NCBI GenBank assembly: GCA_029851415.1
Contig: CM056742.1
Span: 86,294,748 to 86,358,747, forward strand
Direction: 5' to 3'
DNA from: Eretmocerus hayati
Lineage: Eukaryota; Arthropoda; Insecta; Hymenoptera; Aphelinidae
Length of the DNA: 64,000 nucleotides
Under the pieces are notes generated by a model. That model was given only the letters and a program-made list of their open reading frames with translations, was not told where the DNA came from and searched no databases. A program made the position numbers and the translations under genes. Positions 1 to 64,000 of the stretch are shown piece after piece; position 1 is the first letter of the stretch; each line of letters starts with the position of its first letter.

Positions 1-503
1 TCGGAGTTAGCTTGCCCAACTCGCAAGGATGACTCCCCGGGCCTAAGAATTGTGCATTCCATCCTATCTCAGCATATAAGACATATATCTGAAATTACAG
101 AAAAATCCCTGACCATCGACGAAAATCCTGGTCATACTAAAGGGAATGACTCAAGTATAACTTCGATTGAACTACGTTCGGCTCCACTCAGCTATGGATC
201 TATGCGTCAACCTGCTTCTCATAACTCTCTCCTGTATTGTTCTCTAACAAGATGCACTACCAAGGATCGACCCAAGTGGCCTACTTGCTGAGTAAATGTC
301 CCCATGTTGGACCGAAGACACGTGTGAGTCATCAGCTTTTGTATTGAAAATGATATATCCTCGTGCCTATAACCTCATACTTAGAGTGAATTCGTATCCC
401 ATCATCAATTGTTTCATACACAACACAAAGTTCATCTGAAGTGAATCTTTCATTCCATTAGTACAGGCACATGTCACGCATGCTTTTCCTCCATCAAGCT
501 CAC
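1..503 (-). other. Probable intron downstream of the Ddi1 exon; nothing else recognised
   Basis: This stretch follows a good splice donor (GTGAGC on the minus strand) that ends the Ddi1 exon. I searched it by eye for the next Ddi1 exon, which should continue the aspartic protease core just after the active site, and did not find it. That exon probably lies outside the window. Confidence 0.4.
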
Positions 504-758
504 CTGAATCTATGAAGGCTCTAACCGGGTGACTGTTCACTCTACAATTTATATACAACATCACTACGGTTCCGAATGTTTCCGGGTTGTATTCGATTGC
601 AGCTTCCATGTTTGCCTCAATATTCTTCTGGCGTATTTCTTCAGCGATCAATCTCTGAGCCTCGGCATCGAATGGATCGGCATTCATCATCTTCAATCTC
701 TGGCTCTGGCAGTTATTCCTGATTCTCATCTGTTCTCTTAGTGTGTCTGTGAACTTAC
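504..758 (-). CDS. Ddi1: DDI1 aspartyl protease homologue, single internal exon (partial gene)
   Basis: Ddi1 (rngo in Drosophila) is a ubiquitin-shuttle protein with a retroviral-like aspartyl protease domain that processes ubiquitylated substrates at the proteasome. The exon, inside a longer open frame at 367-783, encodes the conserved linker before the protease ([19 protein letters not shown]), then [13 protein letters not shown] and AFIDSG. The last contains the catalytic Asp of the D-S-G active site (codon at 510-508). The frame then becomes unrelated exactly at CAG|GTGAGC, a canonical donor, so residues encoded at 503-367 are read-through. An acceptor (CTGTCCCCAG) precedes base 758, giving a 255-bp exon with phase-1 boundaries on both sides. 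The ubiquitin-like N-terminus and the rest of the protease were not found in the window. It could be one exon of a live gene or an isolated fragment; intact splice signals favour the former. Confidence 0.72.
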
Positions 759-2651
759 CTGGGGACAGAGATGATGGATTCATTCACTTGATCCGGTGAT
801 CGAACGATATTACGAGATGGATTTGGCAGGAGTACTTGGGCAACCGGAGGGAAACTGCAACCTAGGGCAACCGATAAGGTGGCTTCTGGGTATCAACTTA
901 TCTCGCTGGTCGATGGGATTGCAGAGAGTCGTTGCGAAATGCTATCCCATCTCGTAGAGTCGCCAGTATTTTAGGCGTCGTCATCAATGCTAATCGATGG
1001 CTCGGGTTCTCATCCCGAGGGTATTCCTAATGTATTTATCTCATGCTCCGACTGATTCGAAAATTGCAATGTCTGCAATTTCCGGGTGATTTTAAAAGTT
1101 TTAGAAATAAGAATTTTCAGTCAGCCACTTGCGCAGATGGCCATCAGATCAGTCGTGTGAGTAAAATCATATATGTTAGTAGTTGTAGATACTACTACTA
1201 ATACCCACATGCATTAACGCTGTGTATTCACCAACGTGCTCATATAGCTTCAAATCAATCGCTTTCGCACGCTTATGAGATGATATATACATCCAAATAT
1301 ATAGGTAGTAGCATACCCCTTCTGTACCGATAATTCATCGGTATGCTAATACTATTAATCGACCGATCAATATCGGTTAGCGTAAATTCATTTCATTGTG
1401 TGCACAAGATCGCGTGTCTATGTGGTCGATGGGTTCGAGCCGCCAAATTTGGTCTCGAAGTGGGGATCTGGCCGCTCGAGGCAATATCTACAGCTGCACG
1501 GACGAGAATTGCTCTTCCGGGTAGAACCAGTAGCTTCGATTTGATATATACCTAAAAACACGCCAGTATCGGCGAGCACCAGGTCTCCCCGAGACGCAAA
1601 GTAAGTGTAACAAACGAATGCTATCCCAGTAGGTCCGCCCCGACGAGCACGCGGGATAAGGTGATCGCGACCCTGTCTGGATCGGAATAATCGTCAACCT
1701 GGTGACGATTATGATTCAGTACGGGACATGGAAATTTCATAACCGTCATACGTGGGCAAACTAAATGCATCAGATTCGATTGGAAGAGTCAGGCTAATCG
1801 TCTCTATACCCAGGATGGGGGATAGACTCACGTGAAGCCGACATAGCGCAGTGATCTGATCCCGGTTCGGTCCCTTGGAGGATTTTCTCATTAATTTGGT
1901 TCGCGATCCCGCGTTTTTGACCAACATGCATAAAATCTGTTCGTTCGGCCCACTAATCGCGAAATCAGAATCATTTGTGCCCTTAAATACCCGGCACACG
2001 CGAGTAGGATTCATTGTTGCAAAAATTAAGAATTAATGCGTATTGATTGAAATATGCTACAGACAAGCGTATTCAAAATGACGGATCGAAGGCGAGAGTC
2101 ACGTCTTCGATAATTCAAGGCTCAAGAGTAATTTCACTGGAATGGTAAGTCAGAAAATTCGATGTACACGGATGAGCTCGTGGTATTGAATTGTATGGAA
2201 TCATAAAGTTCACAAGATCCTTCAAATCATTATATTATCTCGAATGAATTCCATTCAAGTAAACAACTCAACTTTTCATGAGAAAATACCCAATATTCAA
2301 ATTCCCAGAATATATTTTCCGATATTTCCAGGCCCTCCCTTGGAATCGAGTTTTCATACATAGAGCCACCTATATACATGGAAGATGCACCATTCTAAGT
2401 AGTTTTCGCATGAGAATAACTTTTATTGCACCAGCTATCGTAAATACTTGCATGATTCACTTAGCTGTCGATTTAATAAAAATCGATCTCCAATCGATCA
2501 AATACTTCTCTGGCAACGGCGTTATTCTGTTTCACGATGTCGTCCAGTGAAAGACTCGATTAGCGACAATTTAAGGTATGACTCTGGTGGTTTCAAAAAT
2601 CTTTTTATCTTGGAAGCTATGACTTCCATACTTACTCAGCATCAAGACCTA
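759..2651. other. No recognised gene
   Basis: The short frames here (up to about 100 codons) have no recognisable motifs. I looked for the upstream Ddi1 exons on the minus strand and did not see them; this is probably intron or intergenic DNA. Confidence 0.4.
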
Positions 2652-2887
2652 CAGGCAGAACCCGGTATTTGCGGTAGATACGGTAACAGAAAAGACCGCG
2701 AATACCGAAATCGCGAATACGGGAGGATTGCTCTTATGGGAATTAAGGAGTTGGGTAATTGGCAGTTACCCAAGACGCAAATTTTTTTCATAAATAGTGA
2801 TAAATCTCAATTGTTTACTGAAAAATTAGAACCGTACATATAAAATGAAGACCATATGAATAGTCTTCTACGAAACAATGTACAAAT

Positions 2888-5252
2888 TCATAAAATACGA
2901 TGTAAATTATGATTTTTCAGAAAAAACTTGGTTATTTGGGTTTGCTTGGTTCGGCGGAGAAGATCAGAATGTAAACTTTTGTAACACTCCAATGCAGATT
3001 CAATATTCATCTTGAACTGAAGACCCCTGGTCATAATTGGATCATAATTCAGCAAATCTTCAACTGCATTTTGTATCGATGTTATCACTTTCAAAAGAAT
3101 TTGAGTGGTGAGAACAGGCTCAGGTTGATCAGATTCTGGCGCTTCCGGGGGTGCGTCTAGAATTCCTTCGATTTCTTCTGGAGCTAAGTTTGTATACTGA
3201 TCTGATACTATTATTTCCAATAGTTCTGATTCATGTGCGTCAGAGAATCACTCCCCTCCAACATCTCTCGCTGCACTCAAAGTTTGCTGAACTATTTCCG
3301 AGTATTCTGGCTCGCTATTTTCAAGTGACGCGACGAACTCTGGTAGCAACTTCTTCCAAGACAAGTTGAGTGTAGAATCATTAACTTTCTTCTAGCTTTC
3401 CCCAACAATAGCGATCGAATGAGATATATTGAAACCTTTCTAGAAGCTGCGCACTGCGTTCTTAGAATCAATGTCAGCAGCTGCACTATCATTTATTACG
3501 CTTAACATGATCCTCATAACTTGCCTCAGATAATGAGCTTTAAATGTAGCGATCACATTTTGATCCATAGGCTGTATCAGCGGTGTTGTATTAGGTGGCA
3601 GGAGCATGATGTCGATATTTGGATGCAAGTTGTGTAGAGTATCGGAGTGAGAAGGTGCATTGTCCATTAGCAAGAGAAAATTGAATACAATGTTTTACTT
3701 CGTTGAAAACTCTTTTACCTCTGGAACGAAAGACTGAACGAACCATTCTTCAAAAATTTTCTTTGTAACTCACGCTGTTTTAACTGATCGCCACAATACG
3801 GTTAGAGGCTCTTTCCTCTTGCCAATGAGTGCCTTGGGAGTTTCGGATCGATAAACCAGCATAGGTTCGCATCGGAAAGTGCCCAAAATTGATTTCACAC
3901 GTGAACAATACATGTCATTACAATCCAATGTAATTCAATAAAACTTTATGTACCTGAAGCATTAGCACAGGATAGAAGCGTGTATCGGTCCTCTGATGCT
4001 TTGAATCGAGCAGCTACTTTTTCTTCGCTCATCAAATAAGTCCGACTAGGCATTTTTCCCCAATAGAGTCCGGTCTCATTTAATTCAATAACTGATAAAA
4101 CAATTCAATACCTGATGTGACATGTAACCTTTCTCTCGAATAATGCTCCTCAGATATGGAGGAAATTCTCGTGCTGCTTCATGATCGGCCGACGCCCTTT
4201 CGCCGAAAAATGCAATGCTGCGCAGGGAAAACCTTGCTTTGAAACGGTTAAACCATCCTGGACTCGCTGCAAAGGTACTTTTTGGATCGGGATTGCAACT
4301 TTTCCCCCTAAAATACTCATAGAGAACAAGGGCTCTCTCAGATATTGCAGTTACACTCAGAGGCACTTTTTTATGTATCATATCTTGGATCCAAATTTTG
4401 AGGAGGTTTTCCATTCGCTCTATATCTCCTGGATGCTTACTTTTCTGGATGATGCATGCGATCCTAATGATTCTGCACTTTCTCTAATCTTCTTCTTATT
4501 GTCACGAATTCATCTGATTGTCGACTCATTCCCTGACTAAAATGAAAGAGTCTTAAGAAGAGTCTTTTGGAAGACTCTTTAAAAGTCTTCCGAAGTGTTT
4601 TATTATAGACAGTCAGTAAATGAGACTCATGGTCGATAAGACTCTTGTGGAAAAAGACTCATGCGATTGTTCCACTGTAATTTTCTCAACTTGTTTTGGG
4701 ATAATTTTCCGGTGCTTTTCTGGAAGGATGGTGAGCATGCGAACTGTAAAAAGAGCTCGTTGGATGAAATGTCGAATCAACTTCGTTTAGAGGCTATGAA
4801 GAAAATCTCCGCATTGATTCTTTGTAATCCGTGATTAATAGAAAAATTTCAATCGAAGGGAATAACTACTGAAAACTAGTTCTGAAAACTTTGCGAATGT
4901 TCTATCTCAATAATATATGAATAATACACATTCAGCTCAACAACTGAATTGGGAAAGCCCTGGATGATCCCATGAGTCTCATCCACTGACTCTCTATAAT
5001 GAAACACTCCGGAAGACTCTTTTAAAGAGTCCTTTAAAAGACTATTTTATTTTAGTCAGGGACGCCCTACCTTCTCGCTAAGATACCAACTTTTCCTCCA
5101 GATTTCAACAAATTCAATATGTTCAACTTCTCCGCTGAATTCAATACTTGTTTTTGTTTCTCCTTCTTAGTTTTCTCTAATGATCTATCACTTTTCGGGG
5201 CTATGATGAATTTTGGAAAAGTTGTTACAATTTGATAACCCCAAATAACCAA
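2888..5252 (-). pseudogene. Tigger-type transposase, broken by stops, frameshifts and a MITE
   Basis: Read from 5252 downward, the pieces are: an N-terminal pogo-like HTH (SAEKLNILNLLKSGGKVG, 5067-5252); after the MITE, ESTIR and IRDNKKKIRES; the CENP-B-type HTH at 4085-4414 (MENLLKIWIQDMIHKK, then GWFNRFKARF and ASADHEAAREFP); the first catalytic region at about 4085-3960 (NETGLYWGKMPSRTYLMSEE, then RFKASEDRYTLLSCANAS); the second catalytic region at 3440-3673 (MDNAPSHSDTLHNLHPNI, LLPPNTTPLIQPMDQNVIA); and the C-terminal tail at 2888-3220. The usual first catalytic Asp of the DETGL motif is Asn. There are in-frame stops, for example just before the MITE, and an unexplained insert of about 65 bp near 3895-3960. 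It encodes no functional enzyme. Confidence 0.85.
4530..5062. mobile_element. MITE nested in the Tigger transposase
   Basis: A 533-bp insertion has imperfect inverted repeats of about 95 bp. The left arm starts TCCCTGACTAAAAT (4530) and the right arm ends ATTTTAGTCAGGGA (5062). Both arms carry AAGACTCTTT motifs, then an ATTATAGA..GTCAGT stretch, then ATGAGACTCATGG. It has no coding capacity. It splits the Tigger HTH, because the homology resumes on the other side within a few codons. I see no clear target-site duplication, so the superfamily is unassigned. Confidence 0.75.
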
Positions 5253-5507
5253 AACAATCTAGGGAATAATGTCAACAGACTGGGGAGATGTCAACAAAAT
5301 GAATAGACTGAAGGTTGGCATATCATGCGATGAGTGTGAATCAGTGTGACGATTATGGTTCGTAAAAATTCTGAGCTTTCGAACAATGTTACAAACATCA
5401 TTGAGATTGAGACCGCGAATATGGGATAGGAAAATCGCAAATAATGGATATTGGGCTCACTTTGAATGACCGCGAATACGGAACGCGCGGATAGCGGGTT
5501 CTACCTG

Positions 5508-5855
5508 TTTATAAAAAATGAACTTTGAGTGATTTCCAGCTCATTCAGTCTAGTTATGCTCGACTAATCCATATTTAGTCATTTTGAATCAAGCAACATC
5601 ATAGTTACAAGAAATTTCTTGTGCGCAATCAGTTATCGAGTAGAGAGATGGCCTTTTTTTCATATAGTACACAGAATATCCAACAGAAGTCACTTATTCC
5701 GCTAGCAACACAATGTTTTCCATGTTGTTGGCAAGCAATTATTTTCACGCTAGAATTTCAAGCCTAAAATACAATGAAAAATACCCATTCTATTGAACCC
5801 AAGTTCTGGACATATTGTCAGGGTTGTCAATCCTTCTAGCAGAATAAGTATCTCC
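5508..5855. other. No recognised feature
   Basis: AT-rich sequence between the Tigger right end and the first LTR. I see no motifs or convincing frames. Confidence 0.4.
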
Positions 5856-6606
5856 TGTGACGGTATTTAGGACCATCTGATCCGATAAATGCATCTCAGC
5901 TGAGTGCAATGCAAAAGTGCAGTTCGGACGCAAGAGACTCTTATAGTCTTCTCTTATAGTGGGAAATATACGATGGGGGTAGGCATGCGTACCGCATGGC
6001 GACGGCGGCTAACTCGACTTTGAGCGATCACGCATTCTAATATACTCATATCAAAGACGAGGAGGGGCATTCTCAAATGACAAGGCCGGCAGTTAAGTTG
6101 AAAAGTAAAAAGGGTTGAGTTTATTCAGGGAAATATTACAGGAAAAGCGCATTCGAGCGCTCGCGCATCGGGTGTATTCGAAACGCGAGAGAGAGCTGCA
6201 CACATGGTGAAAGAGAGAGATATATACTCTAGCGGGGACTTACACATCCGCACGCTCGCTACACCGGGCCGCTGCTCTGGGGATGACGCACGCCTGGAGT
6301 CGACTCCGCTACAGCTTGCTTAGCCTCGACGGGGACCTGGATGCGTGCTCGCAGTTATCGGGTGACAGGATGTCTCGTCCACTGCAGGCCCTGCGTATGT
6401 GGTCGGGAACATCCTGGGCACGCGCGACGCGGGATGCTTCGACACGAACACCTGTCAACGCGCGAGGTGTGTCACGTTAGACGACCGGAACAAGTCTCCT
6501 TTCGCTCGCAAATATCGCGCGCGAGGTAATGATGGATTGGCGATATTTTGGGGGAAACCCAGTGGCGATCGCGCTATCTCTCCCTCTTCCATACTTATTG
6601 TGTGGT

Positions 6607-6690
<84 letters not shown>

Positions 6691-6781
6691 TAATCGCTTC
6701 GACACCTGTAACATCTAGATCATTGTAATACAGAATTATAATATATAGCGCTGACAGAGCGATGGGACTATTCCCGTCACA
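5856..6781 (-). repeat. 3' LTR of the 11-kb element
   Basis: The sequence starts TGTGACGGTATTTAGG and ends TTCCCGTCACA. It aligns along its whole length with 16050-16963, with a few percent differences by eye. It lacks a 73-bp segment found in the other copy (around 16183-16256) and carries a long TC microsatellite that the other copy lacks. Short frames inside both copies are shadows. Confidence 0.8.
6611..6683. repeat. (TC)n microsatellite, 73 bp
   Basis: An uninterrupted TC run inside the 3' LTR. The sister LTR has only GACTCTCTCTGTG at the same place, so the expansion happened after the two LTRs were made. Confidence 0.95.
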
Positions 6782-6793
6782 TACCCTCCCCCC
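6782..6793 (-). promoter_or_regulatory. Polypurine tract next to the 3' LTR
   Basis: On the minus strand the sequence reads GGGGGGAGGGTA immediately before TGTGACGG, the LTR start. This is where plus-strand DNA synthesis of an LTR retrotransposon begins. Confidence 0.7.
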
Positions 6794-8039
6794 AGACGCT
6801 GGTAGCCAAAGTGTACCAGCTCGAGGGGAATCTCTCTCTGAGGCAAATACGGCACAAAAAAGGGGAAATAATAGTCATTGGATGATCTAGATGCTTCAAA
6901 AAGAAATGCAAGCAACCATATCAGCAAAAGGAATTGGTCAAACAAAGGGACTCAGTAATCCACAGATATGGGCTTGTCGCATGAAGGGAAAATTGATGGC
7001 TCAATGCCTCAAAGCGTCAGGGCATAATGCTGCTAAACATTAGAGAAAACAATGACATTTGATTCTGTTCAGAATGAACAATCACATGTAGTATCAAAAA
7101 TGAGAACATCAGCTGCGACAATCTCTCACTATGATCGATTTGTCACGCAGCTCAGAAAAACTATGTACAAACATTCTTCATCATTATTGGGAGGATCATG
7201 AAACTATAATTTTCTGTAACTATTCCTAGGGATGAAGAAATGAAAATTAATCATCATAGATTCGCGCACGCGTGCCATACGGGTTGCTCTCTCTCACGTT
7301 GTACAATTGAACGAATATCAAGAACACCTGCGATAGCGCATTCGAAAGAAGAGTAAAGAGGAACGAAATTTTCCTAATGTACAAGATCGAATAATACAAA
7401 AAAATACAATTTGGTGACGGAGCTCGCGGATTGACTCAATCTCCTAAACGCACCTACAAGCTCACACGAGCGTCTCGTTGCAGTAATGGTGCTCGCGTGT
7501 TTTCCGTTGCGGATAATATCACTCTTGCTCTCCCCCATGGGGATGTCATTTATTACATCAGATTCTACGATGCATTTGTAGTTTTGAATCATTGGATACG
7601 CAATTCCGCGGCACGCTCCCGCACACACATTCAATGCATACAACTCGCCTTGACGAAACTCGAGACGGGTGAATATCGCCCACGTCTTCTTCTTGCAGCA
7701 TCCGTCCGGGTACATCATTATTGAAAGATGGTAGAAATAATTTGAGGTTGTCAGTGGTGAAGTAAGCCGTTAAGGTGTTTGATCGTCGGGCATCTTTCCT
7801 TAGCGATGAAAAAGTCCCGCGGTACGCCCAATCTCGACCAATGGTTGATCATGCCATTGAGGAATAATTTTCCACAATTAAGATTTAGTATCGCTGTTCT
7901 GAACAGAGCCCGCGATCCACTACACCCTTGCGTGTCATCGCAAAAGTGCAACGCTCACCGTCGCGACTGTCAAGACTTACACCAGCAACATAGAGAGTCA
8001 ATTTGGACAGAAAAAAAAAGATTCATTCGACACACATCT
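6794..8039. other. Interior of the old LTR element, unrecognised
   Basis: There are adjacent minus-strand frames at 7374-7718 (114 codons, several Cys) and 7751-7951 (66 codons, RALFRTAILNLNCGKLF). Their position near the 3' end of a minus-strand retroelement is where an accessory or env frame would sit. I see no diagnostic motif and do not assign them. Confidence 0.3.
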
Positions 8040-8515
8040 ATGATGGAATTTCTCTCAGCTCAAGCTCTCCAACTGAATTTGACGAGCACGAATGATGTGA
8101 ATTGTTTCGACACTGTATCAGCGATTAATGGAACTTCAAAGCTCACATTGCATAACCTCGTCAGGAGGCAGTCTCCCTGGCAGTTGATAAACCGATCCGA
8201 TACCGGATCAACCCCTACGATTGGCTATTCTATAGTGTGAAACGCTCCTTCATTCATGGCAATGAGACATCATCTCAAATTGCGTGACCTCAACTAAGAG
8301 CAGTTTCTATGGCAGTGTAGGAACCAGTCGAATTATGGATCAACCCCCGCTAATAGCTGTCACAACAACTTCTTTCAGCTCAAACTTTCATACTGAGTCT
8401 GATGAGCATGGATAGAGTACATCACTCCAATATCCATGGCGGTAAGACGTAACATAATGCTCACTATGTGTAACCTCATTTGAGAGTGGTCTCTCTGGCA
8501 GTACAGAGACAAATG
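8040..8515. repeat. Diverged tandem duplications
   Basis: Motifs recur in order with drift: CAGCTCAAGCTCTCC (8054) and CAGCTCAAACTTTC (8376); GGATCAACCCCTACG (about 8206) and GGATCAACCCCCGCT (about 8338); TAACCTC..GGCAGT at about 8153, 8285 and 8471. Spacings are 132 to 322 bp, so units are rearranged rather than strictly periodic. Confidence 0.5.
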
Positions 8516-11500
8516 CAGTAACGACTACTGCCGTAGGTTATCACCATATATTGGAAAAATTTGATCTTCATCGCGTATGCGCACTGCAAAGCGATACGGT
8601 ATCAAGATCGCCACTACGGATTCAAGAACATACCTAAACCAGCGATCGAAACCGAAAAAATACTACATGTCGAGGACAAAACTTTGAAAATTCACAACCC
8701 AAAGCTTGACTAGTGGATCCAAATCATAAATCATGGGGTAGCTACTTCCGTGCTCTGACTCAATGCGAAGAACGCGTCGTAATAGGTGAAATCTTCCAGG
8801 TGGTTGTACAACAACCATCAGACTTGACTTTTACTGAGAAAACTTGCAGAATCATTCACGGATCAAGCACGATTCTTGTCAACCATGAATTTATCAGTGC
8901 TTATAAGTTTGTGTCAATTCAGAATTTCCCTTCAATCCGAGTATCCAATTCTAGACTGCACCCTGCTGGCGCATCCTCCCATTGTAGAACCTATAATGTT
9001 CCTTGAGCACGATACCAATGGGCAAGATACTGATGATCTCTAAGCCCAGGTCAATCCGTGGCCGTTGACGTCAAACAACTTAAACTCCAACAAGAGTGAC
9101 TTTTCTCCATGGAAAAATTGGTCCAAAATTGATGAGCGTAAGCGCATAATACGCAAATTTAACGATTCCACCGCGAGAGATCACGGATCTGACATGGTAA
9201 TAGATGAGAAAGGGTTTGGACAAGTATCTCACATTCACGAACATACTGCTGGAACAGGCCCCAGAAACTTGAAAACTGGAGTTGAGAGTAATTCAGGAGA
9301 AAGATCCTCAAACTACTACAGATTCCACTAGGAATTAAACTCTGTATCCCTGTCAGCTAGAGATTAACTCATCTTCACAGATAACTGGATGTCAACTCGT
9401 TCGCACACTGCGGAACGTGGAAAAATTTATGGTGAGAGTATCAAGATTACAAACGTTTGATAACAACTCACACACGAGAATCATTGTCAGTTCACATTGA
9501 CTATGGTTGGGATCACTAACTTTCTGATCGCTTGCGATGACCGAGGATCGTCTCCAAAAATGGCAAAACGATCAGCGATCGATGATAAAAGTTCCAAATC
9601 GAAGTTGGGAGCTCACATCGTCGTGATTCGAACGGCGAGTAGCTGCGCAGAATTCGCTCCGTATTACCCTCCTTCAAACATCTAAGATACAATAAAGGAA
9701 CTTCTCCAAAGACGTCTCTGGAGGATCTAGGGTAGACACCCTCCCCCCAGACTTCGTCTGGAATCTGAAAGTACGAATATCATGTGACTTGCGAAAGAGA
9801 TAATTTGCATTCACTAAAGTGTGCGTACTCGCGTTCAGCACCAAAGATTGGTCATTAGGAGAGAAATATTGCTCACTTTGCGACTGAGCTTAAATCATGA
9901 ATTCACTTGAGTCTACAGAAAATGTACGTGAAGCGTCAGTATCAAACTGATTTTCATACTCCTGACCCGTATTTGGAGGACGAGCGTGAGATTGGGTTCC
10001 ACGGTGACAATGTCCGTATGAGAACCTAGCTATACCTGCGGAAAATCTCAAAAAATGCCTCTAAAAATATCAACGGATTCAATTTTTGCGGCCGAAGCCA
10101 TTTCTGAGACACTAGCGCCATGGCTTGCGGAACCCATGTTCGAAGTTTCTGTCAGAAAGACAAATTTTGTACTTGGGTGAGAGCTACGTACAGGATTCAT
10201 TTATCGAGGGACTTGATGCAATCGGATTCTGGGACCACGCCCGATTTACAGTATGATATCCAAGCGAATCAATCCTAGCCCCCGGCCCTTGAACCGTATG
10301 ATCCTATATAGATCAAATCTAATTAAGAAAGATCACGCGTTCTGAAAGCGTTATGCGCATCTTCAGAGTGGCGCAATCTAATCATCAGTGGTGTTGTGTC
10401 CTTGAAGTCCGAAACTGTTTGCAGGGTCTCAAGTTTCACTTTCGAACGAGTGTTCGAATCAACTACTTCGATCTCTTTAATGATACATTCAAAACCATTC
10501 CTTCTGTACTCGCCGCGTAATCTAACAACATCTCTATTGAGTTTTTCAAAATATGTACCAAATTCCTTCAATTCAAGATCTTCTGAAACAGGTTGCAGGT
10601 CTGCTTGAGTTCTATCTCCAAGTTGATTTTGGATTTGTTACTCGTAGCCTAGTGAAAAATCTGCATGAGTCGCCATTTTACAAAAAATAGATACATCCCT
10701 GACTGATATCCACTAACGCGGTGCAGCAATATGCATCTGCTCACTTCAGCCAAAATATTAAATGAGCGCTGTCACATAGCACAAGAAATTTCCATTTAAT
10801 ATATAATCAGGATTCGCATATAAGCGCTGCTCTCAGTTTTGCATTTCGTTCATTCGAAAATGAAATTTCAATCCGGAGAAATTCAAGAATGGAATCTGTA
10901 AAAATTTCTGAGAAATTTCAAAGTTCAAGAATTACTAGAAAACTCAGCAAAATCTACTCGAAAGTAAGCTGAGAGCCCAATTCTATTCTATTTTGGCTCA
11001 AGTGTGCGTCGTTTACTTATAATAGCGCAAAATCACGAGAGGATATTTTATTTGGAGTTGTAACGCGACCTAGCTAGCTTAAAAGATAGTCTGTGCACTA
11101 GCAGACAACAAAAAATATAATCCAGAACTGTCCCAAAAATTGTAGGAATTCCATGTGAAAATTGAAGAGCGCATTGCGCATGGACTGGTACGTCAAATAT
11201 CTGAAACCCTAGCCCGGAAGCTGAAGAAATCAAAATGCGAGGACAGGATGAGCAAATATTCAACATTCTATCACACCAACACTCTGCACACTGATCATAC
11301 ATCATAGCAAATTATTTTTGCAGATTACTACAAAATTTCAAGTATCTGCATTTTGCAGTGATACAAAAAATTCCAGTTTGAAAAGTGCAATTTTGAAACT
11401 AAACGCAATATTTCAACTTCATTTCGCATCATTTTCGCAAAATTATTAGTAAAACGCGATGCTAATGCGAGTGCGCTGCACGGTCTGGCGATCTGTAACG

Positions 11501-11689
11501 TTAATCGATTTTTCCGCGATTTGGAGAAAATTTAATTGAGAAAATTCTATCATGACTCCAGAATTTTCCGAAGAATTTTCCGGTTTTTCCACATTGGAAA
11601 GTCGCTATGCATAAGAGAATGCATGTGAAAGAAATGAGGAAATTTTCACGACGATCGCGATTATACCAAAGTCACAAAGACGCTGTACC
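8516..11689. other. Interior of the old LTR element, no gene recognised
   Basis: Plus-strand frames at 8713-9006 (97 codons) and 9065-9331 (88 codons) and a minus-strand frame at 10323-10571 (82 codons) have no family I can name. A second polypurine-like tract (GTCTGGGGGGAGGGTG on the minus strand, about 9738-9753) resembles the PPT at 6782 but has no matching LTR start. Confidence 0.35.
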
Positions 11690-12110
11690 ATGTTCCGCAT
11701 TCGGAGACCTGAATGCCCTGTAGTCGATATATACCTATATACACACATACACCAACCCACTATTGCATTCCGCACTCTCGCGTCGACGCATTTTCAAATG
11801 CATGATTTTTCCGATTTGATACTCTGCTCGCATGTAGATATATTATCCACGCACTTGAGCTTGATACGGGCTGTCGAATATGAAATCACAGCACGAGCGT
11901 GGAAGGAGCTTGCAGCGTCACAGCTGATCCAAGCGCAATCGATGAAAATATATATGTCTACACCGCTTCGTCTTCCACGTTGATTTCAAACCGATCATCT
12001 AAACGATGAATGATCACGCGATCAGCACACCAGCGATATCGCATCACTCGCCTTGATTAATATAGGATGTTGCCTACGCACACCAGTGCAGACGATATCT
12101 CCCCCTAATA
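11690..12110 (-). repeat. Diverged LTR-like segment related to 15470-15900
   Basis: It shares with the LTR candidate at 15393-15979, in the same order, CTGCTCGCATGT, then CACTTGAGC, then CGTTGAT(T/C)TCAAAC. On the minus strand a purine run TTAGGGGGAGATA lies just above it (about 12092-12104). That suggests the 3' LTR and PPT of the second, nested retroelement. Ends are not resolved. Confidence 0.3.
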
Positions 12111-12119
12111 TATAGTAGT

Positions 12120-12430
12120 AAGAATGAGATTCCTCTGAATTCCCCTGAATTCCTCTGAATTCCCTTGAACTCCCCTGAATTCCCTTGACTGCCTTGAATG
12201 CCCAGGAGGGCCCCTGAGGGTCTGTGAGGTCCTTCGAGGTCCCTTGAGGGCCCCCGAGGGCCCCTGAGGGCCCCAAGTGCCTCTGACCAAATAACCTAAA
12301 TTACGTTCCATATTTACCTTAGGGGCTGAGAGATTCCCCTGAGATCCCCTGAGGGCCTGTGAGGGCCTCCGAGGGCCTCCGAGGGCCCCTGAGGGCCCGT
12401 CAATTTTTCTGAGCCCCTGCAGGTCCCTTA
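12120..12430. repeat. Minisatellite of 10-11 bp units
   Basis: The first part repeats GAATTCCCCT; the later part repeats GAGGGCCCCT or CTGAGGGCCC. Minus-strand frames across it read as Gly/Pro/Gln-rich collagen-like peptide only because of the repeat and are not genes. Confidence 0.85.
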
Positions 12431-13079
12431 GTCTTGTCAATTTCCCTCTGCAGCCTTCTAGAAATGATCTCGTTCTCATCATCATTATTTTCCGTCTCAT
12501 TATTCAATTATTACAACATTTAAAGTGAGCTTGGGTTACGAAGAAGATGTATATTTCTTCCAAAAAAATGTGAATTAGAAAAATTTTACAGTATATCCGA
12601 GAATCAAAAATCAATAACCAAAATCTTTGTGTGACGGAACACTCTTCCACAACATGAACTTCATCCTCCAGAATCGAGTTCTCAATTTCCATCTTTTCAC
12701 CACCTAACAATTTCAATTCATCTACAGCCTCCACTGTCACATGTACGTTGAACCTGTAAAGACCACTCAATGAAATCAATTTCGAAACGATTCTTTCCAC
12801 TCTTATCTGATTGATCAGAAAATTAACTCTTCTCTTGTAAGTCACCGCAAACTTCTAACTCCACTCCACGATCGTACGATTCAATTTGACCGTTTCCAGC
12901 TTTCACAACAATGACATCAAGTTTGTGACGTATATTTGTGTACACCCAGAATTCCACTTTTATTCTTTTCATTCCTTTGAACGCATTGATCTTTCAGATA
13001 AACCTCTATCTCTGGAGAATCGACAAGATTTGTGTGAAAATCGTGTCATATAGTCGAAACATCACCAATTCAACTCACT
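12431..13079. other. No recognised gene
   Basis: A minus-strand frame at 12504-12845 (113 codons) lies below the Helitron helicase debris and might be a further decayed Helitron segment. It shows no motif I can name. Confidence 0.3.
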
Positions 13080-13260
13080 TATTGTTCCTTTTTTCGAAGG
13101 TATATCTTTAAATTTCATTTTGTTGTATATTCCAACGTCATATTCGCGATTCTCTTGTTCAATTCGATGATATTCTCGTTATGAGATGACATAACAACTC
13201 TATTCGTAGAAATATCTCCAGTCATGTCTTTGAATATGGTTCTCCATACATCATCACTTA
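13080..13260 (-). pseudogene. Second copy of a Helitron Pif1-helicase segment
   Basis: Translating the minus strand gives VVMSSHNENIIELNKRIAN, which parallels VVLSSHEENIIKLNKKILE encoded at about 14400-14470. Surrounding residues (FKDMTGDIST against SKDINEDIAT) match too. This is the helicase region between the ATPase core and the C-terminal motifs. The segment is therefore present twice, about 1.3 kb apart, in an already decayed element. Confidence 0.6.
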
Positions 13261-13913
13261 TACACGTATACTCAATTTGATATGATGATTAATTTGCTAA
13301 TACTATTCTCAATTTCGTTCAAAGTTAACCATTCTGTACGTACCTCACTAATTCACTCCCATCGCCCTTTTTCTGGAACTCAGATTCGCGAAATACTTTG
13401 TCAACATACGCAACTATAGTTCTGTAATATCAATGTCATTAACATCTCTAATCATAGATATACATATCAATTAACTGAATTACTCACGTTGTTTTATCTC
13501 CAATTTGGACTCTATTCTTCGAATAATTGAGTCCAGGAATTTTTCACATTCGCTGTGAATTCTCAAAATGAATATTCTCTGTTTCATGCAATGCTATTAT
13601 TTCATCCAAACACTCAATTCCTGTAGATCGATCTGATTGTTTTGAGCACTTGCCGTATTCTTCTCCAACCTTTTCTCTCGAACTGTTCGTTCAAACACCA
13701 CAAGATTACCTGCTCCCTCAGTTCATATACTTGTATCGTTTTCCCCAACTCCAGATTTCACTCCATCTCAACGGAATTTGAGAACAATATACTTGAATTT
13801 CCAATCATATATGACAAAAATATCAAACATCAGATACCCCGTCCCAAACAACCTTTTCCGATCTCATCTGAACCATCGAATCTATTTTCAATAAACGAAT
13901 TCTTCTGATCTCT
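13261..13913. other. No recognised gene; space between the two helicase copies
   Basis: AT-rich sequence with one plus-strand frame at 13642-13908 that has no recognisable motif and opposes the direction of the surrounding helicase remnants. Confidence 0.3.
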
Positions 13914-15093
13914 TCACCGAGGAAGAGCAACGTAAAGCTGTCCATTGGAGAGAATTTGTCGTTTTATATAAATATCAACCTCATCTAAACTTCCACGTGG
14001 AGACTTATTAATTGTCATTGCCAATACCGAGACCACAGGGAGCTGTTCCCTGTGAACTACAAACGGCAGGAAAGACTCACCCTTGGTTAGTGTTAGCTTG
14101 GGTACGAAAACTATTGTCCCCATATTCTCCCCACTTATCACTTCCGCTCCAATATCATGCTTGTACAATGACCTAATCTTTAATCGAACCCTATTACATG
14201 AACCCTTCGCCACTCTCAGATTCCGAATCATCAGATTCCGATTCAACATCACAACAGCATTTACGTTCAAATCAAGTCCATGTGGAGTTAAACCGTCTCT
14301 AATTCTATTCAGAAACTCGGTTGAATATTTCAGATGAGTGTGCTCCTCGGTTTGATCTACACCTTTGTGAGTCGCATGATCAACGCTTAGTAAGATGAAG
14401 TCGGACCATCGAACATTTCCAAGATTTTCTTATTCAATTTTATGATATTTTCTTCATGAGATGACAGAACAACTCTATTCGTGGCAATATCTTCATTGAT
14501 GTCTTTGGATATTGGTTCTACGTACATCATTACTCTTCCGTTCAGGTCTCACTTTCACTTCATCAATTCTACCCTCACCTCTACCAGAAGGATGTTGGAA
14601 AAATCAGGTCCTTAGATCTCAAATTTTTAGTCAGCTTCATTACATTAAACAATTGCCATAAGGCTGACGATGTGATAGTTTCCTGGATTACAGAATGTCT
14701 ATTCCCATTGGTCAAAACTGGCAGGATTTGTCTGAAATCCCCGCCTGAAATCACCAATATTCGACCAAAGGGTGAGTCATTGTAAAAAGCGTCACGGAGT
14801 GTTCTATCCACCACCTCCAACGCTTCTTTGGGAATCACTGATGCTTCACCCGAGATGATAACACCTGCTTCCCTCAATTTCTTCCCATCGGCATCAGATT
14901 TCAAAAAAATACTCTCAATACTTTCTAGATCCAAGGGTATTCTGAAGTATCTATGACTTGTCATACCTTGTGGTGAAAAAAATCGACTCAATACTCGTCC
15001 ACGCCATTGGCAGAATCTTCTTCTTTTGGGATAAAAAATATCAAATGAGAGACCCTTACAAGGAAGTTTTTCCACAATCTCCAGGACTATCAA
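13914..15093 (-). pseudogene. Helitron Pif1-like helicase remnant
   Basis: This is the helicase part of a rolling-circle (Helitron) Rep/helicase. The upstream piece (14581-15093, minus) contains TSHRYFRIPLDLE, then the Walker B neighbourhood GEASVIPKEALEVVDRTLRD, then FGRILVISGGDFRQILPVL. The middle (about 14390-14520) carries LSSHEENIIKLNKK. The downstream piece (13914-14270) has VMLNRNLMIRNLRVAKGSCN and ends with the SF1 motifs AMTINKSPRGSLDEVDIYI and NGQLYVALPR. Damage is clear: the Walker B acidic residue is Gly (GEAS), the usual TINKSQGQ motif is TINKSPRG, the final SR is PR, Walker A is missing, and the frames are separate. No Rep (HUH) domain is visible. Confidence 0.8.
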
Positions 15094-15189
15094 TGAAACT
15101 GACTAGACTTTCATTACTTCTTAAGTTACTATGGATGGACTATTGATTCTCCACTCCTTCAAATCAATAATCAGGAGTAGCGGGGGTTG

Positions 15190-15230
15190 GCGAGCGGAGC
15201 GAGCAGGGGGGCTTGCCCCCCCCCCCCTAG
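15190..15230 (+). other. Candidate Helitron-type 3' terminus (hairpin plus CTAG)
   Basis: GCGAGCGGAGCGAGC is followed by GGGGGGCTTGCCCCCC, a strong hairpin, then a C run and CTAG followed by T. Canonical Helitrons end in a short hairpin followed by CTRR and insert before T. The orientation is plus, opposite to the helicase debris just below it, so it would be the end of a different or non-autonomous copy. Confidence 0.35.
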
Positions 15231-15378
15231 TGTATATGTATCGCTGTCTTTCCCGCTCAAGGCGACGGGAAAAATTCCAAAGCGCGCGATTTCCGCCGAC
15301 GACGACGATGATATTGCTGGGCACTAGATTATGAACACTCGCGAACGCGCAATTTTTTATCCATTGGGTGGATTATTC

Positions 15379-15390
15379 CGTTGGGCGCCA
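15379..15390 (-). promoter_or_regulatory. tRNA-Lys-type primer binding site (second LTR junction)
   Basis: The minus strand reads TGGCGCCCAACG, two bases after CCGTCACA. TGGCGCCCAACG is complementary to the 3' end of tRNA-Lys with its CCA, a common retroelement primer. Confidence 0.6.
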
Positions 15391-15392
15391 TT

Positions 15393-15979
15393 TGTGACGG
15401 CCCTCTTAGGGGAAAGAATAACATACTCATCTGGGTACATTTATATGTGATGCGGCTCATATTTGCACGGCAACTATGGCATTCTCGTTCGCAACGAGCT
15501 CGCCGAGCCGATGTCAATGATTTCAGATGTGAATAATATAACCAGCGAGCGCGCACCAGAGAATTTTAAAATCTCATGGGTATACATGAAAAGATACGAT
15601 TTGAACATCTGCTCGCATGTCAAAATACTGTATATATACACTTGAGCATGGAACGATCAGCCAATACTCAGCTGTACGAGCGCGAAAGAGACTCGCAACG
15701 ACGATCTCTGTTGCGAGCACGATGTAAAGAAAACCATCGGCTCTCGCGTTGATCTCAAACGTATGAGTATAAGAAAACCGAAATATTATTCACGCAACGA
15801 GCAGCTCGCAATTCCATAGTCGCACTTACACACGCATCTCATGTGTGTGTGCCTCGTTGAAATTTCGAATCGGCAACTATTGCATATGATTGCAAACACA
15901 TTGGAACCATTTGCGATCGCGCATCCCGATGAAATTATCTAACACGTGAAATATTATCTAATCGTAGGGCAGATTCACA
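15393..15979 (-). repeat. Candidate 5' LTR of a second, nested retroelement
   Basis: The plus-strand start TGTGACGGCC adjoins the PBS by two bases. A plausible other end is GATTCACA at 15979. The body differs from the 16050-16963 LTR, so it is a different family or subfamily. A diverged relative may lie at 11690-12110. The far boundary is uncertain. Confidence 0.4.
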
Positions 15980-16035
15980 ATGACCCTCCGGAAAATCGAT
16001 CAAAATTTTCACCATTCCCCTGGATTTCTAATTTA

Positions 16036-16047
16036 CGTTAGGCGCCA
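16036..16047 (-). promoter_or_regulatory. tRNA-Lys-type primer binding site of the 11-kb element
   Basis: The minus strand reads TGGCGCCTAACG two bases after the LTR end CCATCACA. It differs by one base from the usual tRNA-Lys complement TGGCGCCCAACG. Confidence 0.65.
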
Positions 16048-16049
16048 TT

Positions 16050-16963
16050 TGTGATGGAATTTAGGACCGTCTGATCCGATAAATGCATTTCGGCTGAGTG
16101 CAATGTACGAGTGCAGTTCGGACGCAAGAGACTCTTATATTGGAGTGGAAATTTACGATGGAGGTAGGCATGCGTACCGCATGGCCTCTGCTACTGACTC
16201 GGCCTCCTCGTAGTCGCCACAGGATACATAGGTCGTCCTAAATGACGACGGCGGCTAACTCGACTTTGAGCGATCACGCATCCTAATATACTCATATCAA
16301 AGACGAGGAGAGGCATTCTCAAATGAAAAGGCCGACAGTTAAGTTGAAAAGTGAAAAGGGTTGAGTTTATCCAGGAAAATATTACAGGAAAAGCGCTTCC
16401 GAGCGCTCGCGCATCGGGTGTATTCGAAACGCGAGAGAGAGCTGCACACATGGTGAAAGAGAGAGATATATACTCTAGCGGGGACTTACACATCCGCACG
16501 CTCGCTACACCGGGCCGCTGCTCTGGGGATGACGCACGCCTGTAGTCGACTCCGCTACAGCTCGCTAAGCCTCGACGGGGACCTGGATGCGTGCTCGCAG
16601 TTATCGGGTGACAGGATGTCTCGTCCACTTCAGGCCCTGCGTATGTGGTCGGGAACATCCGGGCATGCGCGACGCGAGATGCTTGGACACGGACACCTGT
16701 CAACGCGCGAGGTGCGTCACGTTAGACGACCGGAACAAGTCTCCTTTCGCTCGCGAATATCGCGCGCGAGGTAATAATGGATTGGCGATATTTTGGGGGA
16801 AACCCAGTGGCGATCGCGCTATCTCTCTCTTTTCCATAACTATTGTGTGGTTGACTCTCTCTGTGCTGCTAATCGCTGCGACACCTGTAACATCTAGATC
16901 ATTGTGATACAGAATTATAATATATAGCGCCGAGGAGAGAGCGATGGGACTATTTCCGTCACA
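16050..16963 (-). repeat. 5' LTR of the 11-kb element
   Basis: The plus-strand start is TGTGATGGAATTTAGG and the end is TTTCCGTCACA. It matches 5856-6781 along its length. It has an extra 73 bp after GCATGG (around 16183-16256) and no TC expansion. Minus-strand frame 16191-16703 lies wholly within the LTR and is not a gene. Confidence 0.8.
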
Positions 16964-19763
16964 CTTCTATTTCAAATACTCCAAATAATGTGTTGAAAAA
17001 AATTTGATGCATGTCCATTAAGATCTGATGCGCACAAAAACTTTTCAAGGTTGGAAAAATATTGTGTGGGGAAGGGGGCTTTTTCCAAGATGAGCGGGTG
17101 GAGGCATTTGACGATACTAATTGTTTCCTTCTTCAAATCTTGGGTGGTTCCTCTGGTTTGCTATGATTTCTATACCGATAAGGAATCCAGAGTATAATCA
17201 TCACACGAAGGGCTCGATCCCTACTGACAAATTATTGAAATATCAGAAATTCAGCTGATGGCATCACTCAAATTCCTTCATGACAACAATATTCTAGTAA
17301 ACACAGCTTGATAATCGCTTCTGATCTTCATGAACTCATCAAGTGGTACATTCACTCCAACTCATGCTTATCCATGGCTCTGTTGATACACAAGTAGAAA
17401 CCGATCGAACTATCTTCAAAGAAGATCCTGTATTTTGTTCTGAGGTTGTAGTGCACTTTGATGTACTTCAAAACTGAAAGTCATCCTTGGCAAAATCTAT
17501 CGCATCTCGCCAAATAAGCAAAAGACCACTATTTCAATTCACAGTCATAACAAATCACACTCATAATCCCATACATGAGGATAATCAGGACCGATAGGTG
17601 CACAAGTTCATACTATCCAACTGATTGTATCGAGTTCCATGTACAATAGAAATATTACACATCCCCAATCCTAGCTTCTCCATGCATTTTTTTCATTTTT
17701 GTAGAAAACTCATTTGCATGAGTTGAATATGAAGGGAGAGTAGTCGTGGAGTGGGCAAGAGAAGATCCAGAATTGAGTTGGAATATCAAGAGAATTATCT
17801 CCTTTGACAATTTCCTGATGTGATCCATCCCCATCCATTCCTGTCATCTTTCATCTGTCAAAGTATCACTGGTCAGTAGGTCAGTTGTACAATAATCAGT
17901 TTACGACCAGAAACCCTGCATGAATCATATAGGGACCCTGAAGTAACAAGATGGCTGTCGACCGGGAATTTTGGAATTGATAGTTTGGAAGAGTAGCGAA
18001 ACAAACCTCCTTCCGATGTCAATTCGCACATCGAAAGCCACTCGATCAGGAGAAAATAATATAATAACGGCTCGGGAGCTGTTGATAACATTCCAAAATA
18101 CTTCGAGGGATATAATTTAAAAAACTTCCGAAAAATCGATTTTCCGGTCCAAAACCACCAGAGTCATACCTTAAGCCAAGGTACATGTAATTATCACGTA
18201 CCAAACTTGAGAACGAGCGATTTGATCGATGTAGTCATGATATTCATAAAACCGACGAAAATAGAGCTTAAGGTTGTACTAGCGGTCCTCGAATGACCGT
18301 ACATAAAATTACAAAATTCGGCACAGTGGTAGATTAATATCTCAAACTGCCTCAGTTGAAATTTCAAGAGCCTTCAGAGTCTGAGAGAAAAATTCAGAGC
18401 AGTTTTGTGAAAGTCGATTGAATACGGCAGCTTATGGGGAATGACGAGTAGAGTCATATCTACCGTACAGATTTTCACAAGAGTCGGTTCACAAGAGGAA
18501 GAGAGCACGAAAATCACAAAGAAACCAACGAATCAACGATCCAGAGCGTACAGAAGAATATCGAAGTCAAAGTGTCAGTCATTCCTGCGGTTTCGGGGTT
18601 AGGTTGTCGTCTGCTGCATGCATTCACTATACCTATATCGGGAGCGCGACAGAGTCAAGCGCGGGTATAATCTGCACTTGGACTTATCAGTACCGCTAGT
18701 ACTACTTTAATTTTCATAATAGGTGTTCATAGTGCATATTTGTTGCTTATATTCCTTTCATATGAGTAACGTGTGGCCATAGCATGCTCTTTTAGCATTC
18801 TTCAGCTAGAGTGCAGTTTTCCCTAAGAAAACATCCCCGACCGATCGATCAAAAGTACGAGGATTTAGATTGATCCAAGCATCGAGAAACGTGAGTATAT
18901 CCTTACACTGAGAACGGAATTCGGTAGAAAGAACTTTGGCGAGCACGGCACTATCTACTCAAGTGCTGCTCGGTAGGTCGAACCGAAACTCCGGTAGAAC
19001 CTACCAAACACCTGGCTCTAGCTACTCGAAAGACGATGAACAAATACTTGAGAGCTGCCCGTTGATATGAAATGTAGGGCAGTATATCTATATAACTTTG
19101 CGAGTCGGCGCGGCAATGATCAGCTTGGCGTTTTGCAATTAAACTATCGATATCAAATTATCGAAGCTCCCACCAACTAGCGAGAATGAGACTGGCTATT
19201 CCTACTTCAAGGAAGGTCCAATCGTGATTCCGAAATCTGTCTTGAAATATTGTAAGGGGGAGGGGGGGATTTAGTACCCGTCGGAACAAATACTATACAG
19301 ATATTCCCACAAGAACAGTGATAGCACCAACAACCTCCAGGCTACGGTAGTTTTTCGAAGAGCATTCGGGGAATCAAATAAAGTTCGTGAGAATCCGCTC
19401 AGTATCAAGTCATGTTCGAAACTCCTGGTGACGTACACTTGGCGGGAGGTGATTCCTCCTCCACAACCCAATTGCCGATTGAAAACTGACTCACCGACGT
19501 TCGCGCATGCGTAATTTTTCTGCAGACAATTTACCGGGTGGTCTGCTCGTGTTCTTATTATCGTCGATAACCGTAACTTAGTGTAGTGTCTGATCGTATG
19601 CGATGGTACGGTGACCATCTTGTTCGTTTGCTGAGCTCTGCAGTTGAGAGAAGCATGTAAACAATGGGACATGGCATGAGTTTGTCGATCTCTGCAGTCA
19701 TATAAACAATGGGACTTGGCATTATCATCTCGATTGGTCCAGTACATCAAAAATGTTGGAGAG
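16964..19763. other. No recognised gene
   Basis: No frame with a nameable motif. The minus frame 17873-18091 is unremarkable. A minus frame of 177 codons begins at 19804 and runs to 19271; it overlaps the SINE cluster, contains small internal duplications and has no recognisable family, so I do not call it. Confidence 0.35.
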
Positions 19764-19941
19764 GAATTATTTGTGCACATGATATTAATTCCGTAAATCG
19801 GCATTTGGAGGACTAATTTTCATATCTCTATTGGTGACCTCAGATTTGAGGCCATTTTCAATGAGAAATTATCGATCGGGGTTTGATCGTCATGATATTA
19901 ATCAAAGAAAAGATGCATTTGGATGACACCGTGAAATGAAT

Positions 19942-20020
19942 GCCTGGACCCAAGATAAAACTGGGGGCCTTTTTCTCACCGAGAAAGACACTCTACCAGC
20001 TGAGCTATCCGGGGCTCGGC
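19942..20020 (-). ncRNA. tRNA-like SINE head, copy 1
   Basis: The minus strand has an A-box region (ATAGCTCAGCTGGTAGAG) and a degraded B-box region (CCCCAGTTTTATCTTGG) with a tRNA-like anticodon stem between. The B box is mutated, so pol III activity is doubtful. Confidence 0.55.
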
Positions 20021-20439
20021 AGATCTCTGTCTCGATGTCACTCTTATACATTAGCGCCATTATTTCAGCCGCGGCGCGGAATTCAAATTACATTCCTCGA
20101 ACTCGAATCGTCATCTTTTATACATCAATGATATTAAATTCGTAAATCGGCACTTGGAGGACTGATTCTTATTGCTCTATTGGTGACATCGGATTTGAGG
20201 ACATTTTCAATGAGAAATTATCGATCGGGGTTTGATCGTCATGATGTTAATCAAAGAGGAAATGCATTTGAATGACATCGTGAAAAAAATGCCTCGACCC
20301 CGGATCGAACTGGGGGCCTTCTTCTCACCTGATGCATGAAAAAGGACGATTCAAGTCTGAGAAGTGTAATTGGAATTCCGCGCCGCGGTTGAAATAATGG
20401 CACTAATGTATAAGAGTGACATCGAGACAAAGATCTGCC

Positions 20440-20513
20440 GAGCCCTCGATAGCTCAGCTGGTAGAGTGTCTTTCCCGGTGAGGAGAAGGCCCCCAGTTCG
20501 ATCCTGGGTCCAC
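20440..20513 (+). ncRNA. tRNA-like SINE head, copy 2
   Basis: The A box is TAGCTCAGCTGGTAGAG and the B box is AGTTCGATCCTGG, both close to tRNA consensus, with a short stem and GGT-containing loop between. The acceptor stem does not pair well, so this is a SINE head rather than a tRNA gene. Confidence 0.6.
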
Positions 20514-20789
20514 ACATTTTTTCCACGATGTCATTAATGCATCTTTTCTTCGATCAACATCATGATGACCAAACGACGATCGATAATTTCTCATCAAAAA
20601 TGGCCTCAAATCCGAGGTCACCAATAGAGAAATGAAAATTAGTCTGGAGGACTGATGCCGGTTGACGGATCTAATATCATTGATTTATAAAAGAGGACGA
20701 TTCAAGTTCGAGAAGTGTAATTTTAATTCCGCGCCATGGATGAAATAATGGCGTTCATGTATGAGAGTGACATTGAGACAAAGATCTGA

Positions 20790-20872
20790 CGAGCTCTCGA
20801 TAGCTCAGCTGGTAGAGTATTTCTCCGGTGAGGAGGAGGCCCCCAGTTCGATCCTGGGTCCAGGCATTTTTT
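20790..20872 (+). ncRNA. tRNA-like SINE head, copy 3
   Basis: Same boxes as copy 2 (TAGCTCAGCTGGTAGAG and AGTTCGATCCTGG), with a slightly shortened middle. It is followed by the shared SINE body to about 20980. Confidence 0.6.
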
Positions 20873-20982
20873 TCACGATGTCATTCAAATGCATTTTTTC
20901 TTCGATTAACATCATGACGATCAATTCCTGATCGATAATTTCTCATTCAAAATGGCGTCGATTCCAAGGTCACCGATAGACA

Positions 20983-21121
20983 AATTATAATAATTAAGGA
21001 GCCAGGCAAAATTTGTCCGTCCACATACTGCGTATCGGATCGCCTATGCGGAAGGGGTCAACTGTGATGGGTGGGTGAGTGGGGGTTAGTGGTCAGGTGG
21101 GTGGGTTGGTGGATGGATGGA
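20983..21121. repeat. Repeat head module, copy 1
   Basis: It starts ATTATAATAATTAAGG, then GCCAGGCAAAATTTGTCCG, then GCGTATCGGATCGCCTATGC and GGAAGGGGT, then a GGTGG-rich stretch. The same block occurs at 22837 and, diverged, at 23452, each time before a different short-unit tandem array. Confidence 0.75.
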
Positions 21122-21646
21122 GTGGAAATCACTAAAGTTCAAGTGATACGTTTCACTGAATTCCAGTGGTAATTTCACGAAAAGTTCACTGAAAATTTTA
21201 CTAAAGAATCAGTGAAAATTTCACTAAAAATTTCACAAAAGATCAGTGGAAATTTCACTAAAAATTTAGTGAAAATTTCACAAAAATTTCAGTGAAAATT
21301 TCACTAAAAATTCAGTGAAAATTTCACTGAAAAATCAGTGAAGATTCCACTAGAAAATCAGTGGAAATTTCACTAAAAATTTCACTAAAAAATCAGTGAA
21401 AATTTCACTAAAATCTCAGTGAAAATTCACTGAAAAATCAGTGAAAATTTCACTAAAATTTCAGTGAAAATTCCACCATAATTTCAGTGAAAATTTCACT
21501 GAAAAATCAGTGGAAATTCCACTAAAGATTCGATGAAAATTTCACTAAAATTTCAGTGGGAATCGCTGGAGTTTCAGTGAAACTTTCACTGGAATTTCTG
21601 TGAAGATTCCTAGAGTTTCAGTGAAAGTCACTCAAGTTTCCACTGT
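21122..21646. repeat. Minisatellite of alternating AAATTTCACT and AAATTTCAGTG units
   Basis: Units of about 10-12 bp alternate CACT and CAGTG. The array is locally palindromic (TTTCACTGAAA) and could fold into many small hairpins. Confidence 0.9.
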
Positions 21647-22836
21647 CTATAAGATTTTAATGGTTGTCTGTTTGAGTAGAATTATATTTTTGGATATAAA
21701 TTACCATTTTGAAATTAGTGTATTGATTGAGTCAAACGAGATTGGTAATAAGGGTATAGATATTGTTCATTGCTGGAGAGAGAAATATCCTTAGTGATCA
21801 TTTTTCCATATCTAGATGGAGATTATAAGTGGGATAGGATTCACAAGGTAAATAATCGTAAATTTCTCAATATCCTTCCAACAAATATACATTCTTATGT
21901 AGATATCGATTGATACATTAATTCACTTTCGATCCACAAAAGATTCTACAGGTACATTTAGTACAGCATCAGTATATATATCATACGATGTCATCAATTG
22001 AACCCAAAGAGAATCCACTCGTATTTTAATGTGGATACATGAATTTCATGAAATAGAATTCTCCTATTCAGAATCATGAGTTGTTGAAAATCACTGTTTA
22101 GTGAGTTCTAATGACAAAATTTGAATGATCGTTGGACCTTCATGAATACATTCAAATACTAGTTCTATATCATTTGGAAAATGATTTAATTCCATTTGTA
22201 TGTCAATAATGAATTCGTAGTTCAACTTCAAGATTCATTCCTTCCATGATTACAGATTGAGCTCCGTCAGAATTTGAAAGGTGACAAGAAAATTACGAAT
22301 TTTTTGATTGAATTTAAAAACCAAATGTGAATATTTCTGGTAATATTTGACTTCATCATTACAGGTTGAAAAATATAGTTGATAATATGAAAGATGAAGA
22401 AACATGACTGCAATTTGATGAACTTTCACATGACAATTCATATTTTTTGAGAAATGTTTCTATTTCATCCTTAAAATCATAAAATTACTCTATCCACATG
22501 TAATTTACACTTTTTTCAGATGAATATTACTGATGGATTGTTGAGAGGTTGTTATTGAAATATCTGTACGTATGAGGTTGATTTATTTCTTGAAATTGTA
22601 AACTACTTGAAATCATCTATAATTTTAGCGTAAAATTGTCAGATGTAGCATCAGAGTAATATTTGAAGTTCTACAGTTATTGATATCCACTAAGAAGTCA
22701 CTTCTTATTTCCGTCGTGATTTAAACTCGTTGGAGTTTAAGATTTTATTATGTGATCTTGATATACAAATTTAATAAGATTCATTGTATGATATTATTTG
22801 AAATTCTCAGTTTGAGACTTTGAGTTCGAATTGATC
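21647..22836. other. No recognised gene
   Basis: AT-rich sequence between two head modules. Frames of 60-64 codons are not convincing. Confidence 0.4.
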
Positions 22837-22980
22837 ATTATAATAATTAAGCGCCCAGCCAAAATTTGTCCGTCGACATTCCGCGTATCGAGTCGCCTAT
22901 GCGGAAGGGGTGAAGTGTGATGAGTGGGTAGGTCGGTGATTGGGTGGCCGTATGGGGCATGTGTCGGTTAGTTTGTGGGA
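22837..22980. repeat. Repeat head module, copy 2
   Basis: It begins ATTATAATAATTAAGC, then GCCAAAATTTGTCCGTCGAC, GCGTATCGAGTCGCCTATGC, GGAAGGGGT and a GT/GG-rich stretch; clearly homologous to 20983-21121. Confidence 0.75.
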
Positions 22981-23358
22981 ACGAGGAAATGAGGAGGTAC
23001 AGTTGCGAGGAGTCACGCTTATGAAGCGTTACATTTACGAAGAGTTACATCCATGAGGAGTCACGTCTAAGAGGAGTTACGATTGTGAGGAGTTACGCTG
23101 TGCGGAGTTACGCTTACGAGGAGTTACGCGTATGAGGAGTTACGTATATGCGGGGTTACGACTGTGAGTAGTTACGGTTGTGAGAAGTACGCTCCCGCAT
23201 ACGGATGAACCACGTATGTCAAATGGGTTTCCTGTGGAGTTACGTAGATTCTTCCGTACCAAGGCAGTACGCTTATGGTATAATACCGTGTGAGGAGTTA
23301 CGGAAGATTGTTCGATTCAGAGTTACGTGAAAGATTGTTCGATTCATCCACTGGTTGC
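22981..23358. repeat. Minisatellite with GAGGAGTTACG core
   Basis: About two dozen degenerate direct copies of (G)AGGAGTTACG with variable spacers such as CTTAT or TATAT, ending in two copies of GATTGTTCGATTCA. Confidence 0.88.
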
Positions 23359-23451
23359 GTCGTGTGCTATATTCTGGATAGTCTGTGAGGCTTTCCAATG
23401 TAATTACATAATCGAATCTCTTAAATAATTGAGTGTCAGACTACAAACTTT

Positions 23452-23640
23452 TTAAATAATCAAGCGCCAGTCTGAAAATTGCCTGTTCTGATCCCTCGTA
23501 TAGGGTTGCCTATGTGGTAGGACTGAATTATGATGGGTGGGTAGGTGAGAGGGTAGATGGGTGGGTGGGTCCGTGATCGTGTGGCCGTATGGGTCATGGG
23601 TAGGTTGGTGGGTTGATGAGTGATGGCTTATGGATTATGG
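23452..23640. repeat. Repeat head module, copy 3 (diverged)
   Basis: AAATAATCAAGCGCCAGTC, then TCGTATAGGGTTGCCTATG, then GGTAGG and a long GGTGGGTAGGT-type stretch: same order of blocks as the other heads but more divergent. Confidence 0.6.
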
Positions 23641-24324
23641 CAATGATACAGAAAAGCCGCGTGGAGGCACAAAAATAGTGTAAATTTTCTTGCGAAACTT
23701 ATATCGATTTGAGCTAACCAGGGGTGCACGAGATGTGGGTCTCTGGTTTTGGCAAACAGTCTCATTCAACCCCCAAAGACGATATCTGAAGGCGTATAGT
23801 TGGATGCTCAAGCGCTGTAGAGTTACAGACTTTGGTATTTCCCACAAGGACTCATGCTCAGAAAACATGGTGAAAATAGGTCATTTATTGATGACATATT
23901 TTAAGCTCTACAATGTGAGTATTCTCAAAGTCAAATATCTTTAAATACCATATTCCATTGGCTCTTGATGATTCGTGCGTTTTTCATTGATTGATACTAC
24001 AAGTAATCTGTACGCATTCATTGCGTTTGTAAAGTGTAGGTGTTTCATACGAGGGACTGACTCATTTTCGGCAACGCTGGGGATGGAATGGGACGAAAAA
24101 TAGGACGTAGGTATATTTGAAATTCTCATTTTGTAACTCCAAAAAGTAAGCACCCAGTTGTTGCTTGCAACGCTTCGCAACAATTTCGTTAGGTTTACTA
24201 TTAGGATATTTTACTTCAATGAATGTCACAGAGAGATGACTATTTAGAATCATTGAACCACAATACTTATATTTAGACCAAAATCAAATCAAAACTTGCA
24301 AAGCCAACAAGGCAGGTTATATTT
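23641..24324. other. No recognised gene
   Basis: Overlapping short frames on both strands, none with motifs. Confidence 0.4.
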
Positions 24325-24475
24325 AATTTGTTTAATCCGGTATAATAGGTGGTTGTATAAGGGTGATGGGTAGGGGGGGCATGCATGGATGAATGGGTGG
24401 ATCAATGAGTGGGTTGATGGTTGTAGATGTCAATGGGGACGGGGATGGGGATGGAAAGCAACGTGCTGAAATAGT
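24325..24475. repeat. Repeat head module, copy 4 (short, diverged)
   Basis: TTAATCCGGTATAATAGGTGG is followed by GGGTGATGGGTAGGGGGGG and further GGTGG/GGATGG runs, directly before another tandem array. The assignment rests mainly on position and the G-rich stretch. Confidence 0.4.
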
Positions 24476-25015
24476 TTAGTCCGATCTGGTTATGTCTGAA
24501 TAGGCGTTATTGAGTCAGATTTGGTCTGACTGGTTCTTATGCGGTCTATTCCCTTCTGATCAGGTTAGGTTTAGCCCAGTTCGGTCGCCTTCGTTCTAAA
24601 TGAGTTCAACTCGATTTACATCAGTCTGGTTCGGGGTGATTAGGTCTCGTTAGGTGTAGTTCGATCTAATTTGGTCTAGTTCAGTCTAGTATTGTCAATT
24701 ACGATCTAGTTTGGTCCAATTCAATATACTTCAATCTAGGTCGGTCTAGTTCGGTCTACTTCTGTCTAACTCGGTGTAGTCGGGTCTAGATCGGGCCAAT
24801 TCGTTCTAATTCGACCCAGTTCGATCTAATTAAGTCTAGCTCGGGGTGATTAGTTCTCGTTCGGTCTAGTTCGGGCTAATTCGGTCTAGTTTAGTCTAGT
24901 ATGGTCCATTACGGTCTTGTTCGGTCCTATTCCGTCTAGACCAAAGTAGGCCAAAGTAGACCGAACTAGACCGTAATAGACCATATTAGACTGAACTAGA
25001 CCGAATCAATATACA
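24476..25015. repeat. Minisatellite with TTCGGTCTAGT core, inverting at its end
   Basis: Degenerate 10-12 bp units TTCGGTCTAGT/TTCGGTCTAAT fill 24480-24940. From about 24940 the units switch to the reverse complement (ACTAGACCGAA), so the array can fold back on itself. Confidence 0.88.
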
Positions 25016-25476
25016 AGTTGAACATTTGGTCTCGTCTAAAAATCTACCAAAATTACTTATGATAGACCGAATCAAAGGTCAACTTATGCACACAGCACAT
25101 TGATTTGAATAGACCTCGCTTTGATTAACCCTTTAGATATATGCCATGTACCGATAGGTTTTTCAGCCTAATCGATTGAACAAAGAAATACCAGCTCAGC
25201 TCATTGAAAAGAAACTATAAAATTCCTCAATACTTACTCATTATTTCCTACTTGAAGTTATATCTCCGCCATTAGCCAGCATGATTCAACCCGATACCAA
25301 TTTTGTGGACTATTTTAACCTTTTTTTTAGACACCTTGAACTGATCAGCAATTGTTATTTCACAACTTTTATTATTGAACTATGAAATATGAAAGCATTT
25401 CTCGGGCCTATGACTTATCGAGGACATTTACTAGCCGAACGAGCGGTAGCGAGTAAGGCAAAAACGCTAGTAGAAA
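25016..25476. other. No recognised gene
   Basis: AT-rich sequence without motif-bearing frames. Confidence 0.4.
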
Positions 25477-25560
25477 TTAGTCCTCCAAATGCCGGTTCAC
25501 GAATTTAATATCATTGATTTATGAAAGTGGACGATTTAAGTTCGAGAAGTGGTATTTGTG
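25477..25560. repeat. SINE fragment
   Basis: ATTAGTCCTCCAAATGCCGG and ATATCATTGATTTATGAAAG match the 3' tail and 5' start of the SINE units at 19.8-21 kb, joined end to end as if one copy followed another. Confidence 0.5.
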
Positions 25561-25726
25561 CACATGGTTCTGCTTGATTTGACCATTCTGCATCGATCAA
25601 TTTCCAGAAACATCCATCGTTCGGTGGAAGTGACATTCTTGTCTATGGAGAAATCAGAGCGGAATCAACAGTTGACAAAGAATTTACAGGCTTTTACTAA
25701 TGATCAATGTTTGGAGGAACTAGCCG

Positions 25727-27174
25727 TGTAACGTGAGATTTGACTCTACGTCCAACTAATTTATTATTTTGCCGGAGATCCAAATTCCCCTGCCAAACTG
25801 AGGGAACGAATGCCTGGAATCTTACCTGCGCTCCTGCCGGGCTGCTGGGAAAGAGGGAGGGAACGAATATTGATTCTCAAGAAATAATAACGACCAGGAA
25901 GTTCATTTCGAACTATACTAATATATATTGTTACAGCCCTCAGAACGCGACCAATAAATTACAACCGGAAAGTTACTGAATATTCGCATCAAGCGTCTAT
26001 AAAATGTCCACTATTTCACTATGCCTCGTGGGCCACTGGAGCCATATTGGCTTCCGTAAACCTTTTTCACTAATATGATCAGAGTTCCACACGCGCACTC
26101 AATTTCCCAATTTTGATGGCTCACCGGGTCGCGCGGATTCCTGGAGAGTCACCCTAGCAGATCTCGAGCCCAATCAAGGGCGAGATGTCTCAGTCTATGT
26201 CTTTGTCGACGGGAAAAGATGGTGGATCGGGGACAGAGAGAGAGAGTATTTCAAAGAACAAGGCAGTCGCACTCACCGTCAATCACTACCCAACTTTCCC
26301 CGTTTATTCCGTCCATGCTCTTTTCCTTGTATTTCCTGGATCTCCTTGTAATATTAATGGGAATCGTCGGAAAAAATTGGAATATAAGATGGTTCCTGGA
26401 AATCGCGAAGACTAACTGATCCGCACTGCACCGAGTCACTTCCAAGAATGGCCGACTTCCCTCGTCTTCTTCTTCTTCCTCGATCCCCCGACGCGATCAC
26501 AGAGCCCTCATTAATCAAACTAATTTCCGGGAAATTAACCCGCGAGATACGAAAGACACCGAATCATGATGCTGGAATTTCATATAAATCCCGCGCCGAC
26601 ACTCCACTCGAGAGCCCCGCATTTTACCTACGTTACTGAATCGTGCCTCCACCCGTGTGACATGCGCACTACCCGTAATAATCACGTATCTCACAGCAAC
26701 TCCACCATCACGTCAGGCCACGTGCATTTAATATTACCAATTGTCTCTGTCTCTCTCACTCGCATGATCTCCCGCACATAACCGGCTCCGTCTCTCTCAT
26801 TCCACTGCAACTTTGCCTACACGAGCGTGCCGTGCGCAAAACCCTATCCCTCTCTCTCTCACTCTCCCGACGCTACACATCCTCTGTCTCTCTCTCCCCA
26901 CTTCCCGCGCGAGCCCGCCTCGTTGCCGCATGATCTTCTGCTCCCGATTCCAACGTCCAGTAAGTGCTGCCACGCCGCGCCCACTCTTGGCGTAACCTGC
27001 TATACCGACTCTCCTCCCTCTTCCTGACTCTGATATTCTGCTGACTCCCGCTGCTGCTCCGCTCGCGGCATCCACCTCGGCAAAAATATTACTCTGCATT
27101 ATTACATGCTCTAGGTGCGATGGCCCGGCGCAGCAGCGGACGGTGGCGACGGTGATATCGGCGACTCCGTCGCA
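25727..27174 (-). repeat. 3' LTR of the gag-only element
   Basis: 1,448 bp, plus-strand TGTAACGTGAG to CCGTCGCA. It matches 31191-32638 base for base wherever I compared. Short frames and TC-rich stretches inside it occur in both copies and are not genes. Confidence 0.95.
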
Positions 27175-27186
27175 TATCCCCCCACC
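27175..27186 (-). promoter_or_regulatory. Polypurine tract
   Basis: The minus strand reads GGTGGGGGGATA directly before the 3' LTR start TGCGACGG, the plus-strand priming site. Confidence 0.75.
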
Positions 27187-27517
27187 AAGCCGGGCTACTC
27201 CCGACGGGAGTGGACCGCCTTCTCAACTCTCCACTGTCACCACCGATCCGCTTCTGCCTCGGACCCTTAATCCAAGTCTCCTGAATGCCAACAATCCCCA
27301 TGCCCTTTAATTCAGCAATTAATTATGTACATCCACACATATCATCCATTATTTCTTACGTCCTACGATTTCATGCATTCCCCTTCACCATTACTACTAC
27401 TACTACTACTATTACTACTAATACTACTAATAATAATATAGATCCTTACTACATGGTCGCCATGTCGAGGCATGCCGATCACGTCTTCATCTTGACTGGT
27501 ACCGAACTTCAGCTCCC
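27187..27517 (-). other. Short 3' non-coding part of the element, with a trinucleotide repeat
   Basis: Only 331 bp separate the Gag stop codon from the PPT, with no room for pol. It includes an ACT/TAGT-type trinucleotide repeat at about 27391-27440. Confidence 0.7.
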
Positions 27518-30268
27518 CTAAGCTCTCCCCATCCCATTTCCCTGATTATTATTTCCAAAATTGCATACACGACAGTTACGCACTGTTACTCCCTTAGCCC
27601 CACAACCTTGACAAGCGATCCCCTGTTGATTGCATTCATTCGCCACGTGCCCGGCCTGATTACAAACATAGCACTGTCGCTCTGGACATTCCCTCGAATA
27701 ATGACCCGCAGCTCCACAATTATAACACGTGTTTCCGGCCTGATTCTGTACTCCATTTTGCCCCGGCACCCCATTCCCTGGTTGCTGCCTGTTTTGGAAC
27801 CCATTCCTCCGCGGTTGACCTCCCAAAAATCTCTGACGCAGGCCGTTAAAGTCCATTGGCCACATCCAAGGCATCTGCGAACACATCAACGGACATATTC
27901 CAGGCCAATGACATTGTGCTGCCGGCTCAACGGGATTCGTCTGCGTCATCGTCTGATGGGGGTTCGCTTGAGTAGCGCGCTGACTTTGTGTTCCTTGAGG
28001 TATAGACGGAGCTGACTGAGTACCAGTCCGCTGCAACGCCGCAGCCTCGGCTTCTCCCTCTGTCTCTTGGTTGTGACTAACCTTCGTCTTATTCCTATCC
28101 TGAGAACACTTCTCGAGTCCGTCTCCGTCTGGTTTCCTTTTCTCCTCCGAATCTCTTTCCATTGCTGCCGCCTGCAACAGTTTTTGGGATGATTTATCTC
28201 CACCGTACGCTGCACTCTTCACCCGAGCTTTCTCTCTCGGAGGAGGCGCTATGTACCGCTCATCCAACTCTCTTTCTTTCTCCCATTTTCGCCCATAATG
28301 CTCTATATCACTTAATCGGGTAATTGTCTTACCAGAAATGTATTGTCGCAACTCTGGCAATAGATTCCTTCTGACTTTGTTCATCACCCATCTACGGCTT
28401 GGGGCTTCTCTGAAAAGATCCACTATCTGCTTCACACATGTGAGGTATTGTGATATCTTCTCCCCCTTTGCCTGAGTTCTTTGTCTCAACTCGTCCATCA
28501 AATCTTCTTCATCCCATTCTCCGACATACTGGTACCTGAAGGCTCTCGCAAACTTCCTCCAGCTTGTCATTTCGCTTTTCCTTGTTCTAAACCATATTCG
28601 AGCTTTTCCAGATAGTACTGCTGGAATAGCTCCCATCATCTCTCGATTTGACATGTTCAACTGATCCTTGCAATCCTCCAAGCTGGAAAGAAATTCTTCT
28701 GGGCACTCCTCTTTCACCCCTGAGAAACTCAGTTTCCAACTCTGCAGGAGTTTTATGCATTTCAACGTGTTCCCAGAACTCTGCTTTTTGTATGATTTCT
28801 TCTTCTTTGATCTCCTATCTTGATCTTGCTCGCTTGTACTACTTTCGGCCGAGCTGCTTTCGCTGCTACTCGTTGAACTACTGGTGCTCTCGCTACTACT
28901 CTTCTCGATCTCCCGCCCCCGTCTCCGTCTCCGTCTCCGCCTGCGCTCACTGCTCGAGCCATCAGATTGCTCCGATGACGAGCTGTCGCGCTTCTTTCTT
29001 CCACCTTGTCCCTTGTCCCCGTCACCAGCTATACTATTTGTCGGTTGCTTCATCTGCCCCCCTGAATTAACCCCGGATTTCCCAACAGTGTTTAGCTGGG
29101 CGGCACCCTCATCGTTCATTGACAGCCGCTTTTTCACCCTTTGCCGCTCCGCAGTTTTCTTGTTCCTGTGACCCGTCTCCCCGATAGGTTTTTCTCGTGC
29201 TCTCCTCGAGCCCGCATCGACTCTCGTTTTACTCGACTGTCGAATCTTTTTAGAGGACCGATGACTCGTTCTCGAACTCGTAGTACTCGTCTCCGTCTCC
29301 GAACTAGTTTGCACCGCTTTGTCCTGGGTTCTACTAGTCTCATTTCTCCACTTCTCTACCACTGCATCACTGTTCGACCCGGACGCGCTATCATCAGCAT
29401 CATCGTCCTCGTGGATCGTGGTTAATCCTGGTCTCGCGTTTGCTTGTGACTGTGGCATTGCGAATCCCCCGGCGTTTTCGTCTACAGTAGCCACCATGGT
29501 TGCCCATATGGCCATGTTCTGCTTCATCACTCTCATCATCTCCCATGACACTGGTACGTAACCTTGGGGTAAATAATACCCCATTTCTCCAGATGTCACT
29601 GGCCTTGACTGTGAATTCGACACCGATGCGGGGGTCCTAGTCTGCACTCCACTCACTCCTGAATCCATGACGAGAGAGGAGGGCTGTAGGCCCCCACTGG
29701 GTCCCGGTGTACTCGTGTTTTTATTCTGGTTGTTCCCACTCTGGTCAGCACCCTTCTGACCGTCTCCGTCAGCTATACCTGTGGTCCCCCCAGTGCGTGT
29801 CCCGTCATTCTCCTGACTCGAGGAATCTTCCTCTGATGATTTCCCCATCGTTTTATCTAACTCTTCTGGCAGTTCGTTCTCAAATGATATCAGATCTGCC
29901 ACACTGTTCGTTCTTCTTTCACGCGGTACGCTTTCTAGAGGTTTTTCATCCGTCATAGGATCCCACCTGACCTGCACTCCTGGTTCTATTCGTCGAATCT
30001 CAAAACGAATCAGCCTACTCCTGCACTCTGCGTTACTCCCTGCTGGATTACACCCTAACCTATCTAATTCATCTGCCAATTGCTCTGGTGGCAATGCGAC
30101 TATTAGCCTAGCTATTTTCCTACGTGCCCGGTCTCCATTAACCAGGTCTACTAAATGTTGCTCTTCTTCTGTCAACTGCCCACTTCTATGCCTAAACTTG
30201 AGACCCATAACCCCATGAGCGGAGGATCTCTCGGCCTCTCGGTGTATGTGTAGCCACCATCGGCTCAT
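27518..30268 (-). CDS. gag: Gag polyprotein of LTR retrotransposon (no pol)
   Basis: Structural protein that should bind the element RNA and assemble particles. The first in-frame ATG is at 30268 (weak context); the ATG 20 codons later at 30208 has a strong context (GTTATGG) and may be the true start. An extension to 30277 would need GTG. Numbering from 30268: residues about 52-92 look SAP-like (LPPEQLADELDRLGCNPAGS); 100-425 is low-complexity Ser/Thr/Gly-rich; 427-497 is an Arg/Ser-rich run; 504-669 is a Retrotrans_gag capsid domain (AVLSGKARIWFRTRKSEMTS, FARAFRYQYVGEWDEEDLMD). The tail (about 847-899) has three zinc-knuckle units: CYNCGAAGHYSREC, CYVCNQAGHVANEC and CQGCGAKGVTVRNC. The last lacks the His. 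The frame is intact for about 900 codons, long for a Gag. Confidence 0.9.
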   Translation of the reverse strand: MSRWWLHIHREAERSSAHGVMGLKFRHRSGQLTEEEQHLVDLVNGDRARRKIARLIVALPPEQLADELDRLGCNPAGSNAECRSRLIRFEIRRIEPGVQVRWDPMTDEKPLESVPRERRTNSVADLISFENELPEELDKTMGKSSEEDSSSQENDGTRTGGTTGIADGDGQKGADQSGNNQNKNTSTPGPSGGLQPSSLVMDSGVSGVQTRTPASVSNSQSRPVTSGEMGYYLPQGYVPVSWEMMRVMKQNMAIWATMVATVDENAGGFAMPQSQANARPGLTTIHEDDDADDSASGSNSDAVVEKWRNETSRTQDKAVQTSSETETSTTSSRTSHRSSKKIRQSSKTRVDAGSRRAREKPIGETGHRNKKTAERQRVKKRLSMNDEGAAQLNTVGKSGVNSGGQMKQPTNSIAGDGDKGQGGRKKRDSSSSEQSDGSSSERRRRRRRRRGREIEKSSSESTSSSTSSSESSSAESSTSEQDQDRRSKKKKSYKKQSSGNTLKCIKLLQSWKLSFSGVKEECPEEFLSSLEDCKDQLNMSNREMMGAIPAVLSGKARIWFRTRKSEMTSWRKFARAFRYQYVGEWDEEDLMDELRQRTQAKGEKISQYLTCVKQIVDLFREAPSRRWVMNKVRRNLLPELRQYISGKTITRLSDIEHYGRKWEKERELDERYIAPPPREKARVKSAAYGGDKSSQKLLQAAAMERDSEEKRKPDGDGLEKCSQDRNKTKVSHNQETEGEAEAAALQRTGTQSAPSIPQGTQSQRATQANPHQTMTQTNPVEPAAQCHWPGICPLMCSQMPWMWPMDFNGLRQRFLGGQPRRNGFQNRQQPGNGVPGQNGVQNQAGNTCYNCGAAGHYSRECPERQCYVCNQAGHVANECNQQGIACQGCGAKGVTVRNCRVCNFGNNNQGNGMGRA

Positions 30269-31171
30269 ACACTTCACCGAGATCCGACCTCAACGCTGTC
30301 TTAGTCCACGTCACCGTCTCACCTAATCTCAAAATCCACACTACCCAACAAAATCCCTCGATTCTAACCTCCCCGTTAGCCACGAACTAATCCTTATCCC
30401 ACCCGACAACACCAGAGGTACAGTGTCAAAATCACTAGATGGATGTTTGGATTTATTCAGTAAACCAGGGTCAGGTCGATGGGACGGAAGGATCTCAAAT
30501 CGGGAGGATAGCTCTTGAGTTCGGTGCCACAGCTTCTCCAGCACTGCGCCGACACGTGAACCATGAGGATTGAATCCTATAATGTCACTTACACCACCCT
30601 TTTCCTACTCAGGCATGCATAAGTTACAAAAGACCATAAAACAACGAGAAAAAAAATTCCGGGCGAAAAAAAAAATTGCCTTAACTTCCACCACCCGTCT
30701 ACACCAACTACTTCATTCACTCTTATCATGACCGAATTAAAAGAACAAATGAAACTAAAAAAAACAGATTTCCTTCGAGTCGCCTTAGCTCCACTACCCC
30801 ACGCTGAAAAATCAACATTTGCCCCGTGCTATCATAGCTCCACTACAAAAAAAATCCATCGAAACGCATCAAAATTATTTCACAACACTCAATACTCATT
30901 CCACTCATCCAAATTCATCAATCTCCATTCAACGAGGTCATTTGGGGCATATCAGGATTATTGGAGTCCGTTATTAAGGTCCGGACCCGGTGAGCAACGT
31001 GTACCGTATCAGGAGCCTGAAATGCGAGTGTACCATCTCGCCCCTATACTCATATCACCCCCCAGCGCCGGCTTCGTCTATGTCTGCGGCTCCGTCTAAG
31101 TCTCTGATCCCCCCTCACCACCTCGTTCCCGCTCAGCACTCCCGCGCAAGCAAGATTCCGCACTCATTGGA
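30269..31171 (-). other. 5' leader of the gag-only element
   Basis: The 0.9-kb untranslated leader between PBS and Gag. It holds short frames (30192-30383 and 30341-30544, minus). The second is in the Gag frame but separated from it by a stop. A packaging signal would be expected here but cannot be seen by eye. Confidence 0.55.
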
Positions 31172-31188
31172 TCCTGGCAGGATCGCCA
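31172..31188 (-). promoter_or_regulatory. Primer binding site, tRNA-Arg type
   Basis: The minus strand reads TGGCGATCCTGCCAGGA, two bases from the LTR. It is complementary to the 3' end of arthropod tRNA-Arg(ACG) (..TCCTGGCAGGATCG plus CCA) as I recall that tRNA; the match ends after 17 bases. Confidence 0.75.
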
Positions 31189-31190
31189 TT

Positions 31191-32638
31191 TGTAACGTGA
31201 GATTTGACTCTACGTCCAACTAATTTATTATTTTGCCGGAGATCCAAATTCCCCTGCCAAACTGAGGGAACGAATGCCTGGAATCTTACCTGCGCTCCTG
31301 CCGGGCTGCTGGGAAAGAGGGAGGGAACGAATATTGATTCTCAAGAAATAATAACGACCAGGAAGTTCATTTCGAACTATACTAATATATATTGTTACAG
31401 CCCTCAGAACGCGACCAATAAATTACAACCGGAAAGTTACTGAATATTCGCATCAAGCGTCTATAAAATGTCCACTATTTCACTATGCCTCGTGGGCCAC
31501 TGGAGCCATATTGGCTTCCGTAAACCTTTTTCACTAATATGATCAGAGTTCCACACGCGCACTCAATTTCCCAATTTTGATGGCTCACCGGGTCGCGCGG
31601 ATTCCTGGAGAGTCACCCTAGCAGATCTCGAGCCCAATCAAGGGCGAGATGTCTCAGTCTATGTCTTTGTCGACGGGAAAAGATGGTGGATCGGGGACAG
31701 AGAGAGAGAGTATTTCAAAGAACAAGGCAGTCGCACTCACCGTCAATCACTACCCAACTTTCCCCGTTTATTCCGTCCATGCTCTTTTCCTTGTATTTCC
31801 TGGATCTCCTTGTAATATTAATGGGAATCGTCGGAAAAAATTGGAATATAAGATGGTTCCTGGAAATCGCGAAGACTAACTGATCCGCACTGCACCGAGT
31901 CACTTCCAAGAATGGCCGACTTCCCTCGTCTTCTTCTTCTTCCTCGATCCCCCGACGCGATCACAGAGCCCTCATTAATCAAACTAATTTCCGGGAAATT
32001 AACCCGCGAGATACGAAAGACACCGAATCATGATGCTGGAATTTCATATAAATCCCGCGCCGACACTCCACTCGAGAGCCCCGCATTTTACCTACGTTAC
32101 TGAATCGTGCCTCCACCCGTGTGACATGCGCACTACCCGTAATAATCACGTATCTCACAGCAACTCCACCATCACGTCAGGCCACGTGCATTTAATATTA
32201 CCAATTGTCTCTGTCTCTCTCACTCGCATGATCTCCCGCACATAACCGGCTCCGTCTCTCTCATTCCACTGCAACTTTGCCTACACGAGCGTGCCGTGCG
32301 CAAAACCCTATCCCTCTCTCTCTCACTCTCCCGACGCTACACATCCTCTGTCTCTCTCTCCCCACTTCCCGCGCGAGCCCGCCTCGTTGCCGCATGATCT
32401 TCTGCTCCCGATTCCAACGTCCAGTAAGTGCTGCCACGCCGCGCCCACTCTTGGCGTAACCTGCTATACCGACTCTCCTCCCTCTTCCTGACTCTGATAT
32501 TCTGCTGACTCCCGCTGCTGCTCCGCTCGCGGCATCCACCTCGGCAAAAATATTACTCTGCATTATTACATGCTCTAGGTGCGATGGCCCGGCGCAGCAG
32601 CGGACGGTGGCGACGGTGATATCGGCGACTCCGTCGCA
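31191..32638 (-). repeat. 5' LTR of the gag-only element
   Basis: Identical partner of 25727-27174. It should contain promoter, transcription start and polyadenylation signals on the minus strand. Its outer edge is followed by the TSD GCCG. Confidence 0.95.
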
Positions 32639-32642
32639 GCCG

Positions 32643-32929
32643 TCACAAACATAGATGTATAAATGGCAATGGACCATGTTTGCAATGAAAAGCAATACCT
32701 CAGAAATGGTTCGCTTCAATTCCAGATACACATATTGGCGACCCTACCAAATTCCTGGCTATTTGATTCGATAGAATTGACGAGATGTTGGTAGTAAATG
32801 ACGTGTGCCACTATTTTTTGGGGAAAGTGCGTATTGAAGCCCTCTCTGTCCCGAACGATGGATTTTTTGATGGTTCCAACACATTGTGCGAATGTGAGAC
32901 CATCTTGAGGCCTTGTCCACCCGAGAAAA
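32643..32929. other. No recognised gene
   Basis: Short frame at 32785-33027 (plus) runs into the following repeat and has no motif. Confidence 0.4.
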
Positions 32930-34460
32930 TCATCAGAGAGTATATTTACATCGTAAAACTACGATTCTCAATAGCTTCTCCCACTTTTGAGCATGCGGGA
33001 GACTGTGTTGAGCTCTTTCGTCCGTGAGAAGTTAGCCGGGGTAAATTATTTTTGCACATAGAACCTACGTGGCGTCTTGTCTACCGAGGACACCGATTTG
33101 TCAGCTTCCGGACAATCCAATGGATACCTCTGCGGTATTTTCAGTCATTCCCGAGCGTGCACAATATGGAAATCGAATATTTTGTGGGTCATTCCACGAC
33201 TTTTCCCACAATTTGAGGACATTGAGTGGGGATAGCACCTCGACAGGATTTTGTCCACACCAAGAATTGTTCGAATGCTTTTCAAATATGAAATTACTAT
33301 CCCTTCGTAGTATTTTCAGACACTTGGGTTTATGGGCGATACAGAATATGCCACTTTCCGTGCCGAACGATGGTTTTTCCGTTTCTTTCATGAAACTGTA
33401 CAGTGACAACCCTCCCCATCTATGTCAATGATCCGAGAAACCATCGACGACCAATGATCCTCACTTCCCAATATCACTTAACTCCATCCAATCGGGTCCA
33501 AGCTCCTCATATATTCTCAGGGGTCGAGGAGGGCGTACCAATCTTGGGGTTCTCGAATTTCTTGACCCACAAAACAAGCGATTCCCATCTTGTGCACGCT
33601 CGGATATGACTCAAAATACCGCAGGAAAATCCATTGGATGTATCCGGTAGCTGACGAATCGGTTTCCCCAGTGGACGAGACACCAAATAGCATCTATGTG
33701 GGGAAATATTCCACCCTGGCTAACTCCTTACGTACCAAAGAGCTCAATACACGCTCCCGAATGCTCAGAGGTGGGGGGGAGGGGTACACAATTAGGAATC
33801 GTAGTTCCACGATGCTTCTAATTCTATTCTATTCTCATATTCTTAACTGTATTCTCGGGTTAGTAGGGCCTCATGGTAGTCTCACTTCGTACAATGTCAT
33901 CGAACCTCCGGAAAGTCCGTCATTGGGACGGAAAGTGGTGTATTCTCGCTCGCACATACACCCAAGTGTCTGAAATCACTGCGGAAGGGCAGTTAATCGA
34001 TGTCCAAACATCATTTGATCAATTCTGAGTGTGGACACAATCTTGTTGAGGCGATTTTCCCACTCATAGTCCTTGAATTGTGGGAGAAAGCAAAACATCT
34101 TGTGCACGTTCGGGGATAACTGAAAATACTGCCGAGAGTTTATTGGACGTGTCCAAAAGCTGACAGATTGTTCCCCCCGGTGGACAAATTACCGGATGAT
34201 GTCTATGTGGGGAAATAATTCACCCCGGCTAAATTCTCACGGACGGAGGAGCTCGACACAGTCTCCCGCTTCCTCAAAGGTGGGGTGAAACTATTCAAAT
34301 TCATAGTTGTACGATGTAAATATACTTTCAGACTGTTTCCTTGGAAGAACAGGGCCTCACAATTGTCTCACATTCGTACGAGTGTCTAAAAACACTGCGA
34401 AAGGGTAATTATTTGATGTTCGAACATCATTTGATCAATTCTAGGTGTGGACTGTTAGGG
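32930..34460. repeat. Three copies of a dispersed repeat, one inverted
   Basis: A block of roughly 250-400 bp occurs inverted at about 32930-33170 and direct at about 33590-34040 and 34100-34450. Shared landmarks are GTGCACG(C/T)TCGG, AAAATAC(C/T)GC, TATGTGG(G)GAAATA, GAGCTC(A/G)A(C/T)AC and, in the two direct copies, ACATCATTTGATCAATTCT. Frames of up to 127 codons lie across it without protein motifs. The first and second copies form an inverted pair. Confidence 0.6.
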
Positions 34461-34887
34461 TTGTGGGCTTGTTCTCTGTCTCCGCTAATAGAAGCAGACG
34501 GGGGTGGGTGACGACGCCGATAGAAATAGATGGTTCCGTAGATATTTTCAGTAGCTGTTTTTTCAATGGAAGGTATATTCAAATATATGAGAAAAACTCA
34601 TAATGCGTTCACGAGGCGCGGGGCGCGCCTGGATTTTACAGCTATAAGGGCTGGGTAAGGAGAGCCCTGCGAGTGAAGCTCGCGGAGAAGCTCGTAGTGC
34701 GAAGAGAGACCGATGAAGACGAGCCGGACAGCGCTTGCTCTGCGCCGTATTCATACCATAGTTCATAGCCTACTTTTCCTGATCGATCATGGTCGCTGAT
34801 GTAGTTCCCACAGAACAAAGAGATGAGTTGCTATGTGCTCTTTTCCATCATATGAAAATATATGTATTACGATAAGTAAATAATGAT
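34461..34887. other. No recognised gene
   Basis: GC-richer patch near 34610-34740 with a palindromic GGCGCGGGGCGCGCC-type stretch; nothing assignable. Confidence 0.35.
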
Positions 34888-37182
34888 ATATCGATACCTC
34901 TTACGAGGACTATCACGTACGCTAACGCCGCGCGAGAAGTAATATTTGCGCGATATCGTCCGACGAAGAGTATCACTTGCGCCTATGACCGACGAAGACC
35001 AACATATAGCGCCTACCCCCGACAAGAAGTAACACATAGCGCTTATGCCCGTCGAAGAGTAACACATAGCGTATGCCCCCGGCGAAGAGAAGGTAGTTGA
35101 ATTACCCCCGAAAAGACGCTCCTGGCGCGAGAAAGTGGCTAAACTCGGTACAACACGACGTTTGTGGGTTCAAACGATGGGTAATACCTTCAATAATCGA
35201 CGTTAACAAGATTTAATGTTTTAAAATTGGGGCGTGGTATGGATAAACAATAAAAACATGCATTTTTTGACCTTTTCCTCGGATTTTCATCGATATGTCG
35301 GAAAATACCAATTTTTTGGGGAAATTTGTAGAATAACTTTTTGTAGATCTTGGAAAGATTTACAAAATTGGTCTGAACACTTTTCCTCGCAAACTGCAAC
35401 CCTTTGAAGTTATTCCTCACCAATGTCGAGATCGAATTTGTTTGAACAAATCCGCTGAAATTGTTTATAACGGGCTCAAACTATTCTCCTAAGATGATTC
35501 AGTGAATTTGGAGCAAAAAAGATCTGAAGATATTTTTTCCTAAACTTGATCGTTCTCGAGTAATGGGAATAGCCGATTCCGCGCCGCGATTTCGCGATTC
35601 GCAACCCTAAGTGCCTTCATGCTAGAAAAGTAGTTTGAGCCCGTTATAAACAATTTCAGCGAATTTGTTTGAACAAATTCAATTCTTACTTTGATAAGGA
35701 ATAACTCCAAAGGGTTGCAGTTTGCGAGGAAAAGTGTTCAGACCAATTTTGTAAATCCAAGATCTACAAAAAGAGATTCCATGAATTTTTTCAAAAAATT
35801 GATATTTTCCGACTTATTGTGGAAAAACCGAGAGAATGATCAAAATGCATGGTTTTATCGTTTATTTATACCGCGCCCCAATTTTTAAACAATAATTCTT
35901 GTTAATATCGATTATTGGAGGTATTGCCTATCGTTTGAACCCACAAACGTCGTGTGGTACCGAGTTTAGCCACTTAGTGATCGAATTTCGAGGGTAATTT
36001 AACTACCTAGAGTAACACGTGGCCCTGACGCCCGGAGAAGAGTATTATTCGAATCTCGGGGGCAATTTGAATTGTTCGTTACGATTCGTGATTCTTTTCT
36101 GATCGAAAATTGAGAATCCCGACACATTTCGAAATTCAGGAAAGATTCCAAATTTTGCCGAGAAATAAATCAATGACAGTCAAATCCGCAAATGCTCGGA
36201 CCACAGATTCCATCAATCCTAGAACCCAGCAAGGCAACCAAATTCCCAAATACCTGGATACTTGAACTAGAATGAGTTATTTTGAAAGAGAACTAGTCCC
36301 AAAACCTAGAAAGGCCATCAAATCCACGAATAACCGGATGCTCGGACCAATAATTTTGCCAGGTGATGAATAAATCCCAGAACTAAAGTAACGAAAGGAA
36401 TACACGGATACCATCACCCATCTTGTAGTCAACGGCAATTCCCTCAGAATGCATTTGAAGAATGAAAAACAAATCTTCAGAACTCAGTTCCTCAAGGAAC
36501 TCGGCTCAAATCCATTTCAAAATAGAGTTAATTTTACGTCAAAGTCATGGATTATGAATTTCATCCATAATCCAATATCCTCAACACGTCCAAACTCCTT
36601 CTTGCTTGACCACTCGTAACTCGGGTGTACAAAATCGTCGAGCCATATTCGATGGAGAGATTTTATATGTCTTGGGATGGGCTATGATAGAAGATCCCGC
36701 AAAAATTTCTACACTATCACAATTTCCGTTATTCGAATCGATGCAAAGCATGCTTCATATCGATCTAATAGTGCACCAAATAAGAATGTAAAAAGTGTCC
36801 ACACATGCTGATTCAATGCATAACGTATTGCGAAGGAAAGAAATGAACCGGTCGCTCATGTCTACGATTCGATAAACTGTACTGTATAATTTCTCCGGGG
36901 TAATGAATTCATATCCCAGTTTGCAATAACACAATGAAAGCCGTTTCAGAGTTTTAGGATGTGCGTCCAGCCGCTACAAGTGATACATTTCGCCGGGGTG
37001 GGGGCTATGTGAAACTCTTCGACGGGCATAAGCGCTAGGAGATACTTTTCGCTGGGCATGAGCGCTAGATGATACTCTTCGCCGGTGGCACGCGTATGTG
37101 TTACTTTTCGCGGGGCGTTGCGTACGTGTCACTCTTCGTCGGACGTTATGAAAGTGTTTTTCTTCGTAGGAGGTATCGATAT
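34888..37182. mobile_element. Foldback (FB)-like element with tandemly repeated arms
   Basis: The left arm (34888-35089) starts ATATCGATACCTCTTACG and consists of units of about 30 bp such as CGAAGAGTAACACATAGCGC. The right arm (about 36975-37182) is its reverse complement (TGTTACTTTTCG, ACTCTTCGTCGG) and ends CGTAGGAGGTATCGATAT. Inverted arms built of tandem repeats are the hallmark of FB elements. The middle holds a second nested foldback (35090-36008) and about 0.9 kb without recognisable coding. Related units occur at 62720-62860. Confidence 0.6.
35090..36008. mobile_element. Foldback/MITE with about 390-bp inverted repeats
   Basis: The left arm (35090-35492) begins AAGGTAGTTGAATTACCC. 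The right arm (35628-36008) ends GGGTAATTTAACTACCT. Landmarks such as GTTTGTGGGTTCAAACGATG, TTGGGGCGTGGTAT and GGGCTCAAACTA have close complements in the other arm. The loop is about 135 bp. It sits inside a CGAAGAGTAACAC unit, with AGAG on both sides as a probable 4-bp target duplication. Frames in the arms are shadows. Confidence 0.75.
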
Positions 37183-38838
37183 GGAGCTCGATGTAACCCT
37201 GACACGTCCATAGCCGTGCTCATTGCTCCCCGGAGCAATGCATTTCATAATCAGATTCGTATTAAAATGTATACTTTGCGTGGACTTATAATCAAAAAAA
37301 TCCCTGGATTGAAATCTCTGGAAGAAAAATTTTCTATATGGCTAGCATTTGACGAGGCTCGAGCGGTCATGGCTTTGGATTCCGGGCGTCCATAGTATAT
37401 GTTATATTGAATCGCGTTTCCAGATTCTTACAATTTTCAGTACGTATTTGCTAATTCCTCATGAGATATATACCATTGATCAAAAAGAAATTTTCCTTCT
37501 TTCAGATCCGACATTACATTTTGAACTCGAGTCGATTTGAACTTTGAATTTTGGAACATGTGAAGTTACAGTGACATAATTTTACATTCATGACTATTAT
37601 AATTGTCTGGTTCGCCAGGCTTTTTACTCTTCTTGCTATTTTATCTGTATTATCATACAGATAAAATCAAGCTAGCGCTAACATGAGATTCATTTCCTCC
37701 CTTTTCACCTCTCGTTGGAATGTGAATTTACGTACGTTTCGAAAAGTGATTTGAAAAGCTTACACGATCATCTTTTGACAGAATTCCGACAGAATATAAT
37801 TCCTCAAAAATTCCAGTTGATTAAATATTTGTAAGAATGCGCTTTCCAAACATTTCACCTCACAAAAGTTATTCTGTCTTGCCTTTCCTGATTCTAGTTC
37901 TTGCTAGTAATAGATATTTGATTCAAGTATATTCTTATTCTAAAATTTCCGACTGAATATGATTGATACATGATTCTTGATAAGGTAATCTACTCTAATC
38001 TCTCTCTTTTCGGGTATAATTATGGTTAGATTATGGATAAACTTCTCTGCATTCTCTAATATTCCAAGTCATCATCTTAGAAATTCATTCTTTGTTGGCA
38101 TCAATCTCATATGTGTCGCAGAGTGTTGATCATCACGTATCTCCCATATCCCATCTTGTAATCCTTTCGCATCATTTTGCGAATTGCACTTTATCTTTCA
38201 AGTATTCTGGTATATATTCATGCTCGTTCTGTGAGTTGTAGGAATCTAGCACGACTTTTTCTCCAGATAAGCTCTGTGTATATTTAAACCTCTCTTGGGG
38301 TTTTCGGTATTTCATATACTTCCGCTGTTTTTATCGGAGTCGTCTTAGACATCTCTGAAATATCATTTCGTTGTTCCATAACCTCAATGATAAGTGGTAT
38401 CACTTTTACATTGATTATTTCTGGATACAAAGACGTCATTGGTTTTGGATTTGATTGCTCCTCTTTGGAACCTGAAACAAGTCTTCTCAAAATTAGACAA
38501 GGGACCCCCCCCCAGGCAACCGACCTTGAAAACTGTAATCATGACTCCGAAAGAGATCATGTAAAATAAGCCAGAGGAAACGAAATAGTTCGCAAATGAT
38601 CGAGTTTTCTCGTTATAATTTTGACTTGGCTCATGCCCCGTGCTACATTCATTATGTTTCTCAAGTCATCATCTCTTTCTCATGCTTCTGAGGAAGTATT
38701 TTCATCGAGTTGCAATTTCGGATTAATCGACAACCCATACATAGGATTGTTCGGATCTTCCATCAGTTTGTTACTCAGCAACGGTGATAGGTCTGATTTT
38801 GTCTCTCGGAATACAATTATTTCCGATTTCCCTGTCAC
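37183..38838. other. Mostly unrecognised; lower part may be tail of the envelope remnant
   Basis: Nothing recognised at 37183-38280. Minus frames at 38284-38490 and the stop-broken translation at 38620-38838 continue in the direction of the envelope-like frame above and might be its membrane-proximal or cytoplasmic part; this is conjecture. Confidence 0.3.
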
Positions 38839-39297
38839 TCACGGCAAAGCTACCAATTTCAGAGATTTGGTTTGGGCAGCACAGCCAATGCGTAAATGTG
38901 GGAGACCCAATCCGTTTATTTTTGATTTTCCAGTTTTGTTTGTTGTGCAATTCTCAGAAATAAATTCTGCATGTTCAGTAGAGAAGACCCATGTATTTTC
39001 TTTCTCTAATTTTGTCCAAAATATTTCTTGCAATTTGGCTATTTTGAATCCACATGTAGGGAGAGTAATAAACCCTCTCCCTACTGCCAACTTAACTTTG
39101 CATGGTGAAAAATTGCCCACTGTTCTGAATGGTCCTGGATTCTCACAAACAAGAGTTCTTCTAAGATGTTTACAGTTATTTAATGCTTCGACACTGAATT
39201 CAATGTATGCTTCATGATCGTCATTAATTGCCGTGTAAATCGAATATGGCCACATGAAAGCTGAAACCGATGAGTTCCTCTGTTTCACTGGTACCAA
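38839..39297 (-). pseudogene. Envelope-like (baculovirus F / errantivirus Env type) remnant
   Basis: A 152-codon minus-strand frame shows a spacing pattern typical of the membrane-proximal ectodomain of F-like envelope proteins carried by gypsy-type retroelements: paired Cys (CKVKLAV, then TLPTCGFKIAK), an aromatic motif FWTKLEKENTWVFS, then Cys, a Gly-rich INGLGLPHLRIGC and a downstream hydrophilic segment. It is truncated at the N-terminus, a stop follows at the 3' side, and no pol of the same element is seen nearby. It could also be an unrelated cysteine-rich fragment; the identification rests on motif pattern only. Confidence 0.42.
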
Positions 39298-40261
39298 ACG
39301 AGCTTCAAAGAGGCTGTATCCATTACGATCCCTTATGGGTTGGTCTGAGGATTGCCATTGGAACCTATCTGTATTTGCCTATGGGGACGAGTCAATGGAA
39401 ATGAAAGAGCTTGTAATTTTTGAATTACTCATCCAATTGCCTTCATATTTTGAGGTCTGCTCCAGCATGTTTTAAGCTGTTCTGTATCCAGCTACAGGGT
39501 TCTATGTATTTTGGTCCCAGATTTTGGTTTTTATAACCATTTACCATGATGAGCTTATGCTTTGTCATCTCAAATTCTGAAAATGCCCATTCTGGGCTAC
39601 GGTTCTTCATATAATTGGCTGAAATTCTACCTATAGGTCCTAATTGTCCTCTAGAACAGTCAGTCGATTGCATTTCCTTTAGTTGACATGCTTATTTGGG
39701 GACGAAAATTTTCAAAATTCATTTTGTTGCTTTGTATCTCATTCTTGCTTTTCATGATCAAAATTGGAGTTTCCCCTTGATACCAATGAGTATCTGTCGA
39801 TGCAATAAGTCAACAGTTTTGTGTTATGGAAATTATCTGAAATGGAACAGTACCCACAAAAAATAATGGAACATCGATACTCGCACTAAAACATCGACTG
39901 CTCAAAAAACTATTGGTCGTACGGCGATTTTGAAAAGAGCATCTTGAAGATCGAAAAAATGCTAACTTCTCATGTGCCTCAAAAGATTTTCTTATGTATT
40001 ATTCATGTCTAGTGTTCACTGTCAAGAAGTGAACTTTTTCAACTTTTGCGTCGATCACCTGTAATTTTCACGGGCATAAACGGATCGGAGAAAACTCAAC
40101 GGGATCTTGGAGGGCTTTTTGAAACCTTTAATCTCCTTTCTTCGAGAATCCTCTACGATGATTTGAAGCCAAACAATTGCTCTCTGATGACAACGATGAA
40201 ATATGCGTGCTACCTGTATGGTTCCAAGGGCGTTCCACCTTATTTTGATCCGACCTCGTTT
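39298..40261. other. No recognised gene
   Basis: Minus frame 39443-39673 could belong to the envelope remnant but shows no diagnostic residues. Confidence 0.35.
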
Positions 40262-40560
40262 GTGAACATGAAATATGACTTCGAAAAATTTCAAAGGACA
40301 CATTATCGACGTAAAATTGTCTGAACTTCCAGGGAATGTGGTTGAAATCAACCTCAAATGCGCTCCTAAAAAATGCATTCGATTCAAACACTGTTTTGAG
40401 TGAAAAGTAATTTTTATATGAAGAAAATCGAACGTAGCTCTCCAGGAGCGCGTTTGAGGGCAATTTCACACACATTCACTGAAAGTTCAGACAATTTCAC
40501 GTCGATAGTGTGTCCTTTGGAATTTTTCAAAGTCAAAAAACCATGTTCGTATCCCTATTC
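40262..40560. repeat. Inverted repeat, arms of about 115 bp
   Basis: AAATTTCAAAGGACACATTA, then CGACGTAAAATTGTCTGAAC, then TTGAAATCAACCTCAAATGC at 40262-40375 is repeated in reverse complement at about 40440-40560. The loop is about 65 bp. Overlapping frames on both strands are shadows of this palindrome. Confidence 0.75.
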
Positions 40561-43500
40561 TAGCCACTCATCTTATTTGTGAGCTAGAACGAGTGAAATC
40601 CAACTAAGATTTGCCCGCGTTCAAATGGACTAAATAATGCTCATTTCCAACTCGTAGAATAGAAACTCTCGCTCGCATCTAGCTCGAGGCTCGGCTCCGG
40701 AAGTTCTCGCACATATTTGGGGGTACATTGGAGAGTAATTCCACACAGATTGGCGCACATGAGTTCAGATGGTAGCATATGCGAGCCTTACCTGTGAGGT
40801 CATTTTCAGCAAAAAGTCAAAGAAAGGTGTTTTGAATTAGCTGAATGAAATCGAGAATTCAATATTCCACCCAGGTTATTGTTCTTATTAGTAGCATTTG
40901 TATCGAAAAACATATTGGCACAGGTTTGGGGTCGAATGAAGGAAAACGATTTTTTTTAATGATCTCAAAGTTTGGCATATTCACGAATTTGTTCAGCTTC
41001 TAACAACTGTAAGTCCCTTAGAGAGTACAGTAATCGACTTTTACCAGTGGTCAAATTGTAGGTTGTCTCAAGACCTTCAAAATTACCACTTGTGAAAGTC
41101 GATTATCACATGTCTAGTGATAGCTACATCACTTTGAAGCAAGCCCAGAAATCGCTGAGATGTGCTCTCAGCAAATACCTCCTAGAAGCTGTTAAGCTCA
41201 AGTATCGACCTTGGACAATTTTTTCTCAAAAGTGCTAGTTTTGAGGAAAAAAATGCGCCTAGGTACGTCCAAAAATGTTGATTTAGTCGGAATTATGATT
41301 CTCTGGAAATAGCCTAAAAAGGGCCCAGAAATGGCCTTTTATAGGCCCTAGGGCCCACGGCGGCCTTGGAAAGAATGAAAAAAAAATTTTCCGTAGTACA
41401 TGTATTTCAATATGGTACTAACGGAAAAGAAATCTTATGGATTCTTTCCAGACCCCCCCCCCCCCCGCCCTCCCCTGATGCAGGCGTTCGTCGAGATGCT
41501 CCGAAATGGTCCATCTATATAACTATCGTTCGACATAGTACTACGGAATTTTTATCGCTTGCAACTGTGGGACTATCTCTCATCAACAACAAGAAATACT
41601 TTTCTTCTTTAAATGAGTTGAACATCTCGAATTTGAACTGAAGTTGAAAACTCTATCACGAATGGGTATCGAAATTTTGGGTGTTTTACTCGTCGAATAG
41701 CTCTTCCGACTATAGAGTCGACGATGTTTGACTTTGAATTCTTGGGATCTTGTGCTCTTCTCGAATCCTCCATTCAGATAAGCTGATAGCCCTCAAGGAG
41801 AGCTTCATTTTAAGCTATTGTATGCCCAAGTTGGATGAAAATTGACCAAGTAATAATGACTTTCCGAGTACCCTCTTTAACATATGAATAATTGAAGTTC
41901 GAATGGATTTTCACTCCTCTGTGGTGATTTGAAAATTTTTGAGGTGTCGGTCGGTTTTGATTCTAGTAGTATATATCTTGAAGAGTTTCCACACAAACTC
42001 TCGACAAGGTAGCATTAGAATTGTTCGATTTACGAACAAGTACGCACTCGATTTTTGTTCTGATGGCAACTTTTTGGGTGAAATTTTGATTGCATAATAT
42101 TTTGGTCTCAAGTTTTTTCCATCGTTTTCCGTATTCTTCTGTTGGTTTTCCCTCGAGATATGATGATGACCAATCAATCTTTCACTATTTTATATGTACA
42201 TTTGAATTCTGAGACGAGAAATCTGGAAATACGCATATGACGGTTTTTCGTGTCGGAAACTTGCATTTTCCCCCTTGGAATGCTTTTATTTCAATTTTGA
42301 CACTTAAATCCAACGAAGTAACTATTGATGTACGTAACTATGTAGATTTGTGATGATAATGAACAATCATGGTAGTGGTTTACTCAAAATTCATGTCCTA
42401 GTAACAATTTCAAAGGCTGGAGTACGCATTTCTCGTGTACTTTTCGATGCAATTTTGTAATATCTAAAATCGAATTTCTCGCTTCGCTAATTCCTTTTTG
42501 GCAATAAAATAAGTGGAAACAGTTAGTTTCAGAGGTTATCTACGATGTCTCATGGCTATATGCTTCGATTTTTGCGTTTCTTGACTTTATCTTTCGAAAT
42601 TCTGGAGATGCCTTTTTGGGGTTCTTTACTCGAATCTCGTCGGTTTTCTCGATCTTAGGCTAGGTGTGAGGTGTGAAATGCCTCTGGACATGTTTTTATA
42701 GGTACGTGTACGTGTAGTAAAGGTGTACCGATGTGTTTTACTATAAGTTCCGGTAATTTGTGGACCGGATGACGTGTTAAGGGATCAAAAATGGTCCCGG
42801 TGGGTGTATTTTGTGTGCATTGCGGTGCAAATCGTGGATCCGGAACAAAAATTCCAATCGAGCTGAAATTTGGAAGGTGAGGTCTTCACATAATGATGCT
42901 GATGATCCACTAAAATTTCCGTGGAACATTTGAAAATTTTGATACCCAGGCGAGTAAACAGCTCGCGCCTGTGCCGTGCCTTTAATGCGGCTGCAATGTT
43001 CCCGATACCGTGCGTTTGTATAGTGTAGCTGTCTGTGCTACAAATAGCTCATATACTCCAACTTTCGTTGTCATTCAGTTTTCGTCGCATGTTGGCCCTC
43101 TCTCTCTCTCGTTTGAATAGCGGTCAGTAGTCAATGTGTACATTATGGCTTGATGGCTCTACCAGTGTTATTATTATTATTGTTCAAGACAAAATGTTGG
43201 GATTTTCCTCATCTTCGATGAGGATCCTTCTACCAGAAGGGTCTCTGTGAGATTTCATATCAGATAAGTATTGGAGTTAATGGACGTCATACATGATTTG
43301 ATTCTTTGTGAAGTTTTCTTCCCAACTTTTCAGGTTAATGGCAGCAATCAAGGTAGTGAGGATATAGTCAGTAAGAATTCAAATACGTTGCACTGCATTT
43401 TGTAATATTTCTAATGCGTACCTGTCTTTTCCTAGGCTATATGTGTCATTTTCTTTGGTATAAGAATCCACGTATGCTGAAAAACGCTTGTAGCAGATGT

Positions 43501-44199
43501 ATCTATCCTGCCTCTCTGGGCATGGAATTTGATTCAACTCTTTCATCTTTGGTATGAGAGTTTGATTTGGCTGTTTTTCCAAGGTATTTCTTTTATATTT
43601 GACATCTGTTGAGGAATTCACATTTTGACTTCTGGAAGCTGTAAGTTCTCACTTAAATTTGACTCAACTCTGTTCAAGTTTGTCATTTGAACATTTTTCA
43701 CCCTAGACCCCTCAATATTCGTGAATAAGATTTAAATAATGTACTCAGAAAATTGCTCCATTTTCAGATTTCTGTAAGACTTCCAAACAATTTTCGGCTC
43801 TCAAGACCTATACTGCTTTCATTCGGCCAGTCATACCAGAATTGGCTGGTTCGTTACCCCGAAAATTGATACTGTGTTCAATTCACTGATTTTATGATGG
43901 TGAGAATTTTTCTCATGGTCTCATTTTCAGACTGGTTGGAACTGGTGAGGCATTTACTATTGGCCTGTTCTTCATATTTTCAAAAATGGTCCCAGGCCAG
44001 TGGATGCCCAAAAAACTCTACTTTAGATCATCACAATTCCCTTAAGAGGATGTCGGAGTTCCATGCCTAATAGAGGAAATGTGCGAGTGGCGGGGCTGCT
44101 TGTACATTATCGAATCTGTAACCAATATAGCTAACTGAACAATAATATGGGGCGCCAGGGGTGTAGCTGGATGAGTTGACGTGGCAGATGATTATATTG
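40561..44199. other. No recognised gene in 3.6 kb
   Basis: Frames of at most about 90 codons without motifs. There is a C-run at about 41453-41465. A few minus frames (41911-42177, 43379-43621) are not convincing. Confidence 0.4.
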
Positions 44200-45020
44200 A
44201 GACCATTGCTCAAATATTGTAATATATTCTTCAACAAGAATGCATCTGCGTTGCATTGATTAGGAAATATCACAGTGTTTGGGTACTTCAATGAGAATAA
44301 CACACGTTCAGTAACGTGTCATGAATTCTTCAACAAGAATTTTTCTTACACTATCAAGGTTATGAAATGCCCCAATGTTTGTGTTCTTCAATAAGAACCA
44401 GTACACGTTCAGCAATGTAGAAAATTTCTTCAACAAGAATTTCTTGTAAATCCACACTGCCTAGATTAGGACATTTCCAGATGATTGCGTTCTTCAATAA
44501 GAATAGCTCACATTTAGAGGCGTGTGATGAATTCTTCAACAAGAATGTATTAACATTTTCTAGGTTAGGGGATACTCCTAACGTTTGTGTTCTTCAATAA
44601 GAACAACACATGTTCAGTAATGTGGAATGAATTCTTCAGTAAGAATTCTTTGTAAATCCACACTATCTAGTTTAGGAAATACCCAGATGATTGTGTTCTT
44701 CAATAAGAATAACAATCATTCAGTAGCAATGATGAATTCTTCAACAAGAATGTATTTATACTGCCTAGGTCAGTAAATACTCCAATGTTCGTGTTCTTCA
44801 GTAAGAACAACACACGGTCATTGATATGTCATGAATTCTTCAACAAGAATGGTCTTACGCTGCTTGAGTTGGGAAATACCCGAATGTTTGTCTTCTTCAG
44901 AGGGGACAACACGGTTCAGGAACGTGGAATACATTTCGCATCAAAAATGTTTGTGTAAATTAACACTGCCTAGGTTGCAAAGCCTCCCAATGTTTGTGTT
45001 TTTCAACAAGAAGTACGCAT
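44200..45020. repeat. Satellite array, about 102-bp unit with two palindromes
   Basis: Seven or so units. One palindrome, ATTCTTCAACAAGAAT, recurs near 44226, 44325, 44425, 44531, 44632, 44737 and 44836. A second, GTTCTTCAATAAGAAC, recurs near 44383, 44483, 44589, 44695 and 44790, about half a unit away. Sequence between them is conserved less well (ACACTGCCTAGGTTAGGAAA, CAGTAATGTGGAATG). The last units (44890, 45000) are degenerate. Confidence 0.88.
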
Positions 45021-45614
45021 CACCCACTACGTAGGAGACAATAGCTATCAGTCTGTTATTCAAAAATACAGCACCGTGTAGCCAAAACATTTGGGTCTTG
45101 CCTGCAAATAATATATCTGTGAGCTCTCTTCAAAAAGAGTAGCTTACAACTGTTTCAGCGTGACTGAAGAATTGGATGCAAATCACCTGGCGAAGGATTT
45201 TTCAAGGACAAAGTTTGATATGTATACGTCAAACCATTTATGTCCTCAAAGTCTAATCCTGCTCGTTCTTCCCCATGCTACCCCAGCTGATCCCTCTGAC
45301 TCCCACTGGAATTCTCCTAATTTCATAGAATTCCTCCACCTGTAGTCATCTCAAACCAAGAATAGTACAATATTTTTTCCCCAACATAATCAAATTGTTG
45401 TTCAACAACAGATGATGATCAAAATTATGTCAGCACTTCCTACCTTGAGAAAGCAGAAACCGTCCAAGAAATCATAATGCTCTCGCACTACGACGCCATA
45501 TTGCTTTCGCGCACTACGCCGCCATATTTGCTCAAGAGCGCGTCGTGGAATAGTGCTCTTGGTCGTACCTGGTCCGAAAATTGACTGTATTTCTGAACAT
45601 AGATCTATCTTGAG
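45021..45614. other. No recognised gene; target-site region of the LINE
   Basis: Unremarkable sequence. Its end, AAATTGTTTCATC (45615-45627), is the left copy of the LINE target duplication. Confidence 0.5.
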
Positions 45615-45627
45615 AAATTGTTTCATC

Positions 45628-46133
45628 ATTAGGAAATGATGACAAACTTGATACTGAAAGTTGTGTAAGAATAACCCACAGTATTACTCCTCCCAAGTTG
45701 TGCATTTGATTAATTCTGTTTCACAGAATTTGTTTCATTTTTTGATGTCCATTGTCTGGAGGAGAAAGATTGTATTAGTTCATGAAAAAGGTAATAAATA
45801 ATTCATTTAGCCATTCAAACTTAACTGAGTGAGATGAAAAACTCACATTTTAGAATAAAATGATTTTCAACGATGACTGCCATACGCTAAAAAAATCCAG
45901 GTTCAGACATGGCTGGAGGAGACTGCTTCATTTCTGTTTGATTTCCTTTTGATCATCTCAGTTCATCAGTTTTTTGTATTCAGTTGATCATAAGTCCCTT
46001 GGCCAAAAGTTCCTCAAGCCCTGTAAAAATCAAAAGAATTAGAATCCTATTCTTTTGCAGTCCTTGCCATAAAAATGGCAAAAACACAACCTGTATAATA
46101 TAGAAAGTTAAGTAAGTAGGAAACTACGCCGCC
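45628..46133 (+). promoter_or_regulatory. LINE 5' UTR with presumed internal promoter
   Basis: The 506 bp between the left TSD and ORF1. Non-LTR elements carry an internal pol II promoter here, but I cannot point to specific elements. It ends with a full Kozak consensus (GCCGCCATGG) at ORF1. Confidence 0.55.
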
Positions 46134-47531
46134 ATGGCTGGGCAGAAAGACCCGCCTGACAAGAGCTCACAGAAAAAATTCAAGTGTCATCCAAAAACTG
46201 CATTCTCCTTCGTTATCTGTATAATTTGTGAGGATGTGTACCACGGGAGTGATTTTAAGAGAAAAAATAACACGATAATTTTGAGCCCAGTATTTGTAGT
46301 GTGTCCAAATCACGGGCAGCTAAAACTAACCTCAAATAGTGATGAGGATATATCATTACTGAGTGAGACAGCAAGATTGATCATAGCTGATCTGAAGAGT
46401 AAACTAAAGAGGAATAAGAACGATGTTGAAGTTGACAAGGAAGAAAATGAAACAAGTGATAGTGAGAGTGATTTGACCTTACAGGAGGAAACTGATAATG
46501 AAATGGTGGAAAGACTAAAAGTTGAAAATGAACTCTTAAGAGAATTGAACATAGAACTGAAAGACAAGAATGAAATTTTGAAGAAAATGATGAAACAAGA
46601 AGATAAACAAATGACCTACAGTGCAACCTTGATGAATAAAGAGTTTACCTCCAAATTGAGCAATATACAGATACCAAGAATATGTGTCAAAAAGAAAAAG
46701 AAAGAGAAACCAGAAGAAACATTGAACAAAGTGAAAAATGTTATTACACATGAGATATATAAACCAATAAAAGCAGTGAAAGAAACCAAAGAAGGAAGTG
46801 TAATCATCTGTGCGAGAAAAGATGATGTGGACCAGACAGAAAAAGAGTTGAAAGAGAAACTTGGAGGAGAATATCAAGTGAATATTGAAGAACTCAGAAA
46901 ACCCAGAGTTAAAGTTGTGAGCATAGAGAATAACATGACAATACAAGAACTGGAAGATGACATTAATCAAAGGAACTTTGCTCATTTACAAGAAAAAGCA
47001 AAGGCGATACATCTGTATAAAAGTAAAAACAGAGAGGATAAACAAACCATAATCCTGGAAGTAACAAGTGATATATACAAGAGCATCAGAGATGATAATA
47101 GCAGGGTCTTCGTTGGGCATCAACGATGCAAAGTTTTTGATGATCTGAACATTGGACTATGTTATAATTGTGGAGGGACCGGACATAGCAGTAAGAATTG
47201 TGAAAATGATCCTAGCTGTCTGAGATGTGCTGGCCACCACTCAACAAAGGACTGTAAAAATGAAACAAAAGTTATTAAGTGTATAAATTGTCAGTACAGC
47301 AATGAAGAATATGGTACAAAGCGTGAAGTGAATCATGCAGCATATGACACCGAAAAATGCTCAATATTGAAAAATAAAATTAGTAGAATTGTAGACAGTA
47401 CTGACTACCCAATCAAGCCAGTCATACCTAAACAGATGATCATTAACAAGAGTCTCACACAGAGAGAGGCCGGTAAAACAGTGACCTACACTAGAAGCAA
47501 CTCTCATGCAGCACGGCGAGGAAGACGATGA
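46134..47531 (+). CDS. LINE ORF1 protein (RNA-binding, zinc knuckles)
   Basis: A 465-residue nucleic-acid-binding chaperone of the LINE RNP. The start has a perfect Kozak context (GCCGCCATGG). Residues about 25-62 hold a PHD-like Cys/His cluster (CIICEDVYHGSD and VVCPNHG), seen in ORF1 of several insect CR1/Jockey-group elements. Residues about 85-165 are acidic and Leu/Glu/Lys-rich with heptad character (VERLKVENELLRELNIELKD), a likely coiled coil for multimerisation. The C-terminal part has CCHC knuckles: C343-C346-H351-C356 (CYNCGGTGHSSKNC), C362-C365-H369-C374 (CLRCAGHHSTKDC), and a third Cys/His cluster starting CINCQYSNEEYG. Lys-rich stretches suit RNA binding. The frame overlaps ORF2 by 26 bp. 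Confidence 0.88.
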   Translation: MAGQKDPPDKSSQKKFKCHPKTAFSFVICIICEDVYHGSDFKRKNNTIILSPVFVVCPNHGQLKLTSNSDEDISLLSETARLIIADLKSKLKRNKNDVEVDKEENETSDSESDLTLQEETDNEMVERLKVENELLRELNIELKDKNEILKKMMKQEDKQMTYSATLMNKEFTSKLSNIQIPRICVKKKKKEKPEETLNKVKNVITHEIYKPIKAVKETKEGSVIICARKDDVDQTEKELKEKLGGEYQVNIEELRKPRVKVVSIENNMTIQELEDDINQRNFAHLQEKAKAIHLYKSKNREDKQTIILEVTSDIYKSIRDDNSRVFVGHQRCKVFDDLNIGLCYNCGGTGHSSKNCENDPSCLRCAGHHSTKDCKNETKVIKCINCQYSNEEYGTKREVNHAAYDTEKCSILKNKISRIVDSTDYPIKPVIPKQMIINKSLTQREAGKTVTYTRSNSHAARRGRR

Positions 47532-50367
47532 ATATATCAAGATAGATTTAAGCGTACACCAAACAATTGATGGCTTGAACAGCAGCCTACCAAAAGGTAA
47601 AAATGTGAAAATCATGCATATCAATGTGCGAAGTATAAAAAAGAATTTTGATAAGTTACTTATACTATTAGAAACTATGATTGAAAAACCAGATGTGATA
47701 ACATGTACAGAGACGTGGGCTATTGACTTGGAAAATTTTTATGAAATAGAAGGATATGATCTTTACTACAACAAAAGTAGGATAAATATTGCAGATGGAG
47801 TTTTAGTGTATACAAAGAGTGCCCACAAAGCCAAATATAGAGTTGCTGAATATGGAAATCTGAAGATCATCGATTCTGAAATTGAAATAAATAAAAGTAA
47901 AGTCTTAGTTAGCTCTCTATATCGAAGTCATGATGTAGATAAGAGTAAGTTCATTGATTGTATGAGAAAATTCCTACATGATAGAAGAGAATGGCAAAAT
48001 CATTTCGTAGTAGGAGACTACAATATAGATATTCTAAAAAGTGAAACGGAAAGTCAAGATTTTTTGAACAATTTTCTAGAAATGCAATATTTACCCTACT
48101 TTTTTACAGTAACAAGAAGCAATGATCGAGGAGGTGGAAGTTGCATTGATAACATTTTTGGGAAGTGCAAGGATTTTGAGTCGAAAGCACACAAGCTTAT
48201 CTATAAATTATCAGATCATGATATTTTAATTGCGGAAATCATAACAGAGAAAGAATCGACTATTAGAGTAGAGGATAAAGAATTCAGTGAGATAGATTAT
48301 AAAAAATTAGTTAAAGTAGCTGATTTGATAGACTGGAATGGATTAGTTGATGAAGATGTTGATGTTGCAATTAATAATGTAATTAGTAAAATCCGAGAAG
48401 TGATAGAAAAAGCTAAAATCAGAAAGAAGAGACTGTCACAAAGGCGTAGGAAACCCTGGATTACGCAGGCCTTGATGACCTCATGTGAAACAAAAAATAG
48501 ACTTTATAGAGAATGGCAAAAAGATAAGGATAATAATGATCTCAAAGATAAATTCAAAAAATACTCGAATAGACTTAATAGTTTGATTGATCATGCAAAA
48601 TTTACTTATGAAAAAACTAGACTATCGAGAATGAATGGAAATAGTAGAAAAATCTGGGGGTACGTGAAAGAAAAAATGGGATCCAAAAGTAAAAAGAAGG
48701 AAAAAATAGAGAGTTTGAAAAATGAATCTGGGGGAATCATTACGGATAATCAGGAGATTGCCAACGAGTTCAATGAATTTTTTAGTGGAATCGGGGAAAA
48801 ACTTGCTAAGACTATACGAGGTGGTCAAAAGAATTTTAGCATGCCTGATGAATTGTATAATGAGGATAGTTTTTTCATTCACCCTACAGATGAACACGAA
48901 ATCGAGAAAATAATGATGGAAATGAAAGATAAAGTGGGTGGAGTCGATAGTATTCATGCATCCATACTGAAAAGTCTGAGGCATTATCTCAGTAAGCCTC
49001 TGGCAGAAATTTTTAATAACTGCATAACGAAAGGCGTATGGCCTGAACATTTAAAGTCAGCAGAAGTAGTACCAATTTTCAAAACAGGAGAGAGAGATAA
49101 GGGGACTAATTATAGACCCATTTCGATCACATCAAACATAGCTAAAATTCTTGAGGAGTTGATACGCAGAAAATTAACGCAATTTCTCACAAAGTATAAG
49201 ATCTTGTCAAATAATCAATACGGCTTTAGGAAAAGCAAAGGTACAGCTGATGCGATTGCTGAAATAAGCAGAGTCATATATGAAAAACTTGATAAAAGTG
49301 AACCGATAGCAGCAACTTTTTTAGACTTAGCAAAAGCCTTTGACACTGTCAATCACAAGCTACTTCTTACCAAACTTGAGCATTATGGAATAAGAGGAAA
49401 AGCTTTAGAACTTATCACAAGTTACTTAGAGAATAGGCCCCAATACGTCAGAGTCAATGAAAAAATCAGTAATAAAAAGATTGTTAAGACAGGGGTGCCA
49501 CAGGGCACTATTCTTGGACCACTATTTTTTATCATCTACATTAATGACCTATTACGTCTAAGTGAGTCACATCTAATATCATATGCAGATGATACTGTAG
49601 TGTTCGTTTCAGGGAAAGACTGGATTACTGTTTCAAAAAAAATGGAAGAATACTTATTGAAAATATCTGAATGGCTAGAAACAAATCAATTAGTACTGAA
49701 TCTAACAAAAACAGTTTTTATGACTTTTCACAATTATGATGATAAAAAACCTACGGACGTTCAGGTAACTATGAACGGCATTAGTTTAAAAAGAGTAGAA
49801 ACTACTAAGTACTTAGGATTGATTATTGACAGTCAATTTAAATGGAAGGAACACATAATGTATATTTTGAAGCGAACAAGATATCTTCTATTCCTTTTCG
49901 CGAAGCTGAGAAAAGTAATGGCAAAAGAGACTATGTTGATGATATATTATGGTTTATTCAATAGCATCGCAACCTATGGGATTCTGGCTTGGGGAAGTGC
50001 ATATGAGAATTCAATAAAGCCGTTGCAAAACTTACAGAAAAGAATAATGAAAACAATTTTGGGATTAGAAATGAGATGTGGTAATGGAAAAATGCCTTTT
50101 TCTATTAAAAAAGCGTACATATGGAATGTACTAGTGAAACATTATAAGGAACTGAGAGATATACATAATGAAAGAGATATAGGCACTAGAAACAAGTCAC
50201 TAAGACTGCCCAAAATGAAACTAGAAATTGGAAAAAAGTCTCATAATTATAATTCGGTCAAATACTTCAATATGTTGCCCGCGTCTCTAAAGAATCTAAA
50301 CTGTAGTCACGACATTATCAAGAAAAAATTGAAGACATGGTTGATGGAAGAAAACAGTATTGAATGA
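47506..50367 (+). CDS. LINE ORF2 protein: endonuclease and reverse transcriptase
   Basis: A 953-residue enzyme for target-primed reverse transcription. The N-terminal APE-like endonuclease (residues about 34-245) has its catalytic landmarks: N40 (HINVRS), E69 (TCTETW), D171/N173 (VVGDYNID) and S236-D237-H238 (LSDHD). A Lys/Arg-rich linker follows. The RT domain spans about 500-790: motif A D607 (FLDLAKAFDTVNH), GVPQG at 663-667 (GVPQGTILGP), motif C Y693-A-D-D696 (SYADDTVVF) and TKYLGLIID. The C-terminal region includes YGILAWGSAYENSIKPLQNL, as in CR1/Jockey-type ORF2s. There is no RNase H domain. All key catalytic residues are present. It starts inside ORF1 in the +1 frame, so translation probably relies on reinitiation or leaky scanning. 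Confidence 0.93.
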   Translation: MQHGEEDDEYIKIDLSVHQTIDGLNSSLPKGKNVKIMHINVRSIKKNFDKLLILLETMIEKPDVITCTETWAIDLENFYEIEGYDLYYNKSRINIADGVLVYTKSAHKAKYRVAEYGNLKIIDSEIEINKSKVLVSSLYRSHDVDKSKFIDCMRKFLHDRREWQNHFVVGDYNIDILKSETESQDFLNNFLEMQYLPYFFTVTRSNDRGGGSCIDNIFGKCKDFESKAHKLIYKLSDHDILIAEIITEKESTIRVEDKEFSEIDYKKLVKVADLIDWNGLVDEDVDVAINNVISKIREVIEKAKIRKKRLSQRRRKPWITQALMTSCETKNRLYREWQKDKDNNDLKDKFKKYSNRLNSLIDHAKFTYEKTRLSRMNGNSRKIWGYVKEKMGSKSKKKEKIESLKNESGGIITDNQEIANEFNEFFSGIGEKLAKTIRGGQKNFSMPDELYNEDSFFIHPTDEHEIEKIMMEMKDKVGGVDSIHASILKSLRHYLSKPLAEIFNNCITKGVWPEHLKSAEVVPIFKTGERDKGTNYRPISITSNIAKILEELIRRKLTQFLTKYKILSNNQYGFRKSKGTADAIAEISRVIYEKLDKSEPIAATFLDLAKAFDTVNHKLLLTKLEHYGIRGKALELITSYLENRPQYVRVNEKISNKKIVKTGVPQGTILGPLFFIIYINDLLRLSESHLISYADDTVVFVSGKDWITVSKKMEEYLLKISEWLETNQLVLNLTKTVFMTFHNYDDKKPTDVQVTMNGISLKRVETTKYLGLIIDSQFKWKEHIMYILKRTRYLLFLFAKLRKVMAKETMLMIYYGLFNSIATYGILAWGSAYENSIKPLQNLQKRIMKTILGLEMRCGNGKMPFSIKKAYIWNVLVKHYKELRDIHNERDIGTRNKSLRLPKMKLEIGKKSHNYNSVKYFNMLPASLKNLNCSHDIIKKKLKTWLMEENSIE

Positions 50368-50687
50368 ATTTTATACTCTAATCCTTGTGATTTCATAAAT
50401 CGTCTAAACTAAAGAGATGAAACGTTATTGTACAAATCTTTCTTTGATCTCTTTCATACAGTTCTTCCGTGTTTTTTCTCTGAACCTAAATATACTGTAA
50501 TCTTTTTTTCTTTTTTCTTTTCCTGTATTTTATCAGATTTTCATTCTAGATGTTAAGTATTTATATTTTTTTATTCTTGTGTTAATATTTCCAGTCCTGC
50601 GCTCGGGTTATTCCCATAGCAGGTTACATGTGCTTATGTACCTATGTAATCATTTTGAACTGGCAATAAATATCAATATCAATATCA
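50368..50687 (+). terminator. LINE 3' UTR, poly(A) signal and ATATCA tail
   Basis: AATAAA at 50665-50670 is followed by about three copies of TATCAA up to 50687, then the TSD. This is the end at which reverse transcription starts. Confidence 0.7.
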
Positions 50688-50700
50688 AAGTTGTTTCATC

Positions 50701-51808
50701 CCAAAAAGAGAAGGTTTTTCTATTATTATTAATTATTATCAATTCCAAGTCTTTTACGGTAAAAGATAAAAGTTCTTACCTGGTGTTTTTGTGTGATTGG
50801 TCCCATGACGGACCTTGCTGATACATCCCTAGGAGTGGTCTTCAGCAGGTAAACATACCCCATCAGTAGTCCTCATCTAGTTTGACACGCCTAGAAAACA
50901 TGCAAACACAATTAGAAGCATTCCAGGGCAGACAATCAACCCACTAAAACCAAAACCCGAGAGAGGCCCTTTCATAATTTGAAATTTTAGTCAGCCTAGG
51001 TAGTGGTTTGGATCACATACCTGTCTCATTTTAGACCAAATAGTGCTATCAAAAGGTATTGAGACCGTACATAGTTATAGAAGCCAGAACAAATCAAGAG
51101 AGATAGTGAGATTTTGTCAGTAAACCCTAATACCAGGTTCGTAGTCCAACCCAGTCACCGTTCTCATGAAACCGCAATACCTGCAATCATGAAATTTTAC
51201 CAAATTGATGAGCTACCAACTTGAGAGTTAGTCCATGAGAAAGATCAGATTTTTTATAATCTTTCAAGTCCAATTTGTTAAGTAGTCTGCCCCAATTTCA
51301 TGAGACTGATCAAAAAATAAACTTCGTAAATAGTAGCCCCGTGCTAATATATGATAAACAGTACCATGTTGCAACATACTCTACGTGGTGAGTATGATTC
51401 TCTCGGTTTTCCTAACGCATTTATATTGTAGAAAAAGGTCTAGCGCAGATGCTAGGACCAAATTTCATCGAGTTGAATTGAAAATTTCCAAAATTACTTA
51501 CGATCAAAACATTGAATTGTGCTCGCCCGAGCAGACGATTTTCAGATGCACATTAGGGATCTGCGTTCCATGAAATGATACGCCTTGGCAAAGATGTGGC
51601 AGGTTCTTGATGAAATGCTGCATCCACTGACACATCCGGATCATAAACAATCATAAACACACAACACCAGGAGGCGGATGACAAGTTGGGGTTTGCCGCG
51701 GATGTTTCTGTAGAGTTAGGGTCACGGGTCGCGGAACGACTCGCGCACTCGACGGCTGGCCCCAAAAAACACGTACTGTAACAAAAAAAGCTGCCAGGCC
51801 TGGGAAAG
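50701..51808. other. No recognised gene
   Basis: Nothing with motifs; short frames only. Confidence 0.4.
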
Positions 51809-51811
51809 TTG

Positions 51812-53377
51812 TAGTCCGGGGTCTAGGTAGGCTCCCGTATGCACTTTGACGTGTGACCATGAAACAAACGTATTTCAACGTATTTTTTTGCGTAGAATCC
51901 GAATCCGTCATTATTTTTTACATAAGTGGTGCAGAAGACCTTCAAAAATGCATTTTTCTAACCTAAAACCGTTGTTCTCGTGAGCTTGTCAACAGCAATC
52001 GTGTTTCATGTTTTAAAACCTCTGCATGAGTTAAGATATGTCGTGTGAGGTATCCGAGCATCAATTTTGAGTCCCTGAGAAGGAATATACAGGGTGCTTT
52101 CCGCTGTAACCAGCGCTGAGTATATAACAAGGGGCCTGCTGCGCGAGACTCCTCGTCTCAAGCGAGGTCAAAATGTCTCTCTCACATCGACATCCTAGTG
52201 CCACAATAACATCAGCTCTGACTCCCCCTAACCCCCTCCCCCCAAGCAATATACAGGGTGCATTTCCTACAAATGCAGCCAACGTGGATGGAATTGATTT
52301 GAAATGATCCATTTGACGTAGGAAGGTTTCAAAGAAGGTAGTCTTTTCCACATCAGGATTCAATCGAAAGATATTCGATCATCCTCAACTAGTCAATGAT
52401 CATTTTGAACTCTTTCATCGAATGATGACATTAAGGCAGAAGCTGTAGGTCCTGCTACCATGTGTACGTTTATTGTTACCAAAATTATCTCCATCTACAC
52501 GATTATCACGATGCGAGGCATCGCGTTGAGCGGATTTCCGGTACTAGCAAATCTTGGAGACATCTCTTCCAACGTAATACGATTCTTATCGATTATTAAT
52601 TTCCAATGGTGGAAACTTGAAGTCGTTCCTTCTCAATAATCTTCGTGTCAAAACTCGTTTGATTGTTGTTTGCCGTAACCATAGCAACGTTAGGATAGTG
52701 ATATGCGGAGTTCCTCTATACAAAAAGTAAATTTACTATATATGTATATGTATACATATACATGTATATCAGGTATACGTGTACATGCACGTGATTCATT
52801 TACCAATAACTGCTCTGATAATTGCTAATCATTCGGTTCAGAGCTGACAAACAAAAATATCGAAAATTCTAGGATCATTTCAAATCAATTCCATCCACGT
52901 TGGCTGCATTTGTCGGAAATGCACCCTGTATATTGCTTGGGGGGGGGGGGGGGGGGTAAGGGGGAGTCAGAGTTGATGTTATTGTGGCACTAGGATGTCG
53001 ATGTGAGAGAGACATTTTGACCTCGCTTGAGACGAGGAGTCTCGCGCAGCAGGCCCCTTGTTATATACTCAGCGCTGGTTACAGCGGGAAGCACCCTGTA
53101 TATTCCTCCTCAGGGACTCAAAATTGATGCTCGGATACCTCACACGACATATCTCAACTCATGCAGAGGTTTTAAAACATGAAACACGATTGCTATTAAC
53201 AAGCTCACGAGAACACCGGTTTTAGGTTAGAAAAATGCATTTTTGGAGGTCTTCTGCACCATTTATGTGAAAAATAATGACGGATTCGGATTCTACGCAA
53301 AAAAAATACGTTAAAATACGTTTGTTTCGTGGTCGCACGTCAAAGTGCATACGGGAGCCTACCTAGACCCCGGACTA
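51812..53377. mobile_element. Large foldback element, arms of about 500 bp
   Basis: The left arm (51812-52310) begins TAGTCCGGGGTCTAGGTAGG. The right arm (52872-53377) is its reverse complement and ends CCTACCTAGACCCCGGACTA. The loop is 561 bp. Within each arm, ATACAGGGTGC motifs mark a further sub-boundary. A C7 run in the left arm corresponds to a 19-G run at 52939-52957 in the right. TTG on both sides (51809-51811 and 53378-53380) may be a 3-bp target duplication. Frames in the arms are shadows. No transposase is encoded. Confidence 0.8.
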
Positions 53378-53707
53378 TTGGTACTATCAGGCAACAGCGG
53401 AAAAGAATCATTCGTTTACACTCCATAATGCAGAATTACGTAAACAAACATGACATTATAATAGACCACGCCGTCAGCAGACATGCCCGCGGCAGACGAC
53501 GGGTTATAAGGATACAAAAGTCGGAACTATCTACAGAAGCGCCACCTACTGGATGGACATCCGCTTTAATCTACCTCGCGCGATTTCGTGTCTGCAGCTG
53601 TTCGTTTACAAATTTGCAGTTTTGGTACCAAAATCGTAGATTTCAAATAACTTTTTGATTTGAGAATCGATTACGTGCGGGGATGATTCATTCGATGCGT
53701 AGAATCG

Positions 53708-53869
53708 GTGAGAATGGTGCTCTGGTCCAATTGTTATGATTCAACTAGCGGGAACCTGAATATTTGGATAGAATAGCCACCTAACCTCTTTGAGCATTTG
53801 CCTTTCCGCAAGATTTTTGACTCGGGGCGATGTATTAGCGTACGGATTGGACCAGAGCACCATTCTCAC
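53708..53869. mobile_element. Short MITE with 24-bp perfect TIRs
   Basis: GTGAGAATGGTGCTCTGGTC plus CAAT at 53708-53731 has an exact reverse complement at 53846-53869. The element is 162 bp, non-coding, with no clear target duplication. Confidence 0.6.
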
Positions 53870-54063
53870 GGATATTTTCTACCTCCTGCGAAAATTTCAG
53901 ATCGATTGGGTGAAAATTTAGAGCGTGAGTTGAAATATACGAAAAAGTTGGTATCCTAGCAGAAGTCTTCGGGCCGATCTCCGACATCCTCTTAACAGCG
54001 AATCTCTTTAAAATAACTCAACAAAATTGTATCTCAATTTCATTCTAGGCTCATATCTCCTTC

Positions 54064-57000
54064 TGGATCAGATGGATCGGATGGATGGATGGGATAGTTG
54101 GATGAGTTGGATGAATGGGATGGGTGAGATGGATCGATGGAAAGGTTGGATGGATGGGACGGATGAGTGGGATGGATGGAATGGATGGATGGGTCAGATG
54201 GATGGGATGGATGGAGAGGATAAGTGGATGGGATGGATGGATGGGATCAATGGCTGGATAGGTCGGATAGATGGGTCGGCTGGATGGATCGGATGGGATG
54301 GTTGGATGGCTGGATGGGTCGGATGGATGGGATGGATGGACGGGATGGAAGGGACGGATGGATGGTATGGATGGATGGATGATAGGATGGATCAATAATA
54401 TGGATGGATGGGACGGATTGATTGGTTGAATGGATGGGATGGATGGCTGGGTGGTGGGGTGGATGGATGGACGAATGGATGGATGGGATGGATGGATGGG
54501 TGGTATAGAGGGATGTGATAGTTAGATGGATGGAATGGGTCGGATGGATCGGATGGATGGATGGGATGGTTGGATGAGTTGGATGGATGGAATGGATAAG
54601 ATGTATCGATGGGAAGTTGGATGGATGGGACGGAAGAGTGGGATGCATGGGATGGATGGATGGGTCGGATGGAGGAGATGGATGAAGAGGATAAATTGAT
54701 GGGATGGATGGATGGGCGGGATGAATGGCTGGATGAGTCGGAAGGATGAGATGGGTGGATGGGTCGGATGAAGGGATGGATGAATGAGATGAATGCATGT
54801 GATGGTTGGATGGCTGGATGGGTCGGATGGATGGGATGGATGGGTCGGATGGATGGTATGGTTGGATGGATCGATAGGATGGATAATGATATGGATGGAT
54901 GGGACTGATTGAGTTGTTGAATGGATGAGATGGTTGGATGGAGGGGCTGGATGGGATTGATTGGATGGGTGGCTGGATGAGTCGGATGGATGAGATGGAT
55001 CGATGAGATGTATGGATGGGGTGGGCGGATGGATGGATGGGATGGATGTATGGCGTGGATGCATGGTTAGGATGGATTGAGGGATTGGAACGGTGGGGTG
55101 GAAAGATAGATGGGATGGATTTATAGGTCGGATGAATGGAATGTATGGATTCATGGGATGGTTGGATGGATGAGTTGGATGGGATTAATTAGGTGGATCG
55201 TTGGATGGGTCGAATGGATGGGATGGAGCGACGCGATAGTTGCATTGATGGGCTGGTTGGGATTGATTGGATTGATGTCTGAATGGGTCGGATGTATGCG
55301 ATTGATGGGATGGTGTGATGGGTCAGATGGATGGGATGGATGGGATCGATTGGATGGATGGGGTGGTTGGATGAATGGGCTGGACGGGATTAATAGGATG
55401 GTTGTCTGAATTGGTCGGATAAATGGGATGGGAAGGATGGTGTGATGGTTCAGATGGGTGGTATAGATGAGATGGATGGTGGGATGGTTGGATGGGTCGT
55501 ATAGATAGGGAGGATGGCTGTATAGGTCGTATAGATAGGGATTGATGGATGGTACAGATAGAATGATTGGATAGGATGGATGGAAAGGATGGCTGGATGG
55601 GTCGGATGGATGGGATGGGTAGAAGGCATGAATGGATGAGTGGTTGGATGGATGGGCTGGATGGGATAAATTGGATGGATGTCTGGATGGGTCGGATAAC
55701 TGGGATAGATGGGATGGTCTGATGGATCAGATGGGTTGGCTGGATGGGATAGATTGTATCGATGGTTGGATGGGTCGGATGGATGGGATGGATGGATGGG
55801 GTGGATGGATGAATGGGATGGATCGATGGGTCGCATGAATGGGATGACTGGAATGAAGGGATGGTGGGATGGTTGGGAGGGATGAGATAGATGGATGGAT
55901 GGGATGGTTGGATGGATGGGATGGATGAGATGGATTAGATGGACGGCTGGATTGGTCGGATGGATGGGATGGATGGATTGGCTCGATGAAGAAATGGATG
56001 GATGGATAGATGGCGGGTTGGGATGAATAGATGGTATGAATGGACAGGATGGTTTGATGGATATGGGATGATTGGATGGATGGGATTATTCGCATGGATG
56101 GCTGGATGGGTCGTATGGATGGGATGGATGAATGGGATGGATTGGATAGTGTGATGGGTCGGAGGAAATACAGGGATCGGACGGATAGATGGAGTAGATG
56201 GATTGATAGAATGGTTGGATGAATGGGATCATTTCGATCGATGACGGGATGAGTATTATGGGATGGGATAAATGAGATGCTGTGTTGGTCATTTGGGATG
56301 TCTGGATGGGATGGATGTATGGCGTGCATGGATGGCTGGATGGGTCGTATGGATGGGGTGAATCGATGGGATGGAAGGGATGGTGTGATGGGTCAAATGA
56401 AATAGATGGATGGGATGGAGTGATGGGGTGGATGGATGGATGGGATGGAATGTTGGATGGGATGGTTGGATGGATGGGCTGGTTGGGATTGATTGGATGG
56501 ATGGATTGATGGATGACATGGATGGATGGGACGGAAGAGTGGGATGAATGATATGGATGGATGGGTCGGATGGACGGGATGGATGGATGGATGGATGGGA
56601 TGGATGGATGGGGCGAATCGCAGGATGGGTCGGGTGGATGGGTTAGATGGATGGAATGGATCGATGAGATGTATGGATGGGGTGGATGCATGGATGGATG
56701 GATGGGATGGATGGGTGTTATGGATAGATGAGATGGTTGGATGGATGGGATGGATACGATGGATAGGATGGCTGGATAGGTCGTATGGGATCGGATGGAT
56801 GGGATGGATGTATGGCGTGGATATATGGATGGGATGGATTGGAACGATGATGTGGGAGAATGTATGGGATGGATCTATGGGGCGGATAGATGGGATGGTT
56901 GGATTGATGGGATGGATGAGATCAATAAGGTGAATGGCTGGATGGGTCGGATGGATGGGTTTGAGCGATGGGATGGTTTGGATGGATGGGATGGATGGGA

Positions 57001-60000
57001 TTGATTGGATGGATATCTGGATGGGTCGGATGAATGGGATGGATGGGATGGTGAGATGGGTCAGATGGGTGGGCTGGATGAGATCGATTGGGTGGATGGC
57101 TGGGTGCGTCGGATGGCTGGGATGGATCGGTGGGATGGACGGATTGGGTGGATGGATGGATGGCATGGACGGATGGGATGGGATGGTTTGATAGGTTGCA
57201 TGGATGGGACGGTTGGATGGATGGAACGATGGGATGGATGAATGGGATGGTTGGATGGATGGGCTAGATGGGATTGATTTCATGTTTGTCTGGATGGCTC
57301 GGATGAATGGGAAGGATGAGATGGTGTGATGGGTCGGATGGGATGGATTGGAACGATGGGGTGGAAGGATGGATGGGATGGATGGGTAGAGCGGATGGAT
57401 GGATAATAGGATCAGATGGTTGGATAGATGGGATCATTCGGATCGATGGCTGGATGGGTCGTATGGGATGGGATAGGTGGGATGGTGTGACGGGTCGGAC
57501 GGTATGGATGGGATGGATGTATGGCGTGGATGGGTGGTTGGGATGGATTGAGGGATTGGAACGATGGGGTGGAAAGATGGATGGGATGGATTTATATGTC
57601 AAATGGATGGGATGGATGGATTGATGGGATGGTTGGATGGATGAGATGGATGAGATTAATTAGGTGGATGCTGGATGGGTCAAATGGATGGGATGGAGCG
57701 ATGGGATAGTTGCATTGATGGGCTGGTTTGGAATGATTGGATGGATGTCTGAATGGGTCGGATGAATGAGATTGATGGGATGGTGTGATGGGTCAGATGG
57801 GTGGGATAGATGAGATGGATGGTGGGATCGTTGGATGAGTCGTATGGATAGGGAGGATGACAGTATGGGTAGTATAGATAGGAATTGATGGATGGTATGG
57901 ATAGGATGGTTGGATGGGATGGATAGATGGTTCAGATGGATGGGATGGATGGGTCAGATGGGTGCTATGGAAGGATGGATGGATGGGATTGATCAATAAT
58001 ATGGATGGATGGGACGAATTGATGGGTTGGATGGATGGGGTGGTTGGATGGATGGGCTGGATGGGATCAATTGGATGGATCGCTGGATGGGATCGATTGG
58101 ATGGATGGTTCGATCGGTCAGATGGAATGGATGGATGGGGTGGATGGATGGATGGATGAGATGTAATGATTGGTCGCATGGATAAGATAGTGGGATTGAT
58201 AGGATGGCGGGAGGGGTGGGATAGATGAGATGGATGGTGGGATGGTTCGATGGGTCGTATGGATAGGGATTGATGGATGGTATAGATAGGATGGTTGGAT
58301 GGGATGGAAGGTTGGTTCAGATGGATGGGATGGATGGATGGGATGGATGGGTCAGATTGGTGGTATGGAAGGATGGATGGATGGGATTGATCAATGAAAT
58401 GGATGGATGGGGTCGATGGATGGATGTATGAGATGGAATGATCGGTCGCATGGATAAGATGATGGTATTGATAGGATGGCGGGAGAGGTGAGATAGATGG
58501 ATGGATGGGATGATTGGATGGATGGTATCCATCGGATGGATGTCTGGATGGGTCGTACGGATGGGATGGATGTATGGGATGGATTGGATGGTGTGATGGG
58601 TCGTATGGAATATATGGATGGGTTGTATGCATGGGGTGGATGGATGGGATTGATTGATGGGATGGATTCGATGGTGTGATGAGACGGATGGCATAGATGG
58701 ATGAGATGGATTGATGGGTCAGATGGATGGGGTGGATGGGATGTATAGATAGATAGGATGGTTGGATGGAAGGTGTGGATGAGATCAATCAGGTGGATGG
58801 CTGGATGGGTCAGATGGATGAGATGGAGCGATGTGATGGTTGGATCGATGGGATGGATGGATGGATGGATGGATGAGATGGAATTATTGGTCGCATGGAT
58901 AAGATGGTGGGATTGATAGGATGGCGGGAGGGGTGGGATAGATGAGATGGATGGTGGTATGGTCCGATGGGTCGTATGGATAGGGATTGATGGATGGTAT
59001 AGATAGGATGGTTGGCTGGGATGGATGGTTGGTTCAGATGGATGGGATGGATGGATGGGATGGATGGGTCAGATTGGTGGTATGGAAGGATGGATGGATG
59101 GGATTGATCAATGAAATGGATGGATGGGGTCGATGGATGGATGTATGAGATGGAATGATCGGTCGCATGGATAAGATGATGGTATTGATAGGATGGCGGG
59201 AGAGGTGAGATAGATGGATGGATGGGATGATTGGATGGATGGTATCCATCGGATGGATGTCTGGATGGGTCGTACGGATGGGATGGATTGGATGTGTAAT
59301 GGGTCGTATGGAATATATGGATGGGTTGTATGCATGGGGTGGATGGATGGGATTGATTGATGGGATGGATTGGATGGTGTGATGAGTCGGATGGCATAGA
59401 TGGATGAGATGGATTGATGGGTCGGATGGATGGGGTGGATGGGATGGATAGATAGATAGGATGGTTGGATGGAAGGTGTGGATGAGATCAATTAGGTGGA
59501 TGGCTGGATGGGTCAGATGGATGAGATGGAGCGATGTGATGGTTGGATCGATGGGATGGATGGATGGATGGATTAATGGTTGGTTCGTTGGGAGGTTGGA
59601 TGGATGAGATTGATTTGATGGATGGCTGGAGGATGGGTCGTATGGATGGGATAGATGGATGGGATGGATAGATGGGATAGATAGATGGATGGATGGATGG
59701 ATGGATGGATGGATGAATGGTTGGATCGTTGGGATGGTTGGATGGATGAGATTGATTGGATGGATGGCTGGACGATGGGTCGTATGAATGGGATAGATGG
59801 ATGGGATGGATAGATGGGATGGATGGTATGGTGTGATGGGTCGGATGGGTGAAATGGTCGGGATAGATAGGATGGTTGGATGGGATGGATGGATGAGATG
59901 AATGGGATGGATGGATGAAATGGATGGGATGTTTGGATGATTTGAATGAATGGGATGGAAGGCTAGAAGGGTCGTATGGATGGGATGGATGGGATGGGAT

Positions 60001-61190
60001 GGATGGCTGGTTGGGTTCGGGTCGATGGGATGGATGAATGGGGTGGGTGGATGTGTTGGTTGGATGGGAGTGATGGGTGGGATGAGTGCATGGATAGGTC
60101 GGATGGTTGGAGTGATGATATTGTTGGATGTGATGGTTAGATGGATGGCTTGCATGGATGAGAAAAATGAATGGGATGATTGAATGGATGGATGGGATGG
60201 TTGGATGGATGGTGTGGATGAGATCAATAAGGTGGATCGCTGGATGGGTCGGATGGATGAGATGGAGCGATGTGATGGTTGCATCGATGGATGAATGGTT
60301 GGATGGATGGGATGGTTGGATGGATGAGATTGATTGGATGGATGGCCGGAGGATGGGTCGTATCGATGGGATAGATGGATGGGATGGATAGTCGAGATGG
60401 ATGGTATGGTGAGATGGGTCGGATGGGTGAAATGGATGAGATGGATGGGATGGTTGGGTGGGTCGGATAGATAGGCTGGATGGCTGGATGGGTCGTATGG
60501 ATGGGATGGATGGATGGGATAGATAGGATGGTTTGATGGGATGGGTGGAGGGATGGATGGATGGATGGATGGATGGATGGATGGATGGATTGATGGATGG
60601 ATGGATGGATGAATGAATAGTTGGATCGTTGGGATGGTTGGATGGATGAGATTGATTGGATGGATGGCTGGAGGATGGGTCGTATGGATGGGATAGATGG
60701 ATGGGATGGATGGATGGATGGATGGTACGGTGTGATGGGTCGGATGGGTGAACTGGATGAGATCGATGGGATAGATAGGATGGTTGGATGGGATGGATGG
60801 TTGAGATGAATGGGATGGATGGATAAAATGGATGGGATCGTTGGATGATGTGGATGGATGGGATGGATGTCTGGAAGGGTCGTATGGATGGGATGGATGC
60901 GATGGGATGGATGGCTGGTTGGATACGGGTGGATGCGATGGATGAATGGGGTGGGTGGATGGGTTGGTTGGATGGGAGTGATGGATGGGATGAGTGCATG
61001 GATGGGTCGGATGGTAGGAGTGATGAGATTGTTGGATGTGATGGTTAGACGGATGGCTTGCATGGATGAGAAAAATGAATGGGATGATTGAATGGATGGA
61101 TGGGATGGACGGATGGATGGGTGGCATGGACGCATAAGATGGATGTAATGCATGGATGGGGGGATAGATGGGAGGCATGATTGGATTTGG
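54064..61190. repeat. 7.1-kb degenerate GGAT (TGGA) tetranucleotide array
   Basis: Almost pure (GGAT)n with interruptions such as GGTCGGATGG, GGCTGGATGG and GATAGATGG. Larger duplications lie on top of it: a block near 58190-58890 recurs about 717/703 bp downstream, and a block near 59580-60180 recurs 908 bp downstream. The many long frames (up to 714 codons) read as His/Pro/Ser/Ile or Trp/Gly/Met/Asp repeats in opposite strands and are artefacts of the tetranucleotide. Confidence 0.97.
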
Positions 61191-61943
61191 TGAGCCCTTC
61201 CCTCCAGCCTATCTATTTATCCATCCGACCCATCCATCCCATCCATCTAACGAATAACAAAAAATGTTATAGGGTCCTAGTGAACGTTTTTTCATCATAA
61301 TTTGAGCTATAGAATCGATAAATAATTTTAAGGAAGAGATTTGAATAACCTTGTACAATCGACCATTCCTTCCGCGTAGAATTACTCTGGTGACTCTTCG
61401 CTGTTTGTGATAAGATTCTCTCTACGATGATACCCAAACCAGGAAAACAGCATTCGGATTCGTTCTCTCAATCAGCTTCCTGTTTGAGTCACTCTCCCTA
61501 AAGATCTGGATCAGAGTGGTAGCTGTGTTTTCTGTCGTATAGTATACATTGTAAGAAATTCTCATGCAAAATTACAAGTCTTAGAAGGGGTAATATTTAG
61601 ATACCGCGCTGGGATGTGTGAATTTCCAAGCGGGTTGCAAATTCCATTTACCTGATGACGGTAAATTTCAGACCCGAAGGAGTCTTGTTCAACTAGAGCA
61701 TACGGGCTACTCAGAGTCTCTTTCTAATGAATTCGAGTCTTGGAATGGTGCATCTTAAACCACGATAATTTTGGAAAAGGTGATAAGACCACGCGAGTCG
61801 AAAATTAATCGCTTGAGATATAACCACTCGTCTGTGGAGGAGCTTCTCAGATCAGTTGTGCGTGGGCCTAGCAGAAAAGCTTCAGATCCGCGCATGCTCG
61901 TTTGAGCTGAAATTCACGAGCCTGAGCGAGCCTGAGCGACGAT
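61191..61943. other. Unique spacer between oppositely oriented arrays
   Basis: A short CCAT tract (about 61212-61249) opens it. The remaining 0.69 kb is ordinary sequence without recognised features. Confidence 0.5.
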
Positions 61944-62640
61944 CTATCCGACCCATACAGGCATCCATCACAACCATTCCATCCATTCATCCCGTCAATC
62001 CATCCCATCCATCCAACCATCTGATCCATCCATACCATCCATCCATCCCATTCATCCATCCATACCATCCATCCGACCGATCCATTCATCCATCCATCCA
62101 TCCATCCATACCATCCATCCAACCCATCCGTCCCGTCCGTCCATCCGACCCATTCACCCATCCATCCCATCCATCCCATTCATCCGACCCCTCCAACCCA
62201 TCCACCCAACCATCCATCCGATCCATCCATCCCATCCATCCAACCATCCCATCCATCCATCCTTCCGACTCATCATGCCATCCATCCCATCCATCCACCT
62301 CAACCATCCATCATATTCATCCATCCCATTCATCCATCCATCCCATCCTTCCATCCATCCATCCATTCCATCCATCCATACCATCCATCCGATCCATCCA
62401 TCCCATCCATCCAACCATCCCATCCATCCATCCTTCCGACTCATCATGCCATCCATCCCATCCATCCACCTCAACCATCCATCATATTCATCCATCCCAT
62501 GCATCTAACCATCCCATCCCATTCATCAGACTCATCCATCCATCCCATTCATCCATCCATCCCACCCATACCGTCCATCCATCCATCCCACCCATACCGT
62601 CCATCCATCCATCCCATCCATCCATCCCATCTACGCATCT
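61944..62640. repeat. 0.7-kb CCAT array, inverted relative to the GGAT array
   Basis: (CCAT)n with the same kinds of interruption (CCGACCCAT, CCAACCATC) as the reverse complement of the upstream array. A 171-bp unit containing GACTCATCATGCC is duplicated at about 62270 and 62441. The frame at 61856-62800 is a repeat artefact. Confidence 0.95.
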
Positions 62641-62719
62641 GTCCATTCATGAATTCATTCAGCTTCAATACTTGTATTCGACCCCTGCAGGACAGGCAAC
62701 CCGCTTCGTCATCCATACA

Positions 62720-62867
62720 AAAGTGTTACTCTTCGTCGTTCAGAAGAAAAAGTGTTACCCTTCGTCGTTGATAAGGAAAGGTGTTAGTCTTCGTCGTTGA
62801 TAATCGGCTCGGTGTTACTCTTCGTAGGAGCCGTCGTTATGTTGTATCTCTTCGCAATTCAGACCTT
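62720..62867. repeat. Tandem units with GTGTTACTCTTCGTCG core
   Basis: About five copies of GTGTTA(C/G)(T/C)CTTCGTCGTT with spacers. They share the core and the TTCGTAGGAG variant with the arms of the FB-like element at 34888-37182 (right-arm orientation). Confidence 0.65.
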
Positions 62868-63720
62868 CTATCGTCTAGGATCTGTTCTGTCAAAATATTT
62901 CGCAGCGCGTTTTCTGACCTCTCCCGTCGCGAATTTCAATATATCGACCCCCTTATTTGCATCTAATTCATTCCCTGAATCTTCTTCTCCAAAGATGTCC
63001 TTTTTGGATTCTACCGTTTCGCAAAATTCAAGGGACACTTCTGGGGGTTCTATCTCAATTTCTGTATCATTGATATTTATACAGATCGCGTGGGCTTTGC
63101 CATTGTCATTTGTTGCGACAAATTTCTAATAGGATCCCTTTTCCTAGGTCCTGAAGTCCTACGAATCCTACCTCAACATCATTTTCCACTTTCGCGTAGA
63201 CAACTTGTTTTGAGCGCGGGGGTATTTTGAATGTGACCTTCTCTACAGGAGGTATTTGCAACTCCGCAAGTTCAAGACACCTCGCTTTGGCGTGAATTAT
63301 TCACCCATGTTTTTCGAATTCCCTCCATTCTAGGAGTCTATCCGTATGAATCGCGAAACCATCTAACACAATATGGACATCACAATCTAGTGCATTCAAA
63401 TTCATCTTTATTTTCCTCAGAGTGGAACATCCCCCAGCGATAACGCCGCTGATTGATACAATATAGCCTCTATCAATAATTATATCTTCTTTGACGCATC
63501 TTTCAGCAATGTTATATCCGCCCCCGTTTCGGCGTAAAAATGCCACACATTATTCTTAAAATTGTCACTGTGAAACTCTACCACCGGATATTTTCGTTGA
63601 CTCGCATCGAGGCGACGAATGGAGACATGCCGCTGTGGTTTCTTCGGTTTATCTCGTTGTTTGTGCTCGACCCCGCGACTTGATGCTGTTATGGTCTTAT
63701 TCTCCTTCATGCACTGAATA
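62868..63720 (-). pseudogene. Gypsy-type protease and pre-RT remnant, frameshifted
   Basis: Remnant of a Ty3/gypsy-class Pol read on the minus strand. The protease core YAETGADITLL lies at about 63500-63540, with the Asp of the usual D-T-G active site replaced by Glu. Downstream, in another frame, come HIVLDGFAIHTDRLLEWREF (late protease) and then the protease-to-RT linker with IPPRSKQVVYAKVEN and GFVGLQDLGKGILLE. There are frameshifts between the protease pieces and near 63118, and a stop near 63303. The frame ends around 62880, where tandem repeat begins, so RT itself is absent. It is not functional. Confidence 0.7.
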
Positions 63721-63724
63721 AAAA

Positions 63725-63803
63725 GTGCGACCGCCGGGGAACGAACCGGCGACCTCTTGATCAAGAGACTGACACGCTGTTGACTGAGCTAGTCCGTCCG
63801 CAC
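63725..63803 (-). tRNA. tRNA-like sequence (probably pseudogene or SINE head)
   Basis: The minus strand has an A-box-like TAGCTCAGTCAACAGCG, an anticodon-arm-like TCTTGATCAAGA, a B box GGTTCGTTCCCC and a TTTTT run just after, like a pol III terminator. The outer GTGCG and CGCAC pair. Spacing is off: about five extra bases before the A box and an 8-nt T loop. A normal, functional tRNA is therefore unlikely. Confidence 0.4.
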
Positions 63804-64000
63804 CAAGCGGCGGTCCTTATATGTGATACACCTAAAATGCGGGCGCCTGTATAGCTTGCGCCCGTGAAATATCGAGCATCTTGGAAGTTTAAAGGATTTT
63901 CCCGATTACTTGATGAATTCTCATTCGGAGCTACATTGTTTGTATTCTGACCCCATCCCTCGTTTCGTTCGAAATAATTACCTCCGTTGTTATCATTTTG
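63804..64000. other. No recognised feature
   Basis: Short unique sequence to the window edge. GGGCGCCTGTA near 63840 resembles part of a tRNA-Lys primer complement but has no LTR next to it. Confidence 0.3.

What the first reader, a model, noticed from the sequence alone, without database searches (positions are those of the whole stretch)
25727..32638. A recently moved LTR retrotransposon that encodes only Gag
Identical 1,448-bp LTRs, exact 4-bp TSD (GCCG), PBS and PPT show a fresh, structurally complete insertion, but the 4-kb interior has only a Gag of about 900 residues and no room for Pol. It is a non-autonomous but protein-coding element: it may make its own particles and borrow reverse transcriptase and integrase from a partner with the same LTR ends. 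The intact Gag over this length implies selection or very recent loss of pol.
Basis: partly seen in the sequence, partly recalled or inferred. Interest (0 to 1): 0.78.

Follow-up and report, generated by a model that had tools for sequence, protein, structure and literature searches.

The report
Gag-only retrotransposon with a pol-bearing partner
This jumping DNA element of an animal (probably insect) genome carries only the gene for its protein shell and no copying enzymes, yet it belongs to a family that has multiplied and kept its shell gene working, most likely by borrowing enzymes from a second kind of element that shares its ends but has a clearly different shell.

Summary
In detail: 25727-32638 (minus strand) has 1,448-bp LTRs with 0 differences, GCCG TSD, PBS, PPT, one 916-codon Gag and no pol. 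It is not a lone deletion: the 17 genome loci found with this capsid/nucleocapsid type (one read only in part) share one deletion junction right behind gag's own stop, and all 8 copies with at most 5 LTR differences keep an open Gag. Two copies with this LTR carry pol; PBS and PPT are the same and LTRs 93.6-97.5% identical, but their capsid is only about 75% identical in amino acids with saturated synonymous sites. LTRs of both kinds interleave in one tree; capsids split completely. So ends and part of Gag were exchanged, the capsid not in the copies seen. The Gag-only capsid is under purifying selection (omega about 0.1). Best reading: a semi-autonomous element with its own capsid, mobilised in trans. 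Plants have close analogues (RLG_Quinta/RLG_Cereba, Athila, TR-GAG); my paper searches listed no such insect pair. Mobilisation, particles and co-packaging are inferred. Neither dated pol copy is as young as this one.

The parts
25727..32638 (-). whole Gag-only LTR retrotransposon
31191..32638 (-). 5' LTR, 1,448 bp, identical to the 3' LTR
25727..27174 (-). 3' LTR, 1,448 bp
25723..25726 (.). target site duplication GCCG, left
32639..32642 (.). target site duplication GCCG, right
31171..31188 (-). primer binding site TGGCGATCCTGCCAGGAT, 2 nt behind the 5' LTR; 17 nt fit the 3' end of insect tRNA-Arg(ACG) as I recall it (not tested)
   Evidence: tRNA identity recalled
30269..31190 (-). 922-nt leader; first 250 nt 98% identical to partner copies A and B
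27518..30268 (-). gag, 916 codons plus stop, open
28169..28768 (-). capsid region (about residues 501-700): 152 and 150 of 200 aa identical to partners A and B, under strong purifying selection in the Gag-only copies
27563..27733 (-). nucleocapsid region with zinc knuckles; the last Cys-rich motif aligns with the end of Gag in Trichogramma kaykai P0003
27509..27520 (-). deletion junction: gag's own stop TAG followed at once by sequence matching the last codons of partner A's ORF3 (short imperfect homology GGGGAGCTG / GGAGAACT)
27175..27517 (-). 343-bp 3' noncoding tail, 97.5% (A) and 95.7% (B) identical to the partners
27175..27188 (-). polypurine tract next to the 3' LTR, identical in both partners

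Best explanation
A semi-autonomous Ty3/gypsy-type LTR retrotransposon. Shown: it encodes one complete Gag and no enzyme; it is one of at least 17 loci with the same founding deletion; its capsid evolves under purifying selection; copies of a second kind in the same genome have pol and share its LTR, PBS, leader start and PPT; LTR, leader and the N-terminal part of Gag have a history different from that of capsid/nucleocapsid, which stays separate between the two kinds. Inferred: its RNA and Gag enter particles together with the partner's Gag-Pol, whose reverse transcriptase copies the RNA (switching templates between the two RNAs) and whose integrase, reading the same LTR ends, inserts the copy. 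Its own Gag is needed in cis, which is why it is conserved. Confidence is for the pair plus trans-mobilisation, not for mutual benefit; I lowered it from 0.82 to 0.80 on checking, because only two pol-bearing copies with this LTR were read.
For: Family: LTR search, 42 matches with 40 of 134 candidates scored. Of 59 gag matches (50 of 3,044 candidates scored), I count 17 loci with at least 80% identity in the stretches that cover capsid/nucleocapsid; 16 have the Gag-only junction in full, the 17th over 115 of 160 probe bases. Partners A (L019/L020) and B (L021/L022): a 1,185-codon open pol in A with protease, RT, RNase H and integrase, 4-bp TSDs AGTT and AACG, same PBS and PPT. Identity window vs A: LTR 97.5%, tail 97.5%, gag nt 501-1000 98-99%, gag nt 1001-2751 60-74%. 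Synonymous divergence window vs A is 0.03 at residues 167-333 but saturated at 334-700, so synonymous sites of one frame have two histories. LTR tree (12 Gag-only rows; 4 partner-type rows A, B, L017, L028): a single Gag-only clade is rejected, p-AU 5e-49; capsid tree: 16 Gag-only vs 3 partner-type rows (A, B, L028) split with support 100/100. Selection in 8 young copies: omega 0.34 (GY) or 0.27 (MG) for residues 417-916 and 0.10 or 0.08 for the capsid; omega = 1 rejected, p 1e-4 to 0.007. Capsid changes: shared 10 synonymous to 2 nonsynonymous, against singletons of 8 older copies 13 to 29 (2 nonsense included), Fisher p 0.002; codons with more than one change left out.
Against: Only A and B were read as pol-bearing with this LTR; L017 keeps integrase only, and L028 was not read beyond its partner-type gag. 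Neither A nor B is as young as the window copy: LTR differences are 11/1520 and 19/1448, against 0. A's gag frame stops at 892 codons, before the nucleocapsid, and its leader holds a 2,047-bp insert, so the present source of enzymes is not identified. Six more related RT loci (79-92% to A) were not fetched or dated, their LTRs are not among the 42 LTR matches, and one of them (C3:87.41M) has no gag match listed beside it. The shared-versus-singleton contrast is not significant for residues 417-916 as a whole (p 0.11), and the older copies' singletons there also show a synonymous excess (46 of 129, p 0.0015 at kappa 2). Some single pairs give high omega on few changes (L011-L013 1.95 on 8 changes; linker window-L015 1.07 on 5). 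In the N-terminal segment a single Gag-only clade is not rejected (p-AU 0.17). No expression, particle or mobility data.
Confidence: 0.8

Rival explanations
1. Cooperative two-capsid system: the Gag-only element supplies a second Gag that the partner also uses, so both gain.
For: Both Gags are constrained (A-B omega about 0.25); the two capsids are not swapped in the copies seen although sequence around them is. Wheat Quinta/Cereba is described this way by its authors (passages).
Against: Nothing here shows a benefit to the partner: at least 17 Gag-only loci against 8 related RT loci, of which two are tied to this LTR, and the 8 youngest of the 15 copies whose LTR pairs were compared are all Gag-only, which also fits parasitism.
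Confidence: 0.25
2. Interfering parasite: the divergent Gag enters partner particles and favours its own RNA, lowering the partner's success (comparable to copy-number control by Ty1 Gag fragments, recalled).
For: Gag-only copies outnumber the pol-bearing copies seen, and the youngest dated copies are Gag-only.
Against: No direct evidence; numbers alone do not separate this from plain parasitism, and only two pol-bearing copies were dated.
Confidence: 0.2
3. Lone or very recent deletion derivative of a gag-pol element; Gag is open only because there was no time to decay.
For: LTRs identical in the window copy.
Against: 17 of 17 loci found with this capsid share the junction, several of them old (LTR differences 19 and 28); none showed pol behind gag; capsid omega is about 0.1.
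Confidence: 0.02
4. The enzymes come from another Ty3-type family of this genome, not from the A/B kind.
For: Many other RT loci at 65-71% nucleotide identity exist; no pol-bearing copy as young as the window copy was seen.
Against: Shared LTR, leader and Gag N-terminal segments point to shared reverse transcription with the A/B kind at some time. LTRs of the other families were not compared.
Confidence: 0.13
5. The two kinds share LTRs through gene conversion between chromosomal copies rather than template switching in particles.
For: Conversion between repeats can homogenise LTRs (general knowledge).
Against: Young Gag-only copies (for example window and L010) share the same partner-like N-terminal segment, which points to exchange before amplification; not a formal test.
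Confidence: 0.12

Closest known systems
RLG_Quinta / RLG_Cereba pair of wheat (PMC11302176; passages read)
   Same: Pol-less element coding GAG, partner with pol, same PBS and LTR ends, GAG genes highly divergent while flanks are similar, recombination inferred.
   Different: Plant, centromere-targeted; Quinta adds a domain of unknown function. Here: animal, no extra domain, one shared deletion junction, and similarity over the whole LTR (93.6-97.5%).
Gag-only Athila families of Arabidopsis (PMC2410132; passages read)
   Same: LTRs plus a single Gag ORF, purifying selection (gag omega 0.19-0.38 in the families tabled, some of which have pol), recombination between families.
   Different: Plant; many Athila also carry env. 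[quoted passage not shown]
RLG_Sabrina_SA and RLG_WHAM with RLG_Wilma (PMC9744471; passages read)
   Same: Semi-autonomous elements with Gag but no RT or IN that co-evolve with a pol-bearing family.
   Different: They encode Gag plus protease and have minimal sequence homology with Wilma.
TR-GAG elements, for example AT5TE33540 (PMC8704663; passages read)
   Same: Two LTRs and one GAG ORF; an insertion of this one was detected, so such elements can move.
   Different: Plant Copia element highly similar to its autonomous relative; here Ty3-type with a divergent capsid.
Trichogramma Gag / Gag-Pol proteins P0001-P0006
   Same: Only protein relatives found; 25-36% identical in the main matching stretches, same kind of zinc-knuckle array; P0003 ends 22 residues after its last CxxC, the window's Gag 14.
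   Different: P0005 and P0006 continue into protease and integrase, P0006 also RT; different genome.
PbTRIM of a harvester ant (PMC3532108; passages read)
   Same: Non-autonomous LTR element in a hymenopteran.
   Different: Codes for nothing; no functional partner had been found.

Membership tests
Terminal-repeat retrotransposon with GAG (TR-GAG) | two LTRs (here also PBS, PPT and TSD) | tested here: met
Terminal-repeat retrotransposon with GAG (TR-GAG) | single ORF coding GAG and no other domain | tested here: met
Terminal-repeat retrotransposon with GAG (TR-GAG) | described so far in plants (all papers listed that I could place are on plants) | tested here: not met
   Host not named; the only Gag relatives found are from wasps. 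So: works like a TR-GAG; calling it one stretches the name.
autonomous / non-autonomous pair by the wheat criteria (as read in PMC11302176) | identical PBS | tested here: met
   same in L020, L021 and L028
autonomous / non-autonomous pair by the wheat criteria (as read in PMC11302176) | identical LTR termini (integrase sites) and similar LTRs | tested here: met
autonomous / non-autonomous pair by the wheat criteria (as read in PMC11302176) | only one candidate partner family shares these features | tested here: inconclusive
   The pol-bearing copies that I read with this LTR (A, B; L017 in part) are of one kind, but only 40 of 134 LTR candidates were scored
Ty3/gypsy (Metaviridae) | pol order protease-RT-RNase H-integrase | tested here: met
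   partner A pol, (the window element itself has no pol)
Ty3/gypsy (Metaviridae) | Gag of Ty3 type | tested here: met
   Retrotrans_gag above cut-off; Ty3_capsid and Arc_capsid_dom below cut-off; Arc chains by sequence, E 9e-6
LARD / TRIM | no coding capacity inside | tested here: not met
   916-codon Gag under selection
BARE-2 type (pol kept, gag broken) | gag defective, pol intact | tested here: not met
   the reverse is found
mobile in trans | new insertions depend on the partner's enzymes | not testable with these tools
   needs living material

The most novel reading that the evidence does not exclude
A bipartite retrotransposon in an animal: two RNAs that share all cis-acting ends and exchange LTR, leader and the Gag N-terminal part, but each keeps its own capsid/nucleocapsid, one only with pol and one only without. 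The strict coupling would mean that the second capsid has a distinct job in a mixed particle, so that the pair replicates as one split genome.
Probability: 0.22. Interest if true: 0.82.

Novelty: new variant of a known kind. Interest (0 to 1): 0.6.

Why it matters
Gag-only elements that keep Gag under selection are described in plants, where it is open whether they are parasites or contributors. Here a compact animal case has a fossil record in one assembly: young and old Gag-only copies, pol-bearing copies with the same ends, one founding deletion, and a sharp border at the capsid between exchanged and separate sequence. That makes the question of whether two divergent capsids share one particle directly testable in an animal.

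Tried and rejected
Whole-length protein search with Gag found nothing (words probably spent on low-complexity stretches; my guess); the capsid part alone gave one Trichogramma protein, and that protein gave five more, two with pol domains. Three scans of viral contigs found no relative. Structure models of capsid and N-terminus were poor (mean pLDDT 57.8 and 48.6) and were not used. Whole-Gag omega of 0.28 for window vs L015 was set aside as the main evidence because one search showed that the N-terminal segment is shared with pol-bearing elements, so past selection there could have acted in the partner; I used residues 417-916 and 501-700 instead. Splicing as the cause of the junction was rejected: no GT at the 5' break (my reading). 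Lone deletion derivative: rejected. The tRNA-Arg primer was not verified and a genome-wide search with the junction itself never ran: neither search was answered.

Full report
What is there. The element at 25727-32638 is on the minus strand. Its two LTRs are 1,448 bp with no difference, end in TG...CA and are flanked by GCCG on both sides. Two bases behind the 5' LTR starts TGGCGATCCTGCCAGGAT, and TTGGTGGGGGGATA abuts the 3' LTR. By recall only, 17 nt of the PBS fit insect tRNA-Arg(ACG). Between a 922-bp leader and a 343-bp tail lies one open frame: ATG at 30268, 916 codons, stop ending at 27518. Pfam finds zinc knuckles and Retrotrans_gag, with Ty3_capsid and Arc_capsid_dom below cut-off; Arc capsids are the best solved structures by sequence. 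Leader and tail have stops in every sense frame.

Relatives by protein. The capsid part found one Trichogramma protein, and that found five more, of which two carry protease and integrase and one of these also RT. P0003 ends 22 residues after its last CxxC pair, the window's Gag 14 residues after the matching one (counted by me). So the window holds a complete Gag, not a piece. P0006 matches the element only in its Gag part, apart from a 28-residue chance hit.

A family without pol. The window's genome has 692,130,109 bp in 17 contigs; the window is C2:86294748-86358747. The LTR has 42 matches there, with 40 of 134 candidates scored, so counts are lower bounds. Gag has 59 matches, 50 of 3,044 candidates scored, with a list that runs down to other families at about 40% identity. 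By my count of that list, 17 loci are at least 80% identical to the window in the stretches that cover capsid and nucleocapsid. Sixteen have gag running directly into the same tail; in the seventeenth a 421-base fetch shows the same junction at 83% over 115 of 160 probe bases. Of 11 other Gag-only copies fetched with both ends, 10 have their own 4-bp TSD (L009-L016, L018, L024); the eleventh, L023, has a shortened 3' LTR match, so its right border was not read. LTR differences run from 0 (window, L009, L013, L014) over 2-5 (L012, L010, L011, L015) and 10 (L016) to 19 (L024) and 28 (L018); L023 has 8 in the 946 bases that align. The 8 copies with at most 5 differences all have an open Gag; the 8 older copies read carry a stop or indels.

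The partner. Two loci with this LTR have long interiors with pol. Copy A has a 1,185-codon open pol with protease, RT, RNase H, H2C2 and integrase. In copy B gag is open (974 codons) and the pol frame overlaps it by 40 nt in the -1 frame; B's pol is open, in the same frame, on both sides of the border between the two fetched pieces. Both have a third ORF of 624-636 codons. TSDs are AGTT and AACG. PBS and PPT are identical to the window's. Copy A's gag frame stops at 892 codons, before the nucleocapsid, and its leader holds a 2,047-bp insert; copy B's 3' LTR holds a 586-bp insert bordered by simple repeats. Two more copies with this LTR are partner-like: L017 keeps the start of gag, integrase and ORF3, and L028 has a partner-type gag and was not read further. 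The RT of copy A has 8 related loci at 79-100% identity, A and B included. Seven of the 8 have a gag match beside them, none of the window's capsid type, and one has none listed. The six other than A and B were not fetched or dated, and their LTRs are not among the 42 LTR matches.

The junction. In the window, gag's stop TAG, the same stop as in partner B, is followed at once by sequence matching the last codons of partner A's ORF3. The deletion thus removed pol and nearly all of ORF3 and nothing of Gag. The two break sites share a short imperfect match (GGGGAGCTG and GGAGAACT), as a template switch would leave. There is no GT at the 5' break. The present partners are not the direct parent, so the break positions are approximate.

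A mosaic with one fixed part. Against copy A the window is 97.5% identical in LTR and tail, 98-99% in gag nt 501-1000, but 60-74% over gag nt 1001-2751. Against L015, another Gag-only copy, it is 66-72% in gag nt 501-1000 and 97-100% beyond nt 1250. Synonymous divergence from A is 0.03 in residues 167-333 and saturated in 334-700. Constraint on noncoding signals does not explain this; different histories of neighbouring segments do. In the LTR tree (midpoint root) the two kinds interleave in two clades, one with L018, L023, L024, B, L017 and L028, the other with the window, L009-L016 and A; a single Gag-only clade is rejected (p-AU 5e-49). In the capsid tree 16 Gag-only and 3 partner-type rows split with 100/100 support. 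In the N-terminal segment 5 Gag-only copies form one type and 11 Gag-only copies fall with the 3 partner-type rows, but a single Gag-only clade is not rejected there (p-AU 0.17). Exchange of this kind normally needs both RNAs in one particle during reverse transcription (established for retroviruses); that step is inferred here.

Selection. Whole-Gag comparisons are mixed up with the exchanged N-terminal part, so I used residues 417-916 and 501-700, which among the loci seen occur only in pol-less elements. In the 8 young copies residues 417-916 show 18 synonymous and 17 nonsynonymous single changes (one codon with several changes left out), where about 1:3 is expected (p 3e-4 at kappa 2 and 2e-3 at kappa 4; LTR-based kappa about 2.7). 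Codon models give omega 0.34 (GY) or 0.27 (MG) there and 0.10 or 0.08 for the capsid; omega = 1 is rejected (MG p 1.4e-4 and 3.9e-4; GY, with kappa fixed too, p 0.007 and 0.004). Capsid changes shared by copies are 10 synonymous to 2 nonsynonymous, while singletons of the 8 older copies are 13 to 29 with 2 nonsense included (Fisher p 0.002; codons with several changes left out). Against this, the same contrast for residues 417-916 is not significant (p 0.11), older copies' singletons there also show a synonymous excess (p 0.0015 at kappa 2), and some single pairs give high omega on few changes (L011-L013 1.95 on 8 changes; linker of window vs L015 1.07 on 5). Selection on amino acids in a pol-less lineage means that its own Gag protein matters for its own spread.

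How it most likely works. Shown: complete Gag, one founding deletion, repeated insertion, selection on Gag, shared ends with pol-bearing copies, mosaic outside the capsid. Inferred: the Gag-only RNA is packaged with the partner's Gag-Pol, reverse-transcribed and integrated by the partner's enzymes. Not shown: who benefits, and which copy supplies pol now, since neither of the two dated pol copies is as young as the window copy.

What is known. [quoted passage not shown] see also PMC10552921, passages). PMC2410132 says that abundant coding non-autonomous copies had not been described in yeast, worm or fly. In insects, passages of PMC3532108 and PMC3286476 describe non-coding elements; the reference list of the latter names a 1997 paper on CM-gag of Culex, said in its title to contain only a gag gene, which I did not read. 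The ten paper searches listed no insect pair of this kind; I saw titles and starts of abstracts of the rows listed, some lists were capped, and the library lacks most subscription papers. I therefore rate it a new variant of a known kind.

Noticed in passing
L019:2086-3957 (-) and L022:2300-4207 (+): Partner elements carry a third ORF of 624-636 codons, rich in Arg/Glu/Pro, with a zinc-knuckle array that weakly resembles Gag's nucleocapsid (blastp E 3e-4; Pfam zf-CCHC E 0.003); Pfam shows no env.
   Followed up: partly
L017 (C4:31988181-31996950): A differently deleted copy: Gag N-terminal part joined to integrase and ORF3, so deletions arose more than once in this LTR family.
   Followed up: partly
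window 38842-39378 (-): Fragment matching Baculo_F (Pfam E 1e-13), probably an env remnant of an errantivirus-like element.
   Followed up: no
window 46116-50367 (+): LINE with two overlapping open frames (471 and 960 codons stop to stop; zinc knuckle and RT), perhaps recent.
   Followed up: no
window 13917-15102 (-): PIF1-like helicase fragments, perhaps of a Helitron.
   Followed up: no
window 3443-4483 (-): Tc5 DNA-binding and DDE_1 transposase fragments.
   Followed up: no
window 370-783 (-): Fragment matching Ddi2_HDD and aspartyl protease, perhaps a gene retrocopy.
   Followed up: no
window 54000-62700: Large satellite-like array with GC skew about 0.8 over 6 kb, then falling and reversed.
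   Followed up: no
L025, L026, L027: LTRs of this family (98, 98 and 94%) without leader or gag beside them in the 8-kb stretches fetched, flanked by 4-bp repeats: solo LTRs.
   Followed up: partly
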